A DNA stretch of 64,000 bases from assembly GCF_019175385.1 (NCBI RefSeq), contig NC_083348.1, positions 44,538,950-44,602,949 on the forward strand. Direction: 5' to 3'. Under the pieces are notes generated by a model. That model was not told the DNA's origin and did not search any database. It was given only the letters and a program-made list of their open reading frames with translations. The translations under genes were made by a program, and so were the position numbers. The DNA comes from Lycium barbarum. Taxonomy: Eukaryota; Streptophyta; Magnoliopsida; Solanales; Solanaceae. The number at the start of each line of letters is the position of its first letter. The first letter of the stretch is position 1. Positions 1 through 64,000 of this stretch are shown piece by piece.

Positions 1-530
1 GTTATGTCACGCAACCGATACGAAGCTAACTCAACAGACTCAGTCTCAGAAGCCTTGATTATCCTCAACATAAGGTGCATCTGTCTAATGAACTCCTGCG
101 GATCATCCTCGTGCTTTGACCAGAAAAACTCTAGAGGATTACAACTTAAGAAGTCGCGGGCTCTCAAACTATCATGTCTATCCACCTGGTCAACCCCTAG
201 TCCGTGCCTGCGAGCCTGTCCTGCCACTAATCTGGTCAGCAACTGCACTGCATCCCTCATGGATCTATCCTCCGCCCCTGGCTGAGGAGCTGAAGGCTCG
301 GGTACTGGAACCTCAGGAACTGGCGGTGGAGCCGCCCCCTGACCTGGAGCCATCGTTGCCCTAGGTTACTCTGGAAGTGTTGGTGTAGCAGAACTCGCCG
401 ACTGGAACACAATCTCAGGCATAAGCTGGGCACGGGCCCTAGTAACCCTCCGAGTCTGGCTAGTATCCCCTGCTACCGATTTGCCCTTCTGGGCAGCTGT
501 CGCTTTCCTTGAAGGTATGGCGGTAAACAT
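1..530 (-). pseudogene. gag: Gag N-terminus, duplicated copy (element A)
   Basis: Start of a Ty3/gypsy Gag read on the minus strand and running off the left edge of the window. It is the second copy of the Gag start found at 3460-3989, with only a few base differences. The likely native start is the ATG ending at 530, because the frame upstream of the Met at 353 resembles the N-terminus of the Gag at 12240. That frame meets an in-frame TAA at codon 55, so the long open part begins at 353. Proline-rich N-terminus, then the start of the retrotransposon Gag domain. It is a fragment in this window; nothing shows it is expressed. Confidence 0.85.
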
Positions 531-625
531 AATAGTTTGTTAGAAAGGGATTATCCTGATAATATAGCTCTATCGCACGATCTAGGATAAGAAGGAAAGA
601 TAACAACCTAAATGTCCTATAGCTT

Positions 626-665
626 CCTGTTTATAGATGTGGTGCACAACACACCGATAAATAAG
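626..665 (-). other. Leader hairpin with palindromic loop (A, copy 1)
   Basis: Duplicate of the hairpin at 4085-4124: a long imperfect stem closing an 8-nt loop TTGTGCAC that contains the self-complementary hexamer GTGCAC. It lies 42 nt downstream of the primer site on the minus strand. Candidate RNA dimerisation site (inference). Confidence 0.6.
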
Positions 666-706
666 ACTCTACTAGACACTGTATGTAGACACTACGAGGA
701 TGAACT

Positions 707-718
707 GCTCTAATACCA
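707..718 (-). other. Primer binding site (A, copy 1)
   Basis: On the minus strand this reads TGGTATTAGAGC, one mismatch from the initiator-Met tRNA site TGGTATCAGAGC seen at 12041, 33248 and 56677. It lies 5 nt after the LTR end at 723. Confidence 0.8.
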
Positions 719-722
719 CTTT

Positions 723-1958
723 TGTCACGACCCAACCCCGCGGGCCATGACTAGTGCCCCAGCTGGACACCCACATGTACCTGTTAGACATAATCAGACT
801 AACACTATAGACAGCATGGGAATCGGCATAGACCCAAAGGTTCTCAACGTCACATATCAAGATAATATGTCCCCTACGGAGTCTTAACCAATCACAACGA
901 AATCAAATACGCAAGCCGACGAGGTTGCCACTATATATCATATAATACGCAAGCGGACAAGGCTGCCACCACATATCGATACCATATGCAAGCCGGCAAG
1001 GCTGCCACAACCAACAGAAACATCAACAACAACTATATAGACACAACTGATCATAATCTATTTACAACCCACACACATGTCTACAGACCTCTAAGAGTAC
1101 TAACAGTGAAATATGACGGGACAAGGCCCCGTCGTACCCCTGGACAACCATATATAAATACACCAGAAGATCTGTACCAAAAGTCTAGGCTCCGGAACAA
1201 CGGAGCTCTCCAAGACAGCTGACTGGAAATCCTAAGTTGGGGGATCACCGAATCGAGCGTCTGTACCTGCGGGCATGAAACGCAGCCCCCCGAAGAAAGG
1301 GGGTCAATACGGAATATGTATTGAGTATATAAAGCATAAGAACATCAAGTACAGAAGAATCATGAAAACCAGTCTCAATAATTGAATGCATTTGTGGCTA
1401 ACAACTGAGAATATCTGCGTAACTCTATATGACTGAAAATGACTCTACGGCGTATGGCATAGATCATAATATAACTGATAGTGCTGTGGAACGTACAACC
1501 CGATCCATATATAATATAATAGTGCCGAGGAACGTACGACCCGATCCATATATAATCTAATAGTGTCGAGGAACGTACATCCCGATCGATATATAATATA
1601 ATAGTGCCGAGGAACGTCCGACCTGATCCATATATAATATAATAGTGCCGAGGAACGTATGGCCCGATCCATATATAATATAATAGTGCCGAGTTACGTA
1701 CGGCCCGATCCATATATAATATAATATATATAAATGCATGTAAAACTCGGAAAAAAGGATACTCTGAACCCCTCTGGTGACATAAGAAGCTAATATGAAA
1801 TGTCTCTGGGAGTTATGGACATAAAACATAGGAGGCCAACGATACAAATATCTCTACACTCTCTAAGAATAGAGTCTTTGGAACTCGCTTGCTCACTGTG
1901 TTCATTCAGATGATAAGGATCATGCCAAAAAGAAAGAAAGGATAACTTTACATAACTG
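723..1958 (-). mobile_element. LTR fragment of element A, copy 1
   Basis: The 3' part of the A LTR, oriented on the minus strand. It ends at plus-strand TGTCACGACCC (723) and begins, on its own strand, at CAG|TTATGT, the position of the predicted second leader donor. The remaining 1244 bp of the LTR are missing because of the duplication junction. It holds a 6 x 41-bp minisatellite and the conserved branch-point/acceptor block near 1267-1309. Confidence 0.85.
1481..1726 (-). repeat. Minisatellite, 6 x 41 bp
   Basis: Six near-identical 41-bp units inside the LTR, each with a GTGCCGAGGAACGTAC-like core followed by a TA-rich tail. Because 41 is not a multiple of three, the repeats open reading frames in several phases; these are not genes. 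Confidence 0.95.
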
Positions 1959-3989
1959 GCAACACATCTATAGTAAACTCTATCTCCCGTTCAGGAGGAA
2001 GGCCTGGAAGTTCATCTGGGATACACCTGGGAATTCGTTAACTATCGGCACTGACTGAAGAGTCGGCGCCTCTGCCTTCAGGTCATGCACCCGAACCAGA
2101 TGATAAATATACTCCATTCTGACCATCTTCTTTGCCTTGAGGTATGAAATAAACTTACCCCTCGGCGATGCTGTATTTCCCATCCACTCTATAATTGGCT
2201 CTCTTGGGAACTGAAATCGAATTATCTTTTCTTTACAATCAACGTTAGCATAACAAGGAGCTAACCAGTCCATACCCATAATAACATCGAACTCAGTCAT
2301 ATCTAACTCTATCAGATCTGCCTTGGTGCAACGACTATATATAATCACCTAACAATCTTTATATACTTGCCTTGCTATAATAGAATCTCCTACCAGTGTA
2401 GCTACCTCAAATGGTTCTATCAATTCAGGTTTTATCCCAATTCTACTAGCAACAAATGGAGATATATATGATAAAGTGGAGCCTGGGTCTATCAATGCAT
2501 ATACGTCTCGAGAGAAAATCGATAGTATACCTGTAACCACATTTGGTGACGCCTCCTGATCCTGTCTACTAGCCAAAGCATATATGCGGTTCGAAGGACC
2601 ACGAGAACTGGAGGCTCCGCCACGACCTCTACCACGGCCTGCTGGTGTCTGAATACCCTGTCCCATAGGGCGCATAGCCACAGAAGAAGATGAACCAGCA
2701 ACCGACCCAGTAGGCTGAGCCATACCACCTGAACCGCCCCTATACGGACACTCTCTCATAATATGGCCTGGACGGCCGCAAGAAAAACAAGCACCTGCAG
2801 CATGATGACATTGCCCAGGATGATGCCTACCACACCGAGAACACCGAGGCAAAGGTGGCCTCGACTGACTCAACCCCCTGCTCAACAGCGAACCCGAAGT
2901 CCTGGAGCTCTGACCTACTCCTGAATACCCCGTACTATCAAACGTTCTACCTGTGAACTGTGGGGGCGCACTCTGTGCGGGCTGGGAAGGATATCTGATA
3001 TGCTGCTGAGGCTGTCTGCCTCGAAACTCACCCGGATAACCAGCCGATCTAGCCCTCTTATGCTGACCCCTGTCGTGATCTCTATCTGGCTGACGCCCTC
3101 TGTGTCGATCCTCCACCCCCTGTGCATATGCCTGTATCCAAGCAATATCCATACCTGGCTGAAGAGCCACTGCCATACAGCTATCAATCAAGTAATTATC
3201 CAATCTCATCACAAAGCAACGCACTCTATCTGCCATATCTTCCACGATAGTAGGCGCGTATCTAGCCAACGAGTCAAACTCAAGACTATACTCTCGAACA
3301 CTCCTGCCCCTCTGCCTCAATTGTAAGAATCTATCAACTTTAGCTCGCCGCATCTCTGGAGGCAGGAAGTGGCCAAGAAAGGCCTCCGTAAACTTATCCC
3401 ATACTTCTGGAGGAGCACCCTCGCCGCCAGATAGCTCCCACGATTCATACCAACTAACAGTTATGTCACGCAACCGATACGAAGCTAACTCAACAGACTC
3501 AGTCTCAGAAGCCTTGATTATCCTCAACATAAGGTGCATCTGTCTAATGAACTCCTGCGGATCATCCTCGTGCTTTGACCAGAAAAACTCTAGAGGATTA
3601 CAACTTACGAAGTCGCGGGCTCTCAAACTATCATGTCTATCCACCTGGTCAACCCCTAGTCCGTGCCTGCGAGCCTGTCCTGCCACTAATCTGGTCAGCA
3701 ACTGCACTGCATCCCTCATGGATCTATCCTCCGCCCCTGGCTGAGGAGCTGAAGGCTCGGGTACTGGAACCTCAGGAACTGGCGGTGGAGCCGCCCCCTG
3801 ACCTGGAGCCATCGTTGCCCTAGGTTACTCTGGAAGTGTTGGTGTAGCAGAACTCGCCGACTGGAACACAATCTCAGGCATAAGCTGGGCACGGGCCCTA
3901 GTAACCCTCCGAGTCTGGCTAGTATCCCCTGCTACCGATTTGCCCTTCTGGGCAGCTGTCGCTTTCCTTGAAGGTATGGCGGTAAACAT
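1959..3989 (-). pseudogene. gag-pro: Gag-protease of element A, disrupted
   Basis: Minus-strand structural and protease region. The longest open part (2349-3812, 487 codons) has a proline-rich start, the Gag capsid-like domain, two zinc knuckles (CSRCGRHHPGQC, then CFSCGRPGHIMREC, a canonical CX2CX4HX4C) at about residues 320-355, an RG-rich stretch, and an aspartic protease with active-site LIDPGS near residue 442. The DPG form instead of DSG/DTG recurs in the other elements here. Broken by a stop at codon 55 from the ATG at 3989, a TAG at 2349-2351, and a frameshift in the protease/RT linker. Coding ends at the duplication junction (1958), so RT, RNase H and integrase are absent from this window. 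Confidence 0.9.
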
Positions 3990-4023
3990 AATAGTTTGTT
4001 AGAAAGGGATTATCCTGATAATA

Positions 4024-4043
4024 TAGCTCTATCGCACGATCTA
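4024..4043 (-). other. Second conserved leader motif (A)
   Basis: On the minus strand this contains AGATCGTGCGATAGAGC, the block also found in the leaders of H, B and G and, slightly changed, in I. It lies 41 nt past the leader hairpin. Role unknown; the position fits a packaging or leader-folding element. Confidence 0.5.
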
Positions 4044-4084
4044 GGATAAGAAGGAAAGATAACAGCCTAAATGTCCTATAGCTT

Positions 4085-4124
4085 CCTGTTTATAGATGTG
4101 GTGCACAACACACCGATAAATAAG
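4085..4124 (-). other. Leader hairpin with palindromic loop (A)
   Basis: On the minus strand, arms starting CTTATTTAT and ending ATAAACAGG, with an inner GGTGTG/CACATC stem, close the 8-nt loop TTGTGCAC. The loop hexamer GTGCAC (4101-4106) is self-complementary. One outer pair is mismatched compared with H. Candidate dimer initiation site by analogy with retroviruses. Confidence 0.65.
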
Positions 4125-4165
4125 ACTATACTAGACACTGTATGTAGACACTACGAGGATGAACT

Positions 4166-4177
4166 GCTCTAATACCA
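4166..4177 (-). other. Primer binding site (A)
   Basis: Minus-strand TGGTATTAGAGC, 4 nt after the LTR end. One C-to-T change from the initiator-Met tRNA complement. Confidence 0.85.
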
Positions 4178-4181
4178 CTTT

Positions 4182-6661
4182 TGTCACGACCCAACCCCGC
4201 GGGCCATGACTAGTGCCCCAGCTGGACACCCACATGTACCTGTTAGACATAATCAGACTAACACTATAGACAGCATGGGAATCGGCATAGACCCAAAGGT
4301 TCTCAACGTCACATATCAAGATAATATGTCCCCTACGGAGTCTTAACCAATCACAACGAAATCAAATACGCAAGCCGACGAGGTTGCCACTATATATCAT
4401 ATAATACGCAAGCGGACAAGGCTGCCACCACATATCGATACCATATGCAAGCCGGCAAGGCTGCCACAACCAATAGAAACATCAACAACAACTATATAGA
4501 CACAGCTGATCATAATCTATTTACAACCCACACACATGTCTACAGACCTCTAAGAGTACTAACAGTGAAATATGACGGGACAAGGCCCCGTCGTACCCCT
4601 GGACAACCATATATAAATACACCAGAAGATCTGTACCAAAAGTCTAGGCTCCGGAACAACGGAGCTCTCCAAGACAGCTGACTGGAAATCCTAAGTTGGG
4701 GGATCACCGAATCGAGCGTCTGTACCTGCGGGCATGAAACGCAGCCCCCCGAAGAAAGGGGGTCAATACGGAATATGTATTGAGTATATAAAGCATAAGA
4801 ACATCAAGTACAGAAGAATAATGAAAATCAGTCTCAATAATTGAATGCATTTGTGGCTAATATCTGAGAATATCTGCGTAACTCTATATGACTGAAAATG
4901 ACTCTACGGCGTATGGCATAGATCATAATATAACTGATAGTGCTGTGGAACGTACAACCCGATCCATATATAATATAATAGTGCCGAGGAACGTACGACC
5001 CGATCCATATATAATCTAATAGTGTCGAGGAACGTACATCCCGATCGATATATAATATAATAGTGCCGAGGAACGTCCGACCTGATCCATATATAATATA
5101 ATAGTGCCGAGGAACGTATGGCCCGATCCATATATAATATAATAGTGCCGAGTTACGTACGGCCCGATCCATATATAATATAATATATATAAATGCATGT
5201 AAAACTCGGAAAAAAGGATACTCTGAACCCCTCTGGTGACATAAGAAGCTAATATGAAATGTCTCTGGGAGTTATGGACATAAAACATAGGAGGCCAACG
5301 ATACAAATATCTCTACACTCTCTAAGAATAGAGTCTTTGGAACTCGCTTGCTCACTGTGTTCATTCAGATGATAAGGATCATGCCAAAAAGAAAGAAAGG
5401 ATAACTTTACATAACTGTTAAAGGTTAATTGTAATCATGTTCGCTTCGTCGCCCCTTTAGCCTATTTAATATGAAAGTAACGCTATCGTTAGTAAAATAT
5501 ACCTCCTAGCTCATAAATCTGTAACCAATCGCCTATAGGACTCATTCTTTAATTCTTACTTTATTGGTTAGGGTTTTCATTAGTTAAGAACTTAACGGAA
5601 ATCGGGCAGCATTTCCCCTATATACTTGCCTAACCCGAACTTCCAATTAACCTCCTGTTATCACAGCAATACCAACAATGACAGTAATAGAAATCTGCAT
5701 ATAAAACCCTTACAATTCAACTCATAAACAACTCAAACAATCCAACAGCCCTTCTTAACCCATTTCCAATCTAAATCATTAACGTTTTAAGATTTTTCAC
5801 CATACAAACCAACATATGCTTTGTACACAATACGTTATACACTTCTTTCTTCCAAATTTAGAATCCACATCAACGACAACACGATCACAACACGAATAAC
5901 AACATATGAACATAAATCATACTTTTAATCCTTTTAACCGACAATTTCATATAACAACAATTTCATGCAATTTCTTACTTCCAATTTCACCCAATCCAAT
6001 TTTAATCCTTCCATTACAACACCATTAATACAATTACGCCACAAAATAAGAAAATCTTACCTTAATTTACTCGGAGGAATTTCTACACTTATTTGCTCCA
6101 ATTTCACAATTTCTTCTTCCACAATTCAATATCCAATGTTGCTATCACCTCCTTGAACTTGTAAATCACTTGGAATTTGATCAAAGTAGGCAACAAAAAA
6201 TTTTTTTCTTAATCACCAAGGCTGGCCGAGAGCTTGGCAGCCATGGAAGTGTTCTTTTTTTTTTTTAAGTTTTATTTTGTGAAATGGAATTAATTTGCTA
6301 AGTTGTTCATCCAACTTTATATATATATGGTATCCCTCAAATGGACACGTTCCACCCCCTATGACTCATCAATTTTGATTTCTTGATTTGTTATTTTTTT
6401 TATTTATGGGTGGGGCCCACAAGCATAATTAAATTAATTAACTTTAATTAATCACTAATTCTTACTTAATAATCTAATTATAATTAATTAGTCCCTAATC
6501 TCCAATAATATTTCTACACTAAATAAAATTTATAAACAATTTGTGTACTAATTAAAATTTGAGAATTAAAAGTTCCTATTTAATATCCAAAAATAATCCC
6601 GTCTTAACGTAAGTCGATTAGCTTGCGAATAATTCGATGTATAAAAATACGGGATATAACA
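4182..6661 (-). mobile_element. 5' LTR of element A
   Basis: 2480-bp LTR on the minus strand, from TGTTATATCCCG (6661) to GGGTCGTGACA (4182), followed by a primer site. Signals in order on its strand: TATA-like ATATATATAAAG near 6320, predicted donor AAG|GTAAGA (exon end 6061), the GGGGAAATGCTGCC motif (5599-5618), acceptor TTACAG|A (5519), a 104-nt exon (5415-5518), a decayed donor CAG|TTATGT (5414), branch point TATTGAC (4762-4768) and acceptor CCCGCAG|GT (4726). No TSD can be checked because the 3' end is outside the window. Confidence 0.88.
4940..5185 (-). repeat. Minisatellite, 6 x 41 bp (copy 2)
   Basis: Same array as 1481-1726, in its native LTR. It lies between the predicted second donor (5414) and branch point (4762), so inside predicted intron 2. 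Confidence 0.95.
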
Positions 6662-9600
6662 CACTACTAGCTACAGAATCTACAAAATTTTATGGCAGCA
6701 CTTCCTTCATAATTCGGACCCTCACAACATTTCTCAAATGCCTGCCAGCTCACTAAAGTACCAACACACTACTCACAGGGTATCTTAATACGCATGATGT
6801 GACATAATGAGATTTCTGAATCTTAAATGTGGCTAACATGAATACTGAGCTGGCCTGACACACGAGTATTAGCTGAATGATACATGATTACTATACATGG
6901 AGTTTGGAAGAGAATCTGTAGGGATGAATGACATGAGTACTGGAAAATAGGCATGAACATTACATGATTATCTGGGCTTGAAGAGCATGGGACATAAATA
7001 TATGAAAACTCTCTGGCATGAATACATGAGTGCTAAACTTTTATAAGATACAAATACGTGTAAACATGGACATCATAACATGAGATCTGAATGTCAAAAA
7101 CATGATTGTTACAACATGAGGGTTGAATACTTAGCACAGGTAGGATCTGAACACTTAGAGACTTGATCATAGATGTTCGTGTGTTACCACGATAGGCATA
7201 CGAGATAAGAGTACGACTTAGGCTCTGAATGTAAGTGCAACTCGGTGCGAATGAGATAGAGTTGAGTCATATACTAGGAATATGATTCTAAGATAGGTAT
7301 TCATAAAGCTCTAGCGTAGGCATGATATGAATACATCAAATCTGAGTAGAATACTTTTGAGATAAGTACCATTGAATACCTGAAGGGATCTCCCTTTGAA
7401 CTTGGAACATACCTTACTTCGAACCTTACCTTGTTCGCTCTGAAACATAGATATGAATATCTTGGCTTACCTTGCTTATTATTGTAAGCGAATCATTAAG
7501 AAGTGAGAGAAAAGGATAATTCATACGAATCAGAAACTTCATCTTAGAAGATAGACGTGGCATGGGCACATGAGAAACATGGCATTTACATGGGTACCTG
7601 CATACCATGGCGTATGGACTTGAGTTTATGAGCAATGAAGTAAGACTAAGACATAAGTGTGATTTGCATGACACAATTTGTAGGCTTCACTCTTGACTCA
7701 GAGACATAGGGCATGGATAAAACATTACCTTTAGGATTTAGATATACCGAAAGAATGGGACATAGTTCAACATAGCTTACTCTCATCACCATGAGTAAAC
7801 GCCCTTTTTTTTTTATAAATAAGGTTCATGAAAGAATAGATTATAGGCATGAATACTTCGTTCTTCGAGCATCTAAGACATGGGTAGAAAGTCACCTTGA
7901 ACATAACGAGGTATAAATACTTAGCGAAAGGAAAAAGGAATCATGTCATCATGATCGTAAAACATTAGCTAAAGGAACATAAGCATGAGTCACATAGAAT
8001 CGTGGATAGGACATTCATCTTCACTTACTCTCATTATTGCCTACCAACATCATTTTTATGCTATTTCTATAGGTGGATGCTCGAATAAGTCTATCGTGGA
8101 CATGAGTATGTGAAAACATAGGTAGTATACCATTGGAGTCGAAATAAGTCATTCACCTAAGGCATTCTCCTCTTGTCCAAGGAATAGGTGTGCATTCCAT
8201 AGGATTCTCAGTCTTTAAACTATTATGTTACCTTCCCTTCGATCCTTATCAACGCCAACATCATAATAGGAAATCACTTAGGAGCTAGAACGTGGACATG
8301 GGTATAAATGCACGATAAATACATGAGACATGAATGCGGTCTTTAACCTTGGACATGAGTACAACCTGATGTGAAAAACATGAAAGAACATTCCCTTGCA
8401 TAGCTTACTATCATATAATCTTAATTCTTGTATCTTAATCGTAGAGTGTAAAGCTCTAACATGGGCATGATATAGGTATGATAGGCACGAGTAGAGTACG
8501 TCTGGGCATTAGTGCCACATAGTTCATGAATTACTCTAGAATTGGAACCGTTACACCCTTAAAACCCGCTATTCGATCTAGAACTTTATCTCATAACATA
8601 ATTACCTAGTACTTGATCTCAACTGGCATGACAAAAATTGCCTTTTACGCACCTTATCTTGGCTACATGAAACTGTGATCCTCTGACATAATATCCTTAG
8701 AATCCATCAACTTACGAAACACATAATCTACATCGGCACCTTGCCGCACAATCTCTCCCTTATTTCAAAAGCTAACGTTTAAAGCCTGTGGATCCCTCGA
8801 GTTAGCGATTAAGTGATAATCTAGTGGTTCTACTAATTTCCTCTAAAATACCGACAACGCATTTCTTTGGCTTACTTCAAGAAAGTCTTACTTACTGGAA
8901 AACTGGATTACTTAAATGAATGGGTTTCTTCTTTCACCAATTTCTATACATTGAATTTAACTTAAACCCTTTGGGTTCTAATATGCCTTCTGTGTATTCA
9001 AACGGTTACCCACTCACTAGTGTTAACTTGACTAAGTAACTCAAATCATACTTCTACTAACTCTGCTGAAAATTTCTAATTCACTGTATCTACTCAAACA
9101 TACTTACTAGGATTTTGTTAACCACTTCCTAGCATCATATTATCTAATTCTTCTCTGAGTACTAAAGTGAAAATAAGGTTATTTCCAACTATTCCTCCTC
9201 AGCTGACTCTATTTTGGGATTGTATACTCTCTTTCTGAACTATAGACATGGATCACAGTTAGGGAAATTTCATCTGTCTCAAACGATAAATTGGAACAAC
9301 TAACCCCAAACTCACTATATACTTTCAAAATTATACCATACTATACACATCAGGGATAAATACTTAATAACATAACCCTAAGAGGGAACTATCATACCTT
9401 TTTATCTCATAGTAACATTTGCTTCTTGTAGTAACTTACTAACGTCATACTCTCTAGGTCTGATTTGAATAAGCTTAAATAATCTAAAACTATCCCTAGA
9501 AATTCAATATCATATGCTTGTGGTTAACTTCATAACCTGTTACCTTGTAGGGTCTTAAATCGGAAATTATCATCCTTATACTATAGCTCCATGGTCAAAG

Positions 9601-9940
9601 AACCCAAATAAACTTACTATGTAAGGTATATAGCCTACATGTACTACCATACCGAAACTTGTCAAAAAATGGTATTACCGTCTGTTAAACACACCAGGCC
9701 CATTTGGTGAGTCTTGGTCTTAAATTTCCTTCTCATCGCTTATGCATTCGATACGTCCAGAATTCGATAGAAAAAGAATGTCACTTACTACTCTAAGCTT
9801 CATGGTACGAGTTAGAATAATTCCTGATGACTCCATCTGAAAGCAACATATCGATAATGATTAGATTTACATCTTCCCCATCCGTTGTGACAAGGCGTAT
9901 TCGGTAGAATGGTGAACAATGCACGAGTTCAATTGATTTC
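6662..9940. mobile_element. Noncoding interior, probably element I
   Basis: About 3.3 kb of AT-rich sequence with no convincing reading frame and many short phrases built around ACATGAG and CATGAATAC. It runs without a break into a minus-strand retroelement leader (9951-10109), so I infer it is the pol-less interior of element I, cut on the left by the insertion of element A. No gag, protease, RT or integrase motif was found on either strand, and no 5S-like module. It could also include unrelated repeat DNA. Confidence 0.5.
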
Positions 9941-9950
9941 TGATAGCATA

Positions 9951-9970
9951 GCTCGATTGCACGATCTAGA
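9951..9970 (-). other. Second conserved leader motif (I)
   Basis: Minus-strand AGATCGTGCAATCGAGC, a two-base variant of the block shared by the A, H, B and G leaders. It supports reading this stretch as a retroelement leader. Confidence 0.5.
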
Positions 9971-10014
9971 GTTGAAAGAAGTGAGACAATCCTAGATGTC
10001 TTGGTGGTCAACTA

Positions 10015-10045
10015 TTTATATGTGTGGTGCGCACACACATATAAA
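10015..10045 (-). other. Leader hairpin with palindromic loop (I)
   Basis: Perfect 12-bp stem (TTTATATGTGTG with CACACATATAAA) around the 7-nt loop TGCGCAC, which contains the self-complementary TGCGCA. Same position and design as in A, H, B and G, but with different stem and loop sequence. Candidate kissing-loop site. Confidence 0.6.
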
Positions 10046-10097
10046 AGTGACCCCACTGGACACAGTTTCATAGACTCCCTAAGACACTTGAACCTAG

Positions 10098-10109
10098 GTT
10101 CATATACCA
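10098..10109 (-). other. Degenerate primer binding site (I)
   Basis: Minus-strand TGGTATATGAAC, 5 nt after the LTR end. It keeps the leading TGGTAT of the initiator-Met site but has changed inside, so it is probably inactive or uses a different tRNA. Confidence 0.5.
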
Positions 10110-10114
10110 ACCTT

Positions 10115-11148
10115 TGTCACGCCCCGAACCATGGCCTGGGCGAAACACGGCACTCAGTGCCTTATTGCATGTGATCGAGCGAACCACACGGCTTGCTGAA
10201 TTATCATGAGGCATAGCATCAGCGGAATATAACGTGAATGCATGATGAGCCTTCATAAAACGTAATAAGTCATAATTCTTAATAAAAATACTTATTTAAA
10301 CATGAGTGCGGAAATAACATGAATGGGCCAAAATGGCTATACGACTCCGAATGTCTGACATAACATAACTGACTTGTCTAGTTTATGAAACCTCTATGAT
10401 GAGTCTGACTAGAAAACATACTTACTGGGACAGGGCCCCCAGCATACCTTAGATGCATAACTAATCATAAAATAAAAAGTTGACTAAACCCCGAATGAGA
10501 TGAGGCTCACTAATAAGCTGATACGAGCAATGTCCTAACGAGCAAATCTGCTTTCCTGTCAATCAATACCTGCATCGTGAAATGCAGGCCCCCAGGCAAT
10601 AGAAAGGGGACGTCAGCACATTGAATGTACTGGTATGTAAAACAACTGAAAGAAATAACATGGGACATGAAATAACGTGATAAGATGTGAAAATGAAACC
10701 TGGACATGAACACGAGCACGAATACATATAAGTAAAGTCTGAAAATAATAAATCAATGGAAATACATGTATATATAACTGCTTGTAACATGGGGAGTGCT
10801 ATAGTATAACCGACAACATGATCTGGTACTTGCGTCCTACCAGCAGAACACTCATATCTTGCCAGGAATATGAGATTTAAGTAATAATAAGCATGTAAGG
10901 ATCCAAACTGCATAATGAAGGTGTTTCCTCCTTGTTGACAACCCTTATCCTACGGTGGCTACGTAGTTTCAGGCTATCTGAGCCTTCTCGGTTAACTAAA
11001 AAAATCCTAAAAACATGAACATGTAAAATAAATGGCACTTGCTGCCCATGGTTTTCATGAATATAACTTGCTTGTACATAGATATCATGAATTATAGCTT
11101 GCTTGAATGAACTTGTAAAACATGAATAGTATTTTCTTGAAAATAACA
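10115..11148 (-). mobile_element. 5' LTR of element I, truncated
   Basis: Minus-oriented LTR ending at plus-strand TGTCACGCCCC (10115). It contains the conserved block: branch-point-like TGCTGAC (plus 10612-10618), a hairpin with GTCCCC and GGGG arms, and acceptor ATGCAG|GT (10570). Its upstream part is missing; near 11148 it abuts the plus-oriented LTR of element H. The exact junction is uncertain to a few tens of bases. Confidence 0.7.
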
Positions 11149-11440
11149 GATGACAGGGGCTGACGCTATGACCTTTGTTGTGTGTATATATGGCACAGTT
11201 GTCAGGGGGTGCCGCTGTGGACTTGTTGTAATGTATATGTATGGCACAGTTGATAGGGGTGACGTTGTGTCCTTGTTGTGATGTATATGTATGGCACAGT
11301 TGACAGGGGGTGACGCTGTGGGCTTTGTTGTGATGTATATGTATGGCACAGTTGACAGGGGGTGACGCTGTGGCCTTTGTTGTGATGTGTATATATATGG
11401 CACAGTTGACAGGGGGTGACACTGTGGCCTTTGTTGTGAT
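11149..11440 (+). repeat. Minisatellite, about 6 x 52 bp (H 5' LTR)
   Basis: About six units of roughly 52 bp with the core GGCACAGTTGACAGGGGGTG, the first one partial. The same repeat occurs in the matching LTR at 19508-19960 with nine units, so copy number differs between the two LTRs of one element. Confidence 0.92.
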
Positions 11441-12036
11441 ATTTCTATAGATATATGTGTTTCTTTGATATAGTTGTACTGATGCATTTATTTTGCCCAT
11501 TCATTGACCTGTCCAGGGTTTTATGTATAAGTTGATTTCAGGCCTTGCATACTCAGTGCACTATTCGTACTGACCCCTTTTCTTCGGGGGCTACGTTTCA
11601 TGCCCGCAGGTGCAGACGCTCTGCTTGGTTATCCTCCGGCTTAGGATTTCTGCCTAGCTGCTTGGAGAGCTCCATTGTTCCGGAGCTTGAGCTATTTTGG
11701 TATAGATTTTATTTTACATAGACTTTGTTGTACTCTTAGAAGTCTGTAGACATGTGTTGGTTGTATATATATGGTTTAGTCAGCTATACAGATGTAGCTC
11801 ATTTTGGATATTCTCATGTATAGTGGCAGCATTGTCGGCTAGCGTATTTGGTTATGTTTGGTTTACCGTGACTCCTCAGAAGGCAGGTCCATCATGATAT
11901 ATGGCATTTTGAGTCTACAACATGCTTCTACAGATTTCCACATTGTCATTAGTATCAATCCGACTATCCCTAACAGTTTCATATACGAGTGTCCAACTCG
12001 AGCACTAGTCATGGCCTATCGGTTTGGGTCGTGACA
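11149..12036 (+). mobile_element. 5' LTR of element H, 5'-truncated
   Basis: The 3' portion of a plus-oriented LTR ending GGGTCGTGACA at 12036, directly followed by a primer site. It carries a minisatellite, branch point TACTGAC (11568-11574), a CCCC/GGGG hairpin and acceptor CCCGCAG|GT (CAG ends 11609), then the predicted last leader exon. Its upstream part, with the TATA box and earlier splice signals, is gone. The partner LTR is at 19101-20564. Confidence 0.88.
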
Positions 12037-12040
12037 AAAG

Positions 12041-12052
12041 TGGTATCAGAGC
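12041..12052 (+). other. Primer binding site (H)
   Basis: Exact TGGTATCAGAGC, complementary to the 3' end of plant initiator-Met tRNA, 4 nt after the LTR end. Confidence 0.93.
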
Positions 12053-12093
12053 AGTTCATCCTCAGAGTATCTACAGACCGTGTCTAGTAGAGT

Positions 12094-12133
12094 CTTGTTT
12101 ATCGGTGTGTTGTGCACCACATCTATAAACAGG
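12094..12133 (+). other. Leader hairpin with palindromic loop (H)
   Basis: A 9-bp outer stem (CTTGTTTAT with ATAAACAGG, one G-T pair), one C/T mismatch, and a 6-bp inner stem (GGTGTG with CACATC) close the 8-nt loop TTGTGCAC at 12110-12117. GTGCAC at 12112-12117 is self-complementary. It starts 41 nt after the primer site. The geometry resembles retroviral dimer initiation hairpins; that function is an inference. Confidence 0.7.
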
Positions 12134-12174
12134 AAGCTACGGTACATTTAGGATGTTATCTTTCCTTCTTACTC

Positions 12175-12194
12175 GAGATCGTGCGATAGAGCTA
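12175..12194 (+). other. Second conserved leader motif (H)
   Basis: Contains AGATCGTGCGATAGAGC, shared with the A, B and G leaders although the surrounding leader differs. It lies shortly before the Gag start. Unknown role. Confidence 0.5.
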
Positions 12195-12239
12195 TGTTAT
12201 CAGGATAATCCCCTCTAACAAAGTGTGGTGTTTTCAGCT

Positions 12240-13500
12240 ATGCCTCTGAAGAAAGCTACAGCTACCCAGAAGGGCAAATCAGTAGCAGGAGATACTAGTC
12301 AGACACGGAGAGTTACTTGGGCCCATGCCCAATTGATGCCTGAGACGGTACTCCAGTCAGCGAGCTCTGCTACATCGCCACCTCCAGAGGATTTTGGAGC
12401 TGCAGCAGCTCCAGTTCAGGGGGCAGCGCCACCGCCAGCTCCCGCGGCCCCATCACCTAAGCCTCCAGCTCCTCAGCCAGGGGCGGAGGATAGGGCCATA
12501 AGAGATGCAGTTCAGTTGCTGACCAGATTAGTGGCAGGGGAGGCTCGCAGGCATGGATTAGGAGTTGACCATGCAGATAGATCTGATAATTTGAGGGTTC
12601 GTGAGTTTTTAAATTGTAATCCCCCAGAGGTTTTTGTGTCCAAGCCTGAGGATGATCCACAGGAGTTTATTCAGCAGATACAACATACATTGAGGATAAT
12701 TAAGGCTTCTGATATTGATTCTATTGATTTGGCCTCGTATCGATTGCAGGATGTAGCTGTTAATTGGTATGAGTCTTGAGAGTTATCTAGGGGCAAGGGT
12801 GCTCCTCCAGCAGTATGGGATGAGTTTGTAGAGGCCTTCATGGGCCACTTCCTGCCGCCAGAGATGAGGCGAGCTAGAGTTGATAGATTCTTACATTTGA
12901 GGCAGGATGGCAGAAGTGTTGAGAGTATAGTCTTGAGTTTGATTCATTAGCTAGATATGCGCCGACTATTGTAGCTGACATGGTGGATAGGGTGCATTGT
13001 TATGTGAGGGGACTAGACTGTTATCTAATTGACGGTTGTATGGCAGTGGCTCTTCAGCCAGGTATAGATATTGCTTGGGTGCAGGCATACGCACAGGGAG
13101 TAGAGGATCGACACAGGGGACGTCAGCCAGATAGAGACCATGACAGAGACCAGCATAAGAGGCTAGATCAGCGGGTTATTCTGGTGAGTTTCGAGGCGGG
13201 CAGCCTCAGCAGCATGGTAGATATTTTTCCCAGCCAGTGCGGAGTGCACCTCCACGATTCTCGGGTAGGGGATTCAATCGCGTAGGGTATTCAGGAGCCG
13301 ATCAGAGCTCCAGGGCTTCAGGTTCACAGATGAGTAGGGGTTCGAGTCAGTCGAGGCCACCTTTTCCTCGGTGCTCTCGGTGTGGTAGGCCCCATATCGG
13401 GGAATGTCGTTGGGCTACAGGTGATTGTTTTTCTTACAGCCATCAGGGCCATGTGATGAGAAATTGTCCTTATGGAGGCGGTGCAGGTGGTATGGCTTAG
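12240..13500 (+). pseudogene. gag: Gag of element H, disrupted
   Basis: Structural protein of a Ty3/gypsy element, which would form the particle that packages the RNA. Start chosen at ATG 12240, which matches the start inferred for element A at 3989. The frame is open to a TGA at 12777 that replaces a conserved Trp after NWYES; a small deletion near 12925 then shifts the frame, and pieces continue at 12980-13285 and 13237-13500. Zinc knuckle region: CSRCGRPHIGEC, then CFSYSHQGHVMRNC, where a zinc-binding Cys has become Tyr. Not functional as it stands. Confidence 0.9.
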
Positions 13501-14220
13501 CCTACGGGGTCAGTTGCTGGTTCATCTTCTTCTGTAGCCATGCGCCCTACGGGGCAGGGTATTCAGATTCTAGCAGGCTGTGGTAGAGGTCGTGGCGTAG
13601 CTTTCAGTTCTACCGATCCCTTAAACCGCATATATGCTTTGGCTAGTAGGCAGGATCAGGAGGCGTCACCGAATATGGTTACAGGTATATTATCGATTTT
13701 CTCCCTGGACGTATATGCATTGATAGATCCAGGTTCTACCTTATCATATATATATCTCCCTTTGTTGCTAGTAGAACCTGAGTTGATAGAACCATTTGAA
13801 GTAGCTACACCGGTAGGAGATTCTGTCATAGCTAGGCAAGTATATAGAAATTGCTTGGTGGGTGTATATAGTCGTCATAAAATACAGACCTGATAGAGTT
13901 AGACATGATTGAGTTTGATGTTATTATAGGTATGGATTGGCTGGCTTCTTGCTATGCTAATGTTGGCTATAGAGAAAAGATAGTTCGGTTTCAGTTTCCG
14001 GGAGTTCCGATTATAAAGTGGAGAGGGAATACAACATCGCCGAGAGGTAAGTTTATTTCATACCTCAAGGAAAGGAAGATGGTTAGGAAAGGCTATATTT
14101 ATCATCTGATTCGAGTGCATAATATGAAAGCAGAGGTACCGACTCTTCAGTCAATCCCGGTAGTTAATGGATTTCCAGATGTATTCCCCGATGAGCTTCT
14201 AGGTCTCCCTCCAGAATGGG
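13501..14220 (+). pseudogene. pol: Protease and linker of element H, disrupted
   Basis: Aspartic protease with LIDPGSTLSY in the open piece 13540-13893, followed by a frameshift and the conserved MDWLASCYANV linker (13905-14215) that leads to RT. A TAG at 13498 separates it from the knuckle region. Family role: cleavage of the Gag-Pol precursor. The DPG active site matches the other elements here. Confidence 0.88.
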
Positions 14221-15530
14221 AGATAGAGTTCACTATAGATGTATTGCCAGATACTCAGCCTATATCATTCCTCCTTATAGGATGGCACCTGCAGAGCTGA
14301 AGGAATTAAAGGATCAACTAAGAGACTTATTAGAAAAAGGCTTCATCAGGCCTAGTACATCACCTTGGGGAGCACCAGTACGATTTGTGAGGAAGAAAGA
14401 TGGATCTCTGCAGATGTGTATTGATTACAGGCAGCTGAATAAAGTAACGATAAAGAACAGGTATCACCTCCGCAGGATTGATGATCTATTTGACCAATTT
14501 CAGGGTGCTAGGTGTTTTCGAAGATAGACTTGCGGTTAGGTTATCATCTGGTGCGGGTAAAGGAGGCAGATACCCCGAAGACGGCATTCAGGACCCGATA
14601 CGGGCATTACGAGTTTAGAGTGATGCCTTTCGGGCTGACCAATGCTCCAGCGGTATTTATGGATTTGATGAACCGGGTATTCAAACCATTCCTAGACATG
14701 TTCGTTATCGTATTTATCGATGATATTCTTGTTTATTCACGTTCAGGAGAGGAGCATGCAGACCATTTGAGGACGGTTCTTAAGGTACTCCAGTACCAGA
14801 AGTTGTATGCTAAATTTTCTAAGTGCGAATTCTTGTTGACTTCAGTAGCATTCTTGGGGCATACTGTTGGAGCTGACGGTATTCGGGTAGATACGCAAAA
14901 GGTTGAGGCGGTAAAGACTTGGCCCAAACCTACGACACCTACTTAGGTACGTAGTTTTTTGGGGCTTGCAGGATATTACAGGAGATTCGTAGAAACGTTT
15001 GCCTTGATTTCAGCACCTTTAACAAGGCTAACTCAGAAGGCAGCTAAGTTCTAGTGGATTAACTCTTGTGAGCAAAGCTTCCACTTGCTGAAAGATAAGT
15101 TGATGACGGCCCCAGTTCTAGCTCTCCCGGAGGGACCAGATGGCTATGTTATCTATTGTGATGCTTCAGTTGTTGGACAAGGCTACGTATTGATGCAACA
15201 TTGAAGGGTTATAACCTATGCCTCTAGATAGCTCAGAAAGCACGAGAAAAATTATCCTACTCATGACCTGGAGTTGGCGGCAGTGAAACATGCCTTGAAG
15301 ATATGGTGACATTATTTATATGGAGTTCATGTTGATATCTATACGGATCACAAGAGTCTCCAATATATCTTTAAGCAGAAAGAGCTAAATTTACGATAGA
15401 GACGGTGGCTGGAGTTATTAAAAGATTATGATGTTGGCATTCTAAACCATCCGGGTAAAGAAAATGTTGTAGCAGATGCTCTTACCCGTAAATCTATTTG
15501 TAGCTTAATGGATGTGCAACCAGAAAGGAA
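14221..15530 (+). pseudogene. pol: Reverse transcriptase and RNase H of element H, disrupted
   Basis: RT motifs in order: [14 protein letters not shown], a frameshift near 14515, [11 protein letters not shown], the YGHYEF...PFGLTNAP block, and the catalytic FIDDILVY (FIDD codons 14713-14724), which is intact. Then the thumb ([10 protein letters not shown]) and RNase H ([40 protein letters not shown]). At least seven in-frame stops lie between 14944 and 15660; many sit where family members have Gln, Arg or Trp, so they look like C-to-T or G-to-A changes. The order RT, RNase H, integrase is typical of Ty3/gypsy. Confidence 0.92.
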
Positions 15531-16301
15531 GGAGATGGTTCGTGAGATTTATCAGCTAGCTAGCCTTGGGGTTCGTTTGGCTGATTCTGGAAATAGTGGA
15601 GTTTCTGTTCGAGAAGTGGCTGAGTCCTCTATTATAGAAGAGGTAAAGAGACGTTAGTACGAAGACCCTATTCTGGCACAGTATAGAGATACGGCTCTTA
15701 AAAAGGAGAAGACCCTATTCGAGGTTACATCTGACGGAGTGCTACGGTATAGAGGCAGATTGTGCGTGCCTGATGTTGCCGGACTACGATGGCAGGTTAT
15801 GGGAGAGGCACATTGTGCCCGTTACTGTGTTCATCTGGGGTCAACAAAGATGTATCATGACCTCATATGCATGTATTGGTGGGATGGCATGAAAAGGGAC
15901 ATAGCGTAATTTGTTGCTCAGTGCCCGAATTGTCAACAGGTTAAGATCGAGCATCAGAAGCCTGGTAAATTATTGCAGGAGATAGATATCCCAACTTGGA
16001 AATGGGAAGTGATTAATATGGACTTCATTACAGGTTTACCTCGCACTCAGCGGAAGTATGACTCTATATGGGTTGTTGTAGATAGGCTGACAAATTCAGC
16101 CCACTTTCTTCCAGTCAGGACTACCTATTCAGCTGAAGACTATACAAGGTTATACATCAGGGAAATAGTGAGACTTCATTGGGTTTCCACAGCTATTATT
16201 TCAGACAGAGGAGCTCAGTTTACAGCTAACTTCTGGAGATCATTCCGGAAGGGATTGGGGACACAGGTGAGTCTCAGCATAATATTCACCCTCAGACTGA
16301 T
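15531..16301 (+). pseudogene. pol: Integrase N-terminal half of element H
   Basis: HHCC zinc domain (H...H with CPNC) at about 15800-15945, then the catalytic core start WKWEVINMDFITGLP and IISDRGAQFTANFW, giving the first two Asp residues. The reading ends at 16301, where a minus-oriented LTR (J) begins with TGTCACGACCC. The third catalytic residue and the C-terminal part are missing; they were lost together with the end of J in the deletion near 19100. Confidence 0.92.
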
Positions 16302-19100
16302 TGTCACGACCCAACCACGTGGGCCGTGACTAGTGCCCGAGCTGGACACCCATACACACCTACTCACCAATCGACATATCCATAACTTATTCATATCCAA
16401 CATATATTAGTTTATATAGATACTGAGACAACCGTCGTCTTAAGCGGTCACCTGTAACATACATATCATACATATAGAAGCCGCCAAGGCTGTCATAGAA
16501 CATATTGTCCAAGACATATACATAAGTACATACACATACAGGCCGTTAAGGCTGTCATAGCAAATAGAACCGCTTAGACGCATACCGCACACACATAACT
16601 GAACCATAACAACCCATGACCCACATACATGTCTACAGGCCTCTAACAAAGATAACAGAATCATATGACGAGACAGGGCCCCGCCGTACCCCTGAATATA
16701 TACATACATCTCCAAAGCAGCAGAATAGATAGCCTAAGCTGTCGGGTCACTCCCGTGAATGTCTGTACCTGCGGACATGAAACGCATCCCCCGAAGAAGA
16801 GGGGGTCAGTACGAAAAATGTACCGAGTATGTAAGGCATAAAATACAACCGGAAAGATCATAACTGAAATAGAGGTTCCGGGAGTCAAGTATCATAATAA
16901 GGAAACCGTTGTACCTGTGTAGTACGGAACAGAATCAAACATTTTCATATCACATACCGTACCCGGCCCATTATGGGACTCGGTGAATGAAATCATGTCA
17001 TTATGTCACCATGAATACATGTATACATATACCGTACCCGACCCTCTAATGGGGGACTCGGTGAACAAAGTCATGCATATCAACATTATATATCATATAT
17101 ATACCGTACCCGGCCCTCTAGTGAGGGACTCGGTAAGTGAAGTCATATCATCATATCAGTATGTCATCATATCATCATGCATATACACGTATACATACCG
17201 TACCCGGCCCTCTAGTGAGGGACTCGGTGAATCAAATCATCATATGCCCTCCTGGCCACCATAACATATCATCATCTCATCACATCATCATATGCATATA
17301 CCGTACCCGACCCTCTATCGAGGGACTCAGTGAACAATGCAGTAGAGTGCGCACGATAACATACCCGGCCCGAGACTCGGTGAATAGACATATTGAGGCT
17401 TGCACGAACAGAGTCGTGAGAAACTATATGCATATAAATCAAGAATCAATAAATAAGTATACTTACCGACATCTGAGGGCTCAGAATCAAGTTTCGGGTC
17501 AATCCGACTTAGTATGAGAAAGTTATGAGTGTTTGAAGTACAGAACCTTCTACGAATGTTTCAGAAGCCATTTTTGGAAAATCGAAGCAACAATCATATC
17601 AAGTATCTTTCGGATATCGTATGGATCAAATCAAATATAGCTTTTAGAATCATATGTACATATCAAAGTGTATCAAAGACTTAACGGAATAATCAGACGT
17701 GCTATCATTTGAAAATCAAGACATAAGCCATATCACCTATCTCTCGAATGCCAATTCGGAAACATATCAAGTAGATCTTCGGACAACATAGATACACAAC
17801 AAAATCATATGAAACAGCTTATGGAAATCAAGGATATTAGTCATCCTAGTGGCTCTAAGAATAGGAATTTCTTTGCAATCATACATAGACGTTATTCGTT
17901 CGTTCCATAAAGATCAGGCCAAAGGAAAGAAAGGGTAAGCCTTACATACCTTGCCCGCTTTCTACGCTAATCCGAACTTAAGTCTTTGGCTTCGCAAGAT
18001 CTACAACAACATTCGTATATACCAAACATTAGCCACAAACACTTAAGAGTCCAATTCTAAACCAATACTTAATCTACAGAAATTTCGGCAGCATTTCCCC
18101 TGTAAATACGACAACCCCGAGAATTCAACTCGGCCAAACATACAACAACAAATCTGAGAATTCAACTCGGCCAATTTACCAACATCAATACCAACAGTCA
18201 TTCTAACAATATCAACACTCAATTCAACACGCATTCCGACATTAGCAACTTCTTTCTACAACTTGACGGCGTTTCACTTATGTTCAATTCACAATTGATC
18301 ACATTTTCAAGTATTAATCCGAAACCATTCAAACAATATTCAATAACACTTCAAAAATCCGCTTGACATTCCAAACGGCCAAACCAACATACTACCCGAA
18401 ACCTTTCAAATTCAACAAGAACAACAACAATACATTGTCTTCTTCCAAATTCATGAACTATACCAACAATTCACATGCTAGCAACATTGTTTTCCATGAA
18501 TACAAGAAATAATATTATAGTCACATTGGCTTCCATAATCATTCTCCAACACTTACAACTTCAAACTAGAATCATCAAACTTTCATTATCAACATAGAAT
18601 CCACAACAACAACAACTAAAACACTAAATAAAATAATTGAATCATTGTTCCTACACACCACACATATACACGGCGACAACCTAGGTTCCATGTTTTCATG
18701 AATTTCATCCACTTTTACATACTACAACATACATAATCATCCATACCATATAAAAAAAGATTAATTTTTACCTTTTCCACTTATCTTCCTTCTTGGCTAA
18801 AGTTGCTCCTTGCAAGGATAGATGTTTTTCTTGCTCCAATAATTACGTCACTTTGCTAGGGACCTTCCAATTAGTAGAAAATAATTTTTGAACAATTTGT
18901 TTTCCTAAGGTTCTTGTTTGGGAAGCTATGGCCGAATATGGCCCTTGCTCTTTCTCCTCCTCCAAGTTTCTTGAACTTTCTAAAGAGTGAAGATGACTAA
19001 TATGACTAACAAGTCATCTTCCATATGGGCCTTGGCCCATTTGTTGTGGACGGCCAAATGGCCCCTTTAATTTCCAAGCCCACTTTTTTTTTTGGTCTTG
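16302..19100 (-). mobile_element. LTR J, minus-oriented, truncated
   Basis: Starts at plus-strand TGTCACGACCC, inserted into H integrase. Reading its own strand: donor AAG|GTAAAA (exon end 18772), GGGGAAATGCTGCC motif (18080-18100), acceptor TTGTAG|A (18001), 51-nt exon (17950-18000), donor CAAG|GTATGT (17949), branch point TACTGAC (16805-16811) and acceptor TGCAG|GT (16769). About 200 bp of its U3 end, judged against LTR F, are missing where it fuses to LTR K near 19100. TSD not recoverable. Confidence 0.82.
16953..17390 (-). repeat. Six dispersed hairpin repeats in LTR J
   Basis: Six imperfect copies of a CCGTACCCGGCCCTCTAG plus GAGGGACTCGGTG core, spaced about 35-100 bp apart and separated by ATCATC-rich filler. 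Each core can pair CCCTC with GAGGG. The array lies in predicted intron 2. Related cores occur in M (38508-38820) and G. It resembles a CRISPR array only superficially. Confidence 0.85.
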
Positions 19101-20564
19101 CAATTCCATGATTTCTATGGTATGATTCCATAAGCGTTTCCATAACCTCCTTGATTTCACAAGCTAGAGGTTTATGACTCTTAAAGCTTCTTATGATGTA
19201 AAAAATGAGAATGTTTTTATGAGGATTACGTTGGGGATGATTTTATGCTTAAAGGCCTCAAGTATGATTTCAATGATGATAGGAAAATGTTAAGCTATTT
19301 CATGATTTTCTCGATTTGTTTCATTGCTGTTGATCTCACCTTATAAATTTTTCCTCCAAGGTGGGATAGATCGATAGTTTTTATTTGAATTCCTATGCAT
19401 GCCATGAGTATAATATATGTATATGGCTATTTTATGACATTACAGAGTTCTATTATTTCATTTTGATTATGCACTACACTCATTTTAATTCTTCATGCAC
19501 ATATAAGGCACAGTTGATAGGGGGTGACGCTGTGACCTTTGTTGTATATATAAGGCACAGTTGACAGGGGGTGACGATGTGACCTTTGTTGTGTGTATAT
19601 ATGGCACAGTTGACAGGGGGTGACGCTGTGGCTTTGTTGTGATGTATATGTATGGCACAGTTGATAGGGGGTGACGCTGTGGCCTTGTTGTTATGTATAT
19701 GTATGGCACAGTTGACAGAGGGTGACGTTGTGGCCTTGTTGTGATGTATATGTATGGCATAGTTGACAGGGGGTGACGCTATGGGATATTTTGTGATGTA
19801 TATGTATGGCACAGTTGACCGGAGGTGACGTTGTGGCCTTTGTTGTGATGTGTATATGTATGGCACACTTGACAGGGGTGACACTGTGGCCTTTGTTGTA
19901 ATGTGTACATATATGGAACAGTTGACAGGGGGTGACGCTGTGGCCTTTATTGTGATATTTCTATAGATATATGTGTTTCTTTGATATAGCTGTACTGATG
20001 CATTTATTTTGCCCATTCATTGACCTGTCTCAAATGTCTTCCAGGGTTTTATGTATATGTTGATTTCATGCCTTACATACTCAATACACTATTCATACTG
20101 ACCGCCTTTCTTCGGGGGCTGCATTTCCTGCTCGCAGGTACATACGCTCAGCTTGGTTATCCTCCGGCTTAGGATTTCTGCCTAGCTCTTTGGAGAGCTC
20201 CATTGTTCCGGAGCTTGAGCTATTTTGGTATAGATTTTTTTTTACATAGATATTTTTATACTCTTAGAGGTCTGTAGACATGTGTGGGTGTTATATATAT
20301 AGTTTAGTCAGCTATACAGATGTAGTTCATTTTGGTTATTCTCATGTATAGTGGCAGCCTTGTCGACTTGCGCATTTTGTTATGTTTGGTTAACCGTGCC
20401 TCCTCAGGAGACAGGTCCATTATGATATATTGCATTTTGAGTCTACATCATTCTTCTACAGATTTCCACATTGTCATTAGTATCAATCCGATTATCCCTA
20501 ATAGGTTCGTATACGAGTGTCCAACTCGAGCACTAGTCATGGCCCATCGGTTCTGGTCGTGACA
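19101..20564 (+). mobile_element. LTR K, 3' LTR remnant of element H
   Basis: Plus-oriented LTR ending TCTGGTCGTGACA at 20564. It shares the 52-bp minisatellite and flanking sequence with the H 5' LTR (11149-12036). It begins inside predicted intron 2, just after the conserved CATGATTTC-type block, so U3, TATA box and the first two exons are missing. Branch point TACTGAC (20096-20102) and acceptor CTCGCAG|GT (CAG ends 20137) are kept. Together with J it marks a deletion that removed the rest of H. Confidence 0.82.
19508..19960 (+). repeat. Minisatellite, 9 x about 51 bp (LTR K)
   Basis: Nine units with the same core as 11149-11440. Units vary by 1-6 bp in length in their TATATGTAT tails. The reading frames it produces are repeat artefacts. 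Confidence 0.93.
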
Positions 20565-22298
20565 CGGTGTTATCATCATTAGCCCGCGACCGGGCCTCCC
20601 GCGTCGAGGGTAATCATCTCACGCCGCCCACTAGTGGTGTCTGCCCGTGTCACATAGGCACGGTGTTATTATCATTATCTATAAGCCGCCCACCGTAGTG
20701 GTGTCTGCCCGGCCAACTAGGCCCGGTGTAATCATACATATACATATATATAAAGCATGCATGAGAGCCCAAATAAAAGCTATAACTCTATTGGAGTGCT
20801 GTAAGGTCAATGATCTCCGATTTATATTATGGAACAATCATCATCGCTATATCTGACCCTGAAGGAACAAGTATCATATGGTGAGATCAACAACAATGAA
20901 TAAAATCCAGGAAATCATGAAATAAGCTCAATAATCTCATAATAGCATCAAGACCGTAAACTTTGGAATCTCTAGGGATGGAATTATCATCATCATCATT
21001 ATAATCATGGAACAGACTTATCTTTAGCATTACAAGAAACTCTATGGCTCATGAACTTCTAATTTTTGGGAATAAGAATGTTATGGAAAACATATGTAGG
21101 ATCATTAGAAAGGAATCATGCCTTTAGAAAGAAAGAGACTAGCCTTAACATACCTTTTCGGTCGCATTAACTTTAACTACTTAACGCTTGTCCTCCCTAG
21201 CTCGTAAATCTACATTCAAGAGAGTTCATACCACTATTAGACTTATCGTCATATGCTTATCTTAAGTCTTCAAATTAATTCCTTTTAAAATCTGCCGAAA
21301 TTCGGGCAGCATCTCCCCCGTTTATATCCCTAGCCCGAAATCACAATACCAACAAAACAACAATATAGCAATACTAATATCAACAACATCATCATCAACA
21401 CCAATATCCTCCATAAAACATCCCACGCGATGTTTTTCCCAATTTCTCAACCAACGATAAAAATATCCACAATACCATAATCAAAGAATTATAATCAATT
21501 TAATCCAAAATCTCCTTTCAAATTCATTCCATAGTCATCATCTTCACTTTAATACTTTGCAACTTCTCTACTATGATTTTCTTCTTTTATAGGACTCGCT
21601 AAACCTTCAAATCAACTTAATCATGAGAAATAGGATGGAGAACATACCTTACACTAGAAGAAATTCACCCCACTCAACTTCTTCCACGACCAAATTCATC
21701 ACAACATTAAGTAGAGACAAGAACAATCTTTATCGATGAATTAGCTTGGGGTTTTGAAGTTTGATCCTCTTTTTTGATGGTATAGAATGTTTTGGAATGG
21801 TGGAGAACCTTCAAGAACACTCTTATAATGGAGAGAGAAGTGTGTGAGATTCTAGAGAGGTATGGAGATGTTAGGAGATTTCTAGAGAGTTGTGGAGTTG
21901 AAGAAAAATGAATACAATGAAGTGTAGAGGCCCTTTTATAGGTGCTAAATTCGGATTGGGCTGGGTCACCACATAAGTGGGCTTTTAAGGGAGCTTCCCT
22001 CTAAAGTTGACACAAAATTCTGTGCATAATTCTGCCAACTTTTTCCAAATTTTTGACAAACTTATTTTCTTCGATTCGCTTGGTCCCAAAATCTTCTGAA
22101 ACTCTCCATACATGATATTTATCATTAATCATACTTGATAATGGTCATGTCCTTCCTGGTTACAACATACGAGATCATAATTCATCCTTTACTTCATTGT
22201 TACGCACTTGCCATGGCTTGTACCTTTCAAAACTTCATGGGATGTCTCTGATACTCCATTAATATGGTGAACTACGTAGCATGCTTATGCTCTGAAAG
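20565..22298 (-). mobile_element. LTR L, larger fragment
   Basis: Minus-oriented LTR related to C and D, cut on the left by K and on the right by the insertion of element C. It continues at 43315-43328. Own-strand signals: donor AAG|GTATGT (exon end 21657), CTGCCCGAATTTCGGCAG-type motif (21298-21319), acceptor AATGTAG|A (21210), 56-nt exon (21154-21209) and donor AAAG|GTATGT (21153). The left end contains CGGTGT and GTCTGCCCG cores like those in the C LTR. Its terminal 3' part is missing. Confidence 0.75.
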
Positions 22299-22624
22299 TG
22301 TTACACCTCAGACATTTCAGGTTGTCGTGTGATGAATAGACTAATGCAAGTTAAGTCGTACGCAATGTCCCTACAAGTAAGAAGGGATACCTAATGATTC
22401 TAATTAATATCCCAAAGACATTTGAGGCCAGAGAAGAAGGTCCGTCGAAGAAAGTGAAAATATAAGTTGTGTTCGAAAGGGTTTGGTAACAACCGAGCTA
22501 ATGTTGATTTAGTAATGTCTTGAGGAAAGGTTATAAGGCTCCGTACATGGTTGATGAATTATTATAAAAGTGCCAAGAAAGTTCCACGAGGATTGGAAGT
22601 CAAACAAATCAATGAGTACAATTT

Positions 22625-22785
22625 CGGAAAAAAGGTGAGTTATACGGCCACTTATACAGTCCATATAAGGGACCGAATAACTTTTCTAGAGAAAGGTCCT
22701 CCACTGGAAGTATTATACACTCCCTTATACGGATCATATAAGTTATACGAACCGTATTAGTGTCCGTATAAAACTCGACGGGCAG
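22625..22785 (+). promoter_or_regulatory. Cluster of ATACGG palindromes upstream of TATA (C 5' LTR)
   Basis: Repeated CGTATA/TATACG half-sites in both orientations, several arranged as palindromes, within about 150 bp upstream of the TATA box. The 3' LTR has the same cluster at 29365-29500 with different detail. Candidate promoter-proximal protein binding sites or DNA hairpins; no factor is assigned. Confidence 0.45.
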
Positions 22786-22796
22786 CTTTTAAATTT

Positions 22797-22803
22797 TATA
22801 TAA
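22797..22803 (+). promoter_or_regulatory. TATA box (C 5' LTR)
   Basis: TATATAAGG in an otherwise plain TTTTATATAAGGAGG context, kept in the 3' LTR at 29526-29532. Transcription would start about 30 nt downstream, placing all predicted splice sites inside the transcript. Confidence 0.6.
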
Positions 22804-23049
22804 GGAGGACCCAAGTTTTTATTTTTTATTTCACTCATTCTCCACACTTCAACAGAGCTCTAGAATATTCCATATACCATACCAACACATATCCAAGAGA
22901 AAGCAAAGATTAAGCACCAAGAATCAAGAGAATCAAGTGTGTGGATGCTCACTAGGGTTGATACAAGTCCAGAATTTCTTTAGTATTGAAGTTGGGGTTT
23001 TTATCAAGTGGAGTATCTTCATCCAAAGATCATTCCTACACAATCAAAG

Positions 23050-23515
23050 GTGATTTTTACATATATTTCATGTTATTACAAGTATTGAGTGGTTGAAAGA
23101 CTTGGATTAGAGAAGAAAGTAGAATATGGAGCTCAATTATGGAAATAATGGGATTTTGAATAGTAAATTAATATGAGTCATGATTCTTAGTATGAGATGA
23201 GTATAACATCATTATGAATGATGCTAGTGACATTGAGGAAGTATCATGTGAAGAACTAATATTGTGTTGTATTGTACTCATAATTATGGATGATTTGAAG
23301 GTGAATTTGATAAGCGAACAGTATTTAACTTGAGAAATATATTGTTCGTGATATTATGAGTGTCATTATTGATGTTTGGGAGTTGTTATATTATATGGAG
23401 GAAGTTGTTGAAACAATGAAAATGCTGCCCAATTTTCATTAGCTCTTAGTCACCTTAGCTTAGCCTTAAGCATGTTTCTAACGATGTAATGTAGTACGAA
23501 TTCTCTTGAATGTAG
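23050..23515 (+). other. Predicted leader intron 1 (C 5' LTR)
   Basis: 466 nt from AAAG|GTGATT to TCTTGAATGTAG|A. The same boundaries recur at 29779-30244 in the 3' LTR with donor GTGAGT. It contains the conserved ATGCTGCCCAA motif. Prediction only; no transcript evidence available here. Confidence 0.5.
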
Positions 23516-23563
23516 AGTTGTGAGCCTGAAAGGAGAACGCCTAGTCGTTAAAGAGGCATAAAG

Positions 23564-24327
23564 GTATGTGAGGCTAGTCCGCTTCTTTCAAAGGCATGAC
23601 TTCTATATTATGATTTCTTTTCTATATTTCCATGACCTTCTTACATCCTAAAAGATGAAAGTTAAAGATTCTTAAGAGCTTCTTATGAGATAGAGATGAG
23701 ATATGTTCCATGATAATGATGCTATGATGATCTTGATAATCTTATCTTTATGCTTTCATTGATGTTACTTCGTGTTGTTATCTCACCTCATGATATTAGT
23801 TTCTTCAAGGTGACACATAGTGATGATGATTATTCCATAACGTAATCAGAGGTTCCCGACCTTACGACACTCCGATAGAGTTACAGTTTTTACTTGAGCT
23901 CCCATGCATGCTTTAGATTGTGTATATGTAAGATTACACCATGCCTAATTGGTCGGGTAGTCACGACTACGACAGGCGTAGTGGGAAGCTATGATGATAA
24001 TTACACCGTGCCTAATTAGCCGGGCAGACACCACAAGTGGACAGCTTGAGATGTCTACCCCGGATGCGGGAGGTCCGGATGCGAGCTAATGATGATTACA
24101 CCATACCTATATGGACAGGCAGTTTATATATGTATACGTGATATGAGGTTGTTTATTATGAAAGTTAGCATGCATGATTCTGCCCGAAGAGGCAATCAGT
24201 TATAGGTTATCTCTTCATCTCATGTTCTCTTACTTCTTTATTATGTTGACATACATGCCTTACATACTCAGTACATTGGTCATACTGACGTCCTTTTCTT
24301 TTATGGACGTTGTGTTCATGCCCACAG
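23564..24327 (+). other. Predicted leader intron 2 (C 5' LTR)
   Basis: 764 nt from AAAG|GTATGT to CCCACAG|GT, with branch-point consensus TACTGAC whose A lies 39 nt before the acceptor, and a pyrimidine-rich stretch between. An ACGTCC/GGACGT stem sits between branch point and acceptor. Prediction based on consensus and on conservation in the other LTRs. Confidence 0.55.
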
Positions 24328-24615
24328 GTAGGTAGGGAGACGGTACAGACGCTTAGGAGCTTACTCAGCAGATTTGTAGGAGCAGCCCACTACTCCGGAG
24401 GTGCAACCTATTGGTATATTCTTTTGTGTATATATTTGGGGGCATGGCGGTGTCCTGTCCCGTCCTCATGATCTCAGTACTCTAGTTAGAGGCTCGTAGA
24501 TACTTATGTGTGGGTAGCACATGTTATGAGACTTCTTCAGTGTATATTTTGTGCATCATTTTGTAGCCTCGTAGGCATATGCACAGGTTTCTGAATCTAA
24601 AGTAAGAAAATATGA

Positions 24616-25340
24616 GTGCTCGGGAGTATAGTATTTGCTTCAATTCATTGGCCCAGTATGCTCCGACCATGGTGGCCGATATGGGAGACCGAGTGCATCA
24701 ATTTGTGAGTGGCTTAGGGCCACATTTGATCAAAGACTATTTGACAGCTTCACTCTAGGAAGGGATGGATATTTCCCGTATTCAGGCTCACGCTCAAAAT
24801 TTGGAAGAGCAACAGTAGCCGCAAAGGGGTGAGCGTGATATGGACAGAAGGCATAGTAAGAGGGCTAGATCTGCCGGTGCTAGTAGCGAGTATAGAGAGG
24901 GCCAAAGGCAACAATACTCTAGATATTCAGGCTAGTCTGCAGATAGTGTACCTCTTCGATTTGGGGGCAGGAGATTTGACCGCCCTACTTATTCAGGACA
25001 GGGTCAGAGCTCTAGTGTTCCGGGTTCGCAGTTTGGAGGTGATTCTAGTCAGAGGAGACCACCGGTACCGCGATGCCGCCAGTGTGGTAGATTACATTCA
25101 AGTCAGTGTTGCCAAGGCTCAGATGCTTGTTATGCCTGTGGCCAGATTGGGCATATGATGCGTGATTGCCCATCGATGAGTGGTAGAGTTGGGGCCCAGC
25201 CTATAGGATCAGTAGTCGGTTCCTCTTCATCCGTACGCCTTGTAGGGCAGGCTCCCCAGATTTTAGCAGGTCATGGTAGGGGCAGAGGGGTAGTATCTAG
25301 TTCAGGTGGCTCTCAGCCCCGTATTTATGCTTTAGCCTGA
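24616..25340 (+). pseudogene. gag: Gag C-terminal part of element C
   Basis: Begins inside Gag at REYSICFNSLAQYAP, right after the LTR-to-gag deletion, so the N-terminal half and the start codon are gone. Zinc knuckles: CRQCGRLHSSQC and CYACGQIGHMMRDC, the second canonical. Stops occur after TASL, after EEQQ, in the SRYSG stretch, and at 25338-25340 just before the protease. Confidence 0.88.
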
Positions 25341-25940
25341 CGCCAGGATCGTAAGTCCTCCCCTGATGTGGTTACGGGTATACTATCCATTTTCTCTCAT
25401 GATGTTTATGCCCTGATCGATCCGGGTTTTACCTTATCGGATATCACTCCTTATAATACTGGTCGTATTGGGGTGAAACCCTAGCCAATTAAATCTTTTG
25501 AGGTGTCTACTCCTGCTGGTGACCCGGTAATAGCTAGACAAGTATATAGAAATTGTGTGATTGTGGCATGTGATCATCAAACAACAACTGATTTGATTGA
25601 GCTAGAAATGTTAGATTTCGATGTTATTATGGGCATGGATTGGTTAGCTCCTTGTTATGCTAATGTGGATTGCAGAACCAAGATGGTTCGATTCCAATTC
25701 CCAGGATAACTAGTGCTTGAATAGAAAGGTAACACAGTGTCTTCAAGGGGTAGGTTTATTTCCTATCTCAAAGAGAGAAAGATGATTGCAAAAGGCTATA
25801 TCTATCATTTGGTCCGGGTTCATGACACCGAAGCAAAGCCGCCAACTCTTCAATCAGTCCCGGTAGTAAATGAGTTTCCGGATGTATTTCCAGATGAACT
25901 TCCAGGCCTTCCACCGAAACGGAAGATTGATTTTACTATC
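25341..25940 (+). pseudogene. pol: Protease and linker of element C
   Basis: Protease with LIDPGFTLSD, so the usual Ser after DPG is Phe, followed by the MDWLAPCYANVDC linker and [14 protein letters not shown], which precede RT. Stops at 25483, after QFPG and in the next few codons. Inactive by any reading. Confidence 0.88.
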
Positions 25941-26760
25941 GATGTGTTGCCGGACACCGAGCCCATATCTATTCCTCCTTATAGAATGGCTCCTGCAGAA
26001 TTGAAAGAGTTAAAGGCACAACTGAACGATTTGCTCGAGAAGGGATTTATTAGACCAGTTCATCGCCATGGGGAGCACATGTCTTGTTTGTAAGAAAGAA
26101 AGATGGCTCCCTACGAATGTGAATTGACTATAGACAGTTGAACAAGGTGACGATTAAAAATAAATATCTTCTTCCGAGAATCGACGATTTGTTTGATCAA
26201 TTACAAGATGCTAAGTGGTTTTCAAATATTGACTTGAGATCGGGATATCATCAAGGGAGTGTTAGAGAAAAAGATAATCCGAAGACGGCTTTCAGAACCA
26301 GATATGGTCATTATGAATTTTGGGTTATCTCATTTGGCTTGACTAACACTCCGGTAGTGTTTATGAATTTGATGAATAATGTATTCAGGACTTTTCTAGA
26401 TCTATTTGTGATCATGTTTATCAATGATATTCTAGTATATTATCGGTCAGAAATGGAGCATGCAGATCATTTGCGTATTGTCATTGGAATTCTTCGGACT
26501 CGAGAATTATATGCAAAAATTTTCAAAATATGATTTCTGGTTGAATTCTGTGACTTTTCTTGGCCAAATTATCTCAGTTGACGACATTCGAGTGGATACT
26601 CAGAAAATTGAAGCCGTGAAGACTTGGCCAAGGCCTACAATGCCTAAAGAGGTCCGTAGCTTTCTGGGATTAGCAGGTTACTATAGAAGATTCGTAGAAA
26701 GATTTTCTTCTATTTCAGCACCATTGACGGAGCTAACTTAGAAATTAGCAAAATTTCAGT
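25941..26760 (+). pseudogene. pol: Reverse transcriptase of element C
   Basis: Starts around [15 protein letters not shown] frameshift near 26075 breaks the fingers; then [40 protein letters not shown]. The catalytic box reads FINDILVY (codons 26417-26428): the first of the paired Asp residues is Asn, which should abolish polymerisation. A second frameshift follows at about 26525, then the thumb [10 protein letters not shown] and [11 protein letters not shown]. Confidence 0.93.
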
Positions 26761-27225
26761 GGATCAATGCTAGTGAGCGTAGCTTCCAGGAATTGAAATA
26801 TAGATTGACTTCAGCCCCAGTCCTGACACTTCCAGAAAGATCAAAAGTTTATGTTGTTTATTATGATGCCTCCGGTGTTGGGTTGGGCTGTGTGTTGATG
26901 CAACACAGTAAATTCATTACCTATGCTTCCAGGCAGTTGCGGAAACATGTGAAGAATTACCCGACCCATGACCTCGAACTAGCTACGGTTATTTATGCAC
27001 TGAAGAAATGGAGACATTATTTATATGGCGTTCACGTTGATATTTACACAGATCATAAGAGTCTCCAATATATATTCAAGCAGAACGAGTTGAATTTGCG
27101 ACAGAGGCAATGGCTAGAGCTATTGAACGACTATGATGTGAGTATCTTATATCATCCTGGGAAGGCAAATGTGGTGGCTGACACTCTTAGCTGTAAATCT
27201 ATGGGCAGCTTATGTGTTGTTCAGT
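26761..27225 (+). pseudogene. pol: RNase H of element C
   Basis: Mostly open stretch with [45 protein letters not shown] and [13 protein letters not shown], covering the acidic residues of the Ty3/gypsy RNase H. A TAG at 26740 separates it from RT, and another stop ends it at 27227. Confidence 0.9.
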
Positions 27226-27239
27226 AGGAGAAGAAATAA

Positions 27240-28610
27240 TTAGTCTGTGAGCTTCATCAGTTAAGAATTAGTTTATGAGCTTCATCAGTTAGCTAGCCTA
27301 GGAGTTCGTTTAATCGACTCGGGCGATGCAGGAGTTGCTGTACATAACCCAGTTGTTTCATCCTTAGATATGAAAGTGAAAGGGTGCCAATATAAGGATC
27401 CCAAGTTGAGTCACTATCGAGATACGCTTCCTCAGAAAGAGAAGTCACCATTTGAGGTTTCTGTAGTTGGAGTTCTCAGGTACCGAGGCAGGCTATATGT
27501 TCCAGATATTGAAGGACTATGTCGTCAGATTCTGGAAGAAGCTCATTACTCCCGTTATTCTATTCACCCAGGAGCGACAAAGATGTACCATGATCTCAAG
27601 TTAATATATTGGTGGGATGAGATGAAGAAGGATATAGTAGAGTTTGTCGCTAATTCCCAAATTGCCAACAAGTGAAAATTGAGCATCAAAAGCCAAGAGG
27701 ATTGTTGCAAGCTATGGAAATTTCAAGTTGGAAATGGGAAGTGATCAATATAGATTTTATCGTAGATTTTCCCCGTTCTCGGTGTAAGTACGAATCTATA
27801 TGGGTGGTTGTTGATAGACTCACGAAATTAGCCAGTTTCTTCCAGCCAGAACTATATACTCAGCAAAAGATTATGCAAGGCTGTATCTTAAGGAGATAGT
27901 GCAACTCCATGGTGTCCTAATATCCCTTATCACAGATAGAGGGGCACAATTTACAGCTAAATTCTGAAAGTCTTTTCAAGAAGGTTTGGGAACTCAAGTA
28001 AGACTCAGCACAACATTTCACCCACAGACGAATGGACAAGCTGAACGCACTATTCATACCTTAAAGGATATGTTGCAGGCATGTGTATTAGACTTCGGAG
28101 GTAATTGGGATGAACATTTGCCACTAATCGAATTTGCCTATAAGAACAGTTATCATTCTAGCATCCAGATGGCTCCGTATAAAGCTCTGTATGGAAGGAA
28201 GTTTAGATCGCCAATTGAATGGTTTGAAGTCAGAGAGACACAACTCATAGGTCCAGAATGGGTTCAGCATGTGATGGAACAGATCAAGCTTATCAGAGAC
28301 CGATTGTTGAAAGCCCAAAGTCGCCAAAAGTCTTATGCAGACAGTCGTCAATGAAACTTGGAATTCCAAGTTAATGATTGGATATTCCTAATGGTGTCGC
28401 CGATGAAAGGTGTAATGAGATTTGGCAAGAAGGGCAAGCTTAGTCCTCGATATATTGGACCCTATAAGATTGTGTGTAAGGTAGGCCAAGTTGCTTATGA
28501 ACTAGACCTACCTCCAGAGCTCGAATCAGTCCATCCAGTTTTTCACGTGTCGATGCTCCGTAAGTGTGTTGGAGATCCTTCCAGAATCGTGCTTGTAGAT
28601 GATGTTCAAG
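27240..28610 (+). pseudogene. pol: Integrase of element C
   Basis: Zinc domain HPGATKMYHDL with its CxxC lost to a frameshift near 27655, then WKWEVINIDFIVDFP and LITDRGAQFTAKF for two catalytic Asp, and TNGQAERTIHTLKDM with the Glu. The C-terminal part has GWxxP-like features (RFGKKGKLSPRYIGPY, YELDLPPELESVHPVFHVSML). Interrupted by several stops and at least two frameshifts. Confidence 0.92.
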
Positions 28611-28618
28611 TTACATAG

Positions 28619-28826
28619 AAGTTGTCTTATGAAGAGGTACCCATTGCTATACTGGATAGGCAAGTGCGGAAACTCAGGAACAAGGAGGTAGCCTCAGTTA
28701 AGGTCTTGTGGAGAAATAATAACCGAGAGAAAAATGACTTGGGAAGAAGAAGAAGATATGAAGTCCAAATATCCGCAGTTATTTCCACCCCCGGAAGAGA
28801 TTCAAGATGAGACATTATTGCCCTAA
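28619..28826 (+). pseudogene. pol: Chromodomain-like C-terminus of element C
   Basis: PIAILDRQVRKLRNKEVASV, VLWRNN, then (after a one-base frame change near 28730) a WEEEEDMKSKYPQLFP tail ending in TAA at 28824-28826. This resembles the integrase chromodomain tail of plant Tekay/Del chromoviruses, which targets insertion to heterochromatin. Clade assignment is from motif memory. Confidence 0.75.
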
Positions 28827-28993
28827 GGTACGTAATGCTTTCTCTTAATGCTTTTGGCCGTGTGTGGCCATATTTTCTTGTTATTGTTGTTGTAGCCCTA
28901 TGAGGCGATGTTATTTGGGTTGTTGTGACAGGATGCTAGTGCCATATTATAGGGAAAACTCTAGCGAAATTTCTATAGAATTCCCGAGAACTC

Positions 28994-29028
28994 AACATTC
29001 GAGGACGCATGTTCTTAAATGGGGAGAA
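28994..29028 (+). other. Hairpin plus polypurine tract (C)
   Basis: Inverted repeat AACATTCG-AGGA-CGCATGTT at 28994-29013, followed by the polypurine tract (TAAATGGGGAGAA) directly before the 3' LTR. The purine run primes plus-strand synthesis in this family. The inverted repeat is shared with B and G; see findings. Confidence 0.75.
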
Positions 29029-30311
29029 TGTTACACCTCGAACATTTCGGGTTGTCGTGCGGTGAATAGACTAATGCAAGTTAAGTCGTACGCGATGTCC
29101 CTAAAAGTAGGAAGGGATACTTAACGATTCAAATTAAGATTCCAAGGACATTTGAGGCAAGCGAAGAAGGTTCGTCGAAGAAAGTAAAGTATAAGTTGTG
29201 TTCAGAAGGGTTTTGTAACAACCGAGCTAATGTTGATTTAGCAATGTCTTGAGGAAAGGTTATAAGGCTCCTTAGATGGTTGATGAAGTATTATACAAGT
29301 GCCAAGAAGGTTCCACGAGGATTGGAAGTCAACCGAATCAACGAGTACAATTCCGGAAAAAAGGTGAGTTATACAACCACTTATACGATTCGTATAACTT
29401 ATACGATCTGTATAAGGCACCGTATACCCTGTCCAGAGAAAGTTCCTCCACTGTAAGTATTATACGATCACTTATATGGACCATATAAGTGTCCGTATAA
29501 AACCCAACGGGCAGCTTTTAAATTTTATATAAGGAGGACACAAGTTCTTATTTTTCATTTCACTAATTCTCCACACTTCAAGAGAGCTATAGAATATTCC
29601 ATATACCATACCAACACATATCCAACAGAAAGCAAAGATTAAGCACCAAGAATCAAGAGAATTAAGTGTGTGGGTGCTCACTAGGGTTGATACATGTCAA
29701 GAATTTCTTTAGTATTGAAGTTGGGGTTTTTCTCAAGTGGAATATCTTCATCCAAAGATCATTCCTACACAATCAAAGGTGAGTTTTTCATCTATTTCAT
29801 GTTATTACAAGTATTGAGTGGTTGAAAGACTTGGATTAGAGAAGAAAGTAGAATATGGAGCCCAATTATGGAAATAATGGTATTTTGAATAGTAAATTAA
29901 TTTGAGTCATGATTCTTAGTATGAGATGTGTATAATATCATTATGAATGATGCTAGTGACATTGAGGAATTATTATGTGAAGAACGAATATGGTGTTGTA
30001 TTGTACTCATAGTTATGGATGATTTGAAGGTGAATTTGACAAGCGAACAATATTTAACTTGAGAAATCTGTTGTTTATGATATTATGCGTGTCGCTATTG
30101 ATGTTTGGGAGTTGTTATATTATATGGAGGAAGCTGTTGAAACAAAGGAAATGATGCCCAATTTTCATTAGCTCTTAGTCGTCGTAGCTTAGCCTTAATC
30201 ATGTTCCTAACTATCTAATGTAGTACGAATTCTCTTGAATGTAGAGTTATGAGCTTGGATGGAAAACGCCTAGTCTTTAAAGAGGCATAAAGGTATGAAA
30301 GGCTAGTCCCC
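29029..30311 (+). mobile_element. 3' LTR of element C, first part
   Basis: TGTTACACCTCG start, palindrome cluster (29365-29500), TATA box (29526-29532), donor AAAG|GTGAGT (exon end 29778), acceptor AATGTAG|A (30244), 48-nt exon (30245-30292), donor AAAG|GTATGA (last consensus base lost). Interrupted at the tcccc target site by element B; continues at 42117. Confidence 0.9.
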
Positions 30312-30713
30312 TGTTGTAGTCCGTATTTTGTACGTTCGGATATTTCGAGGTAGTCGTGGTAGGTTAAGGAAATGACCATCTTCCAAAATTATTTTAATGT
30401 ACAAGTTGGTTATGAATATTATTTATGAATACTATTAGTATGGAAATATTGAGAAAGGCTAAGGGTAAAAACGGAAATTCACGAAGTGGTTCATGGTAAT
30501 ATTGTGGAAGGCTAGGGGCAAAATGGGAATTTCACAAAATATTCATGAAGGTTCTTGAAGGGGCCATGTTGGCCGTGTGGCATGTGTGGTATATGTCCAC
30601 ATTTTATTTAATGGGGACTAAAGCTTACATAAAAAGACACTTAGTCTTCTTTGTTTAATTTCAAGAAACTTCAAGAAAAATAGAGAAGGGGACATGTGGC
30701 CACCCTTGTATGG

Positions 30714-30753
<40 letters not shown>

Positions 30754-30988
30754 GGCCACTTTATTCATCAATTTAATTTAGGAAGTTGGAGAGAAAAAAA
30801 AAAGAAGGGGGTGTTCGGCCATGGTGGCCGAACATGAGCTATGGGGAGTGATCAATGAAGAATTATTTCCCTCTAGTATTTCCACCAAATGGAAGGTCCT
30901 CATTAACATGAAGGAGTTGTTGGAGCAAGCCAAGCATTTATTGAGTGATTTACAAACCCTAGCTAAGCTAAGAGGTTAGATGAAGAAG

Positions 30989-31764
30989 GTATGTGCTCAA
31001 TCTTCTATTCATGTGTTATAGATGATTGTGAGTGTCAAAGTATGTGGAAATGGATGAAATTCATGAAATATGTATATGTATGGTGTTGGCCAAATAAGAG
31101 GGGTGTTGGTAAGATGTGATGAATTAATTTTATTTAGTAGTTTGATTGTTGTGTTGTGGATTCCATGATGTAAAATGAAGGTTTGGTAGCTTGAAATGAA
31201 ATTGAAATCATTTGTCCATTATTGAAGAAGTTAATGTGACGTTAGTGTGGTTTCTTATAATTGTAAGAATAAATTTGATAATGTATGGGTTGTGAATATA
31301 ATTCATGAATTTGGAAATGAGACATGTGTTGGAAGATTGTAAGTTGGGTTGTTTGTGATTGAATTTGAAAGAAAGAAATAGGTTGTTATTGTTCTTGTTG
31401 AATTTTGAAGGTGTCGGGTGAAGTAGTATGTTGAGTGAGTCGTTTTGAATGTTATGTGAATTGAATTGAATATATAAATGAAATGTCGTTGAAATGTATG
31501 ACAAAGGTTGTTAATGTTAGAATGCGTCTTGAATTGATTGTTGATGTTGTTGGCACGATTGTTGGTATTGTTGTTGATAGTTTGGCCGAGTTAAATTCTC
31601 GGATTGTTGATTGATGATTTAGGCCGAGTTAGATTCTCAGGGATGGTATATTTATAGGGGAGATGCTGCCGAAATTTTGGCAGATCATAAGTGAATTTAT
31701 TTGAAGGATTAAGACAAGTATATGATGCTGAGTCTAATGATTTTGTCAATCTTCTTGAATGTAG
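30989..31764 (+). other. Predicted leader intron 1 (B 5' LTR)
   Basis: 776 nt from GAAG|GTATGT to TCTTGAATGTAG|A. Same boundaries in the 3' LTR (36633-37405) with donor GTAGGT. Removing it would delete many upstream ATGs from the leader. Prediction only. Confidence 0.5.
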
Positions 31765-31817
31765 ACTAGCGATAGCAAGCTTGGACAGTTAAGCGTAGCT
31801 AATAGGATGTGGAGCAG

Positions 31818-32842
31818 GTATGTTAAGGCTCGTTCCTTTCTTTCAAAGGCATGATTTCAATGTTATGGCTTCATAAATGTTTCCATATCTTCCTTATTTC
31901 CAAAAGTTAGACGTTTATGATTTCAAGGCATGATTTCTTTTCCCGATAACCCGTAAATGTTTTCCAAAGTGTCCATATTTTTCCAAAATAGAGGTTTATG
32001 ATTTTGTAAGCTCTTATGGCAACAACGATGGATATGTTTTACAATGACAATGATGATGTCAAGGATGAGAATACGTCTACGATGGCTATGATGAAAATGA
32101 TTTTATGTTTAATGGTTTTTTTTTTTTTTGCAAGGGGCAATGTCCATAACTTTCTTATACTAACTCGGATTGACTCGAAACGTGGTTATGATCTTATTCT
32201 ATGTTCACTTAACGCTGTTATTCGTTGATAGTCTCACCTTATAATAATTGTTCCTTCAGGGTGAGATAAGGCCACGATGATTATTCCATAATATAATCGG
32301 AGGTTACTGACCTTACGTCACACCAATAGATACATGACTTTCTTTGGGCTCTCTTGCATGCTGCTTATATGATATATGTATATGTATATGGGGAATATGG
32401 GAAAGGGCCAGAGCGTTATATACGCGTAACCACCTGATCAGTTGGTATCAGAGTCGGTGGTGGGGCAAATCTCAGCAAGAACGCTGAGTCCCAGAGTGGG
32501 GGGTGAGTATAAGCTTGCCTTAGGCAAATCCCACATCGGTTAATATGCCCGGACGCGGGACATATGTGGGGGAGCCGACGTTGTTCGGCGCTATGATATG
32601 TTTTATTTTCTATGTATATGAACAAGAAATGTTTTTCAAAGAAAGCTAAGCATGCATGGCATCCGCCCGAAGAGGCACTCAGATGTACAGGTTACTCCTT
32701 ACCTCATGATATGCTCTATATTTCCATCATGTTATTATTCATAATTACATCCCTTACTATGTTACTATTCATGCCTTACATACTCAGTACATTGCTCGTA
32801 CTGAACCCCATGTCTTCGGGGGCTGCGTTTCATGCCGCGCAG
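31818..32842 (+). other. Predicted leader intron 2 (B 5' LTR)
   Basis: 1025 nt from GCAG|GTATGT to GCGCAG|GT. Branch-point A at 32804, 38 nt before the acceptor, with CCCC/GGGG arms between. In the 3' LTR solo LTR M lies inside this intron. Prediction only. Confidence 0.55.
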
Positions 32843-33247
32843 GTACACCCAGATGAGTAGAAGCTATTATATAAGATGTTCCAGCGGAGTTGGCAAGCTC
32901 CATTTGCTCTGGAGTGTTGCCGGGTCAGAGTACTATGCTATGATGTCTTGTTCGAAGTTAGAGACTTTGCAGACAGAGTCGTGGGTGTTGTATGCTAGTC
33001 TTGAAAGCGGCTTCACTAGCCGATGTGTCTATATATATATTATGTTATAGATTCCACATGACCACAGATTTTGTTTGATTTTAGAACAACGAAAGAAAGA
33101 TTCTGAAAGCTCAACTATGTTTTTCATTTCTTATTGATGTAAGAGTCTAAAGAGATCAAGTATGTAATAAGAGTCAGCGGGTTCGCTCGGCTCCTAATAT
33201 GGGGTCGGGTGCCCATCACACCCTAGTAAGGTTGGGGTGTGAGAAAG

Positions 33248-33259
33248 TGGTATCAGAGC
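33248..33259 (+). other. Primer binding site (B)
   Basis: Exact TGGTATCAGAGC, 3 nt after the LTR end; initiator-Met tRNA type. Confidence 0.93.
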
Positions 33260-33302
33260 AGGTCGTCCTAGGGGTTGTCTGCAAAGTCGTGTTCAGTAGA
33301 GT

Positions 33303-33342
33303 CCTGTTTATGGGTGTGAAGCCGGCCACATTTATAAACAGG
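33303..33342 (+). other. Leader hairpin with palindromic loop (B)
   Basis: A perfect 9-bp outer stem (CCTGTTTAT with ATAAACAGG), three G-T pairs, and TGTG/CACA close the 8-nt loop AAGCCGGC at 33319-33326. The loop hexamer GCCGGC is self-complementary but unlike the GTGCAC of A, H and G. Same loop length and same two-base lead before the palindrome. It starts 44 nt after the primer site. Confidence 0.72.
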
Positions 33343-33385
33343 AGGCTGCAGGGCACCTAAGAATCATTGACCTTCTTTTTGTCTT

Positions 33386-33403
33386 AGATCGTGCGATAGA
33401 GCC
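33386..33403 (+). other. Second conserved leader motif (B)
   Basis: AGATCGTGCGATAGAGCC, as in A, H and G. It persists in an element with no coding capacity, so it probably acts as RNA or DNA rather than coding for protein. Confidence 0.5.
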
Positions 33404-33934
33404 AAGTCATAGGGGATGATATTCCTTATTTAAGCCTTACGTATGACGGACGAAGATGAGCGGCGATATGGAAAGTCACAGGGGTAAGTACTCATATATT
33501 TGTTCTGTTACCTGGAACTGGAAGCTCTGGATAGCTAGAATGTGTTATATAGCCGTATGTTCTGTGAGGTATTGTCGATATCTGCTGCATACAGATTTTG
33601 AATAGTAAGAATGGTAAGGAGACTCTACCAGAATTGCTGGGTACGCCCAACAGGAAGAAGCGTGGAAAGGAAATACTTTAAATAGGCAATAAGTGAGATG
33701 CGATGTTTCAGAAAGGTTATGGATTTGGCATGGCGATGAAGGTGCGCCCACTACCATCGGAAATCTGGGAATCTAGGACAGAAGGCAGTGATATACGAAG
33801 GTAAAGGGTAAATATTGAGGACTGAAAAGGGTAAAATAGTAATTGTAAAGAGAAAGACGTGTTACAAAAATGTCTCGGAATTTATAAGACTTCGACTTGC
33901 TCCAGATCATGTAATAAAGGTCATGCGAGGAGAT

Positions 33935-34040
33935 GGACGCGATTATATCAGCATTAAGGCACTGGATTCCATTGAAGTTTCGAGGTTAAGCGTGCTAAAG
34001 TGGGAGTAATTTTAGGATGGGTGACCCCCTGGGAAGTATG
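33935..34040 (+). ncRNA. 5S rRNA-derived module in element B
   Basis: About 106 bp matching plant 5S rRNA from its 5' end (GACGCGATTATATCAGCA) through the internal promoter to CCTGGGAAGT. A box: GGTTAAGCGTGC (33984-33995). Intermediate element and C box: GGATGGGTGACC plus CCCTGGGAAGT (34015-34037). The middle is diverged and the last nucleotides of 5S are not recognisable, so it is not a working 5S gene. It has the same orientation as the element and lies about 675 nt after the primer site. Homologous module in G at 55268-55373. Confidence 0.85.
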
Positions 34041-34249
34041 CAAGAAATTCTATATATCCAGACATAGGAGACAAATGAGAAGTTAGAGTAACCTAAGGGA
34101 AACTAGAGTATATGGAATGGATGGAAACCTTAAGAGGTCGCGTAAGACGAGGTAGGCTAGACTGGAGAAGAGACAGAAAGTGTGTCACAGCTCTGGAAAT
34201 TTGGATAGGCTTGAATAGCGTTTGGAAGTATTTCGTGGGCTAGTTGATA

Positions 34250-34250
<1 letters not shown>

Positions 34251-34305
<55 letters not shown>
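34251..34305. repeat. (TA)n microsatellite
   Basis: About 27 perfect TA units in the element B interior. The reading frames across it on both strands are artefacts. Confidence 0.98.
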
Positions 34306-34308
<3 letters not shown>

Positions 34309-34380
34309 TGCGTAGGATATCCCACATATGATTGTATCGGTGGACATGTGAGTTCCAGCAACCGGCGCTACGGTAAGGAA

Positions 34381-34538
34381 GACATTAATCACGTAAGGGT
34401 ACCGAAGATCGGGTGACAGCAAGAATAAATGATATAAGTGTTACAAGGTAAATTGATGACACATTAATCACGTAAGGGTACCGAAGATCGGGTGACAGCA
34501 AGAATAAATGATATAAGTGTTACAAGGTAAATTGATGA
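34381..34538 (+). repeat. 79-bp tandem duplication
   Basis: Two head-to-tail copies at offset 79 bp, essentially identical, in the B interior. Nothing similar was noticed at this position in the G leader, so it is probably private to this copy. Confidence 0.92.
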
Positions 34539-35270
34539 CATTTTCACTACAGGTTAAGATTGGAAAGTTTTAATACAACGATATTTAGAAAAGGAAGAGG
34601 GTGAGTAAATGGAAAACAAAAAGATCAAAGTGTCGGAAGAAGGTGAAAGGTAAGAAACCTCAGTGAGTGAAGCTCCCGAGAGAAACTACCGGCAAAGCAC
34701 AAGACTATTTGGGTAAGAACTCAAAGTAGGCATGTGAAAAGGGATAGAGTGTGGTAAAAGGGAACAGGAGAGGAGTGTAAGAGGTTCAAGGACCGGTTTC
34801 GATAAGTGGGGCTAAAGGAATAGTGACTAGGATAGGGGGATGTGAAGTAAGAGAAAGAATGCTTAGGCTTGCGATGATGTTAAGGAGAGAGATCTATAAA
34901 AGAATAAAGGTGTAGCTATATTAATATAGTTAAAGGTTCGATGAGCAAGGATAGGGAGAGTAAAAGTTGTAAGGATTCTGTGCTAAGAACAAAAGTAGCG
35001 GGACGCTTGAGAAATATGGACGCACAACTACAACACAAACACATAGTTAGAGAAGAATTACGAGCAAGTGAGCTAAGCAAGTGAAATGACGAATAGTGGA
35101 TGGAAGGGTATGGAAATGTGGACAAAATGATGACATAGACAGAAAGTAAAAGAAAAACTTAGGATAAGAAGTTTTCGATACGTTAGGCACAGAGTTGGAA
35201 GGAAGATGAGGAATAAGATATAAACGAAGACTTCATAAAAGGACTGTTGGCATATAAGGAGCCCCTTAAA

Positions 35271-35285
35271 GGGGGGGGGGGGGGG
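35271..35285 (+). repeat. Poly-G run
   Basis: Fifteen consecutive G, next to a purine-rich stretch in the B interior. Its length may be affected by sequencing error. Confidence 0.9.
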
Positions 35286-35909
35286 AGACCATATTATATT
35301 AGGCCAAAAAGGGATCACAATATTTTCAAGCACCAAAAAAGGAAACTTATTATCTCGGGACCAAAGTTTAAAACATGTCGGCACATCGGAAGTAAGTAAA
35401 GAATGTTTCGAATGACGACGACTATTATAACGAAGGTATCAACAATTGGTAGTCTGAGAATATTTGAAAAAAAAAGAGAACACAGTGCCTATGAATGAAA
35501 TAAAAGAGTTCATCAGACACTAGAAAATAGTTCATGGACCATTAATTGTACGGAGCATGAGAATGTACGTTATGGAATTGTATGAATCATCGACGTAAAG
35601 CGATACTCAATCATGTTTGTAGGGGATCCACACCAGAGAGCCAACAAGAAATAACGATGGACGAAACGAGCGCCAACACAAAGAAATCAAAGACAAGTAT
35701 ACTTGTGTCAAGAAATGACCCGGGAAGGACAAGGATAATGAGATGGCGCAGTGGATTAGGAAACCCATGACACAGAAGAAGGACTCATGTAAAGACCGAG
35801 GAGTTCAATTATGAGGAAAATAGGGTAAAAGATAAGGAATGGGCTCGAAGAAAAGGACAACTATAAAAAGGGACCCCCGAAGTGCTACAAGACCCCATAA
35901 GATCAGTTG

Positions 35910-35945
35910 AACATGCGAGGACGAATGTTCTAAAGGGGGGGAGGA
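35910..35945 (+). other. Hairpin plus polypurine tract (B)
   Basis: AACATGCG-AGGA-CGAATGTT (35910-35929), then the tract AAAGGGGGGGAGGA (35932-35945) directly before the 3' LTR. Retained although the element has no genes, so the hairpin is likely a cis signal. Confidence 0.78.
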
Positions 35946-36346
35946 TGTTGTAGCCCGTATTTTGTACGTTCGAATATTTCGAGGTAGTCGTGGTAGGTTA
36001 AGGAAATGACCATCTTCCAAAATTATTTTAATGTACAAGTTGGTTATGAATATTATTTATGAATACTATTAGTATGGAAATATTGAGAAAGGCTAAGGGT
36101 AAAAAAAATAATCATAAAGTGGTTCATGGTAATATTGTGGAAGGCTAGGGGAAAAATGGGAATTTCAAAAAATATTCATGAAGGTTCTTGAAGGGGCCAT
36201 GTTGGCCGTGTGGCATGTGTGGTATATGTCCACATTTTATTTAATGGGGACTAAAGCTTACATAAGAAGACAATTAGTCTTTTTTGTTTAATTTCAAGAA
36301 ACTTCAAGAAAAATAGAGAAGGGGACATGTGGCCACCCTTGTATGG

Positions 36347-36386
<40 letters not shown>

Positions 36387-37716
36387 GGCCACTTTATTGA
36401 TCAATTTAATTTAGTATGTTGGAGAGAAAGAAAAAAGAAAAGAGAGAGAGGGGGTGTTCAGCCATGGTGGCCAAACATGAGCTATGGGGAGTGATCAATG
36501 AATAATTATTTCCCTCTAGTATTTCCACCAAATGGAAGGTCCTCATTAACATGAAGGAGTTGTTGGAGCAAGCCAATCATTTATTGGAGTGATTTACAAA
36601 CCCTAGCTAAGCTAAGAGGTTAGATGAAGAAGGTAGGTGCTCAATCTTCTTTTCATGTGTTATAGATGATTCTGAGTGTCGAAGTATGTGGAAATGGATG
36701 AAATTCATGAAATATGTATATGTATGGTGTTGGCCGAATAAGAGGGGTGTTGGTAATATGTGATGAATTAATTTTATTTGGTAGTTTGATTGTTGTGTTG
36801 TGGATTCCATGATGTAAAATGAAGGTTTGGTAGCTTGAAATGAACTTGAAATTGTTTGTGCATTATTGAAGAAGTTAATGTGACGTTAGTGTGGTTTCTT
36901 ATAGTTGTAAGAATAAATTTGATAATGTATGGGTTGTGAATATAATTCATGAATTTGGAAATGAGACATGTGTTGGAAGATTGTAAGTTGGGTTGTTGTG
37001 ATTGAATTTGAAACAAAGAAATAGGTTGTTATTGTTCTTGTTGAATTTGGAAGGTGTCGGGTGAAGTAGTATGTTGAGTGAGTCGTTTTGAATGTTATGT
37101 GAATTGAATTGAATATAAATGAAATGTCGTTGAAATGTATGACAAAGGTTGTTAATGTTAGAATGCGTCTGGAATTGATTGTTGATGTTGTGGGCACGAT
37201 TGTTGGTATTGTTGTTGATAGTTTGGCCGAGTTAAATTCTCGGATTTTTGATTGATACTTTGGGCCGAGTTAGATTCTCGGGGATGGTATATTTATAGGG
37301 GAGATGCTGCCGAAATTTCGGCAGATCATAAGTGAATTTATTTGAAGGATTAAGACAAGTATATGATGTTGAGTCTAATGATTTTGTCAATCTTCTTGAA
37401 TGTAGACTAGCAATAGCGAGCTTGGACAATTAAGCGTAGCTAATGAGACGTGGAGCAGGTATGTTAAGGCTCGTCCCTTACTTTCAAAAGCATGATTCCG
37501 ATGTTATGGCTTCATAAATGTTTCCATATCTTCCTTATTTCCAAAAGTTAGACTTTTATGATTTCAAGGCATGATTTCTTTTCCCGATAACCCGTAAATG
37601 TTTTCCAAAGTGTCCATATTTTTCCAAAATAGAGGTTTATGATTTTGTAAGCTCTTATGGAAACAACGATGGATATGTTTTACAATGACAATGATGATGT
37701 CAAGGATGAGAATACG
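35946..37716 (+). mobile_element. 3' LTR of element B, first part
   Basis: TGTTGTAGCCCG start. Donor AAG|GTAGGT (exon end 36632), (TA)n at about 36350-36378, acceptor AATGTAG|A (37405), 53-nt exon (37406-37458), donor GCAG|GTATGT. Interrupted at the atacg target by solo LTR M. Sequence is close to the 5' LTR by eye. Confidence 0.9.
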
Positions 37717-38666
37717 TGTCACGACCCAACCCCATAGGCCGTGACTAGTGCCCGAATTGGACACTCATATTGCCTGTTAACTGTAATCATTTATAACTAG
37801 CATGTCATGAACTTATTTGTATAAAAAGGTAGGGTGTTATTTTTAAGCTGTCAAAATTTTGTATGTCGTAGGCACCTGTCTCCTGAGGAGTTACAATTTT
37901 TAAACACAACATATATATTCCTACGCAAGCCGACAAGGCTGCTACGATATGCAACATACCAAACATACATATATATGCAAGCCGACAAGGCTGCCATTAC
38001 GAATGGGTACACCCCAAACATAAGTCATAGTCATACAACGCATCAACAACTACATACAGACCCACACAAATGTCCACAGACCTCTAAGAGTAATGACAAT
38101 ATCATATGACGGGACAGGGCCCCGCCGTACCCCGAATAAACACTTATATGTACCATAAAAGGGAGTTATACCACAGGCTAGGCTCCGGGACAAGGGAGCA
38201 GTCCAAAATAGATGAATAGGTACCCTAAGCTGACGGATCTCCAAAACGAGCGTCTGTACCTGCAGGCATGAACGCAGCCCCCCGAAGAAAGGGGTCAGTA
38301 CAGAATATGTACTGAGCATGTAAAGCATGAAATGTAATAATAGACTCATAAGGAGACAAAGTATGTAGGACCCAATGCAACAATCAGAAATTCATAAAAC
38401 TTGCCTTTGGACATATTTCATCTGTATCATTCTCATATCAATATCGTTATAGAGTTTTGTAATCAAAGCTGCATAATCATTCTATATATAACATATATAT
38501 AACGTGTCCCGGCTCTTTAATGAGGGACTCGATAATTAAAATCATAGCATCATAAACATAAACATAGACGTGTCCTGGCCCTTTAATAAGGGACTCGGTA
38601 ATAGGGAATATGCCCTCCTGGCCACCATCTCCATATCATCATGTCATCATATCATCACATCATCAT

Positions 38667-38729
<63 letters not shown>

Positions 38730-40903
38730 CTTGTCCCGGCCTCTAGTGAGGGACTCGGTGAATAATATAGTACATATGCGCACGAGAACGTGTCCTGGCC
38801 CGGGACTCAGTGAAGGATATAGCGGTAAGCACGAGCAGAATAATAAGCAACCACATATATGCAATTCATCTTTTGAGACTCAATAGATAAGAACTAACTA
38901 GCTCTAAAGTATTGGGATAATAATCATATTCAATTCTTTTCAACTCTCATTATAAGTTATAGCAAGGAACGTTTCAGCTTTCATGTACATGTATCAATTT
39001 CCATGATGTAGTTTTTGAAAGTCAAGTATGCTTCTGTTCATGCCATTCTTTTAAGAGTAAGAACTTCTATACATCATTCATTAGTCAATCATGTAGTAGG
39101 CTCGTGACAATAGCATTAAGGAAATATAGAATCATAAGTCATGCATGGAACTAGAGAATAGAATTTACCCCAAGGTTCATATTATTTCATACTTACGTCT
39201 AGGACATGCCAAAAGAAAGAAAGAATAGGCTTTACATACCTTTAGCGTTTAGTCGTATTATAACTTGTACTTGCTGCCCAAAAACACTTATCCTATATCA
39301 AGATATCAAGAGCTACAATTAGTCTACAAAGGAATTTAATACGTATTCTGACGCTCACCATCCCTTTCTAACATTTAAACGACGTTTCGTTCGCATTCAA
39401 ACCAACTAGTGCTACAAGCTAACATTGCTAATCATTCTTTCATATATCAATCCAAACTTGTTTAACATGACTTAGGGGACTTTGGACAGCTTGCACATCA
39501 TTCAAATCAGTCCCAAACTCACGGCCAAACATCACATACCACAATACCATTTTCACTTAGCAATTTTCCAGTTTTAACTTACAACGACAACAACACGTTT
39601 AATAACATTACTTTCACGATTCTTGGAACTGTTTTAGCATTATTTTTATTCTTGAAACAGCCCACAAATCATTTCAATTTCAACTTCAATCATTGCACTT
39701 CACTTTCACTATATGTTCATAACAACATTCAACATTCAACATACACTAATTCACTTCTAACCTTAAAACAGTCCACGGTTTTGGACTGCTTGTATACTTC
39801 AACATGATTCATTTCTTTAACACCTCAATTCACATATTCAATATGCATACAATACACCACAATGTCCATAACAACAACAATCAAAACTTGGCACAAAACA
39901 GTCCACAATCCCCCTAAAACAGTCCCCTTACACGGCTTCAACACAACTACCACATCTTCATGATTTTCATCCATTCATCCAAACCACAACACATTCAATC
40001 CATTTCCAATATATGTACAAGAAGATTAAACATTATTCCATTAAAGCCTACAACACACGGCTCATTTAAACTTTAAGAAAAACAGTCCAATACCAACATG
40101 CAACATCATAAACCAACTTCTACAATCTTTGTTCATTTACATATGTTGACACACATTCAATTCATCAATAATACATGCAAAATGAAACCAACCATGGCTT
40201 CACCAAGCTCACGGCTCACCCCCTACTTCAACCACAACAACAATCCAACAACAACATGCACGAATTGTACCTTCAAATTATCATACAACACAAGAAAAAT
40301 GATCATTCTTACCTTGTAACTAACTTCTTCAATCGGCTAGCCCCTCAAACTCTCTTCTTGAATTTTAACACTTGTTCTTGCTATATCAATGGATGCTACA
40401 CGTTAATATACCTTCAATGGAGTTGAATTACTTAAGAAAACTGAATTTTTGGAGCAATTGGAACCTTCACTCTCGGCTAGCTCTAGGCCAAGAGTTTCCC
40501 TTTCTCTCTAAATGTGTTCTTAACTTGTAATTGTTGAAATGATCTAGTGCGTTGTGGAGTGAATCAGATTTTCACTATATGTATTACCTACAAGACTTGG
40601 ACATGTGTCCACTCAAGTTTTTGGGTCAAAAACCATTGACCATTCCACTATTATGCACGGCCAAACATGGTTTAAAAAAATGGGCAAATTTTTTTTCCCA
40701 ATCCCACTTAATAATCCAATTATGGTTAGTTTAATCCCAATTTTCCATTAATATTTCAATGCCAAACGAAATTTGTAGTTAAATTGTGACTTGAAACGAA
40801 ACCGGAAGTTAAAGTCTCTACTTCGTATCTTGAGATAGTCTTGTCTTTAGCTTGTCGCGTTTATTTTAAAACGTCCCAATGTATGAAAATATGGGTTATA
40901 ACA
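37717..40903 (-). mobile_element. Solo LTR M
   Basis: 3187-bp minus-oriented LTR, plus-strand TGTCACGACCC to GGGTTATAACA, with exact TSD atacg (37712-37716 and 40904-40908). The empty site is preserved in the B 5' LTR near 32070. Own-strand signals: donor CAAG|GTAAGA (intron starts 40312), donor AAAG|GTATGT (39239), branch point TACTGAC (38294-38300), acceptor CTGCAG|GT (38260). The acceptor of intron 1 is less clear. Solo LTRs arise by recombination between the two LTRs of an element. Confidence 0.93.
38508..38820 (-). repeat. Hairpin repeats and (TA)n in solo LTR M
   Basis: Four copies of a TGTCCCGGCCC plus AGGGACTCGGT core like that in J, interrupted by a (TA)n run at 38671-38728. The array lies in predicted intron 2. 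Confidence 0.85.
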
Positions 40904-42116
40904 ATACGTCTACGATGGCTATGATGAAAATGATTTTATGTTTAAAGGTTTTTTTTTGCAAGGGGCAATGTCCATAACTTTCTTATACTAACTCGGATTG
41001 ACTCGAAACGTGGTTATGATCTTATTCTATGTTCACTTAACGTTGTAATTCGTTGATAGTCTCACCTTATAATAATTGTTCCTTCAGGGTGAGATAAGGC
41101 CACGATGATTATTCCATAATATAATCGGAGGTTACCGACCTTACGTCACTCCGATAGATATATGACTTTCTTTGGGCTCTCCTGCATGCTGCTTATATGA
41201 TATATGTATATGTATATGGGGAATATGGGAAAGGGCCAGAGCGTTATATACACGTAACCACCAGATCGGTTGGTATCGGAGCCGGTGGTGGGGCAAACCT
41301 CAGCAAGAACGCTGAGTCCCAGAGTGGGGGTTGAGTATAAGACTTGCCTTAGGCAAATCCCACATTGGTTTAGGCAAATCCCACATTGGTTCAGGAAAAT
41401 CCCACATCGGTTAATATGCCCGGACGCGGGACATATGTGGGGGAGCCGACGTTGTTCGGCGCTATGATATGTTATATTTTCTATGTATATGAACAAGAAA
41501 TGTTTTTCAAAGAAAGCTAAGCATGCATGGCATCCGCCCTAAGAGGCACTCAGATGCACAGGTTACTTTTTACCTCATGATATGCTCTATATTTGCATCC
41601 TGTTATTATTCATAATTACATCCCTTACTATGTTACTATTCATGCCTTACATACTCAGTACATTGCTCGTACTGACTCCCTTTCTTCGGGGGCTGCGTTT
41701 CATGCCGTGCAGGGACACCCAGATGAGTAGAATCTACTATAGAAGATGTTCCAGCTGAGTTGGCAAGCTCCATTTGCTCTGAAGTGGTGTCGGGTCAGAG
41801 TACTATGCTATGATGTCTTGTTCGAAGTTAAAGACTTTGCAGACAGAGTCGTGGGTGTAGTATGTCAGTCTTGAAAGCGGCTTCACCAGCCGATGTGTCT
41901 ATATATATATATTATGTTATAGATTCCACATGACCATAGATTTTGTTTGATTTGAGAACAACGAAAGGAAGATTCTGAAAGCTCAACTATGTTTTTCATT
42001 TCTTATTGATGTAAGAGTCTAAAGAGATTAAGTATGTAATAAGAGTCAGCAGGTTCGCTCGGCTCCTAATATGGGGTCGGGTGCCCATCACACCCTAGTA
42101 AGGTTGGGGTGTGACA
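40904..42116 (+). mobile_element. 3' LTR of element B, second part
   Basis: Resumes at atacg and ends GGGTGTGACA at 42116. Branch point TACTGAC (41670-41676), CCC/GGG arms, acceptor GTGCAG (CAG ends 41712). Differs slightly from the 5' LTR, for example a small duplication of a TTAGGCAAATCCCACAT-type phrase near 41350-41410. Confidence 0.9.
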
Positions 42117-43309
42117 ACCCCTTCTTTCAAAGGCATGACTTCTATATTATGATTTCTTTTCTATATTTCCATGACCTTCTTACATCCTAAAAGATGAAAG
42201 TTAAAGATTCTTAAGAGCTTCATATGAGATAAAGATGAGCTTGATAATCTTATCTTTATGATTTCAGACATAATGATGATGATAATGATGCTATGATGAG
42301 CTTGATAATCTTATCTTTATGATTTCATTGATGTTACTTCTTGTTGTTATCTCACCTCATGATATTAGTTCCTTCAAGTGAGACATAGTGATGATGATTA
42401 TTCCATAATGTAATCGGAGGTTCCCGACCTTACGTCACTCCGATAGAGTTACAGTTTTTACTTGAGCTCCCATGCATGCTTTAGATTGTTTATATGTAAG
42501 ATTACACCATGCCTAATTAGTCGGGCAGTCACGACTACGACAGGCGTAGTGGGAAGCTATGATGATAATTACACCATGCCTAATTAGCCGGGCAGACACC
42601 ACAAGTGGGCAGCTTGAGATGTCTACCCCGGATGCGAGAGGTCCGGACGCGAGCTAATGATGATTACACCATACCTATATGGACAGGCAGTTTATATATG
42701 TATACGTGATATGAGGTTGTTTATTATGAAAGTTAGCATGCATGATTCCGCCCGAAGAGGCAATCAGTTACAGGTTATCTCTTCATCTCATGTTCTCTTA
42801 CTTCTTTATTATGTTGACATACATGCCTTACATACTCGGTACATTGGTCATACTGACGTCCTTTTCTTTTATGGACACTGTGTTCATGCCCACCGGTAGG
42901 CAAGGAGATGGCACAGATGCTTAGGAGCTTACTCAGCAAATTTGCAGGAGCACCCCACTACTCCGGAGGTGCAGCCTATTGGTACATTCTTTTGTGTATA
43001 TATTTGGGGGCATGGCGGGGTCATGTCTCGTCCTTATGATCTCAGTACTCTAGTTAGAGGCTCGTAGATACTTATGTGTGGGTAGCACCTGTTATGAGAC
43101 TTCTTCAGTGTATATTTTTTGCATCATTTTGTAGCCTCGTGGACTTATACACATACACATATTTTGGGAGATATTTGAAGATCGTTTTATGATAGGTTTT
43201 GTGCTTGAAAATGATATATACCCAGGTTGAGTATGATAGATAGCATGATTAGTGGTGCTCGGTAGCCAGCTTCGGGTACCCGTCATGGCCCACTAGTTGG
43301 GTCGTAACA
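42117..43309 (+). mobile_element. 3' LTR of element C, second part
   Basis: Continuation of 29029-30311 after the B insertion, ending GGGTCGTAACA. Contains a local duplication of a GAGCTTGATAATCTTATC phrase (42237, 42298), branch point TACTGAC (42851-42857) and a damaged acceptor CACCG|GT where the 5' LTR has CACAG|GT. Followed by TSD aaaag. Confidence 0.88.
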
Positions 43310-43314
43310 AAAAG

Positions 43315-43328
43315 TGCGAGGTGTAGCA
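43315..43328 (-). mobile_element. LTR L, terminal fragment
   Basis: Minus-strand TGCTACACCTCGCA is a diverged TGTTACACCTCG LTR start. It continues across element C into 22298. L starts inside the RT of element N; tctag (43329-43333) would be its TSD on this side. Confidence 0.6.
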
Positions 43329-43574
43329 TCTAGTCCGGAAGGCTGTGTTCGGAATGTCTTCCTCTTTCACCCTAACCTGATGATACCCCGATCTCATGTG
43401 TATTTTCGAGTAATATTTGGCGCCTCGTAGCTGATCGAACAAGTCATCACTTCTTAGGAGTGGATATCTATTCTTTACAGTCACCTTATTCAATTGCCTA
43501 TAATCAATACATATTTGCAAGGAGCTATCCTTGTTTCTTACAAATAATACTGGTGCTCCCCACGGCGATGTACT
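43329..43574 (-). pseudogene. pol: RT fragment of element N
   Basis: About 80 codons of Ty3/gypsy RT on the minus strand: [65 protein letters not shown]. It is cut before the catalytic box by LTR L on the left and by LTR D on the right. All other nesting in the right two thirds of the window is built on it, so it is the oldest recognisable layer. Confidence 0.9.
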
Positions 43575-44034
43575 TGTTACACCTCGAAAAATTTTCCGTT
43601 CATGCACAGTGAATAGACTAACGAAGGGCGCGACGTATATGATGTCTTGATAAGTAAGAAATAACATTTGATTGTTCTAAATGAGATTTCAAAGACATTT
43701 GAAGTAAGAAAAGAAAGTTTGCCAAGAAGAGGCAAGACATACGAGATGTATCGGAAAAGGATTTATGAGTAACGAGTTAATGACGATTCAATGAGGCTCA
43801 GGAGAAGAGTTATAACGTCCCCTATATTGTTAATGAAGTGATAAACAACTGTCAAGAAGGTTCCATAAGGATTGGAGATCAAACAAGTCGATGAAAATGA
43901 TTTTCGAAAAACTGTGGATTGTACAGTCTATTATACGGACCGTACAAAAGATATGGACCGTAGATCTAGCCGTATAACATGTCCAGAGAAGAGACTTCAC
44001 TGGAACCATTATACGGTCACATATACGGACCTTA
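43575..44034 (+). mobile_element. LTR D, first part
   Basis: TGTTACACCTCG start, inserted in the N RT at gtact (43570-43574). Contains the ATACGG palindrome cluster (about 43915-44034), and LTR E entered inside that cluster. Continues at 61277. Whether D is solo or part of a full element cannot be told because its end is outside the window. Confidence 0.82.
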
Positions 44035-44995
44035 TGTTACACCTCGGAGTTTTGATTGCCGAGCGGTGAAGGGGCTAACGTAGGATAAGGCGTACATGAG
44101 GTCTCCATAAGTCGGAAGGGGCAATTAATAATCCTAATTAGGATTCCAAAGAAGTTAGGAGTAAGAAATAACAGTTCGTCGAATGAACTTCGACGCAGTT
44201 CAGTGGAAGGGGAGTTCGACGGCCGTCCCCTGTACCGTCGAATCAGTCGACACTTCGTCGATCGTGCCGTAAAGTGAAATGGGGTAAAGACCGCTCGACG
44301 GAAGTATCAATGCTCCATCGTTCAAATCGACGGGACGTCCTTCTCGCCGTCAAAATGAAGGAAATGACAGATTGCTCACTGGAAATTTAACACCATCGAC
44401 GATCAGATCGACGCTCCGTTGTTCCGATCGACGCTCCGTCGATATCTCCGTACATTTTGATCGGGACTGATTGCATGAAATAATATAAGACCTTCCCCTC
44501 ATTTTATTTCATTCCATTTCTCATTCTCCCCACACCAAGAAATCTTTAGAACTTTCTACACCACTTCTCCCACAAGAAATCAAAGGAAACCCTTGATCAA
44601 CTACACCAAATCCATGAAATCAAGTTGTGAAACCCATTAAAAGTTCATCTAAGTCAAGAAAACTCAAGAAGAGTAAGTTAGGGTTTTGAAGCAAGAAGAG
44701 GACTTCCACTCAGAAGTTGTTCATCCATCATTATGTAAGTTTTATGACTCCTCTTCAATGGTTTGGGAGGTTAAAGGATGTAATACTTGGGTTGTAGGAA
44801 GATATGGAATTGGGTCATGAAAAGGTGAATAGTGTCAGTGTTGAATAGTGGTTGGGATAAATCATGAATGCTGATATGTTGTGATCACGAATACATTATA
44901 AATGGCGTTTAGGCCATGAAATAAGTGCGATGTGTGAGGAAATGTGATGATAAGTTAAAACCACTAAATGTGAGGTAATTGGAAGAAAATGGTGG
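44035..44995 (+). mobile_element. Solo LTR E, first part
   Basis: TGTTACACCTCGG start; TSD cctta (44030-44034), with ccgta at the far end. Contains the CGACG palindrome cluster (44175-44455), TATA-like AATATAAGA near 44482 and donor TTAT|GTAAGT (exon end 44734). Interrupted by solo LTR F at ggtgg. Total E length without nested DNA is about 2.8 kb. Confidence 0.88.
44175..44455 (+). promoter_or_regulatory. Cluster of TCGACG palindromes upstream of TATA (E)
   Basis: At least ten TCGACG/CGTCGA half-sites in both orientations, some paired as ATCGACGCTCCGTCGAT. Same place in the LTR as the ATACGG cluster of C and D, but a different sequence. Candidate promoter element. Confidence 0.45.
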
Positions 44996-45776
44996 TGTCA
45001 CGACCCGACTAGGGGCCGTGACGAGTACCCGGTACTTGTACCGAGCCCTCTTATCTATCATATTACCTTTACCTCTTAGCAAGCCGTGTAAACAGAGCCA
45101 TTTTTTTTAACATTAACATTAGCAGCGTCATTCTGAACATAAACTAGTAAACTTCGTTGTTACTTTATACAACAATCATGCCGAGACACCATACATATAT
45201 CTGTACCTGACTGACTATACATATCTGTCTACGAGCCTCTAGACATAGTACACTTATACATAGAAAGGGCCGAATACTGTCGTGCCCGAATATACATACA
45301 CACAAAATAGTACCGCGGGAATGAGGCTCCGGAACAACTGGAGCACTGTAGAGTACCGCTGGTAGAGCTCCTAAGAATCACGTCCACCTGTCTGCTGACC
45401 TGCGCGGCATGAAACGCAGCGTCCATAAGAAGGGAAGTCAGTACGAATAGTGTACCGAGTATGTAAGGAATAAAAGATAATATAAACAGTAACCTAGAGT
45501 ACGACTAACCATATCATGGAGTCATAGGACATATAACGAGGCAGAAAAGTAACCTGTACGTGGGAAGGCCCCTTTTCAGGTCGGCTGTCATGTAGGCTTG
45601 TCTTTTCACCTTTGAAATGTTTCTTTTCATAGACATAGAAATTAACATTTATATATTACTTATTCTCGTGTACAGAAAACAGTACATTTCAGTAAACAGT
45701 ATCTTTATTCACATTTACAGACGCCGAATACATCGGCTCTCCCAACCCCCCTCCCCAACGGTGTCCCAACACATTA

Positions 45777-45808
<32 letters not shown>

Positions 45809-48182
45809 CATACATTATATATATACAGACGCCGCATACGGCTCTCCCATATCCCGCGTCCGGGCATCCCGCGTCCAGGATGGAATCCAGCTGAATCAGG
45901 TAGTAATATAACAGTGGCCCTTCCCCTTTCCCCATATACATATACATGTACATTTACTTCTCTCTTATACATACACATGCCCCATATACAAGTACTTACC
46001 TTATATATATACAAACCCATACACATCTACTTGTAGCACATAACTAGCATGCACGGGAGTCAAAGGAAAGTTACGCCCATCGGAGTGATGTAAAGTCGGT
46101 AGCCTCCGATTACATTATGGAGTACTTGTGATCACTTTGTCTCACCTTGAAGGGACGAGTATTTTAAGGCGAGACTATCAACGGAGAGTAGTATTACAGT
46201 AACCGTAGAATGAAATCGTGGGCATCATAGATGACAGTCATAGGCTTTGGAGTCTTAGAAAATAAAGTTATAGCTAGGGAATATAAATACGATTCAAAAT
46301 TTGCTTATCAATTTCATATTCACATTGGACCCTTAGCTTAAAAATCTTAGTCGTAGAATCGTTCCGGTCGTACTTGTCATAGCTACATTCTCTTGTCTAA
46401 CATTGTCAATATCATTATCCCCATAGAAACATTCTCGTTAGAGTAGTTATAGTACTTATCATTCGGTAATGAGGTCGGGATCAAAAGTCCCCCTTGGATT
46501 TACTTCAAGTAAGTCGACCAAGGCTATAGGAAAATCCGAGAGTAACGGGCCCACCTCGGGCCGGATGAGGTAGCGTGTACTAGTTGCATATGTTACATGT
46601 CGTGTGATTACTTGTGAGGGTTCTAGGGTAATAGGGTCCCATTTATGCAAGTTATAGGGGTCTAGGAGGTTTGTTCCGACCATTGGCACACTTTCTAGTT
46701 CAATTTTATTGAACAGACGGTAGAAAACTTTAGGTGCGGATTCTGGGGAACAGAGTTGTCCCCGAGGCTCGTACCCAACTTATTTCTGCTAAGACATGCC
46801 ATAGAAAGAAGGTGAAGCCTTACATACCTCTTCCGCTCCTTTTTGCTATTCCAAATTCACGTCGCAATCTCGTCAAAATCTGCAATTTGGTCATAGTTAC
46901 CAAAACTCTTATTAGCATACTTAGAGTTAGAATCTTAAGGAAACACTTGGCTACCGAAATTTCGGCAGCATTTCCTCTGTACATACACCATCCTCAACAT
47001 TCAACATAGCCAAATTCTCAACCAACACAATCCGGGAATTCAAACCCGGCCAAACTATTAACATAATCAACAATCGCACTAGCAATTCACATATTTCATC
47101 CAAGATGCATGATTTCAATTTATTACTTTCTTCAAACCTTCCGACTTCAATGAACACGATAACAACCTTATAGTATATATTCCAACGACATCATATCAAT
47201 ATCATTACATACTATCCATGCAAGAACATTATTCTTCAATATACATAATCTTCCAATTACCAATAATTTACCAAACTTATCAAGTCTTTACTTGCAATAT
47301 GCAATCTACAACACAACAACTAAAACACTAAATATAACTTGCTCATTATTCTTCAACAATTCAACACATATACATGACTACATATGCCATATACACGGCT
47401 CCAACATGCATACACCACTACAATCTCTCCAAACTCATTCAACTTCCATTTTCCACATATCATTCACAACAATAACAACCAAACATTAATTAAAATAATT
47501 GAAGCATGACTCCTACACATATATATATATACACGGCCATATACTATATTCCTCTCCTTCATGAATTTCATTCATTTTAGCATACTACAACACATATAAA
47601 CCATGTATAACACATAAAACAAGATTGAAATTCACCTTTCTTCTTCAACTCCTCACTTGCCTATCTCTTGGCAACTTGTATGATTTTGAATCTTTCTTGC
47701 TCCAACAACAACTCTACCTTGATAAGCACCCTTTTCTTGGTAGGAAATGATTTTTAAGAGAATTTTTATCAAATTTCCTTGGAATTTCTACTCTTGGCCG
47801 AAAGGCCTCCAAGGTTTTCTCCTTCTTTTCTTTCTTTGGTTTTCTTGAAGTTTCTAGACAACTATGTGATAAAGATGACTTAGTCATCTATTTAATTCAC
47901 ACAATACAATTCACTTTGGGCCTAGCCCATAAGCATGGCCGGTTGGGCCTCTCTTTTACTTAAAAAAAATATTTCAAGCCCACTTTGTATTCTTGCCTAG
48001 TTCTAATAATTTATGAAACATTTTTCCAACTTCCAAATTTGCCCTTCGTCTTTCTCCATATTTTCACTTCTAGACTTTTCATAGGCAACTCATGTGCCAA
48101 ACAAAATAAAATGTGGCCTTGCTTGTCGTCTTCCCGCGATTGTCTTGAATTATTCGATTGCACGAAAATGCGGGATATAACA
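44996..48182 (-). mobile_element. Solo LTR F
   Basis: 3187-bp minus-oriented LTR, plus-strand TGTCACGACCC to GGGATATAACA, with exact TSD ggtgg (44991-44995 and 48183-48187). Own-strand signals: donor AAAG|GTGAAT (47635), CGAAATTTCGGCAG-type motif (46957-46976), acceptor AATTGCAG|A (46880), 52-nt exon (46828-46879), donor AGAG|GTATGT (46827), branch point TACTGAC (45437-45443), acceptor GCGCAG|GT (45400). An (AT)n run lies at 45780-45808. Confidence 0.93.
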
Positions 48183-48743
48183 GGTGGATTTCGCTAAATG
48201 AAGATAAATGACAATAGTTGATATGATATTGTGAGTGTCGTTGTGGATGTTTGGGAGCTGAAATAGAAAATGGAAAGGTAGTAGAAACAGAGGAAACGCT
48301 GCCCAATGTTCTCTAAGAACTAACGATGCGTTCTTATAGTCGCTTCACTAACGAATTCTCTCATGAAGGTAGCAATGCAACATTGAAGAAGGACAAGTGG
48401 ACGATAGCATAACTAAACGACAAAGGTATGTGAGGCTAGTCCTTCCCTTCTATGGCATGAATCTTATAGCATGCTTTCCTTTCTCTTTCATGAATTTCTC
48501 AAATTCCGGAAAGCCTATGACCCTATTTTGCTACACAAGGAAATGAGTTAGAATACGTAAATGCTAGATGTTCACGATATGACATTTCCAAGGTATTAAT
48601 GAATGCTCTAGTGTGAGGCTTATCTCTTCGTTCCAAAGAAAGCATGAATCCTTTAAGTTTCCATAATCCTCCCACAAGATGAAGCTCACGAGTCTTCCAA
48701 TATAATGTAGCGCCTAAGAGTACGAAAACGATGGTAATGAGCT
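48183..48743 (+). mobile_element. Solo LTR E, middle part
   Basis: Continues E: GGAAACGCTGCCC motif (48292), acceptor GAAGGTAG|C (48372), 53-nt exon (48373-48425), donor AAAG|GTATGT. Interrupted by element G at gagct (48739-48743). Confidence 0.85.
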
Positions 48744-51700
48744 TGTCACGACCCAGCCCCGTGGGCCGCGACCGGTGCCCTACTTGGGCACCCAAACGGA
48801 CATACAAACTAAATCATCATTTTTAAACAGAGTTGAGAACGAATATTATCTTGCGCGATTGCGCGTACAAAACATTATATCAGAATCAGAAGAGGCAGCG
48901 GAATATACATCGCCGAACATATGCACATATATCAAAAAGCCGGCAAGGCTATCAAATATGTCAAAAGCCGACAAGGCTGTCAAATGGCACAACGGCCCAA
49001 AACGCATATACAAATGCACGCCGACAAGGCTGCCACAAACATATACAAAATGCACGCCGACGAGGCTGCCATAACGAATAGAGTCATGCAAACACATCCG
49101 TACAGAAGTAGGCACACACACCCACAAATACGTCTACAGACCTCTAAACAGACAAACCGAATCATATGGCGGGACAGGGCCCCGCCGTGCCCCTGAACAA
49201 ATACATATATACATAGCGAACGAATATATACCAAAATGTGTGCTCTGAAATGAGAAGAGCACTCCAAACAGCAGAAGAGGGTGTCCTAAATGGGTAGATC
49301 ACCAAACTGTGCGTCTGTACCTGCGGGCATGAAACGCAGCCCCCGAAGAAAGGGGGTCAGTACGAAATATGTACTGAGTATGCAAAGCAGAATATACAGA
49401 AAGCAAATCTGAGACATAAACGAAATGGAAGTACCAAACATAAGTGCAAATCCAACATATCAAAATTTGCTTACTTTCAAAAATATGTAAGTAATGCATA
49501 GGGTACAGAAGAATATGGTCGCCCACCCGTCGATGGAGCCATAACACAGCATAACACCAGAAAGTTTCAAATCTCCGTATCCCCGTCACATATCACATCA
49601 CAACATAACGCCATTCACAGCATAACACCAAATATAGGTGGAACCCGACCCTCTTTTGCGAGTAGCTCGGTGAACCATAAACACAGCATAACTCCGGAGT
49701 ATATCAAAATGCGCACGACAACAGAACCGGCCCGGGACTCGGCGAAAGGAATAACAGAATGCACGAGTAGAGTCGTGAGTAGTCATATGCATAAAATCAT
49801 TATCATAAATTCAAACATAAGCAAAATGATCATATTTGAAATCGGAATAATAATCATACCAAATTCTTTCAAAGATTCTCTGAATTACATAAAGGAAAGT
49901 CGCGGGACCCACGGACGGGTATTTACCCAAGTCGGGCTCGCCTATGGAAAACATACGTATCATACATAATGCAAACTTTTATAAAAATATTGGAGCAATC
50001 CGAGCATTTATGTGAAATGTATGGCATTCAGAAATTTCGAAGTTCTTTAAAGTGAAACCTTTTTGCGCAAAGTTCGGAAAGCGATTATTTCAAATACATA
50101 AAGGTTCATATTTCTTCAAATCATACATAAGAGTGCCAAGGAACATATATAGATCATATCATGCTCGGATTTCGGATTTGGAATTTCCTTAAGGCTCTAA
50201 TCTAGCCTATGTAAAACTAAGACATGCCAAAAAGAAGGGAGGTTGCTTTACATACCTCGTACGCACTCCAAGATGGCCAATCTAAAGTAAATTCCAATAT
50301 ATGCCTCGGGCTCCCCAAGGTCTACAAATATGCCAACGAATATCCAATATTAAACATAGGCACTTAAGCCATTTATTCCAACTAACATTAAATTCTACAG
50401 AAAATTTGGCAGCATTTCCCCTGTAAATAGGCCATCCCAAGAATTTAACTCGCTCAAAATCAACAACAACAACCACAATAACCAACCTAGCAACATCGAT
50501 AATCAATTCGAAAGGCAAAATAATAATAGTAGCTCTCTTTTACACCATTCGACAACTTTCCAATTATTCAATTCAATGGCTTACTTTCAAGCCACAATAT
50601 CGTTCGTACATTCGATTATTAACCCAAACTCATTCTAACAACATTCGAGAACATTCTAAACAATTCACATAATTTTTCCAACAATCCACAATTTCTCCAA
50701 ATTTTTGGCCGAAAACAGCCCCTACCCGTGAGCAGCCCACTGGGCACACTTCCGACTTTCAATTCATGTTTTGTATCACAATTCACAATATAACGATACC
50801 ATTTTCATAAAATATACAAATTACATCAACGCACAATAACCCTCAAATCAGCCCGTACAATCTCAACATCAATCTTAAGTCATTAAATGCTCAATTCCAA
50901 ACTAGAATTCGTAACGGCGACACGAAAGCGCTTAAGCGATAATAATGCGATATTCGGCATAATCTATGACTCACATTCGTTCACACTACACATATTCATA
51001 TGTTAATGGTTCTCATATATAAGGATTGCATTAAATGCACAAAGTTCTCCAAATCAGTCCGCAACGCTTACTATATCAATTCGGGACATTTAACTCTCAT
51101 TTCCAACATACAAATCATCACAACAACCATTACGACGCTAAGTGATATTAATTCATTCTTTGCTACCATTTGGAGGCTATATACACGGCTACACTACACA
51201 TATACATGTATCGATGATTTTTATTCTCTTCTCCACTCTACGACAATCAATATGCTACAAGCAATTAATTCATCAACCCAATACCACACCACACACATAT
51301 ACTTCACACGGTCAACACACCCAACACAAGACCCAACTTCAACATTTCATATTTCATGATTTTTATCCATTTTAGCATACTACAATATGCATACAACATT
51401 TATAACTCCAAAAACAAGATTAGAACTCACCTTTATTCTCCAATCCACCAATAGTCTAGGGTTTGCAAATGGGCAAAATGAGTGGTTGAATGACCCAAAC
51501 AATACTTCCACGCTACTTAGGGACCTCTAAATAGTGGGTTTATACCAAAGAAATAATTTTAGAGAGGCAAAAATGGGACTTGATTTTTCTTGGTTGTGGC
51601 CGAGAACCATGGGGGAGTGGAGGCTCTCCAAGTCTTGTTATTTTTCTTTAAGTGTAGAAGTGGGAAATGAGAAAATGACTTAGTCTTCTTTTTTTTAAGT

Positions 51701-52015
51701 ATCCACAAATATCTCCCTTTGTTTATGGCCCACGCATGTGTTGGACCAATTAAAATTGGCCACAAAATGTGTGGGACCATTTCAAGTCCACACGGCCACC
51801 ATGGCTTTTGGTGCAAGATTTTTAAATTCCAATTTTATGAATTGTGGTCCCAATTTTTCCTAACTGTCCAATGCCCTCAATTTCATATTCAACTTATGTC
51901 TCAAAATAAAATCAAATTGTCAAAAGTCCCGACTTCAAATCCCGGAATAGTCTTGGCCCTTAATTGTCATAGTTAATCCGGGTTGTCCCAATGTATAAAA
52001 ATACGGGACGTAACA
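48744..52015 (-). mobile_element. 3' LTR of element G
   Basis: Plus-strand TGTCACGACCC to GGGACGTAACA. Own-strand splice signals: donor AAAG|GTGAGT (exon end 51431), acceptor TTTGTAG|A (50322), 66-nt exon (50256-50321), donor CGAG|GTATGT (50255), branch point TACTGAC (49356-49362), acceptor CCCGCAG|GT (49321). Confidence 0.93.
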
Positions 52016-52051
52016 TCCTCTCCCCCTTAGGAACATTCGTCCTCGAATGTT
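52016..52051 (-). other. Polypurine tract and hairpin (G)
   Basis: On the minus strand: perfect inverted repeat AACATTCG-AGGA-CGAATGTT (52032-52051), then purine tract AAGGGGGAGAGGA (52016-52028) touching the LTR. Best preserved of the three copies. Confidence 0.82.
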
Positions 52052-52149
52052 GGATTAATGCTACTAATCTTACTCAAATTCGGGGGAGTTTCTTTTATAG
52101 CCATCATATACAAATCGATCACAAATCAACATAATCAAACAAAGAATTT

Positions 52150-53350
52150 GGATTACCTGAAGGTGCCGAAAATAGGTGAGGATATTTTTTTTTTCATCAT
52201 CTGCTCCTCAGCCTTCCAGGTTAATTCCTCACGGTTATTATTATTCCGCCACAGTACTTTAACAGAAGCCACATCTTTATTCCGCAACTTTCTTACCTGA
52301 CGATCCAATATGGCTATAGGTTGCTCTTCATAAAATAGCTCCTCGGTGACCTGTATATCGTCTGTAGGAAAAATTCTGGAAGGGTCACCAATATATTTAC
52401 GAAGCATAGGAACATGGGATACCGGGTGTACCGCTCCCAAATCAGCTGGCAAATCCAACTCATAGGCCACCTTGCCTATTTTGCGAACAATCTGATAAGG
52501 CCCAATATATCTCGGACTGAGCTTTCCTTTCTTGCCAAATCTCATAACGCCTTTCATAGATGACTCTTTCGGAAACACCCAATCACCAATCTAGATCTCT
52601 AACGGTCGACGTCGTTTATCAGCATAAGATTTCTGTCGACTCGGGGCCGCTAATAGTCGCTCTCGAATCAGTTTCATTTTATCGACTGCTTGCTGGATCA
52701 CATCTGGACCAATTAACTGAATCTCACCCACGACAAACCAACCAATCGGAGATCTGCTTTTCCTGCCATACAAAGCCTCATATGGTGCTATCTGAATACT
52801 GGAGTGATAACGATTTTTATTATAAACAAATTCACTTAGCGACAATGATCACCCAACAACCTCTAAAATCAATAACACAGGCCCATAGCATATCTTCCGG
52901 TATCTGAATAGCACACTCGGCCTGTCCGTCGGACTGAGGATGAAATATTGTGCTATGACCCATCTGAGTCTCTAGTCCTTCCTGGGACGATCTTCAGAAG
53001 TTAGTCGTAAACTGAGCACCTCAGTCGGTTATAATAGATATAGGAATCCCGTGAAGTCTTATTATCTCATTAATATACACTCTGTCATAACCTTCAGCCG
53101 AACAAGTAGTCTTGACTGGAATAAAATGGGCTGATTTCATTAATCTATCAACAATACTCCGAATAGAATCGTATCCGCGTTGAGTGCGCGGTAAGCCCAT
53201 AATGAAGTTCATGCGAATCGTTCCTCGTTCCCAAACTGAAGTTTCTAATTCCTGAAGCAACCAGTCGGGCCCTTGATAATCGATCTTGACTTACTGACAA
53301 TTTGGACATTGGCCAGCGAACTCTGCAGTGTCCCTTTTTCATACCATCCC
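52150..53350 (-). pseudogene. pol: Integrase and chromodomain tail of element G
   Basis: Minus-strand pieces: core start RMNFIMGLPRTQRGYDS (the first catalytic Asp is Asn) and ISIITD (53021-53260), YNKNRYHSSIQIAPYEALYG (52591-52845), SPRYIGPYQIVRKIGKVAYE and the chromodomain-like PIAILDRQVRKLRNKDVASV (52153-52578). Separated by stops and frameshifts; the zinc domain region near 53280-53400 is scarcely readable. Not functional. Confidence 0.9.
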
Positions 53351-54345
53351 ATCAGCATAAATATTTTAGATCATGATACATTTTTGTGGATTCAGAATGA
53401 ACAGAATGTCGAACATTAAGTGCTTCGCCCATAATGGATCATCACAGCCCTGCAACGTCAGGCACACATAATCTGCCTCCGTATAATAATATCCCTTTCA
53501 GACGAAATTTCAAACTAAGTCTTTTCTTTATCAAAGGTCGTATCTTTGTACTGTACAAGGATAGGATCCTCAAACTGATGCTGTTTTACCTCTTCTATAA
53601 TCGACGATTCAGCAACTTCTCGAGCAAAATCCCAATATCTCCAGAATCGACCAAACGGACTCCAAGGCTAGCTAACTGATAAATTTCCACGAACCAATTC
53701 TTTCTCATCAAACTGTACATCAGTCAAACTACCCATGGACTTACCGCTAAGTGCATTAGCTACCACATTGGCTTTTCCGGGATGATATAGAATATCGACA
53801 TCATAATCTTTCAATAATTCAAGCCATTTATGCCGCAGATTTAGCTCCCCTTTGCATAAAAATATACTGGGGCTCTTACGGTCCATATAAATACCAGCGT
53901 AGACCCCATGTAAGTAATGCCGCCACATTCTCAAAACATGAATCGCCGCGGCTAATTCCAAATTATGTATGGGATAATTTCCTTCGTGCGATTTGAACTG
54001 CCCGGGAGCTTAGGCCATAACTTGACTGTGCTGCACTAATTCATAATCTATCCCAATACCAAAAGCACCATAATAAGTAACATACTCGGCTGGCCCTTCA
54101 GGAAGAGCTAGACTGGAGTTGAAATTAATTTTTCCTCCGGTACTGCAAACTGTATTCACACGTACCGGTTCACTGAAATTTCACAGCCTTCTGAGTTAAC
54201 TTCGTTAATAGTGACGTAATAGAAGCAAAGTCCTTCACCACTTTTCTGTAATACCTGGCTAATCCCCAAAAACCGCGTATTTCGGTCTATGTCGAAGACC
54301 TAGGCCAACTTTTGATCGCTTCAATCTTCTGTGTGTCAATTGTTT
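53351..54345 (-). pseudogene. pol: RT end and RNase H of element G
   Basis: Begins at TQKIEAIKSWPR (about 54338), which lies after the RT catalytic box, so the polymerase core is missing. RNase H is readable in 53668-53961: ELAAAIHVLRMWRHYL, then IYMDRKSP (consensus TDHKS, so an acidic residue is kept but neighbours changed), [13 protein letters not shown]. Many stops between 53960 and 54300. Confidence 0.85.
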
Positions 54346-55267
54346 CTATTTCTACTTATTTTACTTCACTTTCCTCCGCTCCCCCTCTTTTGGGGTTGTG
54401 CTTATACCGTATCCATGTTTTTCCTTTATAATCTATAACTTGATTACCTTCGTACGAGATCTTAACAAAATTACGAAGTGATGAAATTCTCATTCATAAA
54501 GTACAAATCTTATCTGATAGCTGGCACTCGAATAATTTAATTAATATATCAATTTATCCTTTAATAATCATATCCTTCCTTCATACCCGTTCCTTATCCG
54601 TCGTTCTATTTTCTCGATAGTCAAATTACTTAATATTCGCATGATTCATCATTCCATGCCATAGGTTTTTTTTTCTTTTGCCTTGCATTATTACATTCCA
54701 GTTCGTTTTTCGCAAGTAATTTTGTGCTTTGCCCGTCGACTCTTTTAGAAGCTCTGCTTAATTACGTTTCTTACGGTTCACTTTTGCTAACACTTTGATC
54801 TCTATACCTTCCACTCAATTATTCTCTTTTCCTTCCAAAATATCGTCGTATTAGCATCTTCCAATCTCAACCCATAGCAAAACCAATATCTGTTTATCTC
54901 GTAACATCTGTATCATACCTTTCACTTTGTCTCATAAATTCTATTCTGTTAATGTCTCCCATATATTATAACGCTGACTATTAAGGTTCACTAAGCGATC
55001 GACATAGTCATAAATGGGGAGTCCTATACATACATATATATATATATATCACTAGCATTTCTTTTACAAAGCGTCTTCAATCATCTGTTCAAACTCATTC
55101 TAATTCTGGAGCTGCGTTGGTCTTTCTCCCCTTTTCACTAATCTAATCCGTCTCAGCCCACACGACCTTTATAAAGTTTCTAATCACTCCACATACTCTA
55201 ATTTCCTTTTTGGTTACTCCAAATTTCCTATTTGACTCTTATGTCCATATTTGCGAAATGTTTTGTA

Positions 55268-55373
55268 CATTTCCCAGGGGGTCACCCATCCCAGAATTGC
55301 TCTGGCCCTGGCACGCTTAACCTTACAACTTTAATGCATTTAGACACGTTAAGGCCGGTATAATTGCATCAAT
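55268..55373 (-). ncRNA. 5S rRNA-derived module in element G
   Basis: Minus-strand homolog of 33935-34040. 5' part GATGCAATTATACCGGC; A box GGTTAAGCGTGC (plus 55311-55322); GGATGGGTGACC (plus 55280-55291) followed by CCCTGGGAA. Both promoter blocks are identical to those in element B although the sequence between and around them differs at many positions. Diverged 5' half; the 5S 3' end is missing. Same orientation as the element. Confidence 0.83.
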
Positions 55374-55734
55374 TTCCTCGCACGACTTTTATCACGTAAT
55401 TTAAGGCAAATCGGGGTCTTAACAACTTTCAAAACGTTCTCGTAGCAGGTCCCACCCCGATCTAGAGAGAATTCTTTTACTTTTCTGACTATATAGTCAC
55501 CGTGTCGCCCCCTATAAATCCTCAATATTTTTCTCCTCATGCATATACATATATAATTTTAAACAGCCCACAAATTTAAGTTTTTATTCTACAAATTCCA
55601 TCTCCAATTAGTCGATGAAGGCTGATAAAATATTACTGTAAGGCATTCTCCAACCACCAGCAAAAGAACACTAAAATCGGACGAACATCGCGAAATCCGT
55701 TGGTACTTAATTCACATAATTACCTCCATATTTA

Positions 55735-55735
55735 T

Positions 55736-55791
<56 letters not shown>
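55735..55791. repeat. (CA)n(TA)n microsatellite
   Basis: About 13 CA units followed by about 15 TA units in the G interior. Confidence 0.97.
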
Positions 55792-55794
<3 letters not shown>

Positions 55795-56536
55795 CTTTTT
55801 GAGTCGTAAGCGAATCATTCAATTCCCAACTGCCTGTTATACATTTAGTATTCTTCAAATGAATCGAAACTTAATCGTTGGACATTTTTGCCTTTCACAT
55901 AAGCTTTTCTGAAGCAACATGTGGTTGGAACATATTCTAATTCATTTAGATAAATTACGAATTTGCTACTCATATATGCTTTCTCGGAATAAAATTTCCC
56001 AATCAAGGATAACGCTTCTTACGAATGCCATGGAGGGTACCTCTTAACTTTAATCCAACATAACAGATTCACCCTATCGGTATCGACTTTCAAAACATGT
56101 TAAGAACTTATATCTCATTTTCTCTCTTTATATTTCTGGCAAAATTTGGGCAGAGGTTCCTCTGTATTTCTTACTATCCCAAAACCTGTACACAGGAAAT
56201 ACCAACCATGCCTCACAGGGCCAACACATATACGTATTTATATATCATATCGTAGCCACACAGGGCTAACAATTGCAAACAAAAGTACACAGATGTCGAG
56301 ACTTACCTCACGTGCCCAACTCAAACGGCACCGGTGACATCTTCCTGTTTATTTTTCTTTTCAATCTTCAACTTTATATTTCCGTCATACTTCAAATAGC
56401 TTCCCCGACATACATCTTTCACACCATTTCTTACCTGTGTACGGTATAGCTTCCAATATCATCGGTCACTTTCTTACGTCGATACCGTCCTCAGCTGAAA
56501 TTAAAGGTTAGCAGAAAAAGATTCATTTCCTACGCT

Positions 56537-56555
56537 GGCTCTATCGCACGATCTA
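56537..56555 (-). other. Second conserved leader motif (G)
   Basis: Minus-strand AGATCGTGCGATAGAGCC, the same block as in H, A and B, 41 nt past the leader hairpin. Confidence 0.5.
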
Positions 56556-56595
56556 AGATTCAAAGAAAGGAAACATCCTAAATGCCCTGTAGCCT

Positions 56596-56635
56596 CATGT
56601 TTATCGATGTGGTGCACAACACACCGATAAACAAG
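56596..56635 (-). other. Leader hairpin with palindromic loop (G)
   Basis: Minus-strand stem CTTGTTTATCGGTGTG with CACATCGATAAACATG around the loop TTGTGCAC; GTGCAC at plus 56612-56617. The C/T mismatch present in H is a C-G pair here, giving a 15-bp stem with few interruptions. It lies 42 nt after the primer site. Confidence 0.72.
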
Positions 56636-56676
56636 ACTCTACTAGACACGGCCTGTAGACATCCCAAGGACAAACC

Positions 56677-56688
56677 GCTCTGATACCA
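56677..56688 (-). other. Primer binding site (G)
   Basis: Minus-strand exact TGGTATCAGAGC, 4 nt after the 5' LTR end at 56693. Confidence 0.93.
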
Positions 56689-57269
56689 CTTCTGTCACGA
56701 CCCAGCCCCGTGGGCCGCGACTGGTGCCCTACTTGGGCACCCAAACGAACATACAAACTAAATCATCATTTTTAAACAGAGTTGAGAACGAATATTATCT
56801 TGCGCGATTGCGCGTACAAAACATTATATCAGAATCAGAAGAGGTAGCGGAATATACATCGCGGAACATATGCACATATATCAAAAAGCCGGCAAGGCTA
56901 TCAAATATGTCAAAAGCCGACAAGGCTGTCAAATGGTACAACGGCCCCAAACGCATATACAAATGCACGCCGACAAGGCTGCCACAAACATATACAAAAT
57001 GCACGCCGACGAGGCTCCCATAACGAATAGAGTCATGAAAACACATCCTTATAGAAGTAGGCACACACACCCACAAATACGTCTACAGACCTCTAAACAG
57101 ACAAACCGAATCATATGGCGGGACAGGGCCCCGCCGTGCCCCTGAACAAATACATATATACATAGCGAACGAATATATACCAAAATGTGTGCTCTGAAAT
57201 GAGAAGAGCACTCCAAACAGTAGAAGAGGGTGTCCTAAATGGGTAGATCACCAAACTGTGCGTGTATAC

Positions 57270-58204
57270 CTGCGGGCATGAAACGCAGCCCCCGAAGAAA
57301 GGGGGTCAGTACGAAATATGTACTGAGTATGCAAAGCAGAATATCCAAAAAGAAAATCTGAGACATAAACGAAATGGAAGTACCAAACATAAGTGCAAAT
57401 CCAACATATCAAAATTTGCTTACTTTCAAAAATATGTAAGTAATGCATAAGGTACAGAAGAATATGGTCGCCCACCCGTCGATGGCGCCATAACACAGCA
57501 TAACACCAGAAAGTTTCAAATCTCCGTATCCCCGTCACATATCACATCACAACATAACGCCATACACAGTATAACACCAAATATAGGTGGAACCCGACCC
57601 TCTTTTGCGAGTAGCTCGGTGAACCACAAACACAGCCTAACTCCGGAGTATATCAAAATGCGCACGACAACAGAACCGGCCCGGGACTCGGCGAAAGGAA
57701 TAACAGAATGCACGAGTAGAGTCGTAAGTAGTCATATGCATAAAATCATTATCATAAATTCAAACATAAGTAAAATGATCATATTTGAAATCGGAATAAT
57801 AATCATACCAAATTCTTTCAAAGATTCTCTGAATTACATAAAGGAAAGTCGCAGGACCCACGGACGGGTATTTACCCAAGTTGGGCCCGCCTATGGAAAA
57901 CATACGTATCATACATAATGCAAACTTTTATAAAAATATTGGAGCAATCCGAGCATTTATGTGAAATGTATGGCATTCAGAAATTTCGAAGTTCTTTAAA
58001 GTGAAACCTTTTTGCGCAAAGTTCGGAAAGCGATTATTTCAAATACATAAAGGTTCATATTTCATCAAATCATACATAAGAGTGCCAAGGAACATATATA
58101 GATCATATCATGCTCAGATTTCGGATTTGGAATTTCCTTAAGGCTCTAATCTAGCCTATGTAAAACTAAGACATGCCAAAAAGAAGGGAGGTTGCTTTAC
58201 ATAC
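57270..58204 (-). other. Predicted leader intron 2 (G 5' LTR)
   Basis: 935 nt from CGAG|GTATGT to CCCGCAG|GT, branch-point A 36 nt before the acceptor, CCCCC/GGGGG arms between. Prediction only. Confidence 0.55.
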
Positions 58205-58270
58205 CTCGTACGCACTCCAAGATGGCCAATCTAAAGTAAATTCCAATCTACGCCTCGGGCTCCCCAAGGT

Positions 58271-59379
58271 CTACAAATATGCCAACGAATATCCAATATT
58301 AAACATAGGCATTTAAGCCATTTATTCCAACTAACATTAAATTCTACAGAAAATTCGGCAGCATTTCCCCTGTAAATAGGCCATCCCGAGAATTTAACTC
58401 GCTCAAAATCAACAACAACAACCACAATAACCAACCTAGTAACATCGATAATCAATTCGAAAGGCAAAATAATAATAGTAGCTCTCTTTTACACCATTCG
58501 ACAACTTTCCAATTATTCAATTCAATGGCTTACTTTCAAGCCACAATATCGTTCGTACATTCGATTATTAACCCAAACTCATACTAACAACATTCGAGAA
58601 CATTCTAAACAATTCACATAATTTTTCCAACAATCCACAATTTCTCCAAATTTTTGGCCGAAAACAGCCCCTACCGGTGAGCAGCCCACTGGGCACACTT
58701 CCGACTTTCAATTCATGTTTTGTATCACAATTCACAATATAACGATACCATTTTCATAAAATATACAAATTACATCAATGCACAATAACCCTCAAATCAG
58801 CCCGTACAATCTCAACATCAATCTTAAGTCATTAAATGCTCAATTCCAAACTAGAATTCGTAACGACGACACGAAAGCGCTTAAGCGATAATAATGCGAT
58901 ATTCGGCATAATCTATGACTCACATTCGTTCACACTACACATATTCATATATTAATGGTTCTCATATATAAGGATTGCATTAAATGCACAAAGTTCTCCA
59001 AATCAGTCCGCAACGCTTACTATATCAATTCGGGACATTTAACTCTCATTTCCAACATACAAATCATCACAACAACCATTACGACACTAAGCGATATTAA
59101 TTCATTCTTTGCTACCATTTGGAGGCTATATACACGGCTACCCTACACATATACATGTATCGATGATTTTTATTCTCTTCTCCACTCTACGACAATCAAT
59201 ATGCTACAAGCAATTAATTCATCAACCCAATACCACACCACACACATATACTTCACACGGTCAACACACCCAACACAAGACCCAACTTCAACATTTCATA
59301 TTTCATGATTTTTATCCATTTTAGCATACTACAATATGCATACAACATTTATAACTCCAAAAACAAGATTAGAACTCAC
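58271..59379 (-). other. Predicted leader intron 1 (G 5' LTR)
   Basis: 1109 nt from AAAG|GTGAGT, a perfect plant donor, to ATTTGTAG|A. Prediction only. Confidence 0.5.
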
Positions 59380-59965
59380 CTTTATTCTCCAATCCACCAA
59401 TAGGCTAGGGTTTGCAAATGGGCAAAATGAGTGGTTGAATGACCCAAACAATACTTCCACGCTACTTATGGACCTCCAAATAGTTGGTTTATACCAAAGA
59501 AATAATTTTAGAGAGGCAAAAATGGGACTTGATTTTTCTTGGTTGTGGCCGAGAACCATGGGGGAGTGGAGGCTCTCCAAGTCTTGTTATTTTTCTTTAA
59601 GTGTAGAAGTGGGAAATGAGAAAGATGACTTAGTCTTCTTTTTTTTAAGTATCCACAAATATCTCCCTTTGTTTATGGCCCACACATGTGTTGGACCAAT
59701 TAAAATTGGCCACAGAATGTGTGGGACCATTTCAAGTCCACACGGCCACCATGGCCTTTGGTACAAGATTTTTAAATTCCAATTTTATGAATTGTGGTCC
59801 CAATTTTTCCTAAGTGTCCAATGCCCTCAATTTCATATTCAACTTATGTCTCAAAATAAAATCAAATGGTCAAAAGTCCCGACTTCAAATCCCGGAATAG
59901 TCTTGGCCCTTAATTGTCATAGTTAATCCGGGTTGTCCGAATGTATAAAAATACGGGACGTAACA

Positions 59966-61276
59966 GAGCTGAAGTATGGTGATTTGGGAAGTTGTGGCAT
60001 GACGTTCCTATAACGATGATGAAGTTGTTCTTGTCAATACTCGCCTTATGCTTTATTCCCTTCAAGGTGGGGCACGATATTCATGAATGTCCATAATAAA
60101 ATTGGGGGTTTACGACCTTACGTCACCCCGTCATAGCATGATTGTCCCTAAAGTATAAAGCATGCTCTCGATACTAATGTATGACATTTTTATAAGATGA
60201 TTAATGATGTTAGCTTGTAATGCAACAATGTTATGTATAAAATGCTAAGAAATGATAAGATGATGCTATGCTATGAGATGTGTGAATGTAACGTGTAATG
60301 ATTGATTTTTTGATAATATGATTCCACCGCGCCTATTTGGCTGGGCATGTCACCGCGAATGCGGGCTGCGTATGATTCCACCGCGCCTATTTGGCCAGGC
60401 ATGTCACCGCGAATGCGGGCTGCGTATGATTCCACCGCGCCTATTTGGCCGGGCATGTCACCGCGAATGCGGGCTGCCTATGATTCCACCGCGCCTATTT
60501 GGCCGGGCATGTCACCGCGAATGCGGGCTGCTATGTTTACACCGAGCCTAGAGGGCCGGGCATGATCACCACTAGTGGGCGGCATATGAGGGTTACCCGG
60601 ACGCGGGTAACGAGGCAGATTATGATGTGAGGATGTATGTGACGCTACAGGTAATGGTGTATTTGATGATACAGGTAATGATGTATGTGATAGTATATGA
60701 GTTATGATGATACGTGTAATATAATGATGTAAAATGTGAGATATACACATATGCATAAGAAAGTATGTTGTGCATGACATTCAGGTAGGTTATAATTTCT
60801 CTTAGGATCCATGATGCTCCTACGATATTGTTCATTTCTTTCCTGCCTTACATACTCAGTACAATATTCGTACTGACGTCCATTTTCTTTGGACGCAGTG
60901 TTCATGCCCACAGGTAGACAGGGAGGAGACCTTACTCCGGATTCTTAGAAGCTGTTAGCTGACTGAAACCACTCCTTTGTCCCGGAGGTGCTTATGATGA
61001 TGCTTTTGTGTATATTTGTGTATGTCACTCCATAGAGGCTCGTAGATACTCAGTGTGGGTTATGTGGTTTCACGACGTGAGGATTATGTATATGTATATG
61101 TATATTGATGTATGTTTTTCATAAAGGTATTATGTTTTGTAACGAAAAGCAGTTCCCTTGTAAAACGAGTACGAATTTGATAAATGATTGATGAATGAGT
61201 CTAAGAAGTGATAGTACGAGCGGTGCTCAGTGGTTAGCCCCGGGTGCCTGTTGCGGCCCCTAGTCGGGCCGTGACA
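59966..61276 (+). mobile_element. Solo LTR E, last part
   Basis: Resumes E after the gagct duplication. CTTCAAGGTGG and ACGACCTTACGTCACCCC motif (60060-60135), 54-bp minisatellite, branch point TACTGAC (60871-60877), GTCC/GGAC stem, acceptor CCCACAG|GT (CAG ends 60913), end GGGCCGTGACA. Followed by TSD ccgta (61277-61281). Confidence 0.88.
60317..60532 (+). repeat. Minisatellite, 4 x 54 bp (LTR E)
   Basis: Four near-identical 54-bp, GC-rich units with CCACCGCGCCTATTTGGC and CACCGCGAATGCGGGC cores. 54 is a multiple of three, which creates repetitive frames on both strands that are not genes. It lies in predicted intron 2. Confidence 0.96.
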
Positions 61277-61584
61277 CCGTATAAATTGTACGGACCGTAT
61301 GTGTGTCCGTATAAATGGGTCGGGACTGATTTTGTTTATTAAAAAGGGGATCCAAGTTCATTTCATTTCATTTTCCCTTCACACCCCTTCTCTCTAAAAC
61401 ATCTTTGCACACTTCTCCAACAAGAATTAAAGGGGTATTTGTGATCAATTACATCAAACAAAGTGAATCAAATGTAAGAAACTCATTAAAGTTCATCCAA
61501 GATAAGGAATCCAAGTGGAGGTGAAACTAGGGTTTTGCTCAAGTGAAGTGTTTGCAATCAAAGTTCATTCCTACACCATATAAG

Positions 61585-62038
61585 GTAAGTTTTATAGTAT
61601 TTATATGATGTTTAAGGTATTTGAAAGTTGAAACACTTGGATTGTAAAAGGATATAGGAAATGGGTCATAAACATGAGAATAATGAGATTTTGAGTAGTA
61701 GTTTGGAATGAGTTATGAATTTTGATATGTTGTGATTATAAGTATGTTATAAATGATATTGCGGACACGAGATAGGCATTATATACAAGAAAATGCACTA
61801 GTATACTATGACCATGATTATGGATGAATTGAAGTGGAATTGTGAAACAAGTGTAATATAGATGAATGAAGATTGTTGGTTATGATATTGTGAACGTTAT
61901 TATGAATGTTTGGGAGTTGATATACAATATGGGAAAGTTTGTATAAACAAAGGAAATGCTGCCCAATTTCCTGTAGCTTTAGTAAGCACGTTCATATAAT
62001 TGATTGGCTAATGTGAATGTGAATTCTCTTGAAGGTAG
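61585..62038 (+). other. Predicted leader intron 1 (LTR D)
   Basis: 454 nt from TAAG|GTAAGT, a perfect consensus donor, to CTTGAAGGTAG|A. Prediction only. Confidence 0.52.
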
Positions 62039-62093
62039 AAACGTGAGCATTGAAGGAGAACAACCAAGCGATGGAAATTGTTAAACGAAAGAG

Positions 62094-63620
62094 GTATGTA
62101 AGGCTAGTACTTTCTTTCTAAGGCATGAATCATATGGTATGAATCCTTCTATCTCTCTATCATTTTCCTACATATTGGGAACTATGAATCTACGAGTATA
62201 AAGAACTTCATATGAGATAAAGAAAAGAGATACGTTACGAACATGACGATTCCGATGATTAATCTAAGTCTAGAAGTCATAAAGCTCATGATATGATATT
62301 CCTAAGAAGCTGATGATCCTGATATGATTCCTATGATAGTTTTTTCCTTACCTCTCCATGACTTCCCTACCGTCCGGAAAAATAAGAGCCTATGTTTATG
62401 AATAGCCATATGGGATAAGATAAAAGGTATGTTACGAATGCGGTAATGATGATGATGAGTCTAAGTCTAAGGATTATAAGGCCAATAATATTATGGTTCG
62501 ACAAGGCTAATGATCTATATGCTAATTCATTCAAGGTGAGGCATAATGCTTATGAATGCTCTATAATGGAATCATGGGTTCTCGACCTTATGTCACCCCG
62601 ATATTGTTATTGATTGTCTATATGCTCTAATACATGTTCTATGACCAATGTTCCGAAAAGTTACGAGCCTACGTTCATAAGGGGTTCCATATGAGATTAA
62701 GGTAGGAGATGTTCCATCGATACGATGATGGTAATGATGAGCCTTAGTTAGAGATTATAAAGTTTGTTATGCGACATATTACGAAGTTCATGCTACAAAT
62801 ACGATACGACTCTCATAGATTGTCTTTAAATCCAAATGTATGCTCTATGAAAGACTATGATAAGTTATGAGATATATGTGATGATATTGATGATGATGTT
62901 AATAGTGATGATGATAATAATGACGATGATAATAGTGATGACGCTAAAGATATTTATGGGCTTCTATGTATATATCTATGTTTCTATGTGTGACTATTGC
63001 GAAACCTCGAGCTTATATGGCCGGGAAGAATGTATATGAATATGTATATACTTATGTAACGCGCGCGTACCTCTGTAGCTGGGTATGGATAACCCTGAAG
63101 CCTTGGTAGGGCTAGGTAGAGATAACCCTGAAGCCTTGGTAAGGCCAGGTAGAGATAACCCTGAAGCCTTGGTAAGGCCAAGTATGTATAACCCTGAAGC
63201 CTTAGATGGCCAAGTATGTATATGATATAAATATGTATATGATATATGAATATGTATACGATATGGATATGTACATGATATATATAGGTATATGATATAT
63301 GTAGGAAAAGCCCGGAAAATATGTATGTGATATTGTCTAGCCACTACATGGCCGAATGTGGATAACGTTAATGTGTATGAGCAGATACGGTATTATAATA
63401 CATGTGTGATACGATGATGTATGCGCTATGATGATACATGTATCATGATAATAGAGGATATAGGCATGAAAGGTATCCTCCTTTAAAAGTTATGCAGCTT
63501 ATGTTTTCATCTTATGTCCTATGATTTCTCTAATATGTTCATTTCATTCATGCCTTACATACTGAGTATAATATTCGTACTGACGTCTATTTTCTTTGGA
63601 CGCTATGTTCATGCCCACAG
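62094..63620 (+). other. Predicted leader intron 2 (LTR D)
   Basis: 1527 nt from AGAG|GTATGT to CCCACAG|GT; branch-point A at 63583, 37 nt before the acceptor. It includes the 33-bp minisatellite and an ATGATGATAATAG-rich stretch. Prediction only. Confidence 0.55.
63081..63211 (+). repeat. Minisatellite, 4 x 33 bp (LTR D)
   Basis: Four units around ATAACCCTGAAGCCTTGGTA, the last slightly shorter. The frames read through it are artefacts. Located in predicted intron 2. Confidence 0.95.
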
Positions 63621-64000
63621 GTAGACAGGGAGGCGACCCAGATTTATAGAAGCCGATAAGCAGAGTTTTTAAAGCACTCCATTATTCCGGAGGTGCCATT
63701 GATTTACCATTTTATGTACATGTATGTTTCAGGCACGACGGGGTCCTGTCCCATCCATATGTCTAGTATTCTAGTAGAGGCTTGTAGATACGTATGTGTG
63801 GGTAGTAGGGTCTCACGATTTTGATAAGTGTATATATGCATATAGGCATGTGTGTATTATTTTGATAGCCGAAAGGCTTATGTATATAAAAGTGATTATG
63901 TTTTCAATTGAGTAATGATTTTCTTATTATATGAGTATAATAAGTAAGGGAAAGAGCGGTGCTCGGTGGATAGCCCCGGGTACCCGTCATGGCCCCTAGT

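Follow-up and report, generated by a model that had tools for sequence, protein, structure and literature searches.

Elements and LTR architecture in the window

The elements studied here lie in a window of 64,000 nucleotides of Lycium barbarum DNA (the whole stretch analysed) and are Ty3/gypsy LTR retrotransposons. Element C contains the domains RVT_1 (26123-26530), RNase H (26742-27224), Integrase_H2C2 (27265-27672) and SH3_Tf2-1 (28355-28615), with reverse transcriptase and RNase H ahead of integrase, the order that marks the Ty3/gypsy superfamily. A chromodomain was not found in the nine pieces scanned, SH3_Tf2-1 being present; the lineage may be Tekay (Del) chromovirus. Self-comparison shows that the region 22299-43153 is deeply nested: B, itself interrupted, sits within the 3' LTR of C and splits it. 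At about 48202-63805, E appears to be split by G. Tandem units of about 41 nt and about 52 nt are present in LTR-like stretches (1396-1808 and 4855-5267; 11146-11467 and 19495-19956), and the U3 part just 5' of the TATA box (22640-22790, also in locus L071) carries repeated TATACGG/CCGTATAA palindromes.

A sequence-only reading of the window had predicted two introns inside the LTR leader, common to all element families. The features concerned are as follows (C1 and C2 are the two LTRs of C; B1 and B2, and G1 and G2, are named likewise).

22797..22803, + strand: TATA box of C (read from sequence; a start about 30 nt downstream is an assumption)
22830..23049, + strand: predicted exon 1 of C, 5' end approximate, last letters AAAG (low exon-1 ATG density in 28 related loci)
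23050..23515, + strand: predicted intron 1 of C (absent from an element on contig C5 and from locus L057)
23516..23563, + strand: predicted exon 2 of C1 (flanking letters read)
23564..24327, + strand: predicted intron 2 of C1 (exactly absent from both LTRs of the contig C5 element)
23564..23574, + strand: 5' arm of the intron-2 helix of C1, donor included (covariation, 62 loci)
24257..24267, + strand: 3' arm of the intron-2 helix of C1, just 5' of the branch point (covariation, 62 loci)
24283..24289, + strand: branch point TACTGAC of C1 (motif match)
24289..24327, + strand: hairpins of C1 between branch point and acceptor (single-sequence fold; acceptor CAG unpaired in C1)
24328..24415, + strand: predicted exon 3 of C, 3' end approximate (ATG profile of relatives)
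30245..30292, + strand: predicted exon 2 of C2 (flanking letters read)
31765..31817, + strand: predicted exon 2 of B1 (flanking letters read)
37406..37458, + strand: predicted exon 2 of B2 (flanking letters read)
62039..62093, + strand: predicted exon 2 of D (flanking letters; donor 1 AAG|GTAAGT at 61585)
48373..48425, + strand: predicted exon 2 of E (flanking letters read)
58205..58270, - strand: predicted exon 2 of G1 (flanking letters read)
50256..50321, - strand: predicted exon 2 of G2 (flanking letters read)
17950..18000, - strand: predicted exon 2 of J (flanking letters; the same exon abuts exon 1 in L057)
46828..46879, - strand: predicted exon 2 of F (flanking letters read)
21154..21209, - strand: predicted exon 2 of L (flanking letters read)
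5415..5518, - strand: predicted exon 2 of A, donor TT instead of GT (flanking letters read)

Splice signals in the LTRs

Read on their own strand, the exon-2 intervals bear out the predicted boundaries: AG precedes all 12, and GT follows 11 (A has AG|TTATGT; the donor of C2 is GTATGA). The predicted branch point TACTGAC followed by CAGGT is matched exactly at ten places in the window, including C1, D, E, G1, G2, J and F, though it is not universal: B1 reads TACTGAA, A reads TATTGAC, and C2 has lost the AG of its acceptor (CACCGGT). For donor 1 the result is mixed. Nine of the 12 cases offer a candidate AG|GTR in the 1 kb before exon 2, and none was found for E, G1 and G2, while the literal AAG|GTRAGT that had been claimed stands at the expected site only in C2 and D; the donor of C1 has decayed to GTGATT (its partner LTR C2 has GTGAGT at 29779). 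Acceptor 1 may in some families be TGAAG|GTA, 4 nt upstream of the site first proposed. Individual families miss individual sites, which qualifies the statement that almost every sufficiently long LTR shows all the signals. The sequence between the signals had been thought beyond easy alignment; around the signals, however, families can be aligned and share extended conserved blocks (GTATGTNAGGC, GCCTTACATACTCAGTAC).

Beyond the window we searched the genome (1.67 Gb, 164 contigs; one genome, with the fetched loci nearly all from one contig). This genome contains 7,574 exact matches to the exon-2 architecture, against 0 for the reversed control. Forty-five loci were picked with a pattern that itself fixes much of the donor block (exon-2-sampled loci). 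A second sample was selected by the PBS, without splice signals: the PBS pattern occurs at 24,239 places, and ten loci were taken as every fourth, from the 1st to the 37th, among the 100 matches listed, all on contig C1. All ten contain the block of branch point and acceptor 2, with the pre-branch-point block 445-580 nt upstream of the PBS, and nine contain donor 2 (L057 included; it was not found within 3.6 kb in L058). Counted from the initial T of TACTGAC, exon 3 follows after 42-44 nt in these loci, slightly more than the 35-39 nt claimed before because the counting point differs.

The comparison with shuffled LTRs that had been suggested turned out in favour of the signals. Among 17 LTRs, a relaxed five-signal expression, in which the first signal is loose, finds 10 on the sense strand (5 of 7 from the window and 5 of 10 PBS-sampled) and none on the antisense strand; of 3,400 dinucleotide-shuffled sequences it matches 9. 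With a stricter expression, 3 of 9 LTRs match in sense and none in antisense, nor does any of 2,700 shuffles. Two motifs sought in the viral_contigs collection for other species gave 0 stretches.

Such conservation could also arise if the signals were DNA, promoter or RNA-packaging motifs that merely resemble splice sites, with no splicing at all. The conserved blocks indeed reach beyond the splice-site consensus, and the families are related, so that common motifs need not mean splicing. We nevertheless regard this explanation as very improbable, given genomic copies in two families that lack the intervals at the predicted sites (it is contradicted by these unless coincident deletions made them) and an ATG depletion that switches at the predicted boundaries.

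Intron-less genomic copies

A genome search for fusions of exon 2 to exon 3 returned 18 places, of which one is exact (the contig C5 element) and one ambiguous (L076). The other 16 were set aside on the printed letters alone; in most of them the acceptor-2 stretch precedes GTAG. In the C5 element, exon 1 ends in ATCTAAG and is followed by GTAAAGACGTG (exon 2) and exon 3; beyond these come the end of the LTR, the PBS and the gag stretch. The downstream partner LTR lacks the same introns 1 and 2. The two LTRs (1,318 and 1,310 nt) are 92.0% identical over 1,355 aligned columns. The target duplication ACTTT is found at both ends, a PPT purine tract precedes the 3' LTR and the PBS has one change, so that LTR pair, PBS, PPT and target-site duplication, the hallmarks of an LTR retrotransposon, are all present. 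At a rate of about 7e-9 per site per year the LTR divergence corresponds to about 6 million years.

Allowing up to 3 mismatches, the C5 junction occurs at four places in the genome, namely the C5 pair and a second pair 112-124 kb away. We rejected the latter as a separate insertion: since the target duplication is shared and the upstream flanks agree at 96.6% over 322 nt, it is a segmental duplicate. The intron-less element thus sits inside a segmental duplication with copies about 112-124 kb apart (G000:C5:67633600-67761800, L071-L074). The intron-1 junction of the C5 element is 4 nt off the acceptor first claimed; a 4-nt shift of the donor and an acceptor TGAAG|GTAA, as in L052, are both possible.

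A second copy is L057, a PBS-sampled locus of a family distant from that of the C5 element. With blastn, exon 1 of L053 aligns through its last base to position 649 of L057 (70.8% identity with gaps), and exon 2 of J aligns with its first base at position 650 (90.2%). Intron 1 is exactly absent and intron 2 is kept. Only the 5' LTR is known, as a search for the 3' LTR in the fetched stretch (L075) gave only low-complexity matches.

In L076 (G000:C2:42796600-42798400, fusion place C2:42797395) intron 1 and exon 2 are kept and intron 2 is mostly gone; the loss is exact at the acceptor but spares about 16 nt next to the donor. This is ambiguous between an unusual donor and an imprecise deletion, and we excluded it from the spliced copies. 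The independent spliced copies total two. Genome searches for the pattern with intron 2 alone removed and for a G-type fusion of exon 2 to exon 3 each gave 0 places, and for the families and junction types searched spliced copies seem rare.

Both the C5 element and L057 look like DNA copies of spliced RNA. Intron loss by DNA deletion or recombination is the competing account; L076 speaks for it insofar as messy losses do happen (unless an unusual donor was used there), but the C5 element would need two separate losses, each on splice junctions and in both LTRs, and the loss in L057 is exact at both ends. We therefore think it most unlikely. Copies that lack the introns at the predicted splice sites argue that the introns really are spliced, which supports the original proposal of two spliced introns within the LTR common to several families. 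As far as genomic copies can demonstrate it, intron 1 is spliced in at least two families and intron 2 in one, and such RNA has been copied back into DNA. On this evidence it is very likely that introns 1 and 2 are real leader introns and lie within the LTR.

One consequence runs against the sequence-only reading, according to which a spliced RNA could not regenerate the LTR: neither LTR of the C5 element contains the introns. Splicing shortens the LTR rather than blocking its rebuilding. In retroviral-type copying both LTRs receive R-U5 from the 5' end of the RNA, and the two short LTRs of the C5 element fit this scheme. The element kept its PBS stretch because this is needed for copying.

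ATG depletion of the exons

In the exon-2-matched loci the number of ATGs per 100 nt is 0.83 for exon 1, 5.29 for intron 1, 0.62 for exon 2 and 5.77 for intron 2 (30 loci, 28 with donor 1 and 26 with acceptor 2; exon 1 taken as 215 nt); overall, exons 1 and 2 range from 0.4 to 0.8 and introns 1 and 2 from 4 to 6. U makes up 26%, 35%, 18% and 33% in the same order. The PBS sample gives 2 ATGs in 450 nt of exon 2 (9 loci) and 368 in 9,164 nt of intron 2 (9 loci). Past acceptor 2 the density is 2.34 per 100 nt over the first 250 nt. Across 41 loci only 10 ATGs fall within the first 80 nt, and the density climbs from 100 nt on, which is why we place the end of exon 3 there.

Splicing had been expected to strip many upstream ATGs before gag, and by these counts it would strip most of them. 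Unspliced leaders carry 71, 82, 90 and 80 upstream ATGs and the spliced leaders of the same four loci 2, 0, 2 and 1, counted to 200 nt past the PBS in the four of ten PBS-sampled loci with donor 1 placed (in L051 donor 1 was set 3 nt late).

A candidate third intron

A further acceptor was found downstream of the PBS. In 8 of the 10 PBS-sampled loci it lies 197-203 nt past the PBS, and ATGCC or ATGTC begins 2 nt further on; the candidate branch point reads CTAAY, CTGAC or nearly so. The acceptor is missing in L051 and L058. Among the nine exon-2-sampled loci with a PBS, it lies 0-2 nt before ATGCC in six (L031, L032, L036, L044, L045 and L046) and is missing in three (L035, L040 and L043). In the window the following features belong here.

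11610..11699, + strand: predicted exon 3 of the element with its PBS at 12041, followed by the putative donor 3 TTTTG|GTATAG (counted by eye)
12215..12237, + strand: branch point and acceptor 3 (CTAAC..TTTTCAG) of the same element; ATGCC starts 2 nt on
56495..56511, - strand: branch point and acceptor 3 (CTAACCTTTAATTTCAG) of element G; the following ATG has decayed

Judging from its position, the ATG after acceptor 3 would start gag. An acceptor 2 nt before this presumed start in 8 of 10 loci argues for a third leader intron, which probably ends just before the gag ATG and would remove the PBS. Its donor, TTG|GTAY (GC in L053) near exon-3 position 82-96, can be recognised clearly in some families only: it is seen in 7 of 10 PBS-sampled loci and 3 of 26 exon-2-sampled loci, and a search in the D and E families settled on no site. 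ATGs number 4 in 850 nt of exon 3 (10 PBS-sampled loci) and 119 in 4,267 nt of the intron-3 span (8 loci).

The unequal occurrence of donor 3 in the two samples would also be expected if acceptor 3 were used from donor 2 or donor 1, with exon 3 optional, or if intron 3 were limited to certain families. We hold this to be possible but rather doubtful, as ATGs are sparse over the first 80 nt of exon 3 and become denser from 100 nt on, as for an included exon with its end at that point.

From 40 to 160 nt past the PBS, loci L031-L060 share a conserved palindromic stretch, GTTTATGG..GCGCGCCACA..AATAAAC, plus GATCGTGCGAT, which might act as signals for packaging or dimerisation.

RNA structure at intron 2

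Intron 2 opens with 11 nt (GTATGTAAGGC) whose complement, GCCTTACATAC, lies just upstream of the branch point. Both arms were located in 62 of the 67 loci tried (not in L013, L029, L033, L038 and L039). Counting G-U, all 11 positions of this helix pair in 36 of the 62 and ten in another 20. Position +7 is A-U in 30 loci, G-C in 17, G-U in 12 and unpaired in 3; position +9 is G-C in 53, A-U in 5, G-U in 2 and A-C in 2. At position +6 there is U-U in 16 of the 62 loci, and other pairs are broken in B1 and L060. A-U and G-C states bridged by G-U are the trace expected of a helix. The observed pairing is above that of all 5,000 reassignments for the 62 loci. For the 17 loci that were not picked by the exon-2 pattern, 15 of 5,000 reassignments reach the observed pairing and 1 of 5,000 the Watson-Crick pairing, in a kind of test that relatedness inflates. 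On this comparative evidence the sense RNA at intron 2 shows a pairing constraint. Complementarity across intron 1 is not above that of shuffled sequence (4.07 versus 4.92).

Two hairpins lie between the branch point and acceptor 2, with changes on both sides of their stems among 54 distinct sequences (first hairpin: G-C 36 / C-G 7 and U-A 42 / C-G 7; second hairpin: U-A 40 / C-G 10). The acceptor CAG falls inside the second stem in 12 of 17 single-sequence folds, the others being L059, J, C1, D and E. As a rough comparison, the computed energy of the helix is -13 to -18 kcal/mol, against -6.6 for the 9-nt end of U1 on the donor. At about 24390-24480 in C, and from exon 3 onward in L001-L050, there are more conserved stretches that look like hairpins: GAGCACTCC..GGAGGTGC where exon 3 ends, and GACGGGGTCCTGTCCCGTC beyond.

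With the donor in the helix and the acceptor in a stem, recognition by U1 and of the acceptor should be hindered. The same structures might instead promote splicing of the introns: the helix brings the intron ends together over a span of 700-1,700 nt, and the stretch of 42-44 nt between branch point and exon 3 contains the first hairpin. Yeast introns with such helices exist. This is a serious possibility, but we incline against it, since the helix covers the donor GTATGT itself and 12 of 17 folds bury the acceptor CAG in the second stem.

A proposed switch of RNA fate

We propose, with the reserve due to a reading that falls just short of an even chance, that the LTR leader with its three introns is a switch of RNA fate, in which sense-strand structure masks the ends of intron 2 and separates a spliced, uncopyable message from an unspliced genome. 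The leader is a split transcription unit that for the most part falls within the LTR. Downstream of the TATA box, exons 1, 2 and 3 measure about 215, 50 and 90 nt and introns 1 and 2 about 450-780 and 700-1,700 nt; a probable intron 3 would begin after exon 3, cover the end of the LTR, the PBS and the leader beyond it, and stop just before the gag ATG. The spliced RNA would be the gag message, with 0-2 upstream ATGs instead of 71-90, whereas the unspliced RNA, rich in upstream ATGs and hardly translatable, would serve as genome. Structure at donor 2 and acceptor 2 would keep part of the RNA unspliced and so set the ratio. Splicing of intron 3 would remove the PBS, leaving a message that cannot be copied, and occasional leakage (introns 1 and 2 out, PBS kept) would found elements with shortened LTRs. 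We infer from these sequences that two classes of RNA exist.

Retroelements must split one transcript between translation and replication. Introns in the LTR would solve this neatly if the leader can scarcely be translated before it is spliced, and one genome would hold this solution in thousands of copies; the introns would also give a reason for the long LTRs and make the two RNA classes directly testable. Elements with shortened LTRs can arise from spliced RNA, so annotation of LTRs needs care.

Comparison with known systems

The sequence-only reading knew of no description of such introns, and in a literature search for introns within plant LTRs, which subscription papers mostly fell outside, none was recognised. 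The phrase 'intron in the LTR' in PMC5542766 belongs to the name of a lentiviral vector and is no precedent. Plant LTR elements that splice are already known, whereas complete introns within the LTR were not found described in the literature searched. According to the available text of PMC12786077, plant LTR elements are generally without introns. Spliced transcripts are reported for the plant LTR retrotransposons Ogre, EVADE and BARE1 (PMC12786077, PMC3735527, PMC6317226), and separate RNA pools for translation and replication for BARE (among the same sources). As far as the accessible portions of these papers go, the elements studied here resemble Ogre, EVADE and BARE1 in being plant LTR elements with unspliced and spliced RNA, the spliced form being known here from genomic copies, and differ from them in the place of the introns, which lies between coding regions in Ogre and in the gag-protease stretch in EVADE and BARE1 (PMC12786077, PMC3735527, PMC6317226).

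In sunflower, direct RNA reads contain spliced and unspliced isoforms of Tyran and Varan, among them short isoforms with two spliced introns, a likeness to the elements described here; both belong to the Copia superfamily, and the available part of the paper does not place their introns in the LTR (PMC7730604). In that same part, Tekay is absent from the set of expressed elements (PMC7730604).

For a splice site within the LTR itself, we found a parallel in foamy virus. There the LTR contains the major splice donor, placed ahead of the poly(A) signal, and the RNA structure at this donor differs between the 5' and the 3' LTR and controls access of U1, as described in the accessible part of PMC3694450. 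A functional splice donor within the LTR would thus be common to both systems. Unlike foamy virus, as far as that text describes it, the plant elements studied here would have complete introns, with donor, branch point and acceptor, within the LTR (PMC3694450).
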